Assembly: GCF_002005205.3 (NCBI RefSeq)
Contig: NZ_CP019701.2
Location: 2,342,501 to 2,406,500, forward strand
Length of the DNA stretch: 64,000 bases
Source: Rhizobium rhizogenes
GTDB lineage: Bacteria > Pseudomonadota > Alphaproteobacteria > Rhizobiales > Rhizobiaceae
Direction: 5' to 3'
The notes beneath the pieces are model-generated. The model saw only the letters and a list, made by a program, of their open reading frames with translations, ran no database searches and was not told the origin of the DNA. Every line of letters starts with the position of its first letter. Position 1 is the first letter of the stretch. Shown here one piece after another: positions 1-64,000 of the stretch. Made by a program: the position numbers and the translations under genes.

Positions 1-1
1 T

Positions 2-802
2 TATAAGGGGCAGGTCTTGACCCAGACAGCGCGCTACTGGTTCGAACAGACGAAGGACATCTGCCCCAACCATGTGGTCAGCTACCCCGATCCCAATGTC
101 GTCATCGGCAAGAGGCTTGAAATATTGCCGGTCGAAGTCGTGGTCCGCGGTTATCTGGCCGGCACCACCGGCACGTCGATCCTGACCCTCTACAAGAAGG
201 GTGAGCGACAGATGTACGGCATGAGCCTGCCGGACGGGATGAAAGACAACCAGATTCTGCCAGAGCCGGTCATTACGCCGACAAGCAAGGCCTTCGATGG
301 CGGCCATGACGAACCGCTGACGCCGGCAGAGATCGTGGAGAAGAAGCTCCTGACGCAGGAGCAATGGAACACCCTGTCCCGTTACGCGCTGGCACTCTTC
401 AGGCGCGGACAGGAAATTGCCGCAAAGCAGGGCCTTATCCTCGTCGACACGAAATATGAATTCGGGACGGACGAAAACGGTACGATCATCCTGGCCGACG
501 AAATCCACACTCCGGACAGCAGCCGCTACTGGATGGCCGACAGCTACGAGGAAAGCTTCCGCAACGGCACACGGCCGGCGAGCTTCGACAAGGATTTCGT
601 GAGAGCCTGGGTTGCCGAACGCTGCGACCCCTACAAGGACGATGTTCCCGAAATTCCGCAGGGCCTCGTGCTGCAAACCTCGAAGGTCTATATTGATGCC
701 TACGAACGCATCACCGGAGAGCGCTTCGTTCCCGACGATAGCGGCGAGACGCCGCTGGCAAGAGTACGCCGGAATCTGGAGCCGTTCTTCCCCGGAGTCT
801 GA
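2..802 (+). CDS. purC: Phosphoribosylaminoimidazole-succinocarboxamide synthase (SAICAR synthase), 5' truncated by window edge
   Basis: PurC joins aspartate to CAIR using ATP in de novo purine synthesis, in the cytoplasm. The reading frame is open from base 2 ([13 protein letters not shown]...), so the N-terminus lies outside the window; the TTG at 17 is an internal Leu codon, not a start. The visible 266 residues contain family blocks such as [17 protein letters not shown] and [12 protein letters not shown]. The length and motifs fit the longer, yeast Ade1-like form of about 300 residues, so perhaps 35-45 residues are missing. It ends 2 nt before the next gene's GTG start. Identity is clear. 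Only the truncation is unusual, and it is an artefact of the window. Confidence 0.95.
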
Positions 803-804
803 CC

Positions 805-1464
805 GTGAGCAAAACGATCGAACAGGCGAGAAAAGGCGACAGGAAGAACGACCGTCCTGTCAGACGCCGGCCTCGCCGTTCCGCCGAGGAAACGCGGCGG
901 GACATTCTTGCCAAGGCTGAAGAGCTTTTTCGCGAGCGCGGCTTCAATGCCGTGGCAATCGCCGATATCGCCGCCGCGCTCGGCATGTCGCCCGCCAATG
1001 TCTTCAAGAATTTCAGCTCGAAGAACGCCCTTGTCGACGCCATTGCCTTCGAGCAGATCGGCGCATTCGAGCGGGACATCCGGCCGCTGGATAAAAATCA
1101 CGCGCCGCTTTCGAGGTTGCGCCACCTCGCCCGCACCCTGATGGAGCAGCACCACCAGGACCTCAACGACAATCCCTATATCTTCGAAATGATCCTGATG
1201 ACGGCCAAGCAGGACATGAAGTGTGGCGACTATTATAAGGCCGTCATTGCCAGCCTGCTGGCCGACATCATCAGCGACGGTATCGATGCCGGAATCTATG
1301 CGCCCGCCGACATTCCGCCACTTGCGGAAACCGTGCTCCATGCTTTGACAAGCGTCATTCACCCGGTGCTCATCGCACGGGAAGACATCGGCAATTTGGC
1401 AACACGTTGCGATCAACTGGTCGATTTAATCGATGCGGGATTGCGCAATCCGCTTGCTAAGTGA
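805..1464 (+). CDS. ameR: TetR-family repressor of the AmeABC efflux pump
   Basis: Cytoplasmic DNA-binding repressor of 219 aa. The N-terminus is basic (RRRPRRSAEETRRDIL) and leads into a TetR helix-turn-helix at roughly residues 30-75 (GFNAVAIADIAAALGMSPANVFKNF). The C-terminal helical region is the ligand and dimer domain. The sequence matches the Agrobacterium AmeR repressor closely as I remember it, except for a divergent stretch near residues 118-125, so this is an ortholog from another strain. The start is GTG, 2 nt after the purC stop, which suggests co-transcription with purC in addition to any promoter of its own. AmeR is known to repress the adjacent ameABC genes, whose first start lies 200 bp downstream on the same strand. 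Confidence 0.93.
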   Translation: MSKTIEQARKGDRKNDRPVRRRPRRSAEETRRDILAKAEELFRERGFNAVAIADIAAALGMSPANVFKNFSSKNALVDAIAFEQIGAFERDIRPLDKNHAPLSRLRHLARTLMEQHHQDLNDNPYIFEMILMTAKQDMKCGDYYKAVIASLLADIISDGIDAGIYAPADIPPLAETVLHALTSVIHPVLIAREDIGNLATRCDQLVDLIDAGLRNPLAK

Positions 1465-1487
1465 CGATTCCCAATTTACGTCACCTT
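1459..1487. promoter_or_regulatory. Inverted repeat at the ameR 3' end (candidate operator or hairpin)
   Basis: The sequence AAGTGACG, then 12 nt, then CGTCACcTT is an interrupted palindrome with perfect 6-bp arms (GTGACG/CGTCAC). It includes the ameR stop codon and lies about 180 bp upstream of ameA. There is no T-tract after it, so it is not a convincing terminator. It could be an operator for AmeR or another regulator, but I do not know the AmeR site well enough to claim that. Confidence 0.3.
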
Positions 1488-1664
1488 CTCGCAACTGCTT
1501 GCGAAGCGCCAAAGCCTGCGCTTCTATGCGCATGGCGGTCCGGAAGGAATGAACGAAGAAGGCCCCAAAAGGCCTTTGTGTCGTCTCATCTGTTCTCCCG
1601 GACACGCATCCGCCGAGCGACATTGCGCTTATAGTTGAATGCGACCGATACGCAGGGAAGAACA

Positions 1665-2867
1665 ATGAGCCGACGTATTTTACCCCTATTTGCTTCTCTG
1701 TGCGTGACCGCAATTCTGGCGGGATGCAGCGATGGCGGCGAGAGCGGCCAGGCCGCCGCGCCGGGTGGCGAACGTCCGCCGTCACCGGTCAGCATCATCC
1801 TGATGAAGAACAGCGAATATCCTCTGACCACCGTTCTTCCCGGTCGTGCCAGCGCGTTCCAGACAGCGGAAATCCGCCCCCGCGTCACCGGCATCATCCG
1901 CGAAATTCCCTTCAAGGAAGGCAGCGAGGTCAAGCAGGGCGATATTCTCTACCAGATCGAGGACAATACCTATCTGGCCGAGGTAGCGCAGGCAAAGGCA
2001 AACGTGGCCAAGGCCGAAGCCAGCATCCCGAGCGCCCAGGCAAACCTTGCCCGTTACGAGCGGCTGGTCAACAGCGGCGCAACGCAGATCGAATATGAAA
2101 ACGCCAAGGTGACGCTGCTGCAGGCCGAAGCCGATGTGGCCCAGACCAAGGCGGCGCTGGAAACGGCTGAAATCAACCTCGACCTTACCAAGGTTCGCGC
2201 GCCTTTCGACGGCATCACCAGCGCAACCGCCTTCAGCATCGGCAACGTGGTAACGGCAAACCAGACGACGGCATTGACGACGCTGCGCCGCATCGACCCG
2301 ATCTATATCGATCTGATGGAGTCCAGCACCAATCTTCTGCGTCTGAAAAAGGCGATCTCGTCGGGCCAGCTCGGCGGCGATACAAAGGAGACCGGTATTC
2401 ACCTGACGCTGGAAGACGGCACCGAATACAAGCATGACGGCAAGATCGACATGTCGGACATGGCGGTGAGCGAAACCACCGGCACCTTCTCCATCCGTGC
2501 CCTGTTCGACAATCCGGACGATCTGCTGCTGCCCGGCACCTATGTCCGCGCCACACTGACCATCGGCAAGGAAAAGGGTTTCCGCATTCCGCAGCGCGCG
2601 GCGAGCCGTAACGCCAATGGCGAACTGACCGCGAAATTCGTGACTGCGGAAAACAAGGTGGAAACACGCACCTTCCCGTCCAGCCAGCAGTCGGGCAACG
2701 CCTGGCTGGTGACGGAAAACGTCAAGGATGGCGACAAGCTCATCGTCGACGGCTTCCAGTGGATCGCCGATGGCGCGACAGTCGCGCCCGTTGAAGTGAC
2801 CATCGACGATCGCGGTATCGTCGTTCTGCCGCAGCAAGCTCCGCCTGCCGCCGCCCCCTCGAAATAA
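1665..2867 (+). CDS. ameA: RND efflux periplasmic adaptor lipoprotein AmeA
   Basis: Membrane fusion protein of 400 aa linking the inner-membrane pump AmeB to the outer-membrane channel AmeC. I use the ATG at 1665, which follows GGGAAG at a good distance, rather than an in-frame TTG 30 nt upstream. This start gives a lipoprotein signal (MSRRILPLFASLCVTAILAGC) with a LAGC lipobox, lipidated at Cys21. The barrel-sandwich (lipoyl-like) hybrid domain begins near residue 55 (RPRVTGIIREIPFKEGSEV). A helical hairpin spans about 95-165 (AKANVAKAEASIPSAQANL) and beta-barrel and membrane-proximal domains follow. The length is normal for AcrA/MexA proteins. It is followed by ameB after 53 nt. Confidence 0.93.
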   Translation: MSRRILPLFASLCVTAILAGCSDGGESGQAAAPGGERPPSPVSIILMKNSEYPLTTVLPGRASAFQTAEIRPRVTGIIREIPFKEGSEVKQGDILYQIEDNTYLAEVAQAKANVAKAEASIPSAQANLARYERLVNSGATQIEYENAKVTLLQAEADVAQTKAALETAEINLDLTKVRAPFDGITSATAFSIGNVVTANQTTALTTLRRIDPIYIDLMESSTNLLRLKKAISSGQLGGDTKETGIHLTLEDGTEYKHDGKIDMSDMAVSETTGTFSIRALFDNPDDLLLPGTYVRATLTIGKEKGFRIPQRAASRNANGELTAKFVTAENKVETRTFPSSQQSGNAWLVTENVKDGDKLIVDGFQWIADGATVAPVEVTIDDRGIVVLPQQAPPAAAPSK

Positions 2868-2920
2868 GCATGAGCACGAAACCCTCGGTCGAAGCTCGTA
2901 AAAGGTAAGGCAGGACTGCC

Positions 2921-5900
2921 ATGGCCCATTTCTTCATCCGGCGCCCCGTTTTTGCATGGGTTATCGCCATCGTCATCATGCTGGGCGGCGCATTGGCGAT
3001 CGCGACGCTCTCCATCTCGCAATATCCCGATATTGCGCCGACGACGGTGCGTGTCAGCGCAACCTATAACGGCGCCAGCGCCGAAACCGTGGAAAAATCG
3101 GTGACGACCATCATCGAGGACGGCATGACCGGTCTCGACGACCTCACCTACATGACGTCGTCATCCTCGACGGGCAGCGCCGAAGTGACACTGACCTTCG
3201 GCAACAGCATCATGCCTGACATCGCGCAGGTTCAGGTGCAGAACAAGCTGCAGCTCGTCCAGTCGCAATTGCCCGATACCGTGCAGCAGCAGGGTATCCA
3301 GGTCAGCCGCTCCACATCGAGCATCCTGATGGTTGGCGCGTTGATCTCGACCGACGGCAAGCGCAACTCCGCCGATCTCGGCGACGTCTTCTCCTCGCGT
3401 GTCGAAGACCAGATCAAGCGCCTCGAAGGCGTGGGCAGCATCAACGTCTTCGGTTCCGAATATGCAATGCGCATCTGGCTGGATCCGTTCAAACTGAACA
3501 AATACCAGCTGACCACGGCCGACGTCACCAGCGCCATCGAAAGCCAGAACACCCAGGTTTCGGTCGGTTCGCTCGGTGCCGTGCCCGCAGTCAAGGGCCA
3601 GCAGCTCAACGTCACAGTGACGGCGCAGAGCCAGCTCACCACTGTCGCCGATTTCGAATCGGTCATCCTGAAGGTTGAAAAGGACGGCGCGACTGTCCGT
3701 CTCAGCGACGTGGCCCGCATCGAGATCGGCCAGGAAACCTATGGCGGCGATTCACGCTCCAACGGTCGTCCTTCCGCCGGTTTCGCAGTCAACCTCGCCA
3801 CGGGTGCAAACGCCCTCGACACGGCGGCGCGCGTGAAAGCTGCGCTGGCCAACGTCGAAGGCTCGCTGCCGGAAGGCGTCGCGATCGAATATCCCTATGA
3901 CACGACGCCTTTCGTGAAGCTGTCGATCGAAAAAGTGGTGCATACGCTGATCGAGGCAATCATCCTCGTCTTCGTCGTGCTTCTGGTGTTCCTGCAGAAT
4001 CTCAGGGCCACTTTCATTCCGATGATCGCGGTTCCGGTCGTGCTTCTCGGCACCTTCGGCATCCTTGCGCTGACGGGATATTCCATCAACACGCTCACCA
4101 TGTTCGCGATGGTTCTCGCCATCGGTCTGCTCGTCGACGACGCCATCGTGGTTGTCGAAAACGTCGAACGAATCATGTCGGAAGAGGGTCTGTCACCGGT
4201 CGAGGCGACCGAAAAATCGATGGGTGAAATCACCGGTGCGATCATCGGTATCGCGCTCGTGCTCACCGCCGTGTTCATTCCGATGGCCTTCTTCGGTGGG
4301 TCGACGGGCATCATCTATCGGCAGTTCTCGGTCACCATCGTTTCGGCTATGCTGCTTTCGGCAGTGGTCGCCATCGTTCTGACGCCGGCGCTCTGCGCCA
4401 CGATGCTGAAGCCGATCGACCACCACAAGAAGCAGCGCGGACCGGGCGCGTGGTTCAACCGCGGCTTTGGCAAGACGACGGATGGTTATGTCTCCTCCAT
4501 CGGTTATCTGCTGAAACGGCCTCTGCGCGTGATGATTATTTTCGCGATCGTCATCGGCGGCTGCGCCTGGTTCTTCAGCAAGCTGCCCAGCTCGTTCCTG
4601 CCGCAGGAAGACCAGGGCGTGCTGCTGACGATCATCCAGACGCCAACCGGTTCGAATATCGAACGGACCAACGAGGTGGTGAAGCAGGTCGAAAGCTACT
4701 TCCGCGAAAAGGAAGCCGCCAATGTCGAATCGGTTTTCGGCGTGCTTGGCTTCAGCTTCAGCGGCTCCGGTCAGAACAACGCCATCGTCTTCACCAAGCT
4801 GAAGGATTTCTCCGAACGAACCGCACCCGATCAGCACGCTGGCGCCATCGTGCAGCGTGCGATGGGCACCTTCTTCGGTTTCCGCGATGCGCAGGTCTTC
4901 CCGCTTCTGCCGCCGGCCATTCAGGGCATGGGCACATCGAGCGGTTTCTCGATGTATCTCGTGGATAGCGGCCGTAACGGCACCGACGCCCTGACCGCTT
5001 CGTCCAAGGAACTGATCGCGCTTGCCACCGGCAATCCGAAGATCAGTTCGCTTCGAAGCGACAGTCAGGACAATGAAACGCAGATGAAGATCATTCTCGA
5101 TCAGGAAAAGATGGGGGCCATGGGCGTCGATCTCTCCTCCGTGAACCTCATGCTGTCGACGATCTTTGCCGGCCGGGATGTCAACGACTTCACTCTGAAT
5201 GGCGAGCTGAAGCCGGTTTATGTCCAGGGTGATGCCCCCTATCGCATGCAGCCTGATGATCTGAAGTTCTGGTATGCCCGCAACACCAACGGCGAGATGG
5301 TGCCTTTCTCCTCCTTCAGCGAGGTGAAATGGATCAACGCTCCGCCGTCTCTTGCCCGTTTCAACGGCACGGGTGCGATCTCGCTGGAAGGCACCGCCGG
5401 TGCAGGCGTCGCTTCCGGTGAAGCCATGGACGAGATGGAACGCCTGACGGCAAGCCTGCCGGGTGGCTACACCGTTGCGTGGCAGGGCATTTCCTATCAG
5501 GAGCGTCTCTCCGGATCACAGGCGCCGATGCTCTATGCGTTGTCGGTACTGATCGTCTTCCTGTGCCTTGCCGCTCTCTATGAAAGCTGGTCGATCCCCT
5601 TCTCGGTCATTCTGGCCGTTCCGGTGGGTGTCCTCGGCGCTTTGACTGCGGCCCATTTCTTCGGCCAGACGAACGACGTCTACTTCAAGGTGGGCCTGCT
5701 GACGACCATCGGCCTTGCCGCGAAAAACGCGATCCTGATCGTCGAATTCGCCAAGGAGAGGCAGGAGCATGGGTTAAGTCTGGTGGAAGCAGCACTGGAG
5801 GCAGCGAAGCTGCGACTGCGCCCGATCATCATGACGTCGCTCGCCTTCATCCTGGGTGTCGTGCCTCTCGCAATCGCAACCGGAGCGGGTTCTGCCGCGC

Positions 5901-6010
5901 AGAATGCAATCGGTATCGGGGTGCTGGGTGGTATGCTTTCTGCAACACTGCTCGGAATTTTCTTCGTTCCGTCCTTTTTCGTCATCATTCGTCGCCTTTC
6001 AAGGCGTTAA
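2921..6010 (+). CDS. ameB: RND multidrug efflux transporter AmeB
   Basis: Inner-membrane proton/drug antiporter of the HAE-1 family, 1029 aa, the usual length for AcrB/MexB proteins. It opens with the typical MAHFFIRRPVFAWV. The TM4 proton-relay motif LLVDDAIVVVENVER carries Asp406 and Asp407, at the positions of AcrB Asp407/408. The second half has the matching segment GLAAKNAILIVEFAKE, with the conserved Lys of TM10. Two large periplasmic loops follow TM1 and TM7. Nothing is missing. The gene sits between the adaptor ameA and the channel ameC, which makes the complete tripartite pump. Agrobacterium AmeABC is known as a multidrug pump; the substrate range cannot be read from sequence. Confidence 0.95.
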   Translation: MAHFFIRRPVFAWVIAIVIMLGGALAIATLSISQYPDIAPTTVRVSATYNGASAETVEKSVTTIIEDGMTGLDDLTYMTSSSSTGSAEVTLTFGNSIMPDIAQVQVQNKLQLVQSQLPDTVQQQGIQVSRSTSSILMVGALISTDGKRNSADLGDVFSSRVEDQIKRLEGVGSINVFGSEYAMRIWLDPFKLNKYQLTTADVTSAIESQNTQVSVGSLGAVPAVKGQQLNVTVTAQSQLTTVADFESVILKVEKDGATVRLSDVARIEIGQETYGGDSRSNGRPSAGFAVNLATGANALDTAARVKAALANVEGSLPEGVAIEYPYDTTPFVKLSIEKVVHTLIEAIILVFVVLLVFLQNLRATFIPMIAVPVVLLGTFGILALTGYSINTLTMFAMVLAIGLLVDDAIVVVENVERIMSEEGLSPVEATEKSMGEITGAIIGIALVLTAVFIPMAFFGGSTGIIYRQFSVTIVSAMLLSAVVAIVLTPALCATMLKPIDHHKKQRGPGAWFNRGFGKTTDGYVSSIGYLLKRPLRVMIIFAIVIGGCAWFFSKLPSSFLPQEDQGVLLTIIQTPTGSNIERTNEVVKQVESYFREKEAANVESVFGVLGFSFSGSGQNNAIVFTKLKDFSERTAPDQHAGAIVQRAMGTFFGFRDAQVFPLLPPAIQGMGTSSGFSMYLVDSGRNGTDALTASSKELIALATGNPKISSLRSDSQDNETQMKIILDQEKMGAMGVDLSSVNLMLSTIFAGRDVNDFTLNGELKPVYVQGDAPYRMQPDDLKFWYARNTNGEMVPFSSFSEVKWINAPPSLARFNGTGAISLEGTAGAGVASGEAMDEMERLTASLPGGYTVAWQGISYQERLSGSQAPMLYALSVLIVFLCLAALYESWSIPFSVILAVPVGVLGALTAAHFFGQTNDVYFKVGLLTTIGLAAKNAILIVEFAKERQEHGLSLVEAALEAAKLRLRPIIMTSLAFILGVVPLAIATGAGSAAQNAIGIGVLGGMLSATLLGIFFVPSFFVIIRRLSRR

Positions 6011-6159
6011 CAAAACAAAAATGGGCTGTGCCAACCGTTAATACGCTGCTAGAAATGTCGCCGATTTGGCAAATGCACGTTTCTACGGCATATCGACCGC
6101 GTAGCCCATTTGTCAGCAAGCCGCGCTCGGTAAGCCAACCTAAGAATTGGGAAAATTAT

Positions 6160-7602
6160 ATGCTGTCTATTCGCGCTACTCTTCCCCTGACAATGCTGCT
6201 GCTCTCAGGCTGTGTTGTTGGACCTGACCACAAGACGCCCGAAGTTCAATTGCCGGGAAAGTTTGCGGAAGCCGGAAAAACCAGTAATGGCGACATCAGC
6301 AGCGTTGCATGGTGGACAGCCTTCAATGACAGCCGCCTGAACGGTTACGTTTCGACCGGCCTGAAGCAGAACCTGACGGTGATGCAGGCGATCGAACGCA
6401 TCAACCAGGCGGAAGCCCAGGTGATCTCGGCCGGCGCCGGTGGTCTGCCGAGCCTGACGGCCAATGGCAGCCACACGACCAGTGAGACCAAGGGCAGCTA
6501 CCGTGACGTTCCCGTCACCAACGTGTCTTCGGGCAGCCTCAGCGTTTCCTGGTTGCTCGACCTCTTCGGTCGCTATCGCCGGGCAACGGAAAGCGCCAAT
6601 GCATCGCTCGATGCCGCTTACTCCACCGTTGACGTTCAGCGCCTGACGCTGATTTCGTCGGTCGCCGCAGCCTATATCGACGTGCGCTATTATCAGGAGC
6701 GCCTGGCGATTGCCCGCCAGAACCTGGCGTCCCGTCGCGAAACGCTGGATCTGACCAAGCTGCAGCTGGAAGCCGGTGCGGCTTCGCGCCTCGATGTCGT
6801 CCAGTCCGAAGGTCTGGTCAATTCGACGCTGTCCGATATTCCGGGCCTTGAAACCAACTTCCGCAAGGCGGCCCATCGCATCGCCACCCTGCTCGGCCTG
6901 CCCGCCTCGTCGCTGATTTCCGAACTGCAGAAGGGTGCACGCCAGCCCGTTGCACGCAGCGTTCCGCGCACCGGTATTCCGGCCGACCTCATTCGCAACC
7001 GTCCGGACATCCGCGTTGCAGAACGCAATCTCGCCGCCGCGGTCGCCTCGATCGGCGTTGCCGAAGCCCAGCTTTATCCGAGCATCGAACTCGGTGGTTC
7101 CATCACCCCGAGCTACAACTTCCTGAGCGGTGGCGGCAGGGGAACGGCTAACAGCTGGTCCTTCGGTCCGAGCCTCGTTCTTCCGATCCTCGATGGCGGT
7201 AGCATCCGCGCCAATATCGACCTCGCCAATTCCCAGGCACGCGAAGAATATCTCGTCTGGAAGCAGACGGTGCTGACCGCCGTGGAAGAAGTTGAAAACG
7301 CTCTGGCCGCCGTCACTCGCGATCAGCGCACGGCCGATGCATTGCGCAAGACCGTGGCTTCCTATCAGGAAGCGCTGCAGCTTTCGACGGCCAGCTACCG
7401 CGATGGCGCCTCCTCGCTGCTCGACGTTCTCGATGCGCAGCGTCAGGTTTCCACCGCGCAGGCAAGCCTCGCACAGGCTGTACAGCAGACCGCGCAGGAC
7501 TATGTATCGCTGAACGTGGCGCTCGGCGGCGGTTACGCCGTTGGCCAGACCACGGCCCCGAAGAAGGCCGGTCCGACCCGGACTGCCGCCAAGGGCATGT
7601 AA
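6160..7602 (+). CDS. ameC: Outer-membrane efflux channel lipoprotein AmeC (OprM/NodT family)
   Basis: Outer-membrane factor of the pump, 480 aa. The frame is open from 6028, but the first 44 codons look like untranslated leader. The ATG at 6160 starts a clean lipoprotein signal (MLSIRATLPLTMLLLSGC) with an LLSGC lipobox at Cys18. Two repeated OEP domains follow (about residues 70-260 and 290-465) with typical coiled helices (VMQAIERINQAEAQV; LQLSTASYRDGASSLLDVLDAQ). The signature GIPADLIRNRPDIRVAERNL at the repeat junction is characteristic of NodT-family channels. The gene starts 149 nt after ameB and ends in a strong terminator, so it closes the ameABC operon. Confidence 0.92.
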   Translation: MLSIRATLPLTMLLLSGCVVGPDHKTPEVQLPGKFAEAGKTSNGDISSVAWWTAFNDSRLNGYVSTGLKQNLTVMQAIERINQAEAQVISAGAGGLPSLTANGSHTTSETKGSYRDVPVTNVSSGSLSVSWLLDLFGRYRRATESANASLDAAYSTVDVQRLTLISSVAAAYIDVRYYQERLAIARQNLASRRETLDLTKLQLEAGAASRLDVVQSEGLVNSTLSDIPGLETNFRKAAHRIATLLGLPASSLISELQKGARQPVARSVPRTGIPADLIRNRPDIRVAERNLAAAVASIGVAEAQLYPSIELGGSITPSYNFLSGGGRGTANSWSFGPSLVLPILDGGSIRANIDLANSQAREEYLVWKQTVLTAVEEVENALAAVTRDQRTADALRKTVASYQEALQLSTASYRDGASSLLDVLDAQRQVSTAQASLAQAVQQTAQDYVSLNVALGGGYAVGQTTAPKKAGPTRTAAKGM

Positions 7603-7623
7603 GCCCAGCCAGCAAGACAAATA

Positions 7624-7654
7624 AAAGCCCGCGTCTCGACGCGGGCTTTTTTGT
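7624..7654 (+). terminator. Rho-independent terminator of ameABC
   Basis: A GC-rich stem (AAAGCCCGCG / CGCGGGCTTT) with a short TCTCGA loop is followed directly by TTTTTT. It lies about 20 nt after the ameC stop. Confidence 0.9.
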
Positions 7655-7666
7655 TGGTCCAGATAC

Positions 7667-7697
7667 AAAAAAGCACCGGTCACCCGGTGCTTTTCTT
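7667..7697 (-). terminator. Rho-independent terminator of efp
   Basis: A second hairpin (AAAAGCACCGG / CCGGTGCTTTT on the minus strand) lies just downstream of the efp stop. Read on the minus strand it ends in TTTTTTG. Together with the ameC terminator it separates two convergent transcription units. Confidence 0.8.
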
Positions 7698-7714
7698 TAA
7701 CCCAGCCGTCAGGC

Positions 7715-8284
7715 TCAGTTCTTGGCGCGCTCGACGTAGGAATTGTCTTCCGTGGCGATGACCACGCGGATGCCGGCATCGATATGCGGCGGCACCATGG
7801 TGCGGATGCCGTTGGAGAGAATTGCCGGCTTGTAAGAGGAAGAAGCCGTCTGGCCCTTCACGACCGGTTCCGTTTCCGTGATTTCCAGCGTGACGTGGCG
7901 CGGCAGTTCAACCGCCAGCGGATTGCCTTCGTGGATGGAAAGAACGCAGGTCATACCTTCCTGAAGATAGGCCTTCTGGTCACCCATCGTCTCGACATCG
8001 ACAACGACCTGGTCATAGTTTTCCGGGTTCATGAAGTGGAAGCCTTCGCCGTCTTCATAAAGGAACTGGAAGTTCAGGTCTTCAACGAAAGCGCGCTCGA
8101 CCTGTTCGGTGGTGCGCCAGCGCTCGGAGACCTTCACGCCATCAACGATGCGGCGCATGTCCACCTGCGTGACCGGCGTACCCTTGCCGGGGTGAAAGTT
8201 CTGCGCGGTGAGAACGACGTAAAGCTTGCCGTCCACGTCGAGAACATTGCCCTTGCGGACGGATGAGGCGATAACCTTGACCAT
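7715..8284 (-). CDS. efp: Translation elongation factor P
   Basis: Cytoplasmic factor of 189 aa that enters the ribosomal E-site region and rescues stalling at polyproline. It has the normal three beta-barrel domains: a KOW-like N-terminal domain, a central OB domain and a C-terminal OB domain ending [19 protein letters not shown]. The domain I loop reads HPGKGTP, with Lys34 at the position that receives beta-lysine in EpmA/EpmB organisms. The modification enzymes lie divergently next door (epmA, epmB), so Lys34 is very probably beta-lysylated here. Nothing in the sequence is unusual. Confidence 0.96.
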
Positions 8285-8535
8285 ATGACTTCCTTGTAAC
8301 TCGATGAAATGCGTCGTAAAGGACTGCGCGGCAGCACCGGCCCCGGCAGACGTTTTGTCTTTTTTCTGGGGCGCAACTACCTTAAATCCGCGCGAATTGC
8401 CAGCCTTCTACAGCAATTCGCGGAAGAGTGCCTAGCGGTTTTCCGCCCGGAATTGCTTTAAATGACGCGATCAGGCGTTTTGCGGGCTATTTATCCGCAA
8501 TGGGACGCCACAGAGAAGACGGAAAAGAAGAGAAG

Positions 8536-9600
8536 ATGCGCGCAAGCAAAGAGACAATGTCGCCATGGTGGACGCCCGATGTCCACGCCGACCGCCGCGC
8601 TTTTCTCATTGGCCGCAACGCGATCCAGTCGGCATTCCGCAGCTATTTCGCCCGTGCCGATTTTCTTGAGGTCGATACCGCCACCCTGCAGATTTCGCCC
8701 GGCAATGAGGCGCATCTGCACGCCTTTGCCACTGAGGGTCTGACGCCGGGCGGCGATGCCGTACCGCTCTATCTCCATACCTCGCCGGAATTCGCCTGCA
8801 AGAAACTGCTCGCCGCAGGTGAAAAACGCATTTCCTGTTTCGCCCATGTTTACAGGAACCGGGAAAGAGGCCCATTGCACCACCCGGAATTCACCATGCT
8901 GGAATGGTACCGGGTCGGCGAAACCTATGAGAGCCTGATGAAGGACAGCGCCAATCTTCTGGCGCTATCGGCCGAAACCACCGGGACCAAACATTTCACC
9001 TATCGTGGCCGCAGCGTCGATCCCTTCCTTGAGCCGGAACGCCTGAGCGTCGCCGAAGCCTTCGAGCGTTATGCGGGAATTGACCTTTTGGCCACCATCG
9101 GCCGAAACGGCGAAACCGACAGCCGACATCTTGCCGCAAGCCTCACCCATGCCGGCATCCGCGTGGCCGGGGACGACACCTGGGCGGACATGTTCAGCCG
9201 TGTCATCGTCGAGCGGGTGGAACCGGAACTGGGTTTCGGTCGCGCGACGATCCTTGATGAATACCCCACCAGTGAAGCGGCCCTCGCCCGCAAGTCCCCG
9301 AAGGACGCACGGGTAGCGGAACGTTTCGAGCTTTATGCCTGCGGCGTGGAACTTGCCAATGCCTTCGGCGAATTGACCGACGCTGCCGAGCAGAGGCGGC
9401 GTTTCGAAATGGAAATGGCCGAGAAGCAGCGGGTCTATGGTGAGACCTATCCGCTGGACGAGGATTTTCTCGCAGCACTGGCGATCATGCCACCGGCAAG
9501 CGGCATAGCGCTCGGTTTCGACCGGCTGGTGATGCTGGCCACCGGGGCACCCCGCATCGATCTCGTCATGTGGGCACCCGTTGCGGACTATGGGCGATGA
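8536..9600 (+). CDS. epmA: EF-P--(R)-beta-lysine ligase (PoxA/GenX/YjeA, class II LysRS paralog)
   Basis: This enzyme activates (R)-beta-lysine and attaches it to the conserved lysine of EF-P. It is a 354-aa class II lysyl-tRNA synthetase catalytic core without the anticodon-binding domain. Motif 2 appears as AHVYRNRERGPLHHPEFTMLEWY and motif 3 as SGIALGFDRLVML. The ATG at 8536, after the purine-rich stretch GGAAAAGAAGAGAAG, is preferred; an upstream in-frame ATG at 8428 would add 36 residues of poor similarity, and the ATG at 8557 is another option. Its stop overlaps the epmB start (ATGA), so the two are translationally coupled. It is divergent from its substrate gene efp. Confidence 0.94.
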   Translation: MRASKETMSPWWTPDVHADRRAFLIGRNAIQSAFRSYFARADFLEVDTATLQISPGNEAHLHAFATEGLTPGGDAVPLYLHTSPEFACKKLLAAGEKRISCFAHVYRNRERGPLHHPEFTMLEWYRVGETYESLMKDSANLLALSAETTGTKHFTYRGRSVDPFLEPERLSVAEAFERYAGIDLLATIGRNGETDSRHLAASLTHAGIRVAGDDTWADMFSRVIVERVEPELGFGRATILDEYPTSEAALARKSPKDARVAERFELYACGVELANAFGELTDAAEQRRRFEMEMAEKQRVYGETYPLDEDFLAALAIMPPASGIALGFDRLVMLATGAPRIDLVMWAPVADYGR

Positions 9601-10661
9601 CAAGGCCTGAAACCATCAAGACACCCGAAGCGCTTGTCGAGGCGGGGCTGATCGAGGCCGGAGCGCTGGAAGGCCTGCGCCCGGTGACGCAGCGCTATGC
9701 GCTGGCGATCACGCCGGCCATTGCCGATCTGATTAACAATCGCGATCCGCACGATCCCATTGCCCGGCAATTCGTGCCGGACCCGGCCGAACTCATCCAT
9801 CTTCCCGAAGAGCGCGACGATCCGATTGGCGACGACGCCCACAGCCCCGTGCACGGCATTGTTCACCGTTATCCCGACCGCGTCCTTCTGAAGGCGGTGC
9901 ATGTCTGCCCCGTCTATTGCCGTTTCTGTTTTCGCCGCGAAATGGTCGGGCCTCAGGGCAACGGCATGATGAGCCCGGAGGAACTGGACGCCGCATTCGA
10001 CTATATCAAGGCCAACCCGGCGATCTGGGAGGTCATCCTCACCGGCGGTGACCCGCTGGTACTTTCCCCGCGGCGCCTGTCCGACCTGATGACACGCCTG
10101 AAAGACATATCCCATGTAAAGATCGTCCGTTTCCATACCCGCGTGCCGGTGGTCGACCCCGAACGTATCGACACGGCGCTGATCGATGCGCTGAAGGCGA
10201 GCGGCAAGACCACCTATGTCGCCCTGCACGCGAATCACGCACGGGAACTCGGTGAGGCGGCAAGGCGTGCTGCGGCACGTTTGATCGATGCGGGCACAGC
10301 CATGGTCAGCCAGACGGTGCTTCTGAAAGGCATCAATGATGATCCGGCAACGCTTGCCGAATTGATGCGCGCCTTTGTCGAGGCTCGTATCAAGCCTTAT
10401 TATCTGCATCATCCCGATCTCGCGCCCGGCACCAGCCATTTCCGGCTGACGATCGAAGAGGGACAGCGAATCGTTTCCGCCTTGCGCGGACATGTCTCCG
10501 GCCTGTGCCAGCCCACCTATGTCCTCGACATTCCGGGCGGCCACGGCAAGGCGGCTATTGGCAGAAATGCGGCCAAAAAGACAATCGATGGCTGTTATTC
10601 CGTTTCCGATTTCAACGGAAACGATCACATCTACCCCCCGGCGGCATCTGGCGACGCTTAA
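9597..10661 (+). CDS. epmB: EF-P beta-lysylation protein / lysine 2,3-aminomutase (radical SAM)
   Basis: A radical SAM and PLP enzyme that converts L-lysine to beta-lysine for EF-P modification. The ATG at 9597 overlaps the epmA stop as ATGA and gives 354 aa; an upstream in-frame start at 9570 lies inside epmA and is unlikely. The radical SAM cluster motif CPVYCRFC supplies Cys104, Cys108 and Cys111. The C-terminal PLP-binding region includes DIPGGHGK. The length fits the short EpmB type rather than clostridial lysine 2,3-aminomutase. In E. coli the efp, epmA and epmB genes are not arranged as one set, so the compact locus here supports the assignment. Confidence 0.94.
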   Translation: MTRPETIKTPEALVEAGLIEAGALEGLRPVTQRYALAITPAIADLINNRDPHDPIARQFVPDPAELIHLPEERDDPIGDDAHSPVHGIVHRYPDRVLLKAVHVCPVYCRFCFRREMVGPQGNGMMSPEELDAAFDYIKANPAIWEVILTGGDPLVLSPRRLSDLMTRLKDISHVKIVRFHTRVPVVDPERIDTALIDALKASGKTTYVALHANHARELGEAARRAAARLIDAGTAMVSQTVLLKGINDDPATLAELMRAFVEARIKPYYLHHPDLAPGTSHFRLTIEEGQRIVSALRGHVSGLCQPTYVLDIPGGHGKAAIGRNAAKKTIDGCYSVSDFNGNDHIYPPAASGDA

Positions 10662-10671
10662 AAAAAGCATA

Positions 10672-10698
10672 AAAAGCCCGCGACGCCGGGCTTTTCGA
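10672..10698 (+). terminator. Terminator downstream of epmB
   Basis: The hairpin AAAAAGCCCG-cgacg-CCGGGCTTTT begins about 10 nt after the epmB stop. The T-run is short, but the A-tail and T-tail symmetry is typical of a simple terminator. Confidence 0.75.
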
Positions 10699-10785
10699 GG
10701 TGACGGGGCAAGAAAACAAAAATTTCACAATTCCGCCCCTCTCCTGTCATCATAAAGAAAAATATTCTACCTATAACAATCAGCA

Positions 10786-10813
10786 TTGATTTTAGTGCTG
10801 GTCTGGATTATCA
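10786..10813 (+). promoter_or_regulatory. Candidate sigma-70-type promoter before the small-ORF region
   Basis: TTGATT (10786-10791), a 16-nt spacer and TTATCA (10808-10813) match the vegetative consensus moderately. It lies about 60 bp upstream of the strong ribosome-binding site of the small ORF at 10874. Confidence 0.3.
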
Positions 10814-10873
10814 GTGTGGAACTGGAGAACGAGTCTCCTGATTCCGGATCAACACCAATACAGGGAGTGTGTC

Positions 10874-10966
10874 ATGTCAAAACATATCAACATCAACGCA
10901 ATCCTTGGTCTTGAATCCTGGAATGCTGGATTTAAATCCACGTGTTCCCGCTGCTGTCGAATGTGA
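10874..10966 (+). CDS. Candidate 30-aa Cys-rich leader peptide
   Basis: A short frame opens with ATG six bases after GGGAG, one of the best ribosome-binding sites in the area. It encodes MSKHININAILGL..., ending STCSRCCRM and TGA. Three Cys codons (TGT, TGC, TGT) lie within six codons near the end. A 14-bp perfect palindrome (TGGATTTAAATCCA, 10927-10940) lies inside the frame. The next gene starts 73 nt downstream with its own GGGAG site. I do not recognise the peptide. The arrangement resembles a translated leader, but a chance ORF inside a small RNA cannot be excluded. The whole 10662-11039 stretch otherwise holds only the terminator and possible promoter listed here. Confidence 0.4.
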   Translation: MSKHININAILGLESWNAGFKSTCSRCCRM

Positions 10967-11039
10967 CTTAACGGTCTCAATTTCCTGAAAATCAGTTCGA
11001 CAACATGCTGTGTGAAGTAGCCACAGCGGGAGTATATCT

Positions 11040-11228
11040 ATGCAGAAGCAAGTTATTGAATTCGCTGGCGAACCCGTCGGCATCGTCATCCCGGACAACG
11101 ACCGGTTGAAGTTCATCGCGGTGAAGTTCCACGTTCATGACCTGGACGAACAGAAGTTCGACAGCGCCGACGACGTGCGGATCGCCATTCGCGATCTCGT
11201 GCGCAACCGGAACCTGGCCGCGGCCTGA
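11040..11228 (+). CDS. Small conserved-looking hypothetical protein (62 aa)
   Basis: A real small gene by its features: ATG preceded by GGGAG with 7-nt spacing, GC-rich third codon positions, and a terminator 40 nt after the stop. The product is acidic and soluble (VIEFAGEPVGIVIPDNDRLKFIAVKFHVHDLD...). It has no signal peptide, no membrane helix and no cysteine. The C-terminal half (SADDVRIAIRDLVRNRN) looks helical. I recognise no family and propose no function. It lies alone between epmB and the Lrp-like gene, possibly in one transcript with the Cys-rich leader peptide. Confidence 0.7.
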   Translation: MQKQVIEFAGEPVGIVIPDNDRLKFIAVKFHVHDLDEQKFDSADDVRIAIRDLVRNRNLAAA

Positions 11229-11268
11229 TGCGGGAAAATCATCGCCCGCTCATGGAACCGTCAAAACC

Positions 11269-11325
11269 AAAGCGCGCCAAATATCGGACCCCAAATTGCG
11301 GGCCGATGGCGCGCTTTTATTTTGC
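11269..11325 (+). terminator. Terminator of the 62-aa small gene
   Basis: AAAGCGCGCCA pairs with TGGCGCGCTTT across a 33-nt loop that contains a second internal hairpin (ATCGG...CCGAT), and is followed by TATTTT. A long, branched but convincing terminator structure. Confidence 0.7.
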
Positions 11326-11519
11326 ATGACAATTTATCTGCCGCCGTGGCTCACCCCATTCACGGTGCATCAGAGCACTCTGATCCGATGCGTTGAAAAG
11401 CCCGGCAAAGCTCTCCCCCGAAAAATATACACCCTGGTCAATTGAAGTGCCCTATATCGCTGCAAAAGCCGATCAGCGCCTTCCCGGCGATGATATCGGT
11501 GGATCAAGGCTTGTTCGCG

Positions 11520-11756
11520 TCAGAACGCGGTAAAGGTCAGCGTCGTCAGCGAACGAACGATTCCCGGAATATTGACGATGTTCTGGTTGATGAACTTGCC
11601 GATATCTTCTTCTGGCGGCAGGTAAATTTTCAACAGCAGATCATACTCTCCGCTGGTGGAGTAAAGCTCGGAAACCAGCTCCGTTTTATAGATGGCATCG
11701 GCGACATCATAGGTCTTGCCGGGCTCGCATTGAAGCTGAACAAAAATGGGCTTCAC
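11520..11756 (-). CDS. Stand-alone Lrp/AsnC effector-binding (RAM/SAM) domain protein
   Basis: A 78-aa protein equivalent to only the C-terminal ligand-binding, oligomerising domain of Lrp/AsnC regulators, with no helix-turn-helix. The domain shows the beta-alpha-beta-beta-alpha-beta order, with the conserved GEYDLLLKIY strand and the closing LTTLTF strand. The ribosome-binding site decides the start: GGGAG abuts the ATG at 11762 with no spacing, but sits 6 nt before the in-frame GTG at 11756, which gives MKPIFVQLQ. Stand-alone domains of this type may bind amino acids and modulate full-length Lrp proteins by co-assembly; that is family knowledge. No full-length Lrp partner is in the window. 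Confidence 0.85.
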   Translation of the reverse strand: MKPIFVQLQCEPGKTYDVADAIYKTELVSELYSTSGEYDLLLKIYLPPEEDIGKFINQNIVNIPGIVRSLTTLTFTAF

Positions 11757-11860
11757 GGACATCTCCCGTATTTAGAACTTTCGGTGCGTGGCTTCTGCTG
11801 CCACACGTCATGGCGCACTATTGGCTGACCAGCGCCGGTCTTGCAAGACCGCCCACCGGT

Positions 11861-12787
11861 TTACGCCGAAAACTCAACCGTCCCGTCACCCGCTCCAGAT
11901 GCGGCCTCGGCCACGACCCAGCGCCGGAAACTCTCGAGCGGCGCATAACCGGCACGATCCGGCATGCAGGCAAGATAATAGGCCTCCTCGCTCTCCACCT
12001 CTCCCGCAACCGCCGCCACGAGTCGGCCGCTTCGCAACTCCTCCTCGATCATGAAGGACGGAATGAGCGACGCACCGACGCCTGCGCTCGCCGCCTCCGC
12101 AATCGTCGTAAACTGATCGAAGAGCATGCCATGCACATTATCGAAACGCACTTCATGGCTGCGAAACCATTGTTCCCAGGCATCCGGTCGGGTTGTCATG
12201 TGCAAGAGCGGCACACGCAGCAGATCGCCCGGCCCTGAAAGTCCATAGCGCTCCTTGAAGGCCGGGCTGCACACCGGAATGACCTTTTCATGCATCAGGA
12301 AAACCAGTTCGGTGCCCGGCCAGTGCGGCAGTCCGAAATGGATTGCCGCATCGACGGTGTCGGTCCGGAAATCGAACAGCGACGACCGCGTCAGGAGATT
12401 GACCGAAACGCCCGGATGCCGGGCGAGGAAATCGGGAAGGCGCGGCACGAGCCAGCGTGTGCCGAAGCTGGGCAGAACACCGAGATTGAGCGTACCGCCA
12501 TCCGGGTTGGCGCGCAGATTGAGCGAAGCCGTCGATATGCGCCGCAGGGCCTCGCGAATTTCCCGCGCATAACCCTCCCCAGCCCTTGTCAGCCGGATGG
12601 TCTGCCGCTCGCGGAGAAACAGCGCCACGCCGAGCTGCTCCTCAAGCGCCAGTATTTGCCGGCTGACCGCACCCTGCGTGAGGCCAAGTTCCCTCGCCGC
12701 AGCCGTAACGCTACCCGCGCGCGAAGCGGCCTCGAAGGCTGCCAGCAACGAAAGCGATGGCAAAAAGCGACGCGGCGGCAGAACCAT
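11861..12787 (-). CDS. LysR-family transcriptional regulator (GcvA-like)
   Basis: A 308-aa LysR-type regulator. The N-terminal winged helix-turn-helix spans about residues 9-67 (SLLAAFEAASRAGSVTAAARELGLTQGAVSRQI in overlapping pieces), followed by a linker helix and a periplasmic-binding-protein-like effector domain (from about residue 95). The region LPSLSLLAAFEAA and FDFRTDTVDAAIHFG place it in the GcvA/AmpR-like branch. The ATG follows GAGGGAAT. It is transcribed away from the FAD oxidoreductase at 12918, with a 130-bp shared intergenic region, the classic arrangement for a LysR protein controlling its divergent neighbour. That control, and an amine or amino acid as effector, are inferences. 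Confidence 0.88.
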   Translation of the reverse strand: MVLPPRRFLPSLSLLAAFEAASRAGSVTAAARELGLTQGAVSRQILALEEQLGVALFLRERQTIRLTRAGEGYAREIREALRRISTASLNLRANPDGGTLNLGVLPSFGTRWLVPRLPDFLARHPGVSVNLLTRSSLFDFRTDTVDAAIHFGLPHWPGTELVFLMHEKVIPVCSPAFKERYGLSGPGDLLRVPLLHMTTRPDAWEQWFRSHEVRFDNVHGMLFDQFTTIAEAASAGVGASLIPSFMIEEELRSGRLVAAVAGEVESEEAYYLACMPDRAGYAPLESFRRWVVAEAASGAGDGTVEFSA

Positions 12788-12917
12788 ATTCCCTCACGGA
12801 ATGAACTCTTGACGATATGTCGATATTCAACAGGTGGAGCCGCTTGTAAAGTCTCATAAACAAGGGCTTGTCACTCATACAGAAATCAAATGAACTGGCC
12901 CGAAACATGGTGGAACG

Positions 12918-14201
12918 ATGTATAATGACCCCCGCTCGCACGGCCTATGGGAAAAGACCGCCCCGCAGCCACCCGTAACGCCTGCGCTGCAAGGTGCTGC
13001 AGCTGCCGATGTCGTGATTGTCGGCGGTGGCTTCACCGGACAATCCGCCGCCCTCCATCTTGCGGAAAAGGGCGTGGACGTCGTTCTTCTCGAGGCCAGG
13101 GAAATCGGCTTCGGCGGCTCAGGCCGCAATGTCGGCCTCATCAATGGCGGCATGTGGGTCATGCCGAAAGAGCTGCCGGGTGTGCTGGGCGAGGTTTATG
13201 GCGAACGCCTTCTCGACCTGCTGGGCAATGCCCCGCTTCTCGTGCGCGAACTGGTGGAAAAACACGCAATCCCCTGCGAGATCGAGAAAAACGGTACGCT
13301 GCATTGTGCCGTTGGCGAGAAGGGGCTTACCGAAATCCGTGAACGCTGCGAACAATGGGCCGCGAGAGGCGCACCCGTCCGTGTTCTCGATGCCGGGGAA
13401 ACAGCCAGGCGGACCGGCAGCACTGCCTATTCCGGTTCGCTTCTGGACACACGCGCCGGCACGATCCAGCCACTTGCCTATGTTCGCGGCCTGGCTGCCG
13501 CCGCACAAAAGGCAGGTGCACGAATGCATACCGGAAGCCCCGTGGTGGCAACCGAGCGCAGCGGCGGGAAATGGGTGGTGAAGACACCGGAGGGATCGGT
13601 AACCGCCAGCTGGATCGTTGTGGCCACCGAAGCCTACAGCACCGGCCCATGGCAAATCGTTCGCGATGAACAGGTCTACCTGCCCTATTTCAACTTCGCC
13701 ACAAAACCGCTCGGCGACAACCTGCAAAAAAGCATCCTGCCCGGCCGCGAAGGCTGCTGGGATACGAAGGAAATCCTCTCATCCTTCCGCATGGACAAGG
13801 CCGGCCGGCTGGTCTTCGGCAGTGTCGGTGCTCTGCGCGGCACCGGCGCCGCCATCCACCGGGCCTGGGCGAAGCGCTCGCTGAAACGGCTTTTCCCGCA
13901 GCTCGGCGATACGGAATTCGAATGTGAATGGTATGGCCAGATCGGCATGACCGACAATGCCGTGCCGCGCTTCCACAAATTCGCTGAAAATGTCGTCGGC
14001 TTTTCAGGCTATAATGGTCGCGGCATCGCGCCGGGCACAACCTTTGGCAAGGTAATCGCGCAGCATATTCTGGGTGAGGTCACCGAAAACGATTTGCCTC
14101 TGCCGCTGACCGAGCCGAAAGCGCAGACTTTCCGTGCGGTGAAGGAAGCCTATTACGAGGCAGGCGCGCAGATCGCCCATTTTGCCGGCGAACGTTTCTG
14201 A
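12918..14201 (+). CDS. FAD-dependent amine/amino-acid oxidoreductase (DAO family, PuuB/OrdL-like)
   Basis: A 427-aa flavoprotein of the D-amino-acid oxidase superfamily. The FAD-binding Rossmann motif is at about residues 31-60 (DVVIVGGGFTGQSAALHLAEKG, glycines GxGxxG). The GFGGSGRNVGLINGG segment and the C-terminal GYNGRGIAPGTTFGKVIAQ block are typical of gamma-glutamylputrescine oxidoreductase-like enzymes. It probably oxidises an amine or N-methylated amino acid to an aldehyde or imine with oxygen or a quinone. The substrate is unknown, and no other puu pathway gene is nearby. It is divergent from a LysR regulator and monocistronic, with a 226-bp gap before modA. Confidence 0.82.
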   Translation: MYNDPRSHGLWEKTAPQPPVTPALQGAAAADVVIVGGGFTGQSAALHLAEKGVDVVLLEAREIGFGGSGRNVGLINGGMWVMPKELPGVLGEVYGERLLDLLGNAPLLVRELVEKHAIPCEIEKNGTLHCAVGEKGLTEIRERCEQWAARGAPVRVLDAGETARRTGSTAYSGSLLDTRAGTIQPLAYVRGLAAAAQKAGARMHTGSPVVATERSGGKWVVKTPEGSVTASWIVVATEAYSTGPWQIVRDEQVYLPYFNFATKPLGDNLQKSILPGREGCWDTKEILSSFRMDKAGRLVFGSVGALRGTGAAIHRAWAKRSLKRLFPQLGDTEFECEWYGQIGMTDNAVPRFHKFAENVVGFSGYNGRGIAPGTTFGKVIAQHILGEVTENDLPLPLTEPKAQTFRAVKEAYYEAGAQIAHFAGERF

Positions 14202-14341
14202 TCGGATTGCGGGCACAGGCCAATGGGTCGGGTATTGTTATGCCTGCGATGTTGCGGGCATGCCCAAACATGACGAATGAAAGATCCTCGAACTCTTTTC
14301 ACCAGGCACATTAGCCAAAGCTGCGGCCTTTTCCCTATCCC

Positions 14342-14409
14342 ATCGATATATCCTTGAAAATATAATGATTGCCCTATAGGCCTATCGATATATTCATTGG
14401 AATATCTCG
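14342..14409 (+). promoter_or_regulatory. Two tandem ModE-box-like sites upstream of modA
   Basis: Two copies of an imperfect dyad, CGATATAT-n7-AATATAATG (from 14344) and CGATATAT-n7-AATATCTCG (from 14386), lie 42 bp apart, about four helical turns, and end about 25 bp before the modA start. They resemble the AT-rich TATAT/ATATA palindromes bound by ModE. A modE gene lies 3 kb away. The match to ModE sites is from family knowledge and is not tested here. Confidence 0.55.
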
Positions 14410-14427
14410 AAACGGGGGTAACAGACC

Positions 14428-15219
14428 ATGAGACTTTTGCGTCGCAGCTTCTTCAAGACCATTGCCGCCGCCACATCCTTCTGGGTGGCGGCCTCCTTTG
14501 TGGCCGTGCCGGCTCATGCCGCCGAAAAGGTTACTGTCTTCGCCGCCGCGAGCATGAAAAACGCGCTCGACGCCATCAATGCCGAATGGGCGAAGGACAG
14601 CGGCAACGAAGCAACCGTTTCTTATGCCGCAAGCTCCGCGCTCGCCAAGCAGATCGAGCAGGGCGCACCGGCCGATATCTTCATTTCCGCCGACCTTGCA
14701 TGGATGGACTATGTCGCCGAAAAGAAGCTGATCGACGCTGACAGCCGCTCCAATCTTCTCGGCAACCGCATCGTTCTCGTCGCTCCCGCAGACAAGGCAA
14801 AGCCGGTCGATATCAAGCAGGGCTTCGATCTCGCTGCTCTGGTGGGCGATGGCCGTCTGGCCATGGGCGCGGTCGATTCCGTTCCCGCCGGCAAATACGG
14901 CAAGGCCGCTCTTGAAAAGCTCGGTGCCTGGTCTTCGGTTGAAAAGAAAGTCGCCGGCGCGGAAAGCGTGCGTGCCGCCCTGCTGCTCGTCTCGCGCGGT
15001 GAAGCGCCCTATGGCATCGTTTACCAGACCGACGCAGCCGCCGATCCGGGTGTGAAGATCGTCGGCACCTTCCCGGAAGACAGCCACCCGCCGATCATCT
15101 ACCCGGTCGCCATTCTCTCGGAAGCAAAGTCCCCGGCAGCAAAGGCCTATCTGGACTTCCTGAAGTCGGCCAAGGCAACGCCCTTCTTCGAAAAGCAAGG
15201 CTTTACCGTTTTGAAATAA
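14428..15219 (+). CDS. modA: Molybdate ABC transporter substrate-binding protein
   Basis: A 263-aa periplasmic molybdate/tungstate-binding protein. A Sec signal peptide (MRLLRRSFFKTIAAATSFW..., cleavage after AHA near residue 31) is followed by the canonical ModA start KVTVFAAASMKNALDAI. The anion-binding serines lie in AAASM and in the ASSALAKQIEQGAPADIFISAD region (in overlapping pieces). It captures molybdate for the ModBC complex. It is preceded by two ModE-box-like repeats, which predicts repression when molybdate is plentiful. A GC-rich hairpin separates it from modB. Confidence 0.95.
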   Translation: MRLLRRSFFKTIAAATSFWVAASFVAVPAHAAEKVTVFAAASMKNALDAINAEWAKDSGNEATVSYAASSALAKQIEQGAPADIFISADLAWMDYVAEKKLIDADSRSNLLGNRIVLVAPADKAKPVDIKQGFDLAALVGDGRLAMGAVDSVPAGKYGKAALEKLGAWSSVEKKVAGAESVRAALLLVSRGEAPYGIVYQTDAAADPGVKIVGTFPEDSHPPIIYPVAILSEAKSPAAKAYLDFLKSAKATPFFEKQGFTVLK

Positions 15220-15229
15220 GCTTGTCTCA

Positions 15230-15249
15230 GGCCCACCTCCCGGTGGGCC
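15230..15249 (+). other. Perfect 8-bp stem-loop between modA and modB
   Basis: GGCCCACC-tccc-GGTGGGCC starts 10 nt after the modA stop and has no T-tract. Hairpins after the binding-protein gene of an ABC operon often protect the upstream mRNA or reduce read-through, so that more binding protein than permease is made. That role is an inference here. Confidence 0.6.
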
Positions 15250-15272
15250 ATGAAACTTGACGATTGCAGGAT

Positions 15273-15980
15273 ATGGCATTGCATTGGTGGACACTCAGCC
15301 CTGAAGAATGGACGGCGATCAGGCTCAGCCTGTGGGTGTCCTCCATCGCCATGCTTGCCAGCCTGCCCTTCGGCATTGCGGTGGCCGTGGCGCTGGCCCG
15401 CGGCCGCTTCTGGGGCAAGTCGCTGCTGAACGGCATCGTCCACCTGCCGCTCATTCTGCCGCCCGTCGTCACCGGCTTTCTGTTGCTTGTTCTCTTCGGC
15501 CGCAGGGGCGCCATCGGGCAATTTCTCGATACTTATTTCGGCATCGTCTTTTCCTTCCGCTGGACCGGGGCAGCGCTCGCCTGCGCCGTCATGGCCTTTC
15601 CGCTGATGGTGCGCTCCATCCGCCTCTCCATCGAGGCGGTGGACCGCAAGCTGGAAGAGGCAGCGGGAACGCTCGGGGCAAGCCCGTTCTGGGTGTTCCT
15701 CACCGTCACGCTCCCCCTGACGCTCCCCGGCATAATCGCCGGCATGATCCTCGCTTTTGCCAAGGCCATGGGCGAATTCGGCGCGACCATTACCTTCGTT
15801 TCAAACATTCCGGGCGAGACCCAGACGCTTTCCGCCGCCATCTACACCTTCACGCAGGTGCCCGGCGGCGATGCCGGTGCATTGCGACTGACCATCGTTT
15901 CCGTCGTGATTTCCATGCTCGCCTTGCTCGTCTCGGAGTTTCTGGCCCGTATCATAGGCAAACGGGTGAGCATGGAATGA
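15273..15980 (+). CDS. modB: Molybdate ABC transporter permease
   Basis: Inner-membrane permease of 235 aa with about five or six transmembrane helices, in the family of ModB/CysT permeases. The EAA coupling loop is at about residue 135 ([22 protein letters not shown], read in parts). The ATG at 15273 gives [20 protein letters not shown], which matches the usual ModB N-terminus. A TTG at 15264 is an alternative, since the AGGA lies very close to the ATG and the true start is uncertain. The stop overlaps the modC start (ATGA). Confidence 0.93.
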
Positions 15981-17053
15981 CGCTTTCGGTCTCAACTCAC
16001 CACCGCCTCGGCTCCTTCGAACTTGACGCGTCATTTGCCTCCGAAGGCGGCGTGACCGCACTCTTCGGGCGCTCCGGCTCCGGCAAGACATCGATGATCC
16101 GCATCATTGCCGGCCTGCTGCGGCCGGATGAAGGAAAAGTCTCGCTCGACGGCGAAGTACTGGCCGATAGCGGAAACCGGCTGTTCCTGCCGGCCCACAG
16201 ACGCCGTTTTGGTTATGTCTTTCAGGAGGCGCGGCTCTTCCCGCATCTCAGCGTGGCGCAGAACCTGAATTATGGCAGATGGTTCACCACAGACAAAACG
16301 AAGGTCGCACAGGATGACCGTATCGTCGACATGCTCGGCATCGGCCATCTCTTGCAGCGCCGTCCGAACAAACTCTCAGGCGGCGAAAAACAACGCGTTG
16401 CCATCGGCCGCGCCTTGCTTTCTTCCCCCAGACTGTTGCTGATGGACGAACCGCTCGCCTCGCTGGACGAACAGCGCAAGGCTGAGATCATTCCCTATCT
16501 CGAACGGCTGCGCGACGAGACGAAAATTCCGATCGTCTATGTCAGCCATTCCATCCAGGAAGTCGCCCGCCTTGCCGACCGCATCGTGGTGATGAGAGAC
16601 GGTAAGGTGGAGGCGCAGGGAAATGCGGCCGATGTGCTGGGGAGACCCGATTTCAGCAGCCATCTGGAGCGGCGGGAAGCGGGCAGCATCCTGTCAGGGC
16701 ACATCGAAAGCTTCGATGCACGGCACGGGCTTGCCGCCGTCAGGCTCAGCACAGCGCTGCTTCAGGTTCCGGCAAAAATGAGAACACCCGGCAACCCTGC
16801 ACGGGTGCTTATACCGGCTCGCGATGTCATGCTGGCTTTGGTGAAACCCGAAGGCCTCAGCGCGCTCAACATTCTCGAAGGCCATATTGCAGATATCTCG
16901 GTCAGCGAGGACGGCATGGTGACGGTTCAGGTGGATTGCGGTGGCGATATCATCCAGTCGCGCATCACCGATCTCTCGCGAGAACGCCTGCAACTGGAGC
17001 CCGGGAAGCCGGTACATGCCATCATAAAATCGGCGGCTCTCGATCCCTATTGA
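15977..17053 (+). CDS. modC: Molybdate ABC transporter ATP-binding protein
   Basis: A 358-aa ATPase that powers molybdate uptake. It starts at an ATGA overlap with modB; the frame is open far upstream but that part is modB in another frame. Walker A is [17 protein letters not shown], the signature is [16 protein letters not shown] and Walker B is [12 protein letters not shown]. After the ATPase core comes a C-terminal regulatory region with a TOBE (molybdate-binding) domain from about residue 285 ([15 protein letters not shown]...), as in other ModC proteins. Its last 32 bp overlap the 3' end of modE on the opposite strand. Confidence 0.95.
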
Positions 17054-17417
17054 CGGCATCATCGGGGTTGCGGTTGGTCTCCAGCCAGTCGATATCCTGA
17101 CGCAAGACCTCGTTCATCCGCTTTTCCATGCCGCGATAGCGCTCCAGCACCTCGGCCCCAAAAGCGGTCAACACCGCCCCGCCGCCCTGCTTGCCGCCGC
17201 GCTGGGATTCGATCACCGGCTGCATGAACATATGGTTCAGCGCATCGACCAGCAGCCATGCGCGGCGATAGGACATATCCATGGCCCGCCCGGCGGCCGA
17301 AATGGACCCCGTCTCGACAATCAGCTCCATCAACTCGATTTTGCCGTGGCCCAGACGCTCCCCGGGCGAAAAATCAATGCGGAGAACGGGTTTCAGTGGT
17401 GCTCTCGTTTCGTTCAT
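17022..17417 (-). CDS. modE: Short ModE-type winged-helix molybdate regulator
   Basis: A 131-aa protein equal to the N-terminal DNA-binding domain of ModE ([39 protein letters not shown], read in parts). The motif [13 protein letters not shown] is the recognition region. It lacks the C-terminal pair of molybdate-binding TOBE domains of E. coli ModE; the last 25 residues are charged and low in structure. Short forms are common in alphaproteobacteria. It begins 3 nt after the stop of the P1 peptidase gene, so it is probably in that transcript, and it overlaps the modC tail by 32 bp in convergent orientation. It is the likely regulator of the modA boxes. Confidence 0.88.
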
Positions 17418-17420
17418 CGC

Positions 17421-18425
17421 TCAACGATCCTGCTCATGAAGATCGCAATAGGCCTTTTGGGCGCCCGCCACCGGCAGCGCCGTCGCCTCATAGACACCGC
17501 GTGCCACCGCCCGCGCCATCACGATTGTGGCGAGATGGCAGAGTTCGGCGAAATGGACGCCGCCTTCAAGCGGTTTGTCGCCGGTCGCCGCCGCGAACAT
17601 GGTATCGCCGTCGCTCGGCAAATGGGCGGGCAGAACCGCACGCGCCAGCCCGTCATGCGCCATGATGGAGAGGCGATGCGCCTGCGCCTTTGTAAGTGTC
17701 GCATCGGTCACGACAGCGCCGATGGTCGTCGCAGTGAGATTGACCCCTTTGAGCCGCAGCGCGGTATGGTCCGGTTCGAAACGTTCCGGAAAACCGCAAT
17801 CGCCGAATTCGCCCTGCATTTCAAAAGGCGCGGACCAGAAATGGCGGCTTGTGCCAACAGTCGCGGAACCCAGCGCATTGACCGCGACGATGGCCGCCAC
17901 CTTATAACCGCCGGAACTGATGGCGCTGGCCGAACCGAGGCCACCCTTGAAGGTGGCTGTCGTCGCGCCCGTTCCTGCGCCCACCGTTCCGAGTTCGAAA
18001 GTCTCGCGACCTGCCGCCTTAAAGGCCGCATATCCCATCTCGCGATAAGGCGAATGCAGACCCCACTCCTTGTCGCCGCCGTTTAGCAGATCCATCAGGA
18101 TCGCCTGGGGCACGATAGGCACGCGGGTGGAGCCTACCTGCAACCCGCGGCCGATCTCCCGCAACCCGGCCTGAACCCCGCCCGCCGCATCCAGCCCGAA
18201 GGCCGAACCGCCGGAAAGCACCAGTGCATCCACCGTTTCAACCGTCATCGCCGGGTCGAGCAGCCCGGTATCGCGCCCGCCGGGCGCACCGCCGAGAACC
18301 GAGCCGGAGGCGATGGCGGGCTTTTCGAAAACAATCGCCGTGACGCCGGAGCCGAGGGAGAGATCGGTGACATTGCCGACCGAAACGCCGTCAATATCCG
18401 TGAGAAGATTGTTGCGTGTCGCCAT
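17421..18425 (-). CDS. P1-family (S58) aminopeptidase/DmpA-like N-terminal nucleophile hydrolase
   Basis: A 334-aa member of the DmpA/BapA family of L-aminopeptidase/D-esterase/beta-aminopeptidase enzymes. These precursors cut themselves before a Ser or Thr that becomes the nucleophile. The N-terminal block NNLLTDIDGVSVGNVTD and VLSGGSAFGLDAAGGV are typical. The candidate processing region is GTGATTATFKGGLGSAS; the exact nucleophile needs an alignment. The start is the ATG at 18425, after GGGAGAAAAGGGGG; 16 further upstream codons are open but lack a ribosome-binding site. It lies 90 bp after thiG and 3 nt before modE, so it may be carried by thi operon read-through. The substrate is unknown. 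Confidence 0.85.
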   Translation of the reverse strand: MATRNNLLTDIDGVSVGNVTDLSLGSGVTAIVFEKPAIASGSVLGGAPGGRDTGLLDPAMTVETVDALVLSGGSAFGLDAAGGVQAGLREIGRGLQVGSTRVPIVPQAILMDLLNGGDKEWGLHSPYREMGYAAFKAAGRETFELGTVGAGTGATTATFKGGLGSASAISSGGYKVAAIVAVNALGSATVGTSRHFWSAPFEMQGEFGDCGFPERFEPDHTALRLKGVNLTATTIGAVVTDATLTKAQAHRLSIMAHDGLARAVLPAHLPSDGDTMFAAATGDKPLEGGVHFAELCHLATIVMARAVARGVYEATALPVAGAQKAYCDLHEQDR

Positions 18426-18514
18426 GCCGTCCCCCTTTTCTCCCGGTATCCCGCCGCGGCAGGGCCCTGTCAACGCAAAAAGGAGACATGCCCCGCCTCT
18501 GGCAAAAGCCGCGA

Positions 18515-19288
18515 TCAGGAGAAAACCGCCGTCCCGATAACAGGTGTCGAGGGAACGGCCATATCCCGTGGTTCCAGCGGCCCGGACAGAAATGCCCGGT
18601 GGCCAGCCTCTATCGCACAGGCAAAAGCCTCCGCCATGCCGACCGGTTCACGTGCCCCGGCAACCGCCGTATTGAGCAAAACGGCGTCATAGCCAAGCTC
18701 CATCACCGTCACCGCATGTGACGGCCGGCCGATACCGGCATCGACGATCAGCGGCACATCGGGAAACCGCGCCCGCATCGATTTCAGTGCCGTCAGATTG
18801 AGCGGCCCCATGGCGCTGCCGATCGGCGCGCACCAGGGCATCAGCACCCTGCAGCCGGCCTCCAGCAGCTTTTCGCCCACGACAAGATCATCAGTCGTAT
18901 AGGGAAAGACCTCGAAACCCTCGTCGCAGAGGATTTTTGCCGCCTCCACCAGCGCAAAGACATCCGGCTGCAAGGTATCGTGATGACCGATGACTTCGAG
19001 CTTGATCCAGTTGGTGCGAAACACCTCACGCGCCATCTTCGCCGTCAACACCGCTTCCTTCACGGTGTGGCAACCGGCGGTATTGGGCAGGATATGGCGG
19101 TCCAGTTCGCGGATCAGCTCGAAAAACTGACCGCCTTGCTTGCCGCCCGCCATTTCCCGACGCAGCGAAATCGTCAGAATATCCGCATTGCTGGCCCGCA
19201 CCGCATCGGCAAGCACGGCGGGAGACGGATAACGCGCCGTACCGAGCAGAAGACGGGACGAGACCTCGCGGCCATAAAGCGTCAGCAT
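18515..19288 (-). CDS. thiG: Thiazole synthase
   Basis: A 257-aa cytoplasmic TIM-barrel enzyme that builds the thiazole phosphate of thiamine from 1-deoxyxylulose 5-phosphate, dehydroglycine and ThiS thiocarboxylate. The Schiff-base lysine is Lys96 in WIKLEVIG. The phosphate-binding ends of the barrel include [14 protein letters not shown] and [12 protein letters not shown]. It begins 4 nt after thiS and is the last thi gene of the operon. No thiE follows directly, unlike in many rhizobial thiCOGE or thiCOSGE loci. Confidence 0.95.
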
Positions 19289-19292
19289 GGCC

Positions 19293-19490
19293 TCAACCTC
19301 CCTGCATCGGCGAAAGGATTTCGACGCGGTCGAAAGCTTTCAGCAAATAATCGGCGCGCTCTTCCGAATGCACCAGATCGCCATTAACCGCCGTCGCCAG
19401 CCACTCGCCCTCATATTCGAGGCTGGCAAGCAGGCCGGCCAGCGTCTCGGCGGCAAGATCAAGCTCGTCGCCATTCACCAGAAGTTTCAT
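19293..19490 (-). CDS. thiS: Sulfur carrier protein ThiS
   Basis: A 65-aa ubiquitin-like sulfur carrier that is adenylated and thiocarboxylated at its C-terminal glycine. It begins [12 protein letters not shown] and ends in the diagnostic Gly-Gly ([11 protein letters not shown]). The ATG at 19490 lies inside the 3' end of thiO in another frame (32-bp overlap), so translation is coupled. The longer open frame to 19712 is just overlap with thiO. The adenylating partner ThiF is not in the window. Confidence 0.95.
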
Positions 19491-20463
19491 GATCCTGTTC
19501 CTTTTGAATAAGAGTTTGGCAGACGATCCCGGCTGCCTGCCGTGCCATCGCCGGCGAGAGCAGAAAGCCATGCCGGTAAGCGCCGTTGATGAAGATGATC
19601 CGGCCCTCTTGCGTGACATCAGGCAGATTGTCGGGATAGGCGGGGCGCACGCCCGTGCCGGTCTCGATGATTTCCGCCTCCGCAAAGGCCGGATGCACGG
19701 TATAGGCGGCATTGAGGAATTCCATCATCGAACGGGCGGAAATCGCTCCGGCATCCTCCGTCTCGATCATCGTCGCCCCCACCATGAAGCGGCCGGGCTC
19801 GCGCGGCACGATGTAGAGCGGAATGCGCGGATGCAGTAGTCGGACGGGACGGGAGAGGGAAATCTCTGGCGTGCCGAGATAGAGCATCTCTCCCCGCACA
19901 CCGCGAAGGCTGGAAATCGTTCCCACCGCCGCAGGCCCGGTGCAATCCACCACCCGGTCGAACCGCTGTTCATCCACCGAAACGCCCATATGAAACCGCA
20001 CACCCATGGCGCAAAGCCGCTGATGCAGCGATTTCAGCGCAAGGCGCGGATCGAGATGTCCCTCGCCCGGGAAGTAAAGTCCGGATCGGAACCGGCCGGC
20101 AAGATCAGGCTCCAGAGCGGCGATTTCACCCTCATCCACCCAGCGATAACCACTGGTCCGCGATGCGAAACGAGACAGCTCCGCCTTGTCGCGGGCAGGC
20201 GCGACCACCAGCGTGCCATTGCGGACTACAAGGCCGGGAGCCGCTTCGTCCCACCAGTCAAGCGCCACCTTGCCGAGCGTCAGGACCGCTTCCTCCGCAT
20301 TTTCGCGCTCACACCAGGGCGCCAGCATGCCGCCCGCATAGAACGACGCCCCGCGAGAAGGCTCGGAATTGCGCTCCAACACCTCGACAGCAACGCCGCT
20401 CCGCGCCAGCTCGAAGGCCGCCGTTAATCCGGCGACCCCCGTTCCCTTGACAAGGACGCGCAT
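19459..20463 (-). CDS. thiO: Glycine oxidase ThiO
   Basis: A 334-aa FAD enzyme that oxidises glycine to the iminoacetate (dehydroglycine) used by ThiG. The N-terminal dinucleotide-binding motif is VLVKGTGVAGLTAAFELA. The C-terminal GAYRHGFLLSPAMARQ block is typical of ThiO. The ATG at 20463 comes 1 nt after the thiC stop (TAAAATG). The frame is open far upstream into thiC but that is not coding. A start 12 nt earlier (MPNKMRVL) would overlap thiC and is a minor alternative. It overlaps thiS at its 3' end. Confidence 0.94.
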   Translation of the reverse strand: MRVLVKGTGVAGLTAAFELARSGVAVEVLERNSEPSRGASFYAGGMLAPWCERENAEEAVLTLGKVALDWWDEAAPGLVVRNGTLVVAPARDKAELSRFASRTSGYRWVDEGEIAALEPDLAGRFRSGLYFPGEGHLDPRLALKSLHQRLCAMGVRFHMGVSVDEQRFDRVVDCTGPAAVGTISSLRGVRGEMLYLGTPEISLSRPVRLLHPRIPLYIVPREPGRFMVGATMIETEDAGAISARSMMEFLNAAYTVHPAFAEAEIIETGTGVRPAYPDNLPDVTQEGRIIFINGAYRHGFLLSPAMARQAAGIVCQTLIQKEQDHETSGEWRRA

Positions 20464-20464
20464 T

Positions 20465-22497
<2,033 letters not shown>

Positions 22498-22527
22498 CAG
22501 CAAAAAACACCGCCCGGCTTTTGTCAA
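22498..22527 (-). promoter_or_regulatory. Candidate promoter of the thi operon
   Basis: A perfect TTGACA -35 box (minus strand, 22527-22522) is followed after 17 nt by TTTGCT, a weak -10. The predicted start would fall just before the TPP aptamer, which supports it. Confidence 0.4.
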
Positions 22528-22589
22528 GGCTGCCGATCACCGCTTGGCAAAGGTGCGGGAATGGCGCATGCTGCCGTTAGTTGTAATTA

Positions 22590-22634
22590 ACCTAACGGTT
22601 TAGGTGAATATTATCGTTTGCCACGTAACGATAA
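22590..22634. promoter_or_regulatory. Two adjacent inverted repeats upstream of the carrier-protein operon
   Basis: ACCTAA-cggt-TTAGGT (22590-22605, 6-bp perfect arms) is followed by TTATCGTT-n8-AACGATAA (22611-22634, 8-bp perfect arms). They end 43 bp before the carrier-protein start, in the region where its promoter must lie. This suggests binding of a dimeric regulator. The regulator is unknown. The rest of the 22289-22677 gap is the riboswitch leader. Confidence 0.5.
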
Positions 22635-22677
22635 GCACAAACTATGCAGATGTGAAATTTATGGGAGATACGTCGGA

Positions 22678-22929
22678 ATGAACGCGACTATACGTGAAAT
22701 ACTGGCCAAATTCGGCCAGCTTCCAACCCCGGTCGATACGATTGCAGATGAAGCCGATCTTTATGCGGCAGGCCTTTCTTCCTTTGCATCCGTGCAGTTG
22801 ATGCTGGGAATCGAAGAAGCTTTCGACATCGAATTTCCCGATAACCTGCTGAACCGCAAGTCCTTCGCCAGCATCAAGGCCATTGAAGACACCGTTAAGC
22901 TTATTCTGGATGGTAAAGAGGCTGCCTGA
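22678..22929 (+). CDS. Stand-alone acyl/aminoacyl carrier protein
   Basis: An 83-aa carrier protein of the ACP fold. The phosphopantetheine serine is Ser35 in AAGLSSFASVQLML; the usual DSL is changed to SSF. The helix 3/4 part reads EEAFDIEFPDNLLNR, as in acidic ACPs. The ATG at 22678 follows GGAGATACGTCGG; 20 upstream codons are open but lack a ribosome-binding site. It overlaps the flavoprotein start as TGATG. In Agrobacterium and Bradyrhizobium such a carrier next to the aaRS-like ligase is the acceptor of activated amino acid rather than a fatty-acid ACP. Confidence 0.9.
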   Translation: MNATIREILAKFGQLPTPVDTIADEADLYAAGLSSFASVQLMLGIEEAFDIEFPDNLLNRKSFASIKAIEDTVKLILDGKEAA

Positions 22930-24110
22930 TGAACGTGACCGTTGCGCCGCAGGATGAAACTCTGTCCGCGCGCGCGGGCCGTGTCGCGGCCATTGCCGCC
23001 AGACATGCGGACGAGGTGGATGTCACCGGCCGCTTCCCTGAGGAAGCTGTCGATGCCTTGAGGCAGGAACGCCTGCTGGGCATCCAGATCCCCTCCTCGC
23101 TGGGCGGCGAAAGCGCTTCCCTGCAGCAAATCGCCGATATCTGCGCCCGACTCGGCCAGGCCTGTTCGGCAACAGCGATGATTTTCGCCATGCATCACAT
23201 CAAGCTGTCCAGCCTGGTGGAACACGGCGAGGCTAGCGCATGGCATGCGGGCTTCATGCGCCGCATCGCCGGTGAACAGCTTCTGCTCGGCTCCGCCACC
23301 ACGGAAGGCGGCATCGGCGGCAATCTGCGCAACTCCATCTGCGCGATCGAGGTCGATGGCGACTTCTGCCGGCTGGAAAAGGATGCCACCGTCATTTCCT
23401 ACGGCAGCAATGCCGATGCGATCCTCATCACCTCGCGCGCCCACAAGGATGCCGCGCCGGCCGATCAGGTGATGACCGTTTTCCTGAAAAACCAGTACAC
23501 GCTCGAAAAGACCCATATCTGGGATACGCTCGGCATGCGCGGCACCTGTTCGGACGGCTTCCTGTTCCGTGGCGAAGCGCCGGCGGCGCAGATTTTCCCG
23601 AAGCCTTTCGCGGAAATCGCCGCGCAATCCATGCTTGCAAGCTCGCATCTCCTGTGGAGCGCCGTATGGTATGGCATCGCCTCCGACGCGGTGCTGCGCG
23701 CGCAATCCTTCGTCAGGGCCGCGGCCCGCAAGTCGCCCGGCACCGCCCCTCCCGGCGCGATCCGCCTTGCCGAGGTTTCCACCAAGCTGCAGGTGGTGAA
23801 ATCCAACATCATTGCCGGCATCAAGGCTTATGAGGACACCAAGAGCGATCCGGAAAAGCTGATGTCCATGGCCTTTGCTGTTGCCATGAACAATGTGAAG
23901 ATCTGCTCTTCGGAAACCATTCTTGAGATCATCGACCACGCCATGCTGGTCTGCGGTATCATGGGTTACAAGAACGGCACGCCCTACAGCCTCGGCCGGC
24001 ATCTGCGCGATGCGCATTCCGCCAGGCTGATGATTTCCAACGACCGTATTCTCGGTAATTCCGCCAATCTCCTGCTGGTTCACAAGCAGGACACCAGCCT
24101 CTTGGGATAA
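22929..24110 (+). CDS. Acyl-CoA dehydrogenase-family flavoprotein of the aminoacyl carrier operon
   Basis: A 393-aa FAD protein with the acyl-CoA dehydrogenase layout: alpha-helical N-terminal domain, beta-barrel middle (about 120-230, containing [15 protein letters not shown]), and C-terminal helical bundle. The usual catalytic Glu of the C-terminal YEGT motif is not evident; the matching place reads [11 protein letters not shown]. It is coupled to the carrier protein by a 1-nt start/stop overlap and followed after 4 nt by the ligase. By analogy with prolyl-carrier-protein dehydrogenases, also of this superfamily, it may oxidise an amino acid held on the carrier. That is an inference. Confidence 0.82.
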
Positions 24111-24114
24111 GACC

Positions 24115-25023
24115 ATGGACATGCAAACATCGTTTCTCGATCGATTGTTCGAAGAAGGCCTGCTGATTGAAACGGGTGTGGACGGCCTTTATGGACGCAG
24201 CGGCCAGTTCGAGGACGTGATTGCCGCATTCGAGCGGCTGATCGACCGCACGGGCGGCGCCGATGGCGCCGAAGCGATCCGCTTTCCGCCCGGCATCAAC
24301 CGCGCCCATTTTGAAAAAAGCGGTTACATGAAGAGCTTCCCGCAGCTGGCCGGCACGGTTCATTCCTTCTGCGGCTGTGAGCTCGACCATGTCAGCCTGT
24401 TGAAGACCATGGATGAGGGCGGCGACTGGACCAAGGACCAGAAAGCAACAGACATCGTGCTGACGCCGGCAGCCTGCTATCCGCTTTATCCGACGATCGC
24501 CAAGCGCGGCGCGCTGCCTGCCGACGGTGGTCTCTATGACATCCAGTCCTATTGCTTCCGCCATGAGCCCTCCAAGGATCCGGCCCGCCAGCAGCTTTTC
24601 CGCATGCGCGAATATGTTTGCATGGGCACCGAATCCGACGTCACCGAATTCCGCCAGACCTGGATGGACCGTGGCGTGGAGATGATGAAAGCGGTTGGGC
24701 TCGACGTCACCATCGATATCGCCAACGATCCTTTCTTCGGCCGTGCCGGCAAGATGCTCGCCAACAACCAGCGCGATCAGAACCTGAAATTCGAATTGCT
24801 GATCCCGGTCACATCGACGACCAACCCGACAGCCTGCATGAGCTTCAACTACCATCAGGATGCCTTCGGCCAGAAATGGGGTCTGAACCTCGCTAATGGC
24901 GATGTCGCCCATACCGCCTGCGTCGGTTTCGGCCTTGAGCGTATCGCTCTGGCGCTGTTTGCGCATCATGGTCTGGATGTGAAGAAATGGCCTGCAAAGG
25001 TCGTGGAAACCCTCTGGGGCTGA
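24115..25023 (+). CDS. Amino acid--[acyl-carrier-protein] ligase (SerRS-like, class II aaRS homolog)
   Basis: A 302-aa homolog of the catalytic core of atypical (archaeal-type) seryl-tRNA synthetase, without the tRNA-binding domain. It activates a small amino acid (Gly or Ala in characterised homologs from Agrobacterium and Bradyrhizobium) and loads it on the phosphopantetheine of a carrier protein, not on tRNA. Motif 2 is [12 protein letters not shown]...LFRMREY and motif 3 is [12 protein letters not shown]. Cys121, Glu166 and Cys269 stand where the active-site zinc ligands are expected. It lies between the flavoprotein and the DUF1839 gene. Confidence in family is high; the amino acid used here is not proven. 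Confidence 0.93.
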
Positions 25024-25029
25024 TTATCC

Positions 25030-26013
25030 ATGCGGCAGATTTTTCCGGGCCTTGATCCCAAGAACTATGTGCAACATCCGCTCCATTCTTCCGAGCGAAT
25101 GTGGCCGGAGACCAATTGCTACATTGATTTGTGGATCGAGGTTCTGGCCTCGAAAGGCCTGCCGCCGGAAGCCATGTTCGGTTTCACCCTGACGCAAGAC
25201 TTTGAGGGTGACCAGTTCACCTTCTTCAAGGTGCCGCTGGAAGATCTCGAAGCGCTTTATGGCGTTCGCGCCACCGAACTGGCGATCTTCGACCGGGTGG
25301 AAAACCACATCGAGACGCAGCTGGAACGCGGCCGCATCTGCCTGGTCGAGATGGACAGCTTCTATATGCCCGACACCCATGGGGTGGGCTATCAGAAGGA
25401 GCACGGCAAAACCACCGTCGCCATCAACCGGCTCGATCTGGCGAACCGGGAACTCGACTATTTCCACAATGCCGGCTTTTTCCATCTGTCCGGCGAGGAT
25501 TTCGACGGGTTGTTCCAGTACCATCTGGCCGAGACCGACCCACCGTTCCTGCCCTACACCGAATTTGCGAAATTCGCAGACGGTAATCCCTCGCCGACCC
25601 ATATTCGCAAGACGGCCGAGCGGTTGCTGAGATTTCATTTTTCGCGGCGGCCATCCGCCAATCCGGTCAGAGCTTTTTCAACCGTGTTTCCGGCGCAGGT
25701 GGAAAAGGTTGCCGACAGGCCCTTCGGCTTTTTCCACAAATATGCCTTCAACACGCTGCGCCAACTCGGCGCCAATTTCGAACTGGCGGCAAGCCATTTC
25801 GAATGGCTGGACAAGGATGGTTTTTCTGAAGCACGAGACCACGCGCTGCGCATCTCCGAGGTCGCCAAGACCGTGCAGTTCCAGCTTGCCCGCGCTGTCA
25901 CGCGCCGCAAATTCGATGCGCTGGCCTCCGTGCTCGATCCGGCAGCGGACGCATGGGATGGTCTGATGAAAAGCCTTGCGGCCAAACTGTCTGATGCCAG
26001 CGAGGCCGCGTGA
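25030..26013 (+). CDS. DUF1839 family protein of the aminoacyl carrier operon
   Basis: A 327-aa soluble protein of a family (DUF1839) that I know only as a neighbour of aminoacyl:carrier-protein ligases. The N-terminal half contains the blocks NCYIDLWIEVLASKGLPPEA and DFEGDQFTFFKVP. The middle has LVEMDSFYMPDTHGVGY and TTVAINRLD, with several conserved-looking acids and histidines (DYFHNAGFFHLSGEDF). Its blocks suggest a papain-like (BtrH N-terminal type) acyltransferase fold that could offload aminoacyl groups, but I see no clear Cys-His pair to fix that. It starts 6 nt after the ligase and overlaps the next gene's GTG start. Confidence 0.8.
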   Translation: MRQIFPGLDPKNYVQHPLHSSERMWPETNCYIDLWIEVLASKGLPPEAMFGFTLTQDFEGDQFTFFKVPLEDLEALYGVRATELAIFDRVENHIETQLERGRICLVEMDSFYMPDTHGVGYQKEHGKTTVAINRLDLANRELDYFHNAGFFHLSGEDFDGLFQYHLAETDPPFLPYTEFAKFADGNPSPTHIRKTAERLLRFHFSRRPSANPVRAFSTVFPAQVEKVADRPFGFFHKYAFNTLRQLGANFELAASHFEWLDKDGFSEARDHALRISEVAKTVQFQLARAVTRRKFDALASVLDPAADAWDGLMKSLAAKLSDASEAA

Positions 26014-28466
26014 GGACCTATCTTCCGGGCGAAAGCGAGGAATTGCTGAGTGAAGGCTGGACGCTGACACTGACGCCGGCCGATGCCTGCGAGACCCCAT
26101 CCGACATTCCGGCATCGCTTGAAAGCCTTCACGTCTCCGTTCCGGGCACGGTAGCCCAAGCTCTGGAAGCGGCCGGGAAATTCGATCGCCTTGCCCCCGT
26201 CGCCCTCAATGACAGGGACGCCTGGTATCGGCTGACGATGATTTCCGATGCGCGGGAGCGGGCCACACTGCGCTTCGATGGCCTCTCCACCATTGCCGAA
26301 ATCTTCTTTAACGGTGAACTGATCGCCGCCAGCCAGAGCATGTTCGAAAGGCTGGAAGTGCCTGTCGATCTGACGGGCGCGGACGAACTTTCGATCTGCT
26401 TCAGGGCTCTTGCTCCAAGGCTCGAAAAAACCGGCCCGCGCGCCCGCTGGCGCCCGCAGATGATGAACACGCAGGGCCTGCGGCTGATCCGCACCACTGC
26501 ACTGGGCTACATGCCCGGATGGTGCCCGGAAATCCATGCCGCCGGTCCATGGCGACCCATCAGCCTGATAAGGCAGGACGGCGTACTCTGCACACTAGGG
26601 TCTTGGCTGGACGCCGCCGGGCGCGGCACCGTCAGCATCGCCCTTGAAACCAGCCGCGCCATAACATCGGCACGGCTAAGCTGTGCCGGTTACAGTGCCG
26701 ATCTTTCCACGGATGAAGGCGGTAAACTCTCCGGCGAACTCCATATTCCCGATGTCGAAACATGGTGGCCGAAAACCCATGGCAGGCCGGCGCTCCATGA
26801 GATCCTTCTGGAGCTGGACGGCAAACAGCATCGGCTCGGGCGCACCGGCTTCCGGCGGATAGAGATCGATCATGGCGGGGACGGCAAGGGTTTCGGGCTT
26901 AAAGTGAACGGGCAACCCGTCTTCTGCCGCGGCGCGGTCTGGACGACGTCCGATATCGTGCGCCTGCCGGGAACACGGCCGGATTATGAGCCATGGCTTA
27001 GAAAAGCCGCCGAAGCCGGCATGAACATGATCCGTATCGGCGGCACCATGGCTTATGAGACACCGGAATTCTTCGCGCTCTGCGACGAACTCGGCATCAT
27101 GGTCTGGCAGGATGCCATGCTCGCCAATTTCGATTACCCGGCAAAGGATGATACCCTCCGCCAGCATATCGTGGCCGAAATCTCGCAATTCCTCGAAGCG
27201 ACTGCGCTTTCTCCATCGCTCGCCGTTTTCTGCGGCGGCAGCGAAATGTACCAGCAGGGCGCGATGCTCGGTCTGCCGGAACAGATATGGAAGGGAGCGC
27301 TTACCGAAGAGATCCTGCCAGAACTGGTTGCCGCGAAAAGGCCGGGCGCGGCCTATGTCGCCAATTCCCCCTCCGGCGGCGCATTGCCATTTTTTCCCAA
27401 CGCCGGGGTCGGCCATTATTACGGCGTGGGCGCCTATTGCCGCCCGCTGGAGGATGCCCGCCGCGCCGAGGTGCGCTTTGCCGCCGAGTGCCTCGCCTTC
27501 GCCAATATTCCCGAACAGGAAACGCTGGACCATTATCTTCCCGGCGTGGCCGTGCACGATCCGCGATGGAAAGCCCGCACCCCGCGCGACCGCGGTGCCT
27601 CATGGGATTTCGAGGATGTTCGTGATCATTATCTGAAGCTGCTTTACGAGGTCGAACCGGACGTTCTGCGGCGGGAGGATGGCAGCCTTTATCTCGATAT
27701 GTCGCGGGCCGCGACCGCCGAGGTCATGGAAGCAACCTTCGGCGAGTGGCGGCGCAGCGGCTCCCCTTGCCAGGGTGCGCTGGTCTGGACCCTGCAGGAT
27801 CTCGTTCCCGGCGCGGGCTGGGGTGTCATCGATGCCGCCGGCAGACCCAAATCCGTCTGGCACGCGTTGAAGCGGGCGTTCCGCCCGATACAGGTCAGCC
27901 TCTCCGACGAAGGCACCAACGGGCTGGATATTCATCTCGTCAACGAGACCGGCGACAGCTTTGAGGCCATGCTGGAACTCACCTGCCTGCGCGACGGCAC
28001 ACAGCCCGTCGTCCACGCCAAAAGGCCGCTGGCGCTTTCGCCGAGGCAGAGCCAGACGATTGCCGCAACCGACTTGTTCGGCGCCTTTTTCGATACGACC
28101 TATGCCTATCGTTTCGGCCCGCCATCCCATGATGTGACCGTCGCACGGCTTCGCAATGTCGCAACCGGGCGGGTCATTGCCGATGCATTCCATTTTCCTC
28201 TCGGCCGGAAAAAGGCGCTGTATTCCGCAAACCTGCAACTGGGGGTCAGCGAAACCAGCGGCATCTGGTCGCTTGAGATCGGTACGGATCGTCTGGCGCA
28301 ATCCGTCCATGTCACGGCGGAAGGTTATGGCGCCTCGGATAACTGGTTCCATCTCGCACCCGGCGAGAGCAAAAAAATAAACCTTGTGCCGGTGGCCACG
28401 GCAGCCGAAACACCGCCTTCCGGCGAGGTGATATCACTGGGCTCCGGCCGGCGTTTCTCCTTTTAG
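26010..28466 (+). CDS. Glycoside hydrolase family 2 protein (beta-mannosidase-like)
   Basis: An 818-aa protein with GH2 domain order: jelly-roll sugar-binding domain (about 30-200), immunoglobulin-like domain (about 200-290), TIM barrel (about 300-600) and C-terminal beta domains. Barrel markers are GQPVFCRGAVWTTSD, MIRIGGTMAYETPEFF, and AVFCGGSEMYQQG, where the Glu of GSE is in the acid/base position normally written NE. No signal peptide is seen, so it is probably cytoplasmic. It starts at GTG with a GTGA overlap with DUF1839, so it is translationally coupled to the aminoacyl-carrier genes, an unexpected partner. Its 3' end overlaps the next gene by 33 bp, tail to tail. Confidence 0.82.
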   Translation: MRTYLPGESEELLSEGWTLTLTPADACETPSDIPASLESLHVSVPGTVAQALEAAGKFDRLAPVALNDRDAWYRLTMISDARERATLRFDGLSTIAEIFFNGELIAASQSMFERLEVPVDLTGADELSICFRALAPRLEKTGPRARWRPQMMNTQGLRLIRTTALGYMPGWCPEIHAAGPWRPISLIRQDGVLCTLGSWLDAAGRGTVSIALETSRAITSARLSCAGYSADLSTDEGGKLSGELHIPDVETWWPKTHGRPALHEILLELDGKQHRLGRTGFRRIEIDHGGDGKGFGLKVNGQPVFCRGAVWTTSDIVRLPGTRPDYEPWLRKAAEAGMNMIRIGGTMAYETPEFFALCDELGIMVWQDAMLANFDYPAKDDTLRQHIVAEISQFLEATALSPSLAVFCGGSEMYQQGAMLGLPEQIWKGALTEEILPELVAAKRPGAAYVANSPSGGALPFFPNAGVGHYYGVGAYCRPLEDARRAEVRFAAECLAFANIPEQETLDHYLPGVAVHDPRWKARTPRDRGASWDFEDVRDHYLKLLYEVEPDVLRREDGSLYLDMSRAATAEVMEATFGEWRRSGSPCQGALVWTLQDLVPGAGWGVIDAAGRPKSVWHALKRAFRPIQVSLSDEGTNGLDIHLVNETGDSFEAMLELTCLRDGTQPVVHAKRPLALSPRQSQTIAATDLFGAFFDTTYAYRFGPPSHDVTVARLRNVATGRVIADAFHFPLGRKKALYSANLQLGVSETSGIWSLEIGTDRLAQSVHVTAEGYGASDNWFHLAPGESKKINLVPVATAAETPPSGEVISLGSGRRFSF

Positions 28467-30293
28467 AGCCAGCCGTTTCACCGCATCGATAAAGATTTTT
28501 TTCGCCTCTGGCGTCGACAGGTTGTGATCGGCATCCGCAATGATGGTCAGCGATACGTTCCGATAGGTGGAAAGCCCACCACCATCGGCATCGAAATAAT
28601 AACGGAAATGCTCAAGCCCGTCGTCATTGTCGCTGTAAAGCAGGCTGATGGCGGTGCCCCTGGCCTTGTGTGAATCGAAAGCGCTGTAAACAGCGCGCCC
28701 TTCCTCGCTACCCCGACGGAAGAGCCGCGCCGTTTTTGTCGACAGCCTCTTCCACGTCGCCTTGACGATGTTCAGCCCGGCGCTGACCACATCGACATCG
28801 CCGCTGACGAGGCGCTTGAATGTCGCTCCCTGTCGAAAGCGCTGGCTGTATTCCCCAAAGGAGCGCGGCCGCTTGTGCAAAGCCTCATCGACCGAGCGAC
28901 CTTTTTGCCAGTGGAAAACCACCGGATTGACCGCCGCGACGGCACTGATCCGATCATCGGCAAGCGCGCCGTTGAAAGCGAGATAGGCACCGCTGCACCG
29001 GCCCGCCGCAATGAAGGGCCCGTTGCTGCGCCGCCCGAGAAAATCGAGTGCGGCAGCGACATCGTCATTCTGCGCGGCATCGTAAAGAACCTGATCCGGC
29101 TTGTTTTTGACAGGCGGACTATCGGCAATATTGGCCGCATCGAAGCGCAGCGAAGCGACACCCTCGCGTGCAAGCGCCCGGGCGGTCTGCACGGAAAGCC
29201 TGCCCCAACCCGAATGCCTGTCATAAGCGGCACCGAGCAGAAGGACCGAGGAAATCGGTTGCCGATCGTCCGGTCCGCAAAAAATGCCGAAAAGCCGCCC
29301 ACCCTCGCCAAATTGCACCGGCTGTTCGAAAAAGCCCCGACCGCGCTGCGGATCATTGATAATGAAATCTTCCGGGACGGCTGCCGGGTTCCCGGCGTGG
29401 GTCTGCGACAAGACCCAATCCACCAGTCGATTCACCACCCCGCCGGATATTTTCGAAAGTGTCGGGCTGGAAACGAGATCATCATAACCGCAGAACTCCG
29501 CCTCCTCCACCTCACCGCCGATGGCCGCAAGATGTCTGGCGAAATCACCATCGGTCACCCGGCCGGGTCTCGAAAGCACGAGAAAACTGCGCGCCGGAAT
29601 GGCGTCGAGACCGGAGAGGTTCACCTTCTTGATCCTATCCGCAATACCGGCCGGCATCGCCGTTCCGGCAATCGCCCCGGCCTCCGCCAGACGCTGCCCG
29701 GGCAGAAGTCCAAGGCCGTCATCGATCATGGACGACCACATCGCCAGCTCGCGCAGATAGCCGCGGCCGGAAACGACCGGTGCAAGAAAGGCCATGGAAT
29801 CGACAGCCGCAGACCCGGCAAGCGCCTGCGCGGCGATCGGACAACCGAGACCCTGCGCGACAACGACAACTCCGGAACAGCCGGAAAGACGCGTCAGATA
29901 GTCCAGCGCCGCCCGCGTATCGGAAAACCAGTCCGCCATCCGGCCGGCATCTTCAGGATCGAGCGCATCGCCGGCACCGAGATAGTCGAACCGCAGGCTG
30001 GCAACGCCGGAAGCGGCCAGCCGCTCGGCCAGAACCCGCTGAAACTTGCGGCTGCACAACTCTTCCATGCCCCAGGGGCTGACGAAAAGCACCGCGCGAT
30101 CCCGCTTCAGGTCTTTGCGCGCCGGATGAAAAATACCCGCAAGCCCTTCAAACGAAACGGGGTGCGCAATCATGCCATCCACCGCAATATCGGAAAGCTG
30201 CAATGCGTCGAGGGAAGGTTCACTGCCTGCACGCGCTGAAATATCTATTGCCATCGACCTTGCCACTATTGCGCCAGTGCCCGGCTCAACCAT
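28434..30293 (-). CDS. Tandem alpha/beta-hydrolase protein with one degenerate active site
   Basis: A 619-aa protein made of two alpha/beta-hydrolase domains (about 45-300 and 325-619). Both have the same early strand (ASLRFDYLGAG; ASLRFDAANIA). The nucleophile elbow of domain 1 reads VVAQGLGCP (residues 144-152), with no Ser or Cys in the catalytic place. Domain 2 has AAGRCSGAY with Cys433 as likely nucleophile, and a late His in ADADHNLSTPEA. It has no signal peptide. The start is uncertain: GTG/ATG-type start at 30293, or the ATG at 30254 after AAGG. It is divergent from the ABC/cyclic-nucleotide genes (306-bp gap) and convergent with the GH2 gene. Function unknown. Confidence 0.78.
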   Translation of the reverse strand: MVEPGTGAIVARSMAIDISARAGSEPSLDALQLSDIAVDGMIAHPVSFEGLAGIFHPARKDLKRDRAVLFVSPWGMEELCSRKFQRVLAERLAASGVASLRFDYLGAGDALDPEDAGRMADWFSDTRAALDYLTRLSGCSGVVVVAQGLGCPIAAQALAGSAAVDSMAFLAPVVSGRGYLRELAMWSSMIDDGLGLLPGQRLAEAGAIAGTAMPAGIADRIKKVNLSGLDAIPARSFLVLSRPGRVTDGDFARHLAAIGGEVEEAEFCGYDDLVSSPTLSKISGGVVNRLVDWVLSQTHAGNPAAVPEDFIINDPQRGRGFFEQPVQFGEGGRLFGIFCGPDDRQPISSVLLLGAAYDRHSGWGRLSVQTARALAREGVASLRFDAANIADSPPVKNKPDQVLYDAAQNDDVAAALDFLGRRSNGPFIAAGRCSGAYLAFNGALADDRISAVAAVNPVVFHWQKGRSVDEALHKRPRSFGEYSQRFRQGATFKRLVSGDVDVVSAGLNIVKATWKRLSTKTARLFRRGSEEGRAVYSAFDSHKARGTAISLLYSDNDDGLEHFRYYFDADGGGLSTYRNVSLTIIADADHNLSTPEAKKIFIDAVKRLALKGETPAGAQ

Positions 30294-30599
30294 TACGGGA
30301 TCACTATACCCAAGTCTCTTAGCGCCTGTTCTACACCAAAAACAATAACATTAGATAATTCTAAAAATACCGTGGCATTTATTTCAGGTGCGGCCCACAG
30401 GTTGCAAAAACAATCCTTCAGTGTGGCCGGCAAGCCTCGCCGCAGATGCTATTTTGCTCGAAACCGCTTGAATATACTGATAAATAGCGAGTCACGTACC
30501 TATTTGCAGGAGGAGACTCCGCCACCCGGCAGCCTGATCGTCTTGACACCGTGCAAACCAACACGCCGGGCCCGCCCCGCCAGGTCATAGAAGTTTTAT
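30294..30599. other. 306-bp divergent intergenic region
   Basis: It separates the tandem hydrolase from the ABC-like gene, and promoters for both must lie here. It is AT-rich near 30340-30370. I see no strong inverted repeat, no convincing -35/-10 pair and no good small ORF. The AGGAGGAG stretch at 30508-30515 looks like a ribosome-binding site, but no ATG or GTG in a long frame follows it at the right distance. Confidence 0.5.
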
Positions 30600-33317
30600 A
30601 TGGAACAAAGCCTTACGCGTTACATCTGGTCGCATACGAGGCGGCAGCAGCTTTTCATCCTGCTGATCGTCGCCCTATCGATGATCCCCTATTTCCTCGC
30701 CTTCGATCTGCCCAAACAGATCGTCAACGGCCCCATTCAGGGTGACGGCTTCGAAGGGGCGAACGCGACACAGCTTTTCATGCATCTCACGGTCGATATT
30801 CCCTATTGGGGCACCGTGACATTGTTCCCCGGGCTTGAACTCAACCGCATGTCGATGCTGATGGCTCTCAGCCTGACCTTCCTTGCGCTTGTCATCATCA
30901 ACGGCCTTTTCAAATATTACATCAATACCTACAAGGGCCGCCTCGGTGAGCGCCTGCTGCGGCGTATCCGTTTCGAACTGATCGACAAGATCCTGCGGTT
31001 CCCGCCCTCGCATTTCAAGCGGGTCAAGGGCGCGGAAATTTCCAGCATGGTGAAGGACGAGGTGGAACCGCTCGGCGGATTTACCGGCGATGCCTTTGTG
31101 CAGCCGGCGCTTCTCGGCGGGCAGGCGCTCTCCGCGCTCTTCTTCATTCTCGTGCAGAATTTCTGGCTGGGCCTGATTGCAGCCTTCATGGCCGCGATAC
31201 AGGTCGGCATCATTCCCAAGATGCGCCGCCGCCTCATCGAACTCGGTCGCCAGCGGCAGCTGAGCGCCCGCCAGCTTGCCGGACGCATCGGCGAAATGGT
31301 GGACGGTATCGGCACGATCCACGCCTATGATACCTCCAACTACGAGCGCGCCGATGCCTCGCACCGGCTCGGCGACATCTTCAAGATCCGTTACGATCTC
31401 TACCAGTGGAAGTTCCTGGTCAAATTCATCAATAACTTCCTCGCACAGCTCACCCCGTTTTTCTTTTATGCGCTCGGCGGTTATCTCACCCTCAGGGGCA
31501 GCCTCGATGTCGGGCAGCTGGTCGCCGTCATCAACGCTTATAAGGAACTGCCCGGACCGCTGAAGGAACTGATCGACTGGGATCAGGCGCGCCAGGACGT
31601 GCAGGTGAAATACGAGCAGGTGTTCGAACAGTTCAACGCCCCGAACATGATCGAACCGAACGTGCAGAAACTGTCGCCGGGAGCCGTCGCAGCCATCACG
31701 GGACCAATCGTCGTCACCAATCTGACACTGGAAGACGACAGTGGCAGCCGGCTTCTGGAGCAGGCGTCGCTGAAGATCGAGCCGGGTGAAGTCATCGCCA
31801 TCGTAGGCGGCGCGGGGGGCGAAGCCCTTGCGGATGCGATCGGTCGCACGCTCTGGCCAGCCTCCGGCAAGATCAGCATCAACGATGTCGACATACTGGA
31901 GCTGCCGGAATCGCTGACGGGACGTCGCATCTCCTATGTCTCCTCGGACAGCTATTTTTTCCATGCCAGCCTGATGGACAATCTGCTCTACGGCCTGAAG
32001 CACGCCCCGCTCGCGGACAAAAATTACGAGGGTGCGGCGCTGGAACACCGCAAGTGGGAAATCCGCGAAGCCAAGATGGCCGGCAATCCGCTGATCGACA
32101 TAAACAGCGAATGGATCGACTACGCTTCGAGCCCCGCCGGCGACAGCAGGCCGGAAAATCTCATCAGGGCCATTCTCGCCGTCCTCGATAGCGTGGAACT
32201 GTCACAGGATATTCTGGAATTTGCGCTGCGCTCGTCGATCGATCCTCTGACAGACCTGCATCTTGCCGCCCGCATCGTGGAACTGCGGCATGTGCTACGC
32301 GCCGAACTGGAAAAGGAAAATCTGAGCGGCCTCATCGCGCCCTTCGAGCTTGAAAGCTACAACAGCGAGGCGACGGTCGGCGAAAACCTGCTGTTCGGTA
32401 CCATGCGGGACCCCTCCCAGACGATCCGGACCATCATCGAAAGCGACTATTTCCGCTCCCTGATGCGCGAAACCGGCCTCGTCAAGACCCTGTTCGAGAT
32501 GGGATACACGATCGCCGAAAACATCGTCGAAATCTTCGCCGATCTGCCGGGCGACCACCCTTTCTTCCAGCAGCTGACATTCATGACGCCCGATGACATC
32601 CCGGTCTATCAGCAAATGCTGCAGCGCCTGCAGGGACGCGGTTTCGATGATGCCAATGAAAGCGAAAAGCGCGCGATGCTGCGGCTGAGCTTCTTCTACA
32701 TCGAGCCCCGGCAGCGTTTCGGTCTGCTGTCGCCGGAAATCATGAACAGGATCGTCGAAGTCCGGCACATGTTCCATGAAAACCTGCCCGACAGTCTGAA
32801 GAACGTGATCGAGATCTACGATCCGACGAAATACATGAGCGCCACCAGCCTGCTGGACAATATTCTCTTCGGCAAGGTCAGCCATCGTTATACCGATGCC
32901 TCACGGCGCATTACCCGCATCGTGGCGGATGTGATGCGCAAACAGGGCGTGTATGAGCGTGTTCTGGCGGTCGGCCTGGATTTCAATCTTGGTGCCGGCG
33001 GCAAGCGGCTCGGCCCGCTCCAGCGCCAGAAGCTCAATCTAGCGCGGGCGCTCATCCGCAAATCCGACTATTATGTCTTTAATCGCCCCCTTCCCGGCCT
33101 CGATCCACGACAACAGGAAGAAATTGTCGAACGGGTCATCACACTCCTGAAACAGAACAACAATAACCCGTCAATCATATGGGTTCTGTCGAACGCAAGC
33201 CTTTCGCGCATGTTCGGCCGGGTCATCGTCGTCCACCAGGGACTGGTTACCGCCGACGGAAGTTACGAGACTCTCGCCGAGGAAAACGGTACATTCAAGG
33301 ACATGGTCGCAACATAA
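30600..33317 (+). CDS. ABC exporter-like membrane protein with a degenerate, expanded nucleotide-binding domain
   Basis: A 905-aa protein. Residues 1-330 form an ABC-exporter-type transmembrane domain (helices near 18-35, 85-105, 170-205, 270-298), with a periplasmic insert at about 45-80. Residues 365-905 resemble an ATP-binding domain, but every catalytic motif is altered: Walker A IVGGAGGEAL (no Lys), signature GAGGKRLGPLQRQKL, Walker B YYVFNRPLPGLD (Asp to Asn, Glu to Arg), switch VLSNAS (His to Asn). About 300 extra residues split the domain. The post-Q-loop motif occurs three times: SLMDNLLYG (457), TVGENLLFG (592), SLLDNILFG (750). The gene leads an apparent signalling cluster. It is probably not an ordinary ATP-driven pump. 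Confidence 0.8.
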   Translation: MEQSLTRYIWSHTRRQQLFILLIVALSMIPYFLAFDLPKQIVNGPIQGDGFEGANATQLFMHLTVDIPYWGTVTLFPGLELNRMSMLMALSLTFLALVIINGLFKYYINTYKGRLGERLLRRIRFELIDKILRFPPSHFKRVKGAEISSMVKDEVEPLGGFTGDAFVQPALLGGQALSALFFILVQNFWLGLIAAFMAAIQVGIIPKMRRRLIELGRQRQLSARQLAGRIGEMVDGIGTIHAYDTSNYERADASHRLGDIFKIRYDLYQWKFLVKFINNFLAQLTPFFFYALGGYLTLRGSLDVGQLVAVINAYKELPGPLKELIDWDQARQDVQVKYEQVFEQFNAPNMIEPNVQKLSPGAVAAITGPIVVTNLTLEDDSGSRLLEQASLKIEPGEVIAIVGGAGGEALADAIGRTLWPASGKISINDVDILELPESLTGRRISYVSSDSYFFHASLMDNLLYGLKHAPLADKNYEGAALEHRKWEIREAKMAGNPLIDINSEWIDYASSPAGDSRPENLIRAILAVLDSVELSQDILEFALRSSIDPLTDLHLAARIVELRHVLRAELEKENLSGLIAPFELESYNSEATVGENLLFGTMRDPSQTIRTIIESDYFRSLMRETGLVKTLFEMGYTIAENIVEIFADLPGDHPFFQQLTFMTPDDIPVYQQMLQRLQGRGFDDANESEKRAMLRLSFFYIEPRQRFGLLSPEIMNRIVEVRHMFHENLPDSLKNVIEIYDPTKYMSATSLLDNILFGKVSHRYTDASRRITRIVADVMRKQGVYERVLAVGLDFNLGAGGKRLGPLQRQKLNLARALIRKSDYYVFNRPLPGLDPRQQEEIVERVITLLKQNNNNPSIIWVLSNASLSRMFGRVIVVHQGLVTADGSYETLAEENGTFKDMVAT

Positions 33318-33360
33318 GTCCAAGAACGCGGCCGAGGTGGAACAAGAATAGGGTAAGGCA

Positions 33361-33816
33361 ATGCTGTTTAAAGACGAAATTCAAATGCTGAAACGCGTCC
33401 CGTTTTTTTCGGAAATGGAACCGTCGAAACTTAAACTGCTCGCTTTCGCATCCGACCGCGTGTCCTATCACACCGGCGACGTGTTGTTCCGGCAGGGGGA
33501 TGTCGGTGATGCGGCCTATGTCCTTCTGACCGGCAAGGTGGATGTTCTGGTCGATTCACCGTCGGGCACATTGAAAGTGGCGGAGATGACCGGCAACGCC
33601 ATCGTCGGTGAAATCGCCATCCTCTGCGACAGCGTCAGAACCGCCACCGTGCGCGCCTCCACCAATGTGGAAGCCCTGCGCATCGGCAAGGAGCAGTTCT
33701 TCAAGCTGATGTCCGATTTCCCCGATATTACCATCAAAGTCATGCGCGTCCTCGCCGAACGCCTGACACAGACGACGGCGGAACTCAGCAAAGCGCGCGC
33801 AAGCGCCAGAACATAA
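33361..33816 (+). CDS. Cyclic-nucleotide-binding domain protein (single CNB domain)
   Basis: A 151-aa protein consisting of one CRP-type cyclic nucleotide-binding domain and a short C-terminal helix, with no DNA-binding domain. The phosphate-binding cassette reads VGEIAILCDSVRTATVRA, with Glu84 (ribose contact) and Arg93 (phosphate contact) both present; Thr94 is at the position that can favour cGMP or contact the purine. So it should bind cAMP or cGMP. It follows the degenerate ABC gene by 43 nt on the same strand and probably acts as a soluble sensor subunit for a partner protein. The C-terminal helix ends in an Ala/Arg-rich tail. Confidence 0.88.
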   Translation: MLFKDEIQMLKRVPFFSEMEPSKLKLLAFASDRVSYHTGDVLFRQGDVGDAAYVLLTGKVDVLVDSPSGTLKVAEMTGNAIVGEIAILCDSVRTATVRASTNVEALRIGKEQFFKLMSDFPDITIKVMRVLAERLTQTTAELSKARASART

Positions 33817-33913
33817 GCTGCAATTCCTTGCTACCCTGAAGGGCGATATTGGAAAAATAAATGTCGCACCATTGCAATATAAATGAAATGCTGACTGAAT
33901 AAGGGGTAAAGGC

Positions 33914-33934
33914 ATCCGCCAAAAAACGGCGGAT
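33914..33934 (+). other. Hairpin between the CNB-domain and MBL-fold genes
   Basis: ATCCGCC-aaaaaac-GGCGGAT has perfect 7-bp arms and no T-tract, 73 bp upstream of the MBL-fold gene start. It may be an mRNA processing or stability element, or an operator. Confidence 0.35.
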
Positions 33935-34006
33935 ATAAGAATCTATAGAGACAACGGGCTTCATGGGAGGAAAGCGTGCAAGATTCCGTTGTTATTGGGG
34001 TGTGTC

Positions 34007-34867
34007 ATGGCGTTCGATTCCGACACAGCAAGTCGGGAAAGTAATAGAAATTTTCGGGTAAAGATCTGGGGCGCGCGGGGAACGCTTCCTGTTTCAGGTG
34101 AAAACTTCCGAAAATATGGCGGAAATACCATCTGCATCGAGGTAAGATGCGGAGATCACGTTCTTTTGTTCGATGCAGGTTCAGGCCTTCATCCCGCCGG
34201 TCTGGCGTTACGGGCGGAAGGCATCACGGATGTCGACCTCTTCTTCTCGCATTGTCATTACGACCATATTGTCGGATTTCCCTACTTCAAGCCATTCTAT
34301 AACAGCTGCAACGACGTCGCCATCTGGTCGGGCCATCTTGCCGGCACGATGACAACGCGGGAAATGCTCAAGGACTTCATGAGCCCACCCTGGTTTCCCG
34401 TGCCGCTGGAGATTTGCTGCGCGAAGATCGCCACACGGGACTTCATGCCCGGCGACACGCTCACCCCACGCCCTGGCCTTTCAATCAGGACCGGTATGCT
34501 CAATCATCCCGGCAATGCCGTCGGATACAGGCTGGACTGGGAAGGAAAATCCCTCGCCATCATCACCGATACCGAACACGAGCCGGGTAGCATTGACGAA
34601 ACCGTGCTCGATCTGATCCGGGATGTCGATCTTTTCCTCTATGACGCCATGTTCACCGATGATGAAATGGGCCTTTATCGCGGTTATGGCCATTCATCAT
34701 GGCAACAGGCGCTCCGTCTCGCCAAACTGGCCGACGCCAAAAATGTCGGCTTCATCCACCATGCCCCAAGCCGCAGCGACGAGGAACTGGACAGTATCGA
34801 GAAACAGGCGAAGGCCCTTTTCGACGGCGCCTTCGCGGCGATGGACGGTCAGGTCATCCAGATCTGA
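34007..34867 (+). CDS. Metallo-beta-lactamase-fold hydrolase (possible cyclic-nucleotide phosphodiesterase-like)
   Basis: A 286-aa cytoplasmic metallohydrolase. The N-terminal block VKIWGARGTLPVSGENFRKY and GGNTICIEV defines the subfamily, related to RNase Z/PhnP and class II-type phosphodiesterases. The metal-binding motif is HCHYDH (His82, His84, Asp86, His87), with later ligands likely in GMLNHPG, ITDTEHEPG and GFIHHAPS. I chose the ATG at 34007 over a TTG 18 nt upstream. It lies between a CNB-domain gene and a nucleotide cyclase gene. A role in degrading the cyclic nucleotide would fit the context but is an inference; another phosphoester substrate is equally open. Confidence 0.83.
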   Translation: MAFDSDTASRESNRNFRVKIWGARGTLPVSGENFRKYGGNTICIEVRCGDHVLLFDAGSGLHPAGLALRAEGITDVDLFFSHCHYDHIVGFPYFKPFYNSCNDVAIWSGHLAGTMTTREMLKDFMSPPWFPVPLEICCAKIATRDFMPGDTLTPRPGLSIRTGMLNHPGNAVGYRLDWEGKSLAIITDTEHEPGSIDETVLDLIRDVDLFLYDAMFTDDEMGLYRGYGHSSWQQALRLAKLADAKNVGFIHHAPSRSDEELDSIEKQAKALFDGAFAAMDGQVIQI

Positions 34868-35069
34868 CCGCGACAGCCTCCTGATGCTTGCGAATATTTG
34901 ACGGTACTCGCATGCCGAATCTGACAATTCCGGCTCGCACGGACATTCGAACACGCACAATTGACCGTAGCGGATCGCGTTGCTCCACGATATTGCCATG
35001 AGATGCAACGCACTAAGACGTCACACCAGATGATGATTCTGTACCGAATGGCCACATGATGGGATTTGC

Positions 35070-36764
35070 ATGATCCGTTTCTTTTCGGAGACCAATTTGA
35101 GACGCACCCGGATTTTATCCGGCCTCATCATATTTGCTTTCGTATTTTCCCATCTTTTCAATCACTCTCTTGCCCTCATCTCCATCGACACCGCCGAACG
35201 GGCGCGAAAATGGTTCAGCCTGATCTGGCTCAACCCCGTCAGCAGCCTGCTTTTTTATGGTTCGGTTCTGGTGCATGTCTGCCTTGTTCTGCGCTCGCTT
35301 TATCTGCGCAGGACGCTGCGAATGCCGCTCCGCGAAGCGCTTCAGGTCATATTCGGCCTGGCTATCCCGTTTCTGATCATCGGCCACGCCGTCAATATCC
35401 GCGTGTCGCATATGCTCTATGGCATTGATGTCGGTTATTATTCGGTCATCCGCAGGCTGTGGATCAACAATCCGATACAAGGTGCCTGGCAAAGCCTCGC
35501 CTTGATCGTGATCTGGGTCCACGGATGTATCGGCCTTTATTTCTGGCTGCGTTACCGGGACTGGTATCCGCGCATAGCCGGGCTCTTCATGACGGTGGCG
35601 GTAATGTTGCCGCTTCTGGCACTGCTGGGCTTCAGCGATGCGGGCCGATGGCTGGCGGAGATCGACGAAAAATACGCGCTTCCTCCCGGTTTGGTCGACA
35701 ATACCATTCAGAAAGACGAATTACCGCTGCAACGCGAGATGGAGACGCAGATCAGGTTCGTCACCGGAACGGTGGAGGCATTGTTTGCCAGTGCGGTAAT
35801 GCTGGTCTTCGCCCTTCGCGGCGTGCGCAGCTGGCGGCAGCGGCTGACGGCAATCGAAATCCGCTATGAACATGGTGCGCAGGCGCGTGTGCCAGCCGGG
35901 CTCAGCATTCTGGAGGCCAGCCGGCTTGCGGGCATACCGCACTACTCCGTCTGCGGCGGCAAGGGACGCTGCTCAACCTGTCGGGTCAAGATACTGGACA
36001 GCAAGGGCCCGCTTCCACCGCCCGGCGACATCGAACAAACCACATTGAGGCGCATCCACGCCGATTCGGACGTGCGGCTCGGCTGTCAGCTGCGCCCCAC
36101 GAGCGATCTCGGCGTCGCACTTCTCGTTTCGCCGCCCCAGCAGAGCGACCTGCCAGCCGACGCGCAGCCGGCCCGCCCCGGCCGGGAAGAGGAAATCGCC
36201 ATCCTCTTCTGCGATCTGCGCAACTTCACCACGCTGTCCGAAGCGAAACTGCCCTATGACGTCGTCTTCCTTCTGAACCGTTATTTCACCATCGTCGGCC
36301 AGGCCGTCGAGCAGGCGGGTGGCCATCTCGACAAATTCATCGGCGATGGCGCCATGGCCCTTTTCGGGCTTGGCGAGGACGCGGAACATGCCTGTCGCAA
36401 CGCCATGAAAGCGGCGGCGGTGATATTGCGGGATATCGCAATCCTGAATGAGGGACTGGAGAAACAGTTCACCGTCCGTCTGGAGGTTGTTGTCGGAATT
36501 CATTCCGGTCCGAGCATCGTCGGCGTTATGGGATACGGCGCCGCAAAAACCCTGACGGCCATAGGCGACACCGTCAATGTCGCAAGCAGGCTCGAATCCA
36601 AGGCCAAGGAATTCGGTGCCGCCATCGTCGTCTCCGAACCGGCCATCATTCAGGCGGGTCAGGATATTGACGATCTCAGAAGCGAACAGATCTCCATTCG
36701 CGGGCGTAACTCGCAGATGAAGGTTTTCCTGCTCTCAAGAGCAGAAAGCGAACGTTATCTCTGA
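35070..36764 (+). CDS. Membrane adenylate/guanylate cyclase with cytochrome b-like membrane domain and [2Fe-2S] ferredoxin domain
   Basis: A 564-aa class III cyclase. Residues 1-255 form about six transmembrane helices with histidines in or beside them (FSHLFNH, VLVHVCLV, IIGHAVN, IWVHGCIG), which suggests b-type heme as in succinate dehydrogenase-like anchors. Residues 262-355 are a plant-type [2Fe-2S] ferredoxin domain with Cys295, Cys301, Cys304 and Cys339. Residues 375-555 are the catalytic domain: metal Asp382 (LFCDLRNFTTLS) and Asp426 (FIGDGAMALFG), and transition-state residues in TVNVASRLES. All catalytic residues are present. The layout predicts redox control of cAMP (or cGMP) synthesis. 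It closes the cluster that starts with the ABC-like gene. Confidence 0.92.
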   Translation: MIRFFSETNLRRTRILSGLIIFAFVFSHLFNHSLALISIDTAERARKWFSLIWLNPVSSLLFYGSVLVHVCLVLRSLYLRRTLRMPLREALQVIFGLAIPFLIIGHAVNIRVSHMLYGIDVGYYSVIRRLWINNPIQGAWQSLALIVIWVHGCIGLYFWLRYRDWYPRIAGLFMTVAVMLPLLALLGFSDAGRWLAEIDEKYALPPGLVDNTIQKDELPLQREMETQIRFVTGTVEALFASAVMLVFALRGVRSWRQRLTAIEIRYEHGAQARVPAGLSILEASRLAGIPHYSVCGGKGRCSTCRVKILDSKGPLPPPGDIEQTTLRRIHADSDVRLGCQLRPTSDLGVALLVSPPQQSDLPADAQPARPGREEEIAILFCDLRNFTTLSEAKLPYDVVFLLNRYFTIVGQAVEQAGGHLDKFIGDGAMALFGLGEDAEHACRNAMKAAAVILRDIAILNEGLEKQFTVRLEVVVGIHSGPSIVGVMGYGAAKTLTAIGDTVNVASRLESKAKEFGAAIVVSEPAIIQAGQDIDDLRSEQISIRGRNSQMKVFLLSRAESERYL

Positions 36765-36768
36765 ACCA

Positions 36769-36791
36769 CCCCGGCGTTTCCGCTGCCGGGG
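36769..36791. terminator. Hairpin between convergent cyclase and methyltransferase genes
   Basis: CCCCGGC-gtttccgct-GCCGGGG lies 4 nt after the cyclase stop. It has no T-run on either strand, so it is a weak or Rho-assisted terminator at best. Confidence 0.4.
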
Positions 36792-36801
36792 CTGCATGAC
36801 G

Positions 36802-37284
36802 TCAAATCTTGCGATAGAGAAAATATCGGTCCGTCGGCACGCTTTCCGGCACCGGCAAAGGCTTCAGCATGGGATGATCGAGAGGCAGACCGCTGACGGC
36901 AACGCCACCTTTCGCCAGCATGCCCGCGGCAAGCTCGGGCAGCCATGTCAGGGTAACCGCATCCTTTTCCGGATAACCCGTGCCGATATCGGCATGGACC
37001 ATCGCCGCATCCGCGCCAATGAAAGCAGGAGCGGTTTCCGATATCTCGCCGATCACAAGATCCTCCTGCGCCGGAACGGACGAGGCATGCGCACCCATGG
37101 CCCTGTCGAAGGCAATGATGCGACGGTCGGGAAACAGTTCCCGCAGATGATTGAAAGTCCGCCCGTTTCCGAGACCGATTTCCATGAGCACCCCCTCATT
37201 TGGCAATTCGAGATCGGCCGCGAGGTGATTGAGAATATCCCGCTGCGCGGTCAACCGGCGAATGAAACTGTCTAGTCTGCTCAT
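36802..37284 (-). CDS. Class I SAM-dependent methyltransferase (small)
   Basis: A 160-aa Rossmann-fold methyltransferase. The SAM-binding motif I is VLMEIGLGNGRTFNHL, followed by the acidic end of strand 2 (RIIAFDRAMGAH). Motif IV is near MVHADIG. It is shorter than most class I enzymes, with little room for a substrate-binding domain. Its start lies 12 nt from the end of the nucleotide-sugar dehydrogenase gene on the same strand, so the pair is probably an operon. The target could be a sugar, lipid or small molecule; the sequence does not say. Confidence 0.78.
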   Translation of the reverse strand: MSRLDSFIRRLTAQRDILNHLAADLELPNEGVLMEIGLGNGRTFNHLRELFPDRRIIAFDRAMGAHASSVPAQEDLVIGEISETAPAFIGADAAMVHADIGTGYPEKDAVTLTWLPELAAGMLAKGGVAVSGLPLDHPMLKPLPVPESVPTDRYFLYRKI

Positions 37285-37296
37285 GATCCGTCCGTA

Positions 37297-38637
37297 TCAG
37301 GCCTTGATAATGTGTTTTGCGGCAATATCCCGCCGCGCGAAAACATTTCGTGTGTCGATGATCAGCGGCGACCATTCGCAAAGAGCGGCATAATCGACAT
37401 TGTCATGATCAGTCGCGACGAGAACGGCGTCGAAGGCGCCGATGGTCTGTCTGTCCCATGGCACCGATTTCATGCCCATCAGGTGGCTGTATTCGCGGGT
37501 TTTCGGGATTTCCGCCACATGCGGATCATAATAGGCTGCTTCGCCACCCCGCTCCTGGATAAGTTCGATGAGCTTCAGCGAGGGGCTTTCGCGAATATCG
37601 GGCACGTTCTTCTTGTAGGCGAGGCCGACGACCAGAACCTTCGAACGGCTGAGCGCCTTGCCGGAATGGATATCGAGCGCTTCCGCAACCCGCCCGATAA
37701 CATGGCGCGGCATGCCGGTGTTGATTTCACCGGCAAGTTCGATGAACCGCGTCGGCAATTCATATTCCCGTGATTTCCAGGTGAGGTAGAACGGATCGAT
37801 CGGTATGCAGTGGCCGCCGAGACCCGGACCTGGATAAAACGGCATGAAACCGAACGGCTTGGTTTTCGCAGCGTCGATCACTTCCCATATGTCGATACCC
37901 ATGGCCTCGTAAACGACCTTGAGTTCGTTGACGAGCGCGATATTGACGGCACGGAAGACGTTTTCGGTGATTTTCACCGCCTCGGCCGTGGCATTTGTCG
38001 AAACGGGCACGATCTTCCTGACCACCGAACCGTAGAAGGCGGTCATCAGTTTTCCGGCCGCCTCGCCGTCGCCGGCAACGACCTTCGGAATGGTCGAGGT
38101 CTCGAAATCGCGATTGCCGGGATCTTCCCGTTCCGGCGAAAAGCCGATGAAGAAATCGACGCCGGAGGCCAGTCCGCTGCTTTCCAGAATGGTCTTCACC
38201 ACCCCGTCGGTCGTACCGGGATAGGTGGTCGATTCCAGAACCACGAGCTGCCCCTTGCGCAGATAGGCGGCAATCTCCCGGCAGGTCTTTTCGACATAGG
38301 AGAGATCCGGCTCGCGATATTTCGTCAGCGGCGTCGGCACACAGATCGCGATCACGTCACATTCGGCCAGTCTGGCAAAATCGGAGGTAGCGACGAAACG
38401 GTCATCCTGCCTCACGCTTGCCAGCACCTCGTCAGACACCGCTTCGATATAGCTGCGGCCCGCGTCGATCGCGGTAATTTTACCGGGGTCGATATCGAAG
38501 CCAACGACCTTGAAACCGGCTTTCGCCACCGTCATGGCCAGCGGCAGGCCGACATAACCAAGGCCGATCACACCCGCCCTGGCGCTTTTGTTTTCGATGC
38601 TGGAAAGCAGGTTCCGGAAGATATCTGGGGAAGTCAA
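37297..38637 (-). CDS. Nucleotide-sugar (UDP-GlcNAc-type) 6-dehydrogenase
   Basis: A 446-aa NAD-dependent UDP-sugar dehydrogenase of the WbpA/TuaD/Ugd superfamily. The NAD motif is AGVIGLGYVGLPLAMTVAKAG, the catalytic cysteine is Cys277 in GLGGHCIPIDPFYL, and the UDP-binding C-terminal domain follows (VLVVGLAYKKNVPDIRESPS). The LTKYREPDLSYVE segment and overall pattern are closest to the UDP-N-acetylglucosamine or -mannosamine 6-dehydrogenases, which make uronic acid precursors for polysaccharides. A stop codon lies three codons upstream, so the TTG at 38637 is the first possible start. It is divergent from a GT4 gene (127 bp), fitting a glycan locus. Confidence 0.9.
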   Translation of the reverse strand: MTSPDIFRNLLSSIENKSARAGVIGLGYVGLPLAMTVAKAGFKVVGFDIDPGKITAIDAGRSYIEAVSDEVLASVRQDDRFVATSDFARLAECDVIAICVPTPLTKYREPDLSYVEKTCREIAAYLRKGQLVVLESTTYPGTTDGVVKTILESSGLASGVDFFIGFSPEREDPGNRDFETSTIPKVVAGDGEAAGKLMTAFYGSVVRKIVPVSTNATAEAVKITENVFRAVNIALVNELKVVYEAMGIDIWEVIDAAKTKPFGFMPFYPGPGLGGHCIPIDPFYLTWKSREYELPTRFIELAGEINTGMPRHVIGRVAEALDIHSGKALSRSKVLVVGLAYKKNVPDIRESPSLKLIELIQERGGEAAYYDPHVAEIPKTREYSHLMGMKSVPWDRQTIGAFDAVLVATDHDNVDYAALCEWSPLIIDTRNVFARRDIAAKHIIKA

Positions 38638-38764
38638 AGCGTGTCACGCTCCGCGCATGTGCAAAAGATGCCTTTCAGTTGGGCAAGAATGGCCGGGCTG
38701 TCAAGGCTCGGCCCTTTCAAATTCCGGTTGACGCCGATGCTGCGGCCAACGCACAACCTTCGGC

Positions 38765-39862
38765 ATGAAGATCGCCTTTTATTCGCCGCTCAAATCGCCC
38801 AACCATCCCGTTCCCTCCGGAGACCGGTTGATGGCCCGCCTGCTGATGCGGGCAATGACGATGGGCGGTCACGAGGTCTTCGTCGCCTCCGAACTGCGCA
38901 GCTTTCTGAAACAGGCGGACGACCCCGCACGGCGCTCGCTCACCAGCAGCGTCGAACTTGAAATCGAAACGATCACCGATCGCTGGCGGCGGGATGGGCC
39001 ACCGGACCTCTGGTTCTGTTACCATCCCTATTACAAGGCCCCGGATTTGCTCGGGCCGGAACTCGCCAGACGGTTCGGTATTCCCTACGTCACCGCCGAG
39101 GCCTCCTATTCGCCGAAGCGCAATGCCATGGGCTGGCAGGCGATACAGGACGGATTGCTAGCCGCATTGAATGCAGCAGCCGTCAATATCTGCTTCACCG
39201 AGCGGGATCGTGAAGGACTTTTGCGCGCTCAACCGGCACTGCACTGGGCTATGTTGTCACCCTTTATCGATGCCGGAAATTTTACTGAAATTGTTCCACA
39301 TCCGACACCGGCAAAACTCGTCACCATCGCCATGATGCGGACGGGCGACAAGCTGGACAGCTATCGCGCACTTTCCGAAGCGCTCGCCCTGTTGCCGCAC
39401 GACCTCGACTGGACACTGGATGTTATCGGTGACGGGCCGGAACGCGCGGCTGTAGAGGCCATGTTCAGCGCGTTTCCCGATAAGCGCCTCGTCTGGCACG
39501 GAGAAAAAACCGCACCCGAAATCGCCACGCTTCTGTCAAAAGCATCCCTCTATGTTTGGCCAGGCCACGGTGAGGCCTATGGTCTTGCCTATCTTGAGGC
39601 ACAGGCCGCCGGTCTGCCGGTGGTGGCCGAAAAAGTGGCCGGCGTTCCCGAAGTGGTAAAATCCGGCATCACAGGATTACTGACACCGGAAAATGATAAA
39701 GCCGCCTATGCCGACGCGATCAGAACCCTGCTCGGCAACGACAGGCAGCGCGAGGAACTGGCAAAAGCGGCCCGCCGGTTCGTCGTCAATGAACGATCTC
39801 TGGAAAACGCCGCGACAACGCTGAACCATATCCTGCTGCAAGCAAAGGCGCGAAGATCATGA
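38765..39862 (+). CDS. Glycosyltransferase family 4
   Basis: A 365-aa GT-B glycosyltransferase, cytoplasmic or membrane-associated. The N-terminal acceptor domain has SGDRLMARLLMRAMTMGGHEV. The C-terminal donor domain shows the GT4 E-x7-E motif at GHGEAYGLAYLEAQAAGLPVV and the following VAGVPEVVKSGITGLLTP. It overlaps the NodB-like deacetylase by ATGA, so the two are co-translated. Donor and acceptor are unknown. It is divergent from the nucleotide-sugar dehydrogenase. Confidence 0.9.
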   Translation: MKIAFYSPLKSPNHPVPSGDRLMARLLMRAMTMGGHEVFVASELRSFLKQADDPARRSLTSSVELEIETITDRWRRDGPPDLWFCYHPYYKAPDLLGPELARRFGIPYVTAEASYSPKRNAMGWQAIQDGLLAALNAAAVNICFTERDREGLLRAQPALHWAMLSPFIDAGNFTEIVPHPTPAKLVTIAMMRTGDKLDSYRALSEALALLPHDLDWTLDVIGDGPERAAVEAMFSAFPDKRLVWHGEKTAPEIATLLSKASLYVWPGHGEAYGLAYLEAQAAGLPVVAEKVAGVPEVVKSGITGLLTPENDKAAYADAIRTLLGNDRQREELAKAARRFVVNERSLENAATTLNHILLQAKARRS

Positions 39863-40602
39863 GTCTGGAAAAACTCGTTGCGGCACTGGACGAATGCGAT
39901 CGACGCGGCATAAAGGCCGATCTCTGGCTTCGGGACGACGATGCGGTGGAACCGACATCCGCACTCGATACGCTGCTTGATCTTTGCCGCGGCTTTTCCG
40001 TTCCGGTCACCCTCGCGGTCATTCCCGAAATGACAACGAACAGGCTCGCGCAGCATCTCGACGCATCGGATATCGCCCATGTCGCCGTGCACGGCTGGTC
40101 GCACACGAATTATGCCGGGAGCGGCGAAAAGAAACAGGAACTCGGAACGCACCGCGAACTTTCCCTCGTACTTGACGAATTGCAATCCGGGCTGGACAAG
40201 CTCCACGACCTGCATGGCGGGCGTTTCGTCCCGATGCTCGTGCCACCGTGGAACCGCGTGGATGCCAGTATCATCGAGGAACTGGCGGGGCTCGGATATC
40301 GCGCCCTGTCCGTTTTCGGCCCGGAGAAGGCCACCCTCCCGCCCTGCCTGAACACCCATGTCGATGTGATCGACTGGCACGGCAACCGTGGCGGTCGCGA
40401 CGACGATATCCTTTTCGCCGAAACCGCCGCACGCATCATACGCACCGTTGAAAACGGCGGTACAACGGGCATCCTTACCCATCATCTCGTGCATGATGAC
40501 GCCGTATGGGGCTTTCTGAGGCGGCTTTTCGAAGTAACCAACCGGCACCCCGCCGCCCTGTGGCGTTCCTCGAAAGACCTCGTCGACGAAATCTCACCAT
40601 GA
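39859..40602 (+). CDS. Polysaccharide deacetylase-like (NodB-fold) protein
   Basis: A 247-aa protein with a reduced NodB-type barrel. It shows the early metal-site motif LWLRDDDAVEP and the second motif VHGWSHTNY (His-x3-His), then LVPPWNRVD, similar to the RxPW/RPP region, and a late ILTHHLVHDD with the last conserved His. The core residues for a Zn-dependent N- or O-deacetylase are therefore present. It is coupled by ATGA to the GT4 gene, so it may trim the sugar that enzyme adds. Its last 9 bp overlap the 3' end of the GT32-like gene on the other strand. Confidence 0.83.
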   Translation: MSLEKLVAALDECDRRGIKADLWLRDDDAVEPTSALDTLLDLCRGFSVPVTLAVIPEMTTNRLAQHLDASDIAHVAVHGWSHTNYAGSGEKKQELGTHRELSLVLDELQSGLDKLHDLHGGRFVPMLVPPWNRVDASIIEELAGLGYRALSVFGPEKATLPPCLNTHVDVIDWHGNRGGRDDDILFAETAARIIRTVENGGTTGILTHHLVHDDAVWGFLRRLFEVTNRHPAALWRSSKDLVDEISP

Positions 40603-41556
40603 CTTCCAGGCGATCAGCAACCCGCTCGCCTCAGCGGCGAGTTCCCGCCTGACCGCTTCCACGTCCTCGAACGGCGCGCGGTCGGCAAGGGACGCGGCGA
40701 CAAATCCCGCCGGCGCAAGGCTGATGCTTCCCGCCCGGGCAATAACGGTGAAGATCAACGGCCCGGTCGACCACCAGGCCGGCGCACGCGGCATGTCTTC
40801 GAGGATGCCGGGAAAGGCCTCCAGCATCCTGCGGAAAACGGGATGTCCGGCCGGGGCAGCGATGAAGGAATTGGCAAGCAGCATGCTGCCCTGCCCCGTG
40901 TCACGGGGCGTTTTTTCATCGAATGCCGTCAACCCCGCCAGAGGCAGGAATGCATCGAAACTCACATCGTCCCGCGCCGGATACCAGTCACAATCGAGAT
41001 AGATGCCGCCAAACCGCTCCAGCACGATATAACGGGCCACATCCACCGCACCCGGATAGTCCCCCTGATCCAGCATGGCCTTGAAGACGGCGTTGGAAAA
41101 CACGCCTTCGCGCTCAAGATCGGCCTCCCGCCAGAGGTGATGGTCATATCCATGCCTTGCGGCATGGGCAGCCCAAGCCTCCACGGATATCGGCGGGGCT
41201 TTTTCGCCGATCCATATCTGGTGAATGAGCCGCGGCACATCCTCTCTGCTTTTAAGGCCGATCGTGCGGCACTCCTGTGGGGAAAACCGTGCATATTTCG
41301 CCAGCAGCTGCGGCGGCGGCACCAGCGTATATTGATAGCCGATCTTGGCAACCATATCGCCTTCAGCCTTGGCAAGACGCAGCCGCGCCGCGTGCAGCCT
41401 GCGCGGCAGGCCAAGCACCGTCCGTTCGCCCATCAGATATCCGTCCTTTGCCGCAACTAAAGATAGAAGAAGCGCATGCGCCTCCGCATACTGGCCATCA
41501 TTTTGCAACTGACGGGCTATTTGCAGCTGGGCATCGTAATATTTCTTGTCGGACAT
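40594..41556 (-). CDS. GT32-like glycosyltransferase with N-terminal TPR-like helices
   Basis: A 320-aa protein. The start is the ATG at 41556, after AGGA (MSDKKYYDAQLQIARQL); 10 upstream codons are open but unlikely. The N-terminus is one TPR-like helical hairpin (QYAEAHALLLSLVA). The catalytic part begins RLIHQIWIGEKAPP and has the DxD nucleotide-sugar motif in RFGGIYLDCDWYP (Asp188, Asp190), as in Och1/capsule-type GT32 enzymes. The motif PAWWSTGPLIFT is also typical. It is transcribed alone on the minus strand between two plus-strand blocks. The product is likely a glycan or glycolipid; the substrate is unknown. Confidence 0.82.
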   Translation of the reverse strand: MSDKKYYDAQLQIARQLQNDGQYAEAHALLLSLVAAKDGYLMGERTVLGLPRRLHAARLRLAKAEGDMVAKIGYQYTLVPPPQLLAKYARFSPQECRTIGLKSREDVPRLIHQIWIGEKAPPISVEAWAAHAARHGYDHHLWREADLEREGVFSNAVFKAMLDQGDYPGAVDVARYIVLERFGGIYLDCDWYPARDDVSFDAFLPLAGLTAFDEKTPRDTGQGSMLLANSFIAAPAGHPVFRRMLEAFPGILEDMPRAPAWWSTGPLIFTVIARAGSISLAPAGFVAASLADRAPFEDVEAVRRELAAEASGLLIAWKSW

Positions 41557-41766
41557 GAATCCTCGTTCAAAAGCGCCCGTTAACATATCACGAAACGGGA
41601 GCCGTCAGGCAAGCCACTGTATTTCGGAAGCCGGCTTTGAATTTGCTAAACAATTCGATGTTTCAGAAGCATAGACAGACAACAAACCCTGCGATAACGT
41701 TGCTTTAAGCCCTCCTGAGCAATTGTCACAAGGCAACGATAAAGAGACGGCAAGGAACCCTTTGGC

Positions 41767-43659
41767 ATGAGCGCAGGCGCAGATTTGCTCCGTATTGAAA
41801 ATCTGCGGGTCTCGTTTTCTCTTATGGGTGGCACGATTGATGCCGTCAGGGGTGCCAGCCTCCGTATTCTTCCGGGAAAAGTAACAGCACTGGTCGGAGA
41901 GTCCGGCTCCGGAAAATCCGTCATCGGCCAGACGATCATGGGCATCCATCCCAAGACCGCACGTGTCAACGGCCGCGTGCTGTTCACCGATCCGGAAAAT
42001 ACCGCCGCCGGTGCCGTCGATCTGCTGCAACTGCCGAAGGACGGCCGGGAAATCCGCTCCATACGCGGCAACCGCGTCGGGCTGATTTTTCAGGAGCCCA
42101 TGACCTCCTTTTCGCCGCTGCACACCATCGGCAACCAGATCGATGAGGCGCTCAGAATCCACAGTATCCTGTCGCCGGCAGAGCGCGCCGAAAAAATGTA
42201 TGAAACGCTCGATCTCGTAGGGTTTTCCAAGCCCAAGAAGGTCGTGAACATGTATCCCTTCGAATTGTCCGGCGGCATGCGCCAGCGCGCCATGATCGCC
42301 ATGGCATTGATCTGTCGCCCTGCCCTGTTGATCGCCGACGAGCCGACGACGGCGCTGGACGTGACCATCCAGGCCCAAATTCTCAAGCTGCTGCGTGATC
42401 TGCAAAGCCGGCTGAACATGAGCATGTTGCTCATCACCCATGATCTCGGCGTCGTCGCGAACATCGCCGACGAGGTCGCCGTGATCTATCAGGGCGAGAT
42501 CATGGAAGCCGGCACAGTCGATGACATATTCAAGGCGCCGAGCCATCCCTATCTCAAGGGCCTGATGGCCGCTGTACCGCATTTCGACATGAAGCCCGGC
42601 GAGAGGCTGAAGGCACTGCGTGAAATCAAGGTCGATCATGAAAGCCTTGTCGGCAAGAAAACCGCGGCGGTGAACAAGACACCCGGCCCGCTTCTGACAG
42701 TCGACAATATCAGCAAGACCTTCACGACCCGCAAATCCAGCTGGTTTCGCAAAGGCGACGCCAACGCCACCAAGGCGGTCAACAGCGTCAGTTTTGAAAT
42801 CCGCCGGGGGGAATGCCTTGGGCTCGTGGGCGAAAGCGGCAGCGGCAAGACCACCGTCAGCAAGATCCTCATGCGCGCCGTTCGCCCGGATGAAGGTGCC
42901 GTCACCTTCCACCGCCCACAGGGCAATATCGACGTGCTCAATGCGAGAGACGGCGATCTCAAGGAACTGCGCTCGAAGATACAGATGGTCTTTCAGGACC
43001 CGATCTCCTCGCTGTCTCCGCGCATGACCGTAGGCAACATCCTGAGCGAACCGATGGAAATCCATGGGCGGGGCGATGCGAAATACCGGGCGGAGAAGGT
43101 CCGCAACCTCGTCAGGGCCATCGGTCTTGGCGAAAGCGCGCTGAACCGCTATCCGCACAGTTTCTCAGGCGGCCAGCGGCAACGTATCGGCATCGCAAGA
43201 GCGCTGGCGCTCGGTCCCGAGCTTCTCATTTGTGACGAGCCGGTTTCCGCTCTCGATGTCTCGGTACAGGCGCAAATTCTCAACCTGCTGAAGGATCTTC
43301 AGCAGGATCTCGGCCTCACCTATCTCTTCATCTCGCATAATCTGGCCGTGGTGGACTATATGGCCGACCGCGTGGCCGTGATGTGCGAAGGCCGCATCGT
43401 CGAACTTGCGCCGCGGGAACTCCTGATGCGCTCTCCGGTTCACCCCTATACGAAATCCCTGCTGGCAGCCGTGCCATTCCCCGATCTCGACCGTCCCCTC
43501 GATTTCCGCACCATCGGCAAGATCAGTGCAACCGGCAAGTTCGACTGGGGCAAGCAGTTCCGCGACGAGGGTGACGGCGAGATGATTTCCGCCGATCTCG
43601 GCGACGGCCATTTCGTCCTTGCCAACGGCAATGCCGACATCCGGGAGCTTCGCCCTTGA
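41767..43659 (+). CDS. Oligopeptide-type ABC transporter ATP-binding protein, two fused NBDs (DppD-DppF-like)
   Basis: A 630-aa protein in which both ATPases of a peptide/nickel-type importer are fused. NBD1 (about 1-265) has VGESGSGKSVIGQ, LSGGMRQRAMIAMAL and LLIADEPTTALD. NBD2 (about 300-560) has VGESGSGKTTVSK, FSGGQRQRIGIARAL and LLICDEPVSALD. Each carries its own oligopeptide C-terminal extension (SHPYLKGLMAAVPHF; VHPYTKSLLAAVPFP). The ATG at 41767 has AAGGAA upstream. It overlaps the binding-protein gene by TTGA. It is the first of four co-directional importer genes in a glycan region, so the substrate could be a muropeptide, lipo-oligosaccharide or peptide. Confidence 0.93.
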   Translation: MSAGADLLRIENLRVSFSLMGGTIDAVRGASLRILPGKVTALVGESGSGKSVIGQTIMGIHPKTARVNGRVLFTDPENTAAGAVDLLQLPKDGREIRSIRGNRVGLIFQEPMTSFSPLHTIGNQIDEALRIHSILSPAERAEKMYETLDLVGFSKPKKVVNMYPFELSGGMRQRAMIAMALICRPALLIADEPTTALDVTIQAQILKLLRDLQSRLNMSMLLITHDLGVVANIADEVAVIYQGEIMEAGTVDDIFKAPSHPYLKGLMAAVPHFDMKPGERLKALREIKVDHESLVGKKTAAVNKTPGPLLTVDNISKTFTTRKSSWFRKGDANATKAVNSVSFEIRRGECLGLVGESGSGKTTVSKILMRAVRPDEGAVTFHRPQGNIDVLNARDGDLKELRSKIQMVFQDPISSLSPRMTVGNILSEPMEIHGRGDAKYRAEKVRNLVRAIGLGESALNRYPHSFSGGQRQRIGIARALALGPELLICDEPVSALDVSVQAQILNLLKDLQQDLGLTYLFISHNLAVVDYMADRVAVMCEGRIVELAPRELLMRSPVHPYTKSLLAAVPFPDLDRPLDFRTIGKISATGKFDWGKQFRDEGDGEMISADLGDGHFVLANGNADIRELRP

Positions 43660-45557
43660 TCACGCGCCGCACCACTCTTGCCCTGCTGGCCTCCGTCTTC
43701 CTGCCGGCCTATGCGCGGGCCGCCTATACCGATCCGGCCTATTTCAAGGAAAAGCGGGAAAAGGGCGAACTGCCGGATGTTGCAGAACGCCTGCCGAAAA
43801 ATCCGCGCGTCATCGACATGAAATCGCTTGGCCGGGAGCCGGGAAAACACGGCGGCTCGGTACGCATGCTGATCGGCGGCCAGCGCGACATCCGGCTCAT
43901 GCCGATCAGCAACTATGCCCGCCTTGTCGGTTATGACGAGAAATTCGAGCTGCATCCGGACATTCTGGAAAGCTACGACATCCAGGAAGAGCGCATCTTC
44001 ACCTTCAAGCTGCGCGAAGGCCACAAATGGTCCGACGGCAGCGATTTCACGTCAGAGGATTTCCGTTATTTCTGGGAGGATGTCGCTCTCAACAGGGAAA
44101 TCCACAAGGGTGGCCCCCCCATCGAACTGCTGGTCAATGACAAGCCGCCCCTGATCGAAGTCATCGACCGGCTGACCGTGCGTTACAGCTGGGACAGTCC
44201 GAACCCGGATTTTCTGGCGAAGCTTGCAGCAGCCTCCCCGGCGAGGCTGTTTTTGCCCGCCGCCTATATGAAACAGTTCCACGTCAAATATCAGACGGCG
44301 GAAAACCTCGCCAAGCTCATCAAGAAAAACAAGACGGATGACTGGAGCGGGCTGCATATCAAGATGTCACGGCAGGTCCGCCCGGAAAACCCCGACCTGC
44401 CGACGCTGGATGCCTGGCGCAACACCACAGCACCACCGGCCGAACAGTTCGTCTTCGAACGCAATCCCTATTACCATCGTGTCGACGAAAACGGTCTGCA
44501 GCTGCCCTATCTCGATCGTTTCCTGCTCAACGTCACGTCCTCCGATATCATTTCGGCCAAGACGGCATCCGGCGACAGCGACCTGCAATATTTCGGCCTC
44601 GATTTTGCCGATTACACCTTCCTGAAGGATGCGGAAAAGCGTTTCCCGCTGAAGGTCAATCTATACAAGCGCTCTCAGGGGTCGCGTATCGCGCTTCTGC
44701 CCAATCTCAATTGCGCCGACCCGGTATGGCGAGGCTGTTTCCAGGATGTGCGCGTGCGCCGCGCGCTGTCGCTCGCGATAAACAGGCATGAGATCAACAT
44801 GGTCTGCTTTTACGGGCTGGCGAAGGAGAGCGCCGATACCGTTCTGCCGGAAAGTCCGCTTTACCGGCAGGAATTTGCGGACGCCTGGAGCGCCTTCGAC
44901 CGGGCGACGGCCAACCGGCTGCTGGATGAGGCCGGTCTCGACAAACGCGACAATGCCGGCATCCGGCTTCTGCCGGACGGCCGTCCGGTCTATATCATTG
45001 TCGAGACGACAGGCGAAAGCACGCTCGAAACCGATGTGATGGAACTGGTGACGGATCACTGGCGGCATATCGGCGTGGCGGTTTCCGTGCGCCCTACCCA
45101 GCGCGATGTCTTCCGCAAGCGCGCCATGGGCGGCGAAGTGCTGATGTCGGTATGGATGGGCATGGACAACGGCGTGCCCACACCGGACATGCTGCCTTCA
45201 GGCCTTGCCCCCACCGGCGACGACCAGCTGCAATGGCCCGTCTGGGGCGTGCATTATCTTTCCGGCGGCCGCGAAGGCAAGGAGCCGGACTTGGCCGAAG
45301 CAGCGCACCTGCTCGATCTCCTCAAAAAATGGCGCAGAAGCGTCACCGAGGAGGAGCGCGAGGCGATCTGGCTGGAAATGCTTGGGATCTATACGCAGCA
45401 GGTGTTTTCCATCGGCATCGTCAACGGCGCGCTGCAACCCGTCGTCCACGTAAAACGCATGCGAAACGTGCCGGACAAGGCACTTTTCGGTTACGAACCC
45501 ACATCCTATCTCGGCGTCTATATGCCGGATGCCTTCTGGTACGACGGAGACGCCTGA
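43656..45557 (+). CDS. Family 5 extracellular solute-binding protein (OppA/DppA-like)
   Basis: A 633-aa periplasmic binding protein. The start is a TTG overlapping the upstream stop (TTGA). It is supported by the signal peptide it yields (MITRRTTLALLASVFLPAYARA, cleaved before AYTDP). The family pattern is intact, with FTFKLREGHKWSDGSDFTSEDF near residue 115 and the later RRALSLAINRHEIN. It is longer than DppA (about 535 aa), because of a longer N-terminal region. Substrate not readable. It is followed by its two permease genes, with 1 nt between its stop and the next ATG. Confidence 0.92.
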   Translation: MITRRTTLALLASVFLPAYARAAYTDPAYFKEKREKGELPDVAERLPKNPRVIDMKSLGREPGKHGGSVRMLIGGQRDIRLMPISNYARLVGYDEKFELHPDILESYDIQEERIFTFKLREGHKWSDGSDFTSEDFRYFWEDVALNREIHKGGPPIELLVNDKPPLIEVIDRLTVRYSWDSPNPDFLAKLAAASPARLFLPAAYMKQFHVKYQTAENLAKLIKKNKTDDWSGLHIKMSRQVRPENPDLPTLDAWRNTTAPPAEQFVFERNPYYHRVDENGLQLPYLDRFLLNVTSSDIISAKTASGDSDLQYFGLDFADYTFLKDAEKRFPLKVNLYKRSQGSRIALLPNLNCADPVWRGCFQDVRVRRALSLAINRHEINMVCFYGLAKESADTVLPESPLYRQEFADAWSAFDRATANRLLDEAGLDKRDNAGIRLLPDGRPVYIIVETTGESTLETDVMELVTDHWRHIGVAVSVRPTQRDVFRKRAMGGEVLMSVWMGMDNGVPTPDMLPSGLAPTGDDQLQWPVWGVHYLSGGREGKEPDLAEAAHLLDLLKKWRRSVTEEEREAIWLEMLGIYTQQVFSIGIVNGALQPVVHVKRMRNVPDKALFGYEPTSYLGVYMPDAFWYDGDA

Positions 45558-45558
45558 T

Positions 45559-46557
45559 ATGCTGCGGTATATTTTAAAGCGCATCCTCGTCATGATCCCC
45601 ACGCTGATCCTGATCTCGATGCTGGTCTTCACCATCATCGAATTGCCGCCGGGCGATTATTTCGAAAGTTATGTCGCCGAACTGCGCGCCATGGGCGAAA
45701 CGGCAAACCTCGCCGAAATCGAGGAACTGCGCGTCCGCTATGGCTTCGATCAACCGGCGCCGATCCGTTATTTCCGCTGGGCCACCGGCATGCTGGTCGG
45801 TGATTTCGGTTATTCCTTCGAATATCAGCTGCCGGTCAGTGACGTGGTCGGAGATCGCCTCTGGCTGACGGTTCTGGTCTCCTTCGTCACCATTATCGTT
45901 ACCTGGCTTATCGCCTTCCCGATCGGCATCTATTCCGCCACGCATAAATACAGCTGGGGAGATTACGGGCTCACCTTCCTTGGCCTGCTCGGCATCGCCA
46001 TTCCCAACTTCATGCTGGCGCTGATCCTGATGTATTTCGCCAATATCTGGTTCGGCATATCCATCGGCCATCTGATGGATCGGGAATATCTCAACCAGGC
46101 GATGAGCTGGGCGAAGTTCAAGTCGATCCTTGAACATATCTGGATACCCGTCCTCATCATCGGAACGGCCGGCACCGCCGGCATGATCCGCCGCCTGCGC
46201 GCCAACCTGCTCGATGAATTGCAGAAGCAATATGTCGTCACCGCCCGTGCCAAGGGGCTGCACCCCTTCAAGGTGCTGACCAAATATCCGCTGCGCATGG
46301 CGCTGAATTTCTTCATCTCGGATATCGGCTCGATCCTGCCCGCGATCATATCGGGCGCGGAAATCACCGCTGTCGTCCTGTCGCTCGAAACCACCGGCCC
46401 GATGCTCATCCGGGCGTTGCAGAGCCAGGACATGTATCTGGCCGGTTCGTTCCTGATGTTCCTCGCTTTCCTGACGGTGATCGGCGTTCTGGTATCGGAT
46501 ATCGCCCTTGCCATACTCGACCCGCGAATCCGCTTCGGAGGTGGTAACGTCAAATGA
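45559..46557 (+). CDS. Peptide-type ABC transporter permease (DppB-like)
   Basis: A 332-aa inner-membrane permease with six predicted helices. The ATG at 45559 (MLRYILKRILVMIPTLILIS) is preferred; it lies 1 nt after the binding-protein stop and has GGAG upstream, whereas a start at 45529 would overlap that gene. The usual N-terminal DppB signature PGDYFESYVAELRA is present, followed by GLDQP-like YGFDQPAPIRYFRW. The coupling loop reads YVVTARAKGLHPFKVLTKYPLR. It overlaps the next permease by ATGA. Confidence 0.93.
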   Translation: MLRYILKRILVMIPTLILISMLVFTIIELPPGDYFESYVAELRAMGETANLAEIEELRVRYGFDQPAPIRYFRWATGMLVGDFGYSFEYQLPVSDVVGDRLWLTVLVSFVTIIVTWLIAFPIGIYSATHKYSWGDYGLTFLGLLGIAIPNFMLALILMYFANIWFGISIGHLMDREYLNQAMSWAKFKSILEHIWIPVLIIGTAGTAGMIRRLRANLLDELQKQYVVTARAKGLHPFKVLTKYPLRMALNFFISDIGSILPAIISGAEITAVVLSLETTGPMLIRALQSQDMYLAGSFLMFLAFLTVIGVLVSDIALAILDPRIRFGGGNVK

Positions 46558-47729
46558 CTTCATCCATCCCGAAACCGGGCGAAGCGCTGCCCCATTACGT
46601 ATCGACCGCGCCTTTCGATCCATCGTTGATCGAGCCCAATACCTCTGGAATGGCGGCCTTCAGCAAGGCGTCGCAACTGCGACTCATGTGGTGGCAGTTC
46701 CGCCAGCACAAGATCGCGGTTTGGTCCGGCGCCTTTCTGCTGGTGCTTTATCTCTCGATCCTGATCTGCGAATTCCTCGCGCCCTATAATCTCCACACCC
46801 GCAATATCGAACATATCTACGCCCCGCCTCAGGCCATTCATTTCTTCAACGACGGCAAATTTGTCGGCCCCTTTGTTTACGGCCGGGAAATGACGCTCGA
46901 TATGGACAATCTGAAACGCGTCTACCGGGATGTGCCGACGGATATCCAGCCGCTGCGTTTCTTCTGCAAGGGCGATACCTATCGTTTCTGGGGCATGTTC
47001 GAGGGCAGGACCCATTTCGTCTGCCCCGCAGAAGGCGGTGAAATGTTCCTGTTCGGCACGGATCGCCTCGGACGCGACGTGCTGTCCCGCATCATTTACG
47101 GCGCCCGCATTTCGCTCACCATCGGCCTCCTCGGCGTCGCCATGAGCTTCGTTCTCGGCATTGTGATCGGCGGTCTGGCAGGGTATCGCGGTGGCACCTT
47201 CGATCTGATTGTCCAGCGCATCATCGAGGTCCTGCAATCCATTCCAAGCATTCCGCTGTGGCTGGCGCTTGCGGCGATCATGCCTGTGACCTGGAGCCCG
47301 ATCCTCGTCTATCTCGGCATCACCATCATTCTCGGCATGCTGGACTGGACGGGGCTGGCGCGCGCCGTGCGCTCGAAACTGCTGGCACTTCGCGAGGAAG
47401 ACTATGTTTTGGCTGCACAATTGATGGGTGCTGGCACACCGCGCATCATCGGCAGGCATCTTATTCCCGGCTTCATGTCGCATCTCATCGCCTCGGCCAC
47501 ATTGACGATACCGGGCATGATTCTCGGCGAAACCGCCCTGAGCTTTCTCGGCCTCGGTCTTCGCCCGCCGATCACAAGTTGGGGAATTCTGCTCACGGAG
47601 GCGCGCAGCGTCAGCGTCATTGCGCTATATCCATGGCTTCTCATACCGACGATCCCGGTCGTCCTCGTCATTCTGGCCTTTAATTTCTTCGGTGACGGAC
47701 TACGTGATGCTGCGGACCCCTTCAGATAA
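46554..47729 (+). CDS. Peptide-type ABC transporter permease (DppC-like)
   Basis: A 391-aa inner-membrane permease, longer than the usual 280-300 aa because of a cytoplasmic N-terminal tail (about 65 aa) and a large periplasmic insert after TM1 (about residues 85-165, with IEHIYAPPQAIHFFND). The core is normal: FLFGTDRLGRDVLSRIIYGA, then the coupling loop YVLAAQLMGAGTPRIIGRHLIP. The long loop is typical of the subgroup that includes microcin C/oligopeptide YejE-like permeases. Together with the fused ATPase this makes the importer YejABEF-like in layout. Confidence 0.92.
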   Translation: MTSSIPKPGEALPHYVSTAPFDPSLIEPNTSGMAAFSKASQLRLMWWQFRQHKIAVWSGAFLLVLYLSILICEFLAPYNLHTRNIEHIYAPPQAIHFFNDGKFVGPFVYGREMTLDMDNLKRVYRDVPTDIQPLRFFCKGDTYRFWGMFEGRTHFVCPAEGGEMFLFGTDRLGRDVLSRIIYGARISLTIGLLGVAMSFVLGIVIGGLAGYRGGTFDLIVQRIIEVLQSIPSIPLWLALAAIMPVTWSPILVYLGITIILGMLDWTGLARAVRSKLLALREEDYVLAAQLMGAGTPRIIGRHLIPGFMSHLIASATLTIPGMILGETALSFLGLGLRPPITSWGILLTEARSVSVIALYPWLLIPTIPVVLVILAFNFFGDGLRDAADPFR

Positions 47730-47801
47730 AATGGAATACGCCTTGATGAACTGCCCTTCCGCCATCGCCTTTACCGTGAAAGGCAACAAGAGGTGTGGCC
47801 C

Positions 47802-49010
47802 ATGACCTCCCGTTTAAACGACGCGCGCATTCTCATGTACAGCCACGATTCCTTCGGGCTCGGGCATCTGCGGCGGTGTCGCACGATTGCGCATGCGCTG
47901 GTGGAGGATTATCGCGGCCTCAACGTCCTCATCATTTCAGGCGCGACGATTGCCGGCGCCTTCGATTATCGCGCCCGCGTCGACTTCGTGAAAATCCCGA
48001 GCGTCATCAAGCTGCGCAACGGCGAATATACCTCGATGGACAGGCATATCGATCTTCAGGAAACCCTGAAGATGCGCCGCTCCATCATCTATCACACCGC
48101 CGAAAGCTTTAAGCCTGACATCTTCATCGTCGACAAGGAGCCCATGGGCCTGCGCGGCGAGGTGGAGGAAACGCTCGCCTATCTCAAGGGGCAGGGAACA
48201 AAGCTCGTCATCGGCCTGCGCGATGTCATGGATGCGCCGCAACTGCTCGAGGCGGAGTGGAAGCGCAACAACGTCATGACCAAGATCGGCCAGTTCTATG
48301 ACCATGTCTGGGTCTACGGCCCACCGGATTTCCACGACCCGCTGACGGGCCTTGATGTTCCTGAGACCGTTCGCGACAAGATGGATTTCGTCGGCTTCCT
48401 GCAGCGCTCCAAAACGCAGGCCGAAACCGTGTCACATCGACCGGAAGGTGACTATCTTCTCGTCACCACCGGCGGCGGCGGCGATGGCAGCGAATTGATC
48501 GACGATGTCATCAACGCCTATCGCCATGACAAGGAACTGACGCACAAGGCGCTGGTGGTTCTCGGCCCCTATATGCCGGCCGATCAGCGTCAGCGTTTCA
48601 TGAGCAGCGTCGCCGATATTCCGCATATAGAGATCATCGAATTCGACAACCGCATGGAAGATCTCGTCGCCGGCGCCCAGGCCGTCGTGTCGATGGGCGG
48701 CTACAACACCGTCTGCGAAATATTGTCCTTCGACAAGCCCGCCCTCGTCGTGCCGCGCACGGTGCCGCGGGAAGAGCAGCTTATCCGCGCCAGCCGCGCA
48801 TCGGAGCTTGGTCTTTTCGACATGCTTCTGCCAGAAGACGCCGAAAATCCCGCCAAGATGGCCGCGGCTCTGAAAGCGCTGCCGAACCGCGCGCCGCCTT
48901 CCGTCAATTCACGAAATCTCAAGCTCGACGGTCTGGAAAACATATCGCGCCGGATCGCCGAATGGCTGCCGCCCGAGGGCGAAAAGGCGCCGATCACGCT
49001 GACCGCGTGA
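47802..49010 (+). CDS. MurG-like (GT28-type) glycosyltransferase, first of a paralogous pair
   Basis: A 402-aa GT-B protein. The start is the ATG at 47802, with GAGG 8 nt upstream; a GTG 9 nt earlier is unlikely. The N-terminus MYSHDSFGLGHLRRCRTIAH matches the glycine-rich acceptor loop of MurG-like enzymes. The C-terminal donor site includes LLVTTGGGGDGSEL and AVVSMGGYNTVCEILSFDKPALVVPR. The same motifs recur in the gene at 50298, so the two are paralogs separated by a GT4 gene. It is not murG itself, which lies in the division cluster. The acceptor is unknown. Confidence 0.83.
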   Translation: MTSRLNDARILMYSHDSFGLGHLRRCRTIAHALVEDYRGLNVLIISGATIAGAFDYRARVDFVKIPSVIKLRNGEYTSMDRHIDLQETLKMRRSIIYHTAESFKPDIFIVDKEPMGLRGEVEETLAYLKGQGTKLVIGLRDVMDAPQLLEAEWKRNNVMTKIGQFYDHVWVYGPPDFHDPLTGLDVPETVRDKMDFVGFLQRSKTQAETVSHRPEGDYLLVTTGGGGDGSELIDDVINAYRHDKELTHKALVVLGPYMPADQRQRFMSSVADIPHIEIIEFDNRMEDLVAGAQAVVSMGGYNTVCEILSFDKPALVVPRTVPREEQLIRASRASELGLFDMLLPEDAENPAKMAAALKALPNRAPPSVNSRNLKLDGLENISRRIAEWLPPEGEKAPITLTA

Positions 49011-49053
49011 CCGGCTCCCCGACCAACACCGCTTCAAAAGAGACACGCGCAAC

Positions 49054-50301
49054 GTGACAGATACAAAAAAAATCGTGGTGCTCCTCAAGGGCTATCCGCG
49101 CCTGTCCGAGACTTTCATAGCACAGGAACTTCTGGGGCTTGAAAAGGCCGGGCTGAAACTTGAACTCATGTCAATGCGCCGGCCGACGGATAAAAAACGC
49201 CACCCCGTTCATGATGAAATCCGTGCACCCGTCACCTATCTGCCGGAATATCTGCATGAAGAACCCTTGCGGGTTTTAAAGGCGCTATGGGCCTGCCGCA
49301 AGAAACCGGGCTTCACCAGCGCGCTTCGCCGCTTCTTCAGCGATCTGCCGCATGATCTCAGCCGCAACCGCTTCCGCCGTTTCGGGCAGGCCGCCGTGCT
49401 GGCGCATGAATGGCCTGCGGATGCCGAGTGGCTGCATGTCCACTTCATCCACACGCCTGCCTCGGTCGCCGCCTATACCCATCTCATGACAGGCACACCC
49501 TGGACGATTTCCGCCCATGCCAAGGATATCTGGACCTCGAACGACCGCGACCTTGCCGCCAAGCTGCAAAGCGCCCGCTGGGCCGTAACCTGCACCGCCG
49601 GTGGTTTTCAACACCTGCAAACCCTTTCCGGAGCAAAACGGAATGTTCATCTGAGCTATCATGGGCTTGATCTCACCCGTTTTCCCCATTTCGACGCACC
49701 GCGTCCGGCACGAGACGGATCCGACGCGGATGACCCGGTCCGGATTTTAAGTGTCGGCCGGGCAGTCAAGAAAAAGGGCATCGATATTCTGCTACAGGCG
49801 CTGGCGTCTCTTCCGCAGCATATCCATTGGCGCTTCACCCATATCGGCGGCGGCGATGAACTGGCAGCGCTGAAGAAACTCGCCGACGAACTCGACATCG
49901 CCGACAGGATCGTCTGGACCGGCGCCATGGACCAGAAGCAGGTGCTGGAGAACTACCGTGAAGCCGATCTCTTTGCGCTGGCCTGCCGCATCACCAGCGA
50001 TGGCGACCGAGACGGCCTTCCCAATGTGCTGGTCGAGGCGGCCAGTCAGGCGCTGACCTGCATTTCCACCAATATTTCGGGCATTCCGGAGTTTTTCGTC
50101 TCTGGCGAAAACGGACTGCTGACGGAGCCGGAAAACCCCGCAGCCTTCGCAGAGGCTCTGCGCAGCGCGATCACCGATCCGCAATTGCGCCAGCGTCTGG
50201 GCGCTGCCGCCGAAAACCGCGTTCGAACCGCCTTCGATCACCGCACCAGCATTGCCGAACTGAAGGCCCTGTTCGAGACCGAGTGGGAAAAGACGCCATG
50301 A
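49054..50301 (+). CDS. Glycosyltransferase family 4 between two MurG-like genes
   Basis: A 415-aa GT4 enzyme. The N-terminal region KIVVLLKGYPRLSETFIAQE is the ExoL/colanic-acid (WcaL)-like acceptor side. The C-terminal donor side has ILSVGRAVKKKGIDILLQAL, and the E-x7-E motif at SDGDRDGLPNVLVEAASQAL. The start is GTG at 49054. It overlaps the second MurG-like gene (ATGA). The three transferases probably build one oligosaccharide in sequence. Confidence 0.9.
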   Translation: MTDTKKIVVLLKGYPRLSETFIAQELLGLEKAGLKLELMSMRRPTDKKRHPVHDEIRAPVTYLPEYLHEEPLRVLKALWACRKKPGFTSALRRFFSDLPHDLSRNRFRRFGQAAVLAHEWPADAEWLHVHFIHTPASVAAYTHLMTGTPWTISAHAKDIWTSNDRDLAAKLQSARWAVTCTAGGFQHLQTLSGAKRNVHLSYHGLDLTRFPHFDAPRPARDGSDADDPVRILSVGRAVKKKGIDILLQALASLPQHIHWRFTHIGGGDELAALKKLADELDIADRIVWTGAMDQKQVLENYREADLFALACRITSDGDRDGLPNVLVEAASQALTCISTNISGIPEFFVSGENGLLTEPENPAAFAEALRSAITDPQLRQRLGAAAENRVRTAFDHRTSIAELKALFETEWEKTP

Positions 50302-51449
50302 ATGACACGGAAAAGCGCCCCTCCGTCTTCTTTTATGTCCAGCATCTTCTGGGCATCGGTCATATCGCCCGCGCCAGCCGCATTGCCAATGCCCTGCAGG
50401 CGAATGGTTTCGATGTCGTTCTGGTGACAGGCGGCACCCCGGTTCCGGGCTTTCCGGGCGAAGGCATCCGCCATGTCGAATTGCCGCCGATCGCGGTCAG
50501 CGACGGCAACTTTTCCGGTCTTGTCGACAGTTCCGGCAAGCCAGTGGACGATACCTTCAGGAAACTCAGAACCGACATGCTGATCGGCGCCTATCACGGT
50601 GCGAAACCCGATATCGTCATCATCGAGGCTTTTCCCTTCGGCCGCAGGCAGGTGCGTTTCGAATTGTTGCCACTTCTGGACGAGATCGAGGACAGCGAAC
50701 CGCGCCCGCTGGTCATGACATCGCTGCGCGACATCCTGCAGGAAAAAACCAAGCCGGGCCGGGACGAAGAAACCGTGTCGCTGGTGAAAAAACATTTCGA
50801 TGCGGTGCTGGTGCATGGCGACCCCGGCTTCGCCCGGCTGGAGGACACCTTCCCCCTTGCCGGCGAAATCAGCCAGCGCATCGTCTATACCGGCCTTGTT
50901 GCCCCGCTGCCACCGTCGCAACCGGCGGAGAAATTCGATATCGTGGTCTCCGCAGGCGGTGGCGCGGTTGGCGCAGCCCTTGTCCGGGCCGCCCTTGAGG
51001 CCGCGCCGCTGCTGGACGCTATCAAAAGCTGGTGCCTCATCACCGGCCCCAACATGCCACAAGCGGATTTCGATGCCATCTCGGCTGAGGCGCCGGACAA
51101 TGTCTCCGTCTTCCGTTTCCGCAAGGATTTCGCGAGCCTGCTCGCCGGCGCACGGCTTTCGGTTTCACAGGCGGGTTACAACACCGTCTGCGATATTCTT
51201 CAGGCCAAATGCCGCTCGCTCCTCATCCCCTTCGCGGTGGGGGGCGAAACCGAACAGAGCGCCCGTGCCGAACGGCTGGCACGGCTGGGGCTCGCGCATG
51301 TGCTGGAGGAGAAAGATATCTCCGCGCAATCCATGGCCGAAGCCATCACCGCGGCGTTGGCTCTACCCGGACCGGACACGATCCACCTCGATCTCGATGG
51401 CGCGGCCGGTACGGCTAGAGTTCTGCGCCGCCTTTATGATGAGCGGTGA
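50298..51449 (+). CDS. MurG-like (GT28-type) glycosyltransferase, second of the pair
   Basis: A 383-aa GT-B protein starting at the ATGA overlap with the GT4 gene; a GTG at 50283 is open but inside that gene. The N-terminal FYVQHLLGIGHIARASRIAN and C-terminal FDIVVSAGGGAVGAAL, LSVSQAGYNTVCDILQAKCRSL match the first MurG-like protein motif for motif. Its last 35 bp overlap the 3' end of cutC on the opposite strand. It ends the glycan block. Confidence 0.83.
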   Translation: MNDTEKRPSVFFYVQHLLGIGHIARASRIANALQANGFDVVLVTGGTPVPGFPGEGIRHVELPPIAVSDGNFSGLVDSSGKPVDDTFRKLRTDMLIGAYHGAKPDIVIIEAFPFGRRQVRFELLPLLDEIEDSEPRPLVMTSLRDILQEKTKPGRDEETVSLVKKHFDAVLVHGDPGFARLEDTFPLAGEISQRIVYTGLVAPLPPSQPAEKFDIVVSAGGGAVGAALVRAALEAAPLLDAIKSWCLITGPNMPQADFDAISAEAPDNVSVFRFRKDFASLLAGARLSVSQAGYNTVCDILQAKCRSLLIPFAVGGETEQSARAERLARLGLAHVLEEKDISAQSMAEAITAALALPGPDTIHLDLDGAAGTARVLRRLYDER

Positions 51450-52155
51450 GGATCGCCTTTAATTCGCGAACCGCCGCCTCATCCGTGCCCTTGCGGCCAT
51501 CGCCGGTGAAACCGAGCTTTGCCACCCGGCTTTCCGGGTCATAAGGCGGGACGGCGGAACAGGATGCGTGAATCTCGGTAATCGGAAAGCGATCCAGCAA
51601 TGCCTGCACGCTCTGCGGACGCACGCCAGCACCCGGCATGATGACGATCCGACCGGCCGCTCTCTCGGATAGACGCGCCAGCGCCTCAATCCCTTCAAGC
51701 GCCGAACGCGCGCCGCCGGAGGTCAGAATTCTCGGGAAACCGAGCGCGATGGCCGCCTCCAGCCCTTCATCCATATCCGGAACGACATCGAAAGCGCGGT
51801 GCAGAGTCATATCCAGCCCGTCTGCGTGGCCGCGTAACTCTTCAAGCAAGGCAATATCAAGCGAGCCGTCGCCACGCGATGCGCCGAGCACCAGGCCGGA
51901 AAGGCCTGCAGCGCGTGCCGCGTCGATATCGCGTTTCATCACATCCGCTTCGTCACGCGTGAACACGAAGTCACCGGCACGTGGCCTGATCATCACGCTG
52001 ACAGGCACTCCACAGAACGCCGCCCGCTGCATGAAGCCGGCGGACGGCGTTACACCGCCACCCGATAGCGCAGCACAAAGCTCGATCCGATCGGCCCCAC
52101 CCCGGACCGCCGCTTCCAGACCGGCCACATCGTCCACGCAAATCTCGAGAATCAT
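51415..52155 (-). CDS. cutC: CutC family protein
   Basis: A 246-aa TIM-barrel protein of the CutC family (copper homeostasis by historical annotation; its biochemical role is unsettled). The start is the ATG at 52155 after GAGGTTAGG, giving MILEICVDDVAGLEAAVRGG; longer frames include non-coding sequence. Conserved blocks are ADRIELCAALSGGGVTPS, VMIRPRAGDFVFT, HRAFD, and GARSALEGI. It sits at the end of an amino-sugar-type catabolic operon, where cutC is sometimes found next to hexosaminidase genes. Confidence 0.92.
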   Translation of the reverse strand: MILEICVDDVAGLEAAVRGGADRIELCAALSGGGVTPSAGFMQRAAFCGVPVSVMIRPRAGDFVFTRDEADVMKRDIDAARAAGLSGLVLGASRGDGSLDIALLEELRGHADGLDMTLHRAFDVVPDMDEGLEAAIALGFPRILTSGGARSALEGIEALARLSERAAGRIVIMPGAGVRPQSVQALLDRFPITEIHASCSAVPPYDPESRVAKLGFTGDGRKGTDEAAVRELKAILTAHHKGGAEL

Positions 52156-52234
52156 CCTAACCTCTTTCATTTGAATGTGTCCCGTTTTCGCGCCGGACCA
52201 TCCGAAAACCGTCCACACTTTTCGGTCCGACGCT

Positions 52235-53440
52235 CTACCTGCGGCGACCCGTCCCATCAAGCGTGTAGAGCATATAAACACCGCCAAGACCCACGATGGC
52301 CCCCAATATCGAGGTGCCCGAATAAGTGGAGACCATCGTTCCGAGGGCAAAAATCAAAGCGCCAAGACCTGCGCCGAGGAAGATATTGACCGCGATCAGC
52401 GAGCTTCCGAGCCCCGGCCGGTCCGCGATCAACTCCTGCAGATAGGTGATGGGGATGCTGATGATGGCAGCGGCCCCCAGCGCGCTGATGACGGTCTGCG
52501 CATAGATATGCCAGGGAGCCGTCGCAAGCCCCTGCAGAATGAGGTAGACCGCATAAAGCACCGCTCCCGCCGCCAGCGTCAGCGTTTGCGGCACCTTCTT
52601 CTCGATCCAGCCCCACAAGAGAATGAAAACGATTTCCAGCGCGGCAACGATGCCCGCCACGATGCCGATATCCGCGACCGTGCCCTTTGCCTGACCGGTT
52701 ATGATGAGCGAACGTATGGAATCATTGAGATGCAGCATCGAGCAGATGAGCGCAATGGCGATGATCCGCAACAATACTCGCCGCGATCCGATTTCCGCAA
52801 GCGAGGCACGCAGGCCGAAACGCGCTTCGGTATTCGCCACCGCCGGCGTGGCCGCCCGGGGCAGGCAGAAGGCCACGAGCAGAAAACAGACAAGTGCGCA
52901 GAGGCCGGAAAAAAGGAAGGCCGTCAGCATGTTGCCGGAACTGATGAGAAAAATGCCGACGAGACCCGGCACCAGCACCCATGATAGCGAGATTGTCGCC
53001 CGCATGATCGAGTTCACCGCGATCATGTCGCCCGTCGAAAGATTGCGGGCATCGGCGCGCACATGCGCGAAGATCAGCGAGTTCATCGCCCCGAAAATCG
53101 GCAGGAGAATGAGCTTCGCGCTGACAAAGGCCGTGGCATTGCCGGCCAGATAAACCAGCATATAACCGCTGACACCGAACAGCGCGATGAACAGCATGGG
53201 TTTGCGATATTCGCCCAGCCTGTCGGCGACAATGCCCATCAGCACGCTGGCGCTGACATTGATGATGGCGGCAAACAGCATCAGCAGGGAATAAACGGTG
53301 TTGCTGAGCCCGATTTCGCGAATGCCGATGACGGCCTGATAAGGTGCGGTCGCCGCATTCGAAAATCCGAAAAACAGGATGGCGAGCGCCCCGATGCGGA
53401 TCGACGGATTATTGATGACGATGGAAAGAGCCGACGGCAT
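52235..53440 (-). CDS. MFS transporter (sugar-efflux/SET-like)
   Basis: A 401-aa membrane protein with about 12 helices. The loop 2-3 motif reads GIVADRLGEYRKPMLF, a slightly altered MFS motif A. The helix 8-10 region has ALEIVFILLWGWIEKKVPQT. The pattern is like the SetA/SotA sugar-efflux branch and related rhizobial transporters. It lies between cutC and the M81 peptidase, all in the same direction. The substrate may be a sugar or small peptide; that is a guess. Confidence 0.85.
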   Translation of the reverse strand: MPSALSIVINNPSIRIGALAILFFGFSNAATAPYQAVIGIREIGLSNTVYSLLMLFAAIINVSASVLMGIVADRLGEYRKPMLFIALFGVSGYMLVYLAGNATAFVSAKLILLPIFGAMNSLIFAHVRADARNLSTGDMIAVNSIMRATISLSWVLVPGLVGIFLISSGNMLTAFLFSGLCALVCFLLVAFCLPRAATPAVANTEARFGLRASLAEIGSRRVLLRIIAIALICSMLHLNDSIRSLIITGQAKGTVADIGIVAGIVAALEIVFILLWGWIEKKVPQTLTLAAGAVLYAVYLILQGLATAPWHIYAQTVISALGAAAIISIPITYLQELIADRPGLGSSLIAVNIFLGAGLGALIFALGTMVSTYSGTSILGAIVGLGGVYMLYTLDGTGRRR

Positions 53441-53502
53441 GGATATTCGCCTGAGATGATCCGGCCCCGCCGGATCGCTGGATAAAAGCTACCGGACCGC
53501 TG

Positions 53503-54936
53503 TCATCGCCAGCGGGCCGAAAGGATGGGCTTGGGGATATAGTCGAAATGCTGCTTCCAGGGGTAAAAATCCCCGTCCCGGCGGCGGTTGGGAAGGTTTT
53601 CGATATCCTGATTGATAACGCCTTCCGTCAGCGCCATCAGGTTGGGATTGGCGATCGGCGCAAGCTCCGGCGAAAGATAACCCGACTTGACGACCAGCAG
53701 CTTCACCGCCTTCGGATCGAAACCGAGACGCGTGAAATCCGAAATCATGTGATAGGGCCTGCGTCGCGCCGCCAGAATGACGGTGATGCCGCCGATACCT
53801 ACCACCGCCTGCCGCTGATCCGCAGCGCTGGAATTATCCAATTTCAGGACCTTGGCTTCGACAATGACCGAAGGGCTTTGCGGATCGAGACTACCGCCGA
53901 TCTTCAGGGAAAGGCTCGCACCCTCGCCAGCCGCAAAGCAGGTTTCGACCGCAGGCCGGTCGGTTATGCCGCCCAGAAGAGCACCCTGCCAGTTGCGCGC
54001 AATCAGCGCCGCCAGAACATCGGCACGATCGCCGACCCCGCCACCGGTTGGATTGTCGCCTGAGTCCGCGAGAACGATCGGGCTGGTAGCCGTCTTTTCC
54101 GCAATATCCAGAATGGCCTCAAGCGGCTCCGTCACAGGACCGAAACGAAAATTCTGCCGGGCGTCCCAGTAAGATTGCGCGATTTCGGCCGCGACGGCCT
54201 GTGCGGCCTCTCGGTCCGATCCCGTCACCACCGCGCAGGCCGTCGCCCGTGGCTCGTCCGCCCAGACGTAACCGATCATAAAATTCGCGTCCCAAATACC
54301 GGGCCGGGTGTCATAGCCCGGCAGAACCTCATAAAGGCTTTTGGCCGGTTCATCTTCGGTGGACGTCTTTTCACCGGGCAGGAGAACGGGAATTTTCGCC
54401 CAAGCCACACCGGGCTTTTCACCCGTTTTCAGGGCCTTGAGCAACATCGTCCAAGCCCGCACCATCGTCTCGCGCACATCGATATGTGGCGCAGTTCGGT
54501 AGCCGGCGAATATATCCAGCTGATCGATGATCGTCTGGCTGACATTGCCATGCAGGTCGTAGCTCGCGGAAATGATCACATCCGGCCCGACGACGGCGCG
54601 GGCGCTGGAAATCCAGTCCCCTTCTGCGTCATCCATGCCTTCGACATTCATCGCGCCATGCATGGCGAGATAAAGCCCGTCGAGCGGCGGGCAAGCCTTG
54701 AGACGGTCAAGAAACTCCGCCTTGAATGCATCATAAGCCACCCGCGACACCGGGCCGCCCGGCACCGCACGAGCGTGCAGAAGCGGCAGCACGTCCACCC
54801 CACCTTCGCCAAGAAAATTGAAGTATTCGGCCTCCAGAAGCTCCGCGCCGCGAAAGACGCGAAAATCCTGCTCGCCCATCAGCACCGGCGAATAGGTGCT
54901 GCATTCGGTATGGATTCCACCAACGGCAATACGCAT
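53503..54936 (-). CDS. M81 family metallopeptidase (MlrC-like)
   Basis: A 477-aa protein of the MlrC/M81 family, first known from microcystin degradation but common in proteobacterial catabolic loci. The ATG at 54936 (MRIAVGGIHTECSTYSP) is preferred; 28 upstream codons are open but non-coding. It has the N-terminal GGIHTECSTYSP, the LAMHGAMNVEGMDDAEG block with likely metal ligands (His, Asp, Glu), DLHGNVSQ and DSGDNPTGGGVGDRADVL. Substrates in most bacteria are unknown. It is 14 nt downstream of the GH20 gene, so it is probably co-transcribed with it. Confidence 0.9.
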   Translation of the reverse strand: MRIAVGGIHTECSTYSPVLMGEQDFRVFRGAELLEAEYFNFLGEGGVDVLPLLHARAVPGGPVSRVAYDAFKAEFLDRLKACPPLDGLYLAMHGAMNVEGMDDAEGDWISSARAVVGPDVIISASYDLHGNVSQTIIDQLDIFAGYRTAPHIDVRETMVRAWTMLLKALKTGEKPGVAWAKIPVLLPGEKTSTEDEPAKSLYEVLPGYDTRPGIWDANFMIGYVWADEPRATACAVVTGSDREAAQAVAAEIAQSYWDARQNFRFGPVTEPLEAILDIAEKTATSPIVLADSGDNPTGGGVGDRADVLAALIARNWQGALLGGITDRPAVETCFAAGEGASLSLKIGGSLDPQSPSVIVEAKVLKLDNSSAADQRQAVVGIGGITVILAARRRPYHMISDFTRLGFDPKAVKLLVVKSGYLSPELAPIANPNLMALTEGVINQDIENLPNRRRDGDFYPWKQHFDYIPKPILSARWR

Positions 54937-54950
54937 GGCACCTTCCCCCC

Positions 54951-56870
54951 TTAATAAACCGGGCTCAAGGGAACGATGGCGGAGAACCGCAGCCAGTCCT
55001 TCTGCGCCTTCGGCGTCCATGCCGCCTCGGCAATGGCCGGCAGCCTCGGGAAAACCAGATGGTTGAAATAGGCGCGGTTGAGGAAATGTTCGGACCAGAT
55101 GCAGGCCTGAACGCCCTTCATCCGCTCCTTTAATTCCTCGGGAAATTCGCCGACGGCCTCATAGGCATAGGTATGCGAAGGCGGAACTGTGCCGGCCCAG
55201 CTTGCACCCGGCTCCTGCCAAGCTTCATCCTGCACCATGTCGAGATAATAGGCCTGACCCGGCGTCATCACCACATCATAACCCTGTTTTGCAAGCTCAA
55301 GACCGACTTCCGGCTTCTGCCATGCCATCAGCAATGTTCCAGCCGGCTCGACACCGCCGCCATGGGAAACCTCGTCCCAGCCGGCAAGCTGGCGGCCTCG
55401 TTCATGCAGCATCCCCTGAATGCGCTTCATGAAATAGGACTGGATGCCGAAGGTGCCATCCAGCCCCTCCTTTTCCATCAGCGCCTTGGCAAGCGGCGAG
55501 GCCAGCCATGAACCATCCGCAACCTCATCGCCACCAATATGGATCAGCCGCGACGGGAACAGCTCCACCATCTCGTCGAATATCTTGCCGAGGAACTCAT
55601 AGGTCGGCTCGATGGCCGGATTGAGCGCATTGTTCGGATATCCCTGCACCGAGCGATAGCTGTCGGGCGCTTCCTGCCCATCCGTCAATTCCGGATAGGC
55701 GACGAGAGCCGCCGTGCTGTGGCCGGGAATATCGACCTCCGGCACGATTTCGACATTCAACGCGGCCGCATGGGCAACGACCCTGCGCACGTCGTCCTGG
55801 GTGTAATAGCCCGAAACCGGTTCGGCCCCGTTGCCAAGCTGCGGCAGAAGTGGTGCATCCGGACCACGGGTCGCACCCACGGTGGTCAGCAGCGGATAGG
55901 CCTTGATTTCAAGACGCCATGCCTCGTCATCCGTCAGGTGCCAATGGAACCGGTTCATGCGCAGCCATGCGAGAATATCGATGAGCCGCACGACATCGCC
56001 GGTCGGATAAAATTGCCGCGAGACATCCAGATGGCAGCCGCGCCAGCTGTAACGCGGCGCATCGCTGATGCTGCCGGACGCCGGGAACCGGAATTGGGGA
56101 TCGATGCGCGCGCCATGCAGCAATTGCGCCAGAACCGTCAGGCCATATTGCAGACCGGCAGCGGCCGAATATTCCACAACAACCGCTTCTCCGGAAAAGG
56201 TGAGACGATAACCTTCGGCTTCCAGCCCGCTATGCTGTTTGAAATGAAGCGGCTTTCCCTCATGAACCGGCGCAAGGCTGAACGGCACGTGTCCCACGGC
56301 AAAAAGCCTGCGGAACAGGGAAAGCACGGTTTCCACCGCAAGAACCTCTTCCGTGCTTGCGTCTTCCGTCGGGAAAAGCGCGACAGGAAAGCCCTCGCCC
56401 GGTTCGGCATTGATTTCAGCAGGCCATGGCTGGATGGCGAAAGGCAGGTCGAGCTTTCCTTCCGGCAGCAGCACCGGAGCCGGCTCGCTGTGACGCCCAT
56501 CCAGCATCAAATCGCCGACATCAACGGCGCGATGTGTGCCATCGGCAAGGCTGACATAGGCGGATTTCGCCCCGTCGGTGCGATGCCGCGCGGGCCTCAG
56601 GAGGCCATCGACGGTAAAGCGCCAGGATTTCCCCGCTTCGAGCACGAAACCGGCGGGCGGCGCAAATTCATGGAAATTGGCATTACGGCGCAGATAAACG
56701 GCATTGCCGCAAACCGGCTTGTCCACCGTCCGCGTCAGCGACGTATAGACGATGCGAAAATCCTTCAGCGGCTCACGGGAAAGATTGACGAGCGTGAACG
56801 TAAAGCCGCCGGATGCGGACTCTGCTAGCGGATGCCATGAATTTTCGAGACGGTAATTTGCGAGCGCCAT
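54951..56870 (-). CDS. Beta-N-acetylhexosaminidase (GH20)
   Basis: A 639-aa glycosidase that cleaves terminal beta-GlcNAc or GalNAc by substrate-assisted catalysis. The start is the ATG at 56870 after GGGGAGC; 5 upstream codons are open. An N-terminal beta-sandwich is followed by a GH20b-like domain (about 140-265) and the TIM barrel (about 270-620) with YSWRGCHLDVSRQFYP, MNRFHWHLTDDEAWRLE and the catalytic pair Asp448-Glu449 in HIGGDEVADG. No signal peptide is seen, so it acts in the cytoplasm on imported oligosaccharides. This supports uptake of a GlcNAc-containing glycan by the neighbouring ABC system. Confidence 0.93.
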   Translation of the reverse strand: MALANYRLENSWHPLAESASGGFTFTLVNLSREPLKDFRIVYTSLTRTVDKPVCGNAVYLRRNANFHEFAPPAGFVLEAGKSWRFTVDGLLRPARHRTDGAKSAYVSLADGTHRAVDVGDLMLDGRHSEPAPVLLPEGKLDLPFAIQPWPAEINAEPGEGFPVALFPTEDASTEEVLAVETVLSLFRRLFAVGHVPFSLAPVHEGKPLHFKQHSGLEAEGYRLTFSGEAVVVEYSAAAGLQYGLTVLAQLLHGARIDPQFRFPASGSISDAPRYSWRGCHLDVSRQFYPTGDVVRLIDILAWLRMNRFHWHLTDDEAWRLEIKAYPLLTTVGATRGPDAPLLPQLGNGAEPVSGYYTQDDVRRVVAHAAALNVEIVPEVDIPGHSTAALVAYPELTDGQEAPDSYRSVQGYPNNALNPAIEPTYEFLGKIFDEMVELFPSRLIHIGGDEVADGSWLASPLAKALMEKEGLDGTFGIQSYFMKRIQGMLHERGRQLAGWDEVSHGGGVEPAGTLLMAWQKPEVGLELAKQGYDVVMTPGQAYYLDMVQDEAWQEPGASWAGTVPPSHTYAYEAVGEFPEELKERMKGVQACIWSEHFLNRAYFNHLVFPRLPAIAEAAWTPKAQKDWLRFSAIVPLSPVY

Positions 56871-56913
56871 GATGCTCCCCTCCATTGCGTATTGAGCCCG
56901 TGAAAGGCTTCGA

Positions 56914-57696
56914 TCAGTAGTGTTCAGACTGCGAAAAAGTCCGGGCCAGCGGCGCCTGCCCCGCCGTCAGCCCGCAGTCGACCGGCAGGCACACGCCGCT
57001 GATGGCCTGTGCCTGTGGACCGGCCAGAAATGCGACGGCGCTGGCCACATCTTCGGGCCGCACGATCCGTTGCAGCGGATACCAGTGCTTCGCCTCCTCG
57101 AAGACCTGCGGATTGCTGGCCGCCCGTGCTTCCCATGCCTGCGTGCGCACGGTTCCGGGCGCCACGGCGTTGGAGCGGATACCGAATTTTCCGTATTCGA
57201 CGGCGATCAGCTTCGTCAGATGGATCAGCCCGGCCTTGGCCGCGCTATAGGCCGGATGGCCGAACACCGCCATACCGTTGACGGAGGTGATATTGACCAC
57301 AGACCCCCGCGTCCGCTTCAGCGCATCCTCGAAAGCCCTGAAGCACAGAAACGGCGCTTCCAGATTAAGGGCATTATCCCTGCGCCATATGTCGGCGGTC
57401 GTGTCATGCAGGCTGACGGCCCTTGCTGCACCCGCATTGTTAACGAGGGTCGCGACATCACCCAGTTCCGAAACCTCGGCGGCCAGCCGCGCAAGGTCCT
57501 GCGGATCGGTGACATCGCAGGTCTTCGCAACGAAGCCGGGACCGGAAAGCTGGGAAAGCGCATTGGACAAGGCGTCGGCATCGATATCGACGAGCACCAC
57601 CTTCGCATGGCTTTCAGAAAGTGCTGCCGCAATCGCCCGACCAATGTCACCTGCCGCGCCGGTAACGACGGCAAGCTGGTCTTTCCTGTCCTTCAT
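56914..57696 (-). CDS. Short-chain dehydrogenase/reductase (SDR)
   Basis: A 260-aa classical SDR. The cofactor motif is VTGAAGDIGRAIAAAL (TGxxxGxG form), the following Asp of strand 2 (VLVDIDADAL) favours NAD, and the active site is NITSVNG, YSAAKAGLIHL (Ser-Tyr-Lys). The C-terminal end ISGVCLPVDCGLTAG is usual. It lies 43 bp upstream of the GH20 gene in the same direction and probably oxidises a sugar or polyol from this pathway. Confidence 0.9.
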   Translation of the reverse strand: MKDRKDQLAVVTGAAGDIGRAIAAALSESHAKVVLVDIDADALSNALSQLSGPGFVAKTCDVTDPQDLARLAAEVSELGDVATLVNNAGAARAVSLHDTTADIWRRDNALNLEAPFLCFRAFEDALKRTRGSVVNITSVNGMAVFGHPAYSAAKAGLIHLTKLIAVEYGKFGIRSNAVAPGTVRTQAWEARAASNPQVFEEAKHWYPLQRIVRPEDVASAVAFLAGPQAQAISGVCLPVDCGLTAGQAPLARTFSQSEHY

Positions 57697-57779
57697 CTCC
57701 TACCACTCCCTTGAAGCTTTCCAACCCGTCACGGTGCGGGATATCAGGCAATGCAGCCCTGTTTTTTCATTGTCCTTGC

Positions 57780-58643
57780 TCAGTCACCGAGCAATTGCTT
57801 GTCATCCGAATCGCGATGCTCCACGAGCTGCTGCTTGATGTGGCGCAATGTCACCATCGACCTCTGCCGATGGTGATAGGCGGCAAGCGTCGCCAGAATA
57901 TCGACGGCCGCCAAATAGGCGTAACGCGATGAGGTCGGGCGGAAGATGTTGTTTCCCTCGGGCACATTGACGGCAACGACGATATCCGCAGCCACGGCAA
58001 GCGGCGTGTCACTCTGGGTCAGCGCGATGGTGGAGACCCCCATCTCCCGCGCCAGCCTGAAACACTTCACCAGCTCCATGTTGCGACCGGAAAAGGACGA
58101 ACCGATAATCACGTCTTCCTTGCGCGCAGCGGCCGTCATCATCAGCTGCATGCTGTGATCGGCGCTGGTGGAGACACGCAGGCCAAGGCGGAACAGCCGG
58201 TTCTGGATTTCCGAGGCGATCATCGAGGAATTGCCGCCGGCACCGAAGGCGTAGATCATGCCACCATTGGCGATCTTGATCGCCGCCTTTTCGGCAAGGG
58301 CGGGATCGAGCGTCCTGTGCAGCAGGAAAAGCGCTTCCTGCGCCTTGGCAAGCACCTCTTCGGCAACATCCGACGGTCCGGTGCTCGATGGTTCCGAAGT
58401 CAGGTAACGAATACCGACATAAGCGGTCTTGGCGAGGCTGACCTTGAAATCCGAAAAACTCTGGCAACCAAGCCTGCGGCAGAACCGCGTGACTGTCGGC
58501 GGGGACACCTCGGCGCGCGCGGCAAGCTCGATGATCGATGCGTTGACGGCGAATTCGAAGTCCGAAACCAGAATATCGGCGATCCGCCGTTCCGATTGCG
58601 AGAACTGTCCCCTGTCTTCCTGTATTCTTGCGAAAATATCCAT
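57780..58643 (-). CDS. MurR/RpiR-family transcriptional regulator
   Basis: A 287-aa regulator with an N-terminal helix-turn-helix (about 1-77, including QFSQSERRIADILV and AEVSPPTVTRFCRRLGC) and a C-terminal SIS sugar-phosphate domain (about 110-250, with YAFGAGGNSSMIASEIQNR and GSSFSGRNMELVKC). I prefer the ATG at 58643 with GGAG upstream; a TTG 24 nt earlier is possible. It likely senses a sugar phosphate, such as an amino-sugar phosphate. Two AT-rich palindromes in the 243-bp divergent region are candidate operators. It heads the minus-strand SDR-GH20-M81-MFS-cutC block. Confidence 0.92.
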   Translation of the reverse strand: MDIFARIQEDRGQFSQSERRIADILVSDFEFAVNASIIELAARAEVSPPTVTRFCRRLGCQSFSDFKVSLAKTAYVGIRYLTSEPSSTGPSDVAEEVLAKAQEALFLLHRTLDPALAEKAAIKIANGGMIYAFGAGGNSSMIASEIQNRLFRLGLRVSTSADHSMQLMMTAAARKEDVIIGSSFSGRNMELVKCFRLAREMGVSTIALTQSDTPLAVAADIVVAVNVPEGNNIFRPTSSRYAYLAAVDILATLAAYHHRQRSMVTLRHIKQQLVEHRDSDDKQLLGD

Positions 58644-58784
58644 GCTCACCGGTCTCCGTTCCGCCAAAACTCAAGCCTTGGCCCCGTTACCGATGCACCC
58701 TAATCCAGGACGCCCGTCAACCGTACACACCCATGAATCGACCGCCTTCCATCCCGATGACGACACGCTGCATATCCTTGATAT

Positions 58785-58870
58785 GAAAATCATTTTCTCT
58801 GTTGATTGCAAGATGAGCATATGCCAACAATATTCGCCAGAGAAATCTCCAAATCCTGAAAATAATTTCA
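58785..58870. promoter_or_regulatory. Two candidate RpiR operators in the divergent region
   Basis: GAAAAT-c-ATTTTC (58785-58797) and TGAAA-ataa-TTTCA (58857-58870) share the TGAAA...TTTC pattern, of the TGAAA-n-TTTCA type often seen for RpiR regulators. They lie 72 bp apart between rpiR and the NTF2-like gene. The second sits 16 bp before the NTF2-like start, so binding would block its expression. Confidence 0.4.
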
Positions 58871-58886
58871 ACAATGGACACAAATC

Positions 58887-59372
58887 ATGCGCGACCCCTT
58901 CAAAAACCCCTTTCCCGAAACAGACATTGCCCGTCATTCCATCTGGGAGATGCTGGTGACGCGGGACATCGACGCTTTCCTCACCGCGGACTGGTCCAAG
59001 GTCGCGGATGATTTCGTCGAGGACGGTTTTCTCGGCATCAATGCCAATCGGGATTCGAACCCGGACAATTGGCGCCTGTCCTTCCCTTCGCTCACCGCCT
59101 ATCGCGACGAGTGGCTGAGACAGGCGAAGGATTTCCAGACCCAGCAATTCGCCGAAGATCCGCGCAATGCGATCTTCACGACCACAACGCTCGAGGAGAT
59201 CGAAGTGGAAGGTGAGACCGCGCTGGTTCGCAAGAAGTTCGACGGAGGACTTCGCAAGGCTGACGGCAGCTTCGACGTCATGAAATGGCAGACGCTCTAT
59301 TATTGCCGGTTGCATGAGGGACGCTGGAAGATCAGCGGTTTCACCGGTTACATGCCCAATCCCATGGCCTGA
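58887..59372 (+). CDS. NTF2-like (SnoaL-type) domain protein
   Basis: A 161-aa soluble protein with the layout of the NTF2/SnoaL cone fold: N-terminal helices (SIWEMLVTRDIDAFLTADWSKV), a FVEDGFLGINANRDSNPD segment, and four C-terminal strands (IEVEGETALVRKKFDGGL; TLYYCRLHEGRWKISGFTGYM). No catalytic residue can be assigned. It is divergent from rpiR and followed by a terminator, so it is a single-gene unit. A small-molecule isomerase or binding role linked to the sugar pathway is possible but unproven. Confidence 0.8.
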   Translation: MRDPFKNPFPETDIARHSIWEMLVTRDIDAFLTADWSKVADDFVEDGFLGINANRDSNPDNWRLSFPSLTAYRDEWLRQAKDFQTQQFAEDPRNAIFTTTTLEEIEVEGETALVRKKFDGGLRKADGSFDVMKWQTLYYCRLHEGRWKISGFTGYMPNPMA

Positions 59373-59398
59373 CAGAGCAGACATACGGGAACGTTGCG

Positions 59399-59430
59399 AA
59401 CGCCGGGCCGAAAGCCCGGCGTTGTTTTTG
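59399..59430 (+). terminator. Terminator of the NTF2-like gene
   Basis: AACGCCGGGC-cgaaa-GCCCGGCGTT followed by GTTTTTG. A strong 10-bp stem about 30 nt after the stop. Confidence 0.88.
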
Positions 59431-59524
59431 CGTCTGGCGGAGACGGATGAAAACCGCCAAAAACGCATCGCGTCAGAAAAAGCCGGGCACGGAAAAACGG
59501 ATGTCATGGCCCGGCTCCTGCCCT

Positions 59525-60637
<1,113 letters not shown>

Positions 60638-60785
60638 AACTTGCCTCTCCCGTCACCAGCCGACATCAGGCTGCGTTCAGAGACGTTCCGAAACACGGGG
60701 GAAAACCGTGTCGGATCGGAACCGTTGAAAAAACACGAGAGGACGCGTCCATGAAGGCGGCGATCATTCTCGCGGCGAAATAGCC

Positions 60786-60812
60786 GGTTGCGGACGACAC
60801 GCGCCCGCAACC
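60786..60812 (-). other. Stem-loop between the binding-protein and ATPase genes
   Basis: GGTTGCGG-n11-CCGCAACC, 8-bp perfect arms, 14 nt after the binding-protein stop on the minus strand, with no T-run. It may stabilise the upstream mRNA or reduce read-through into the ATPase gene, as proposed for the modA-modB hairpin. Confidence 0.5.
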
Positions 60813-60825
60813 ATGCCGATGCGGA

Positions 60826-62058
60826 TTATTTATACTGCTCGAGAGCGGAGGAAGCCTTCTTCGCGGCATCTTCCGGTGTTGCCTTGCCGGTGACGACAGA
60901 CTGCACCATCTCGATCATCACGTCCTGGAAGCCCTTGTAGTCGGTGAAGAGCGGCTCGGGACCACCATAGGCGATACCATCGATCAGCGGCTTCCAGAAG
61001 GGGTCCTTGGCGACGAATTCATCAACCTTGGCCGACGGACGCAGCGGGGTGAGACCAGCGCCGCCCTGCAACTCGTATTCGCCCTGCGGACCGGGTGAGG
61101 TGATGAACTTGGCGAATTCGGTCGCCTTTTCTTCGACACCGGTTCCCTTGAAGATCGCGAGGCTGTCGGTGATGAGCAGCGTACCGGGACCCTTGGCTTC
61201 GGGGCCGAGCGGCAGCGTGGCAATGCCCCAGTTGATCTTGGTTTCCTGCAGGCGGGTTGCGGCACCCGATCCGGCCTGGATCATGCCAACCTTGCCATCA
61301 AGGAAGATGGCGCGGATTTCGTTCTGCTCATAGGCCGTCGGACCTTCAACCGAATAGGGCGTGATGTCCTTGTAGGCGGTAAGCGCTGCAACGACCTGCG
61401 GGCTGTCGACGGTGATCTTGTCGCCATCGATGACCTTGCCGTTATTGGTATAAACCCAGTGCATGAACTGGTGCATGGTGTTGTCGAAAGTCTTGGCGGG
61501 CAGGCCATAGCCGGCAATGCCGGTCTTTTCCTTGATCTGCTTGGCGAAAGCGATTTCTTCAGCCCAGGTCTTCGGCGGCACTTCCGGGTCGAGACCGGCC
61601 TGCTTGAACAGGTCCTTGTTCCAGTAGAGCGCCTTGGTCGAGAACGCGACCGGCACGCCCCACTGTGTATCCTCGAAGGTGACCGTGTCGACGATGTTAG
61701 GGTAGTAGCTCTTCTTTTCGTCTTCCGTCATCGGCACCGGAACGATGAGATCATTCTGCGCGAACTGCTTCAGCGTGCGCGAGCCGACATAAGCCATGGC
61801 GACCGGGGTGCCGGCGGCGGCAAGCGTAGTGGCCTTGTCCTGGCACTGCTCCCAGCCGACGACTTCGGGCACGACCTTCCAGCCCTCGTTCTTGCCTTCC
61901 CATTCCTTGATGTATTTTTCATGGATGGGATCCATCTTGTCGCCGCAATAGATCCAGCTGATCTCCTTGTCAGCGGCATGCGCCGTCACCGTGCCAAGGG
62001 CGGTGGAACCGGCAAGTGCGAAAGCGCAGAGCGCCAATCCGTAATGTTTCAGTGCCAT
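60826..62058 (-). CDS. Carbohydrate ABC transporter substrate-binding protein (family 1)
   Basis: A 410-aa periplasmic sugar-binding protein. The signal peptide (MALKHYGLALCAFALAGSTA...) is cleaved after AHA near residue 28, before ADKEISWIYCGDKMDP. Its middle contains the family blocks EEIAFAKQIKEKTGI and DGKVGMIQAGSGAATRL. It is the first of the importer genes after the two permeases in transcription order, probably binding an oligosaccharide or amino sugar given the nearby GH20. The order permease, permease, binding protein, ATPase is compact (38-nt gap to the permease). Confidence 0.93.
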   Translation of the reverse strand: MALKHYGLALCAFALAGSTALGTVTAHAADKEISWIYCGDKMDPIHEKYIKEWEGKNEGWKVVPEVVGWEQCQDKATTLAAAGTPVAMAYVGSRTLKQFAQNDLIVPVPMTEDEKKSYYPNIVDTVTFEDTQWGVPVAFSTKALYWNKDLFKQAGLDPEVPPKTWAEEIAFAKQIKEKTGIAGYGLPAKTFDNTMHQFMHWVYTNNGKVIDGDKITVDSPQVVAALTAYKDITPYSVEGPTAYEQNEIRAIFLDGKVGMIQAGSGAATRLQETKINWGIATLPLGPEAKGPGTLLITDSLAIFKGTGVEEKATEFAKFITSPGPQGEYELQGGAGLTPLRPSAKVDEFVAKDPFWKPLIDGIAYGGPEPLFTDYKGFQDVMIEMVQSVVTGKATPEDAAKKASSALEQYK

Positions 62059-62096
62059 AGTAGTCTCCCGTTTTTGGTAGTCGTTCCGGTTGTTGA

Positions 62097-62954
62097 TTAT
62101 TTCACCGCGCCTGCGGTCAGCCCGCCGACGAGATATCGTTGCATCAGGAAAATCGCGATCATCGCTGGGGCGATACCGACGAAGCTCGCTGCCATAAGTT
62201 CGTTCCAGACGACCTCCTGCCGGCCGAAATAGGCAAAAAGACCCACTGGCAGCGGCATATATTCGGTCTTGGAGTTGAACGTCAGCGCGTAGATGAATTG
62301 CTGCGCATAGGCCTCGATAAACGATGAGATTGCGACGACCGCTATGCCGGGCGTTGCTATGGGCAAGACAACCCGACGCAGGGTGTAGAGCCTGCTTGCG
62401 CCATCGACATAAGCCGCCTCCTCCAACTCTCGGGGTATGCGGCGCATATAGGTCACGAGGAGCAGGATGCCCGTCGGAATTATGAAAGCGACTCCGGGAA
62501 TGATCATCGCGAAGTAGGTATTCAATACACCAATGGAGCGCATGAGGCGAAACAATGGAATAAGGAGCACGGCGCCCGAAAACATCTTCACGGCAAGGAA
62601 TATTCCCAGCAGCAGACCCGCGCCTTTGAAGTTAAAGCGGGCAAACGCGTATGAAGCGGGTATCACGAGTACCAGAACGATGAGCGTAATGCTCCCCGCG
62701 ATGAAAAAGGAGTTGAAAATATAAAGCGCAAAACCCGGCACGCTGACCCACATCGTCCGGTAGGCCTCGAAGGAGCCATTCTCGGGCCAAAACTTGTAAG
62801 GGGACGAAAACAGCAGGCTGAGCGGTTTCAGCGAAACCAGAAACCCTTCCACGAAGGGTGCCAGCACGAAGGTGAGGAACACAGCGACGCCGCAATAGAT
62901 CCCGACAACTTCATACCACCTGTAGCGGTTGATCATCGCATTTTTGTCGGTCAT
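62097..62954 (-). CDS. Carbohydrate ABC transporter permease (MalG-like)
   Basis: A 285-aa inner-membrane permease with about six helices. The MalG-type coupling loop reads ELEEAAYVDGASRLYTLRRVVLP, with the EAA motif. The N-terminus is cytoplasmic (MTDKNAMINRYRWYEVVG). It overlaps the upstream permease by 4 nt (ATGA), so they are co-translated. Confidence 0.93.
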   Translation of the reverse strand: MTDKNAMINRYRWYEVVGIYCGVAVFLTFVLAPFVEGFLVSLKPLSLLFSSPYKFWPENGSFEAYRTMWVSVPGFALYIFNSFFIAGSITLIVLVLVIPASYAFARFNFKGAGLLLGIFLAVKMFSGAVLLIPLFRLMRSIGVLNTYFAMIIPGVAFIIPTGILLLVTYMRRIPRELEEAAYVDGASRLYTLRRVVLPIATPGIAVVAISSFIEAYAQQFIYALTFNSKTEYMPLPVGLFAYFGRQEVVWNELMAASFVGIAPAMIAIFLMQRYLVGGLTAGAVK

Positions 62955-63835
62955 CGGCTGGCCTCCTGCGAGAAACGGCTGGTGATGCGGAAATAAAAGA
63001 AGGTGAAGATCGACAGGAAGATGCAGATCAGCACAGCGCGCGCGGCACCTTCACCATATTTGTAAGCTCCGATCGCCGTCTTGTAGGTATCGATGATCAT
63101 GGTTGTGGTTTCGCCGTTCGGACCGCCACGCGTGAGAATCCAGATGATATCGAAGGAATTGAAGGTCGAAATCAGGGACAGGACCGACATGGTGATCATG
63201 GCGGGCAACATCAGCGGCAGCGTGATACGGCGGAAACGATAGGCGCGGCTTGCCCCGTCCGTCCACGCCGCTTCGTAAAGGTCCTGCGGAATGGACTGGA
63301 TGGCGGCCAGCAGATAGAGCGTCACCATCGGCACGCCGATCCACACATCGGTGACGATCGTTGCCCAGAAGGCCGTATTGCCATAGGCAAGGAACGCGAC
63401 CGGGCCGTTTACCAGACCGAGATTCTGCAGCACACCGGAAATCATGCCGAACTGGCCGTTATACATCCAGCCCCACATGAAGATGCCGATAGCCATCGGC
63501 ACGATCCATGGCGGCATTGTCAGGATACGAAACAGTGCCCGGCCAGGTACCGCCGAATTCAGAAGCACTGCACCAAATGTGCCGATGATCATCTTTATCG
63601 AGACGGAAAAGAACGTCCAGATAAAGGTCCGCGTGATGACATCGGCAAACGTCGCGTTGAAAATCTTCTCGTAATTGATGAAGCCGACCCAATTCGTCAC
63701 TTTTTTAAGCGACGCATCGGTGAACGACAGGATGAACGTATCCACGAGCGGATAGGCGACGATTAGAGCGATATATAGAAGCGCCGGCAGAAGAAGACAC
63801 CAGGCGAAGACGACTGCGCTACGTTTTGCATCCAT
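62951..63835 (-). CDS. Carbohydrate ABC transporter permease (MalF-like)
   Basis: A 294-aa inner-membrane permease with six helices. The coupling loop is QDLYEAAWTDGASRAYRFRRITLP. The start (MDAKRSAVVFAWCLLLPALL) follows GGGGGCTGCGCG, 12 nt after the stop of the Gfo/Idh gene, which makes that gene part of the same operon. It pairs with the MalG-like permease for the same importer. Confidence 0.93.
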   Translation of the reverse strand: MDAKRSAVVFAWCLLLPALLYIALIVAYPLVDTFILSFTDASLKKVTNWVGFINYEKIFNATFADVITRTFIWTFFSVSIKMIIGTFGAVLLNSAVPGRALFRILTMPPWIVPMAIGIFMWGWMYNGQFGMISGVLQNLGLVNGPVAFLAYGNTAFWATIVTDVWIGVPMVTLYLLAAIQSIPQDLYEAAWTDGASRAYRFRRITLPLMLPAMITMSVLSLISTFNSFDIIWILTRGGPNGETTTMIIDTYKTAIGAYKYGEGAARAVLICIFLSIFTFFYFRITSRFSQEASR

Positions 63836-63847
63836 CGCGCAGCCCCC

Positions 63848-64000
63848 TCAAGCCGACTTCGCGGCGGGGGATTTCGGCCGCCCATGGAGCGCCAAGTCAT
63901 ATTCATCCCACACAGGTTGGAGATCGACCACCTTGCGGCCATGACGCGCCTCGTCCATGGCGAGCGCCAGAATACCGGCCTCGATCGCATCGAGCGCGGA
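63848..64000 (-). CDS. Gfo/Idh/MocA family oxidoreductase, C-terminal part only
   Basis: The frame is open from the right edge to a TGA at 63848 and encodes the last 50 residues: ...ALAMDEARHGRKVVDLQPVW and then an Ala/Lys-rich tail (KSPAAKSA). The motif EAR-GR-V is typical of the C-terminal end of Gfo/Idh/MocA sugar dehydrogenases, usually NAD(P)-linked. The N-terminal NAD domain lies outside the window. It precedes the permease by 12 nt and probably oxidises the imported sugar. Confidence 0.8.
   Translation of the reverse strand, partial: SALDAIEAGILALAMDEARHGRKVVDLQPVWDEYDLALHGRPKSPAAKSA

Follow-up and report, generated by a model that had tools for sequence, protein, structure and literature searches.

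An ABC exporter-fold protein with a predicted dead ATP site and a putative cyclic-nucleotide-binding partner in Agrobacterium

The window considered here, that is, the whole 64,000-nucleotide stretch of Agrobacterium DNA that was analysed, contains at 30600-33317 an ORF of 905 aa that is uninterrupted, in agreement with the initial annotation, which had called the gene intact. We will refer to its product as the pseudo-ABC protein. The gene is followed by those for a cyclic-nucleotide-binding protein (CNB), a hydrolase, and a cyclase, and further downstream by a glycan cluster, which is listed separately below.

30600-31634, + strand: ABC exporter-type transmembrane domain, residues 1-345 (Pfam ABC_membrane)
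31695-32009, + strand: N-terminal part of the nucleotide-binding domain, with a predicted dead Walker A (31806-31829) and the Q-loop region (Pfam ABC_tran)
31917-32273, + strand: helical repeat copy C1, motif SLMDNLLYG at 31968-31994 (hhalign)
32010-32969, + strand: stretch with an insert of about 300 residues relative to ordinary exporters, residues 471-790 (phmmer, same-genome exporters)
32277-32741, + strand: helical repeat copy C2, motif TVGENLLFG at 32373-32399 (hhalign)
32745-33095, + strand: helical repeat copy C3, motif SLLDNILFG at 32847-32873 (hhalign), and within it, by motif positions, a degenerate signature (within 33009-33053) and a predicted dead Walker B (33069-33089)
33361-33816, + strand: CNB, a cyclic-nucleotide-binding protein of 151 aa, 43 bases downstream of the pseudo-ABC gene (Pfam cNMP_binding)
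33989-34867, + strand: MBL-fold hydrolase that looks like RNase Z and has a weaker resemblance to a cyclic-nucleotide phosphodiesterase model
35070-36764, + strand: membrane cyclase with N-terminal histidines, a [2Fe-2S] ferredoxin domain, and a class III catalytic domain, a CyaC-like architecture (Pfam Fer2, Guanylate_cyc)

Members of the pseudo-ABC family are named in the databases as ATP-binding transporters. The transmembrane domain is readily recognized, with ABC_membrane (PF00664) matching residues 87-311 at 82.1 bits against a cut-off of 28; in the motor, ABC_tran covers residues 386-473, which correspond to positions 1-80 only of a profile of 137. The NCBIfam model for MsbA (TIGR02203) reaches 147.7 bits, well short of its curated cut-off of 602, and MsbA is also the best resemblance of residues 1-345 taken alone (67.7 bits, far under the cut-off).

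Four motifs on which ATP hydrolysis depends are altered. Walker A reads GGAGGEAL (residues 403-410), which departs from G-x(4)-G-K-[ST] and has no Lys; Walker B reads YYVFNRP, with Asn828 and Arg829 in place of Asp and the catalytic Glu; and the signature is LGPLQ instead of LSGGQ. All three changes had been noted in the initial annotation, which also read the switch His of the H-loop as Asn. The His is indeed lost, but the residue that aligns with it is Ser864, and Asn865 is its neighbour. The 80 closest named relatives (79 titled Rhizobiales and one Cypionkella MAG) include none with the Walker A Lys, the following Ser/Thr, the Walker B Asp, the catalytic Glu, or the switch His (0/80 in every case), Asn replaces the Walker B Asp in 80/80, and the final Gln of the signature is retained in 80/80. 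The loss of these residues is shared by other Rhizobiales, a check that the initial annotation had proposed. Judged from its sequence, the protein has an ABC exporter fold whose ATP site is dead, and there is good support, in Agrobacterium and in these 80 relatives, for the earlier view that the protein is not ATP-powered.

The loss of the catalytic motifs could point to a decaying pseudogene or a sequencing error. Both are rejected here and can be regarded as next to impossible, however, as a full-length match is found in 25/25 same-genus genomes (its own genome counted), whole-gene dN/dS lies between 0.026 and 0.113 in six comparisons, that is, under purifying selection, and the same positions are altered in 80/80 named loci.

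The family as a whole, present in 128/385 sampled genomes of the same class, is more varied. For this comparison, 391 proteins (46 + 120 + 225), less one of <780 aa dropped beforehand, were clustered at 70% identity, giving 84 representatives. The Walker A Lys is found in 43/84 and the following Ser/Thr in 5/84; the Walker B position is Asp in 12 and Asn in 60; the catalytic Glu is kept in 41/84, and the switch His in 15/84. A weak or non-canonical ATPase might be read from these figures, one in which nucleotide binding persists (possibly magnesium-free) and CNB has only a modulating role, particularly as Lys or Arg occupies the Walker A Lys position in 64/84 representatives and the D-loop Asp persists in 77/84. 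We consider this improbable, since both expected Mg ligands (Ser/Thr and the Walker B Asp) are rare and the core residues are all gone in the 80 named loci. In three loci of the same order that fall outside the Agrobacterium clade (L044-L046), the Walker A Lys is replaced by Arg, and one of them, L045, retains the Ser and the Walker B Asp. Because the Walker A Lys, Ser/Thr, Walker B Asp, and Glu occur together in a single representative (L151, 1/84), most of the family is likely not ATP-powered; because this one keeps all four, and about half of the representatives keep the Lys or the Glu, nucleotide binding or hydrolysis may survive in some members.

The distribution of conservation along the protein is also unusual. 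Mean pairwise identity within the family is 0.555 for the membrane domain versus 0.412 and 0.401 for the motor, whereas a control set of nine ordinary, paralogous exporters from its own genome shows the reverse pattern (0.156 for the membrane domain versus 0.530 for the motor). Among ABC exporters, heterodimers in which one site is degenerate are common (PMC7756269), and the pseudo-ABC protein could be one half of such a pair, with an intact exporter partner supplying the ATP site. Yet a second full exporter was found in the fetched stretch of only 2/120 loci, a figure that speaks to nearby partners; there is therefore no conserved partner half-transporter close by, and we regard this arrangement as very improbable.

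The initial annotation had also described about 300 extra residues that split the motor domain. When aligned with phmmer to exporters of the same genome, the protein leaps from residue ~469 to ~791 while the exporter advances by ~22 residues; the insert is therefore about 300 aa. The three copies of a short motif start at 457, 592, and 750, the positions given in the initial annotation. The motif pattern, which was written post hoc, has three matches compared with a mean of 0.0001 per shuffle in 20000 shuffles. By hhalign profile comparison, C2 and C3 are related at 97.8% probability over 75 columns, and the stretch that follows the Q-loop in ordinary exporters is matched by C1 (97.3%, 51 columns) and C3 (98.9%, 71 columns). 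C2 alone matches the exporters weakly (24%, 13 columns), as C1 does C2 and C3 directly (39% and 20%, respectively), and four control segments peak at 0.82%. A comparison of C3 with the tail of C2 (residues 640-735; 94.9%) was left out of account, residues 716-735 being shared by both segments. The repeat, as these profiles describe it, is real but partial, and consists of the Q-loop/helical segment, the part through which an ABC motor normally touches the coupling helices of its membrane domain. Three merged partial ATPases, as originally suggested, can be rejected: the protein has a single Walker A and a single Walker B, and the helical segment alone recurs.

CNB scores 74.2 bits against PF00027 (cNMP_binding; cut-off 27.5), one of six cNMP-binding domains in the genome. 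It is encoded separately, on the same strand and downstream of the pseudo-ABC gene, in 110/120 loci (median of 56 bases between domain ends), and is fused within the pseudo-ABC open frame in nine more, so that the two are adjacent or fused in 119/120; in the one other locus, a six-frame profile search did not find it. In 120 CNB sequences (window plus 119 loci), the phosphate-binding cassette Gly-Glu ... Arg is preserved, with Gly83 in 120, Glu84 in 113 (the other seven have Asp), and Arg93 in 119; by analogy with CRP, we take these to be residues of the ligand pocket. The case for a cyclic-nucleotide link, which the initial annotation had already drawn from the neighbouring genes, is strong on this predicted pocket and gene arrangement. 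From the pocket motif, the ligand is most likely cAMP, though this cannot be assumed because the cNMP-binding-type domain of HetC bound ppGpp and not cAMP (PMC10986499).

Two further neighbours may bear on cyclic nucleotides. All NCBIfam scores of the MBL-fold hydrolase fall under their cut-offs. The cyclase has the membrane histidines, four cluster cysteines, and class III catalytic residues of a CyaC-like enzyme: in an alignment of 14 sequences (that of the window plus those from 13 of the 15 loci that score at least 400 bits), His28, 32, 69, 106, and 151 and Cys295, 301, 304, and 339 are conserved in 14/14, and the DKF motif in 13/14. Its presence near the pseudo-ABC gene is irregular, with any profile match in 24/120 loci, 15 of which score at least 400 bits.

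The glycan cluster lies beyond the cyclase:

37297-38637, - strand: nucleotide-sugar dehydrogenase (Pfam), Atu2582 by gene order compared with PMC9790009
38765-40602, + strand: GT4 glycosyltransferase (Atu2583 by gene order), together with a polysaccharide-deacetylase-like protein, the latter at 22.1 Pfam bits, slightly under the cut-off of 23.1
41767-47729, + strand: oligopeptide/Yej-type ABC transporter (ATPase, binding protein, and two permeases)
47793-51449, + strand: three more glycosyltransferases (GT28-like, GT4, and GT28-like), the first and third being Atu2590 and Atu2592 by gene order

By gene order relative to PMC9790009, the pseudo-ABC gene would correspond to Atu2577. The same paper reports that Atu2577 groups in Tn-seq with the glycosyltransferases of this cluster, and that the envelope glycan is linked to cell-wall stress and phenazine tolerance. 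A GT4 profile match of >250 bits lies near the pseudo-ABC gene in 20/40 diverse loci of our own choice, the fetched stretches of the other half have no such match, and the fused pseudo-ABC/CNB gene of Ruegeria has different neighbours.

The initial annotation favoured a membrane receptor or scaffold over a transporter, which may or may not be right: a passive, gated path through the membrane domain is also possible, because this domain is the best conserved part of the protein and because of the Tn-seq grouping with glycan-synthesis genes. Taken to its end, this would make the protein an ATP-independent flippase or channel, opened by CNB and its ligand for the downhill movement of a substrate such as a lipid-linked glycan, much as transport gave way to a gated channel in CFTR. 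The conserved membrane domain, its resemblance to MsbA, the location in the glycan cluster, and the Tn-seq result (PMC9790009) all lean that way, but the MsbA score of residues 1-345 is far under the cut-off, the cluster has its own Yej/Opp-type transporter, and both substrate and flux are hypothetical. We think it rather unlikely.

The reading that we prefer, though we hold it to be evenly poised between right and wrong, is that the pseudo-ABC protein and CNB form a cyclic-nucleotide-controlled, ATP-independent ABC-fold unit that serves glycan assembly. The membrane protein, probably a homodimer that has lost ATP use, would take its conformational input from a cyclic nucleotide. CNB would sense this ligand, most likely cAMP, either as the product of the adjoining gene or, in some lineages, as a domain fused at the pseudo-ABC C-terminus. 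The tandem Q-loop/helical segments would enlarge the interface to the membrane domain and may be the place where CNB docks. In Agrobacterium, the unit would act in the envelope-glycan pathway, where a rise of the messenger would turn glycan assembly or movement on, or gate it; the redox-type cyclase encoded nearby could plausibly supply that messenger. A bolder version can be put forward tentatively, and it may well claim too much: an Alphaproteobacterial ABC exporter lineage may have swapped ATP for cyclic nucleotide, with CNB clamping the threefold helical subdomain and thereby opening or closing an ATP-free, MsbA-like path or platform for envelope glycan, such that respiratory redox state in Agrobacterium would be passed through the heme/iron-sulfur cyclase to glycan assembly at the cell surface.

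The family deserves attention since it is widespread and conserved, and carries the name of an ATP-binding transporter although many of its members have what looks like a dead motor. Ways of driving an ABC fold without ATP could be studied in this natural experiment, with CNB as a clear partner to test, and the protein may be a point at which an as yet uncharacterised envelope glycan is controlled. Narrow multi-term queries of the open-licence literature, which are weak evidence, found no paper that combines an ABC transporter with cyclic-nucleotide binding. If the bolder version above is true, the protein would be, to our knowledge, the first cyclic-nucleotide-gated ABC fold that works without ATP.

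Several known systems are useful for comparison. With ABCB/MsbA-like exporters, the pseudo-ABC protein shares, by sequence, the transmembrane domain and the overall fold of the motor; it differs in the altered Walker A, Walker B, signature, and H-loop, the ~300-aa insert, the repeated helical segment, and a membrane domain that is more conserved than the motor. The exporter fold can also take on other roles, and in SUR it has become a regulatory subunit. CFTR (ABCC7) is an exporter fold turned into a gated channel (PMC7756269); it hydrolyses ATP at one site, whereas for the pseudo-ABC protein the candidate input is a cyclic nucleotide bound to CNB, be it separate or fused. TAP, TM287/288, TmrAB, and many human full-length ABC proteins have lost catalytic residues at one site, according to the same review, but they retain a second canonical site, and the presumed pseudo-ABC homodimer would have none. 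HetC of Nostoc is an ABC exporter whose cNMP-binding-type domain is needed for function; unlike the pseudo-ABC protein, it carries this domain at the N-terminus, has a C39 peptidase, and needs its ATPase Glu (PMC10986499). Finally, CyaC of Sinorhizobium meliloti, an adenylate cyclase with a heme B membrane anchor and a [2Fe-2S] cluster that responds to the redox state of quinones (PMC10463352), is comparable in predicted architecture not to the pseudo-ABC protein but to the cyclase of the window, whose gene lies near the pseudo-ABC gene.

The open frame at 30600–33317 (+), here the pseudo-ABC gene, encodes 905 residues, with an exporter membrane domain at residues 87–311 (Pfam, 82.1 bits) and an ABC ATPase model matched over the first 80 of its 137 positions only (residues 386–473; Pfam, 34.3 bits). 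NCBIfam and PDB sequence searches place the exporter matches in two stretches either side of an insert, the second being weak in the PDB search. Exporters from the genome carrying the window align up to about residue 469 and restart at about 791, with about 22 exporter residues between; the insert is therefore about 300 residues long, bearing out the initial annotation, in which that many extra residues split the motor (nucleotide-binding) domain. When motif positions were re-derived, the motifs and repeats fell where they had first been placed.

That annotation also read the Q-loop/helical motif starting at residues 457, 592, and 750 (copies 1, 2, and 3) as if three partial ATPases had been merged. 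Profiles were cut from a 91-sequence alignment (A2) and compared with one built from ten exporters of the same genome, Q-loop to Walker B. Copies 1 and 3 matched the exporter profile with probabilities of 97.3% (51 columns) and 98.9% (71 columns), the exporter positions under the two motifs being nearly the same, and copy 2 matched copy 3 at 97.8% (75 columns). Weaker values were returned for copy 2 against exporters (24%) and for copy 1 compared directly with copies 2 and 3 (39% and 20%); on these profiles, copy 2 is linked to the exporter segment mainly via copy 3. Four control segments (two membrane-domain, the Walker A segment, and the copy 2 tail) gave at most 0.82% in the same comparison. 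Tandem copies of the Q-loop/helical segment therefore lie within a single motor domain, and to that extent the reading stands, but the matches show this segment only and repetition of a whole ATPase was rejected. A2 shows no variation at the motif asparagines (461, 596, and 754), and a wider 28-row alignment (A1) shows little or none.

At least 588 relatives of the protein were confirmed among genome contigs, and the best 80 named loci of these (79 titled as Rhizobiales, plus one Cypionkella MAG) were used to check the altered ATP-site residues reported initially. None of the 80 retains the Lys of Walker A or a Ser/Thr after it, the Asp of Walker B (Asn in every case), the catalytic Glu, or the switch His, so the alterations hold in other Rhizobiales. 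When 390 proteins were reduced to 84 representatives at 70% identity, the Walker A Lys position was found to hold Lys in 43 and Arg in 21, Ser/Thr follows in 5, the Walker B position is Asp in 12 and Asn in 60, and the catalytic Glu is retained in 41. Only one (L151, from genome G307), a possible remnant of an active ancestor, combines all four core residues (Walker A Lys and Ser, Walker B Asp, and Glu). On a quick tree, with 35 of 81 inner branches weakly supported (drawn open), the distribution of rows lacking both Lys and Arg requires 4 changes versus 18.1 in shuffles. Neither residue survives anywhere in one 17-row clade (support 100), to which the Agrobacterium protein and its named relatives belong; three loci of the same order outside it (L044–L046) carry Arg. 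Judged from these alignments, ATP-site degeneracy is a conserved property.

The gene is under purifying selection, with whole-gene dN/dS of 0.026–0.113 in six comparisons and a single-segment maximum of 0.170, though several dS values exceed 1, near saturation. Mean pairwise identity in the family is 0.555 for the membrane domain versus 0.412 and 0.401 for the motor and 0.387 for the insert, whereas nine exporters of the same genome show the opposite (0.156 membrane domain, 0.530 motor); these controls are paralogues, and therefore only the direction of the contrast matters.

A gene for a small cyclic-nucleotide-binding protein (CNB) follows the pseudo-ABC gene in all of the best 80 named loci of at least 588. 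Of 40 further loci, which we chose for diversity from 38 genomes matching in the genus, order, and class samples, 30 encode CNB separately downstream and 9 encode it in one open frame with the ABC protein; in the last (L130), it was not found. About 600 bases separate the genes at L144; the distances 1217 (L161, separate, with overlapping open frames) and 1354 (L151, fused) come from a split ABC-profile match. Pfam confirmed the fusion in Ruegeria conchae and L046. In the CNB-fused lineage (L146–L150 and, from Ruegeria, L187), the Ruegeria gene has a CAAX protease, accD, and a folylpolyglutamate synthase gene as neighbours. Cyclic-nucleotide-binding domains number six in the 5.48 Mb of the window's genome. 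Across 120 sequences (the window and 119 loci), the CNB pocket keeps Gly83 in 120, Glu84 in 113, and Arg93 in 119; the family thus kept its pocket for cyclic nucleotide as the one for ATP decayed. Only 2 of the 120 fetched stretches contain a second full exporter, which argues for a homodimer.

The pseudo-ABC gene occurs in 25 of 25 genus genomes searched (its own counted), 5 of 16 others of the order, 128 of 385 in a class sample (E 1e-60), and 21 of 299 in a phylum sample (1e-90), these 21 all being of the same class; the misses in that sample, counted without a breakdown by class, include some same-family genomes. Plasmid records with the gene (among 262) include Rhizobium, Sinorhizobium, Phyllobacterium, Azospirillum, and Ruegeria. 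One genome of the phylum sample (G194) has three matches.

The gene sits among those for a nucleotide-sugar dehydrogenase, glycosyltransferases, a deacetylase-like protein, and a Yej/Opp-type transporter.

Features around the pseudo-ABC gene
22929–26013: acyl-CoA-dehydrogenase-like gene, amino acid–[acyl-carrier-protein] ligase (NCBIfam NF005479, 516 bits vs cut-off 357), and DUF1839 in a row, adjoining the glycan cluster
28434–30293 (−): single protein whose two alpha/beta-hydrolase halves resemble exosortase-A-associated hydrolases 1 and 2 but score below cut-off
33989–34867: MBL-fold hydrolase, downstream
Downstream, in the window: membrane cyclase with conserved N-terminal His 28, 32, 69, 106, and 151, four cluster cysteines, and class III catalytic motifs
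41767–47729: Yej/Opp-type ABC transporter, inside the glycan cluster

A GT4 relative above 250 bits lies nearby in 20 of the 40 diverse loci. In Rhizobium johnstonii pRL11 (L186), a nucleotide-sugar dehydrogenase, cyclase, four-gene ABC transporter, and three glycosyltransferases precede the pseudo-ABC gene and CNB. For the same plasmid, PMC11103875 names pRL110056 as one of the O-antigen genes required to colonize roots. According to PMC9790009, a yejABEF mutant is fitter after insertions in Atu2583, Atu2590, and Atu2592 (glycosyltransferases), Atu2582 (UDP-GlcNAc dehydrogenase), and Atu2577 (putative ABC exporter); citing another paper, the authors describe a cluster for an uncharacterised glycan that phenazine tolerance requires. 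Mapped by gene order with the pseudo-ABC gene as 2577, the window's dehydrogenase would be 2582 and its glycosyltransferases 2583, 2590, and 2592, in agreement with that text.

The window cyclase is built like S. meliloti CyaC, an enzyme whose activity tracks the redox state of respiratory quinones (PMC10463352). It is the only full-length copy of this architecture found in its genome, two other matches having the catalytic domain alone in common. A cyclase accompanies the pseudo-ABC gene in only 24 of 120 loci (strong score in 15), and elsewhere the messenger would therefore need another source. The MBL-fold protein is similar to RNase Z and, more weakly, to a cyclic-nucleotide phosphodiesterase model; its relatives lie near the gene in 36 of the best 80 named loci of at least 588. 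It may serve to terminate the messenger signal.

In ordinary exporters, the helical subdomain contacts the coupling helices, and it would therefore be a natural docking place for CNB. We infer that CNB would bind cyclic nucleotide and that, docked on the motor-derived part, it would change the shape of the membrane domain and so start or gate glycan assembly. By the example of HetC, a domain of the CNB type may bind another ligand. In a library of open-licence papers, no paper combining an ABC transporter with cyclic-nucleotide binding was found, which is weak evidence of absence; a further search there returned HetC and reviews. Comparable types already described are degenerate-site exporters, CFTR/SUR, and HetC, from all of which the present system differs in that a presumed homodimer has lost all core ATPase residues, in its repeated segment, and in its near-constant CNB.
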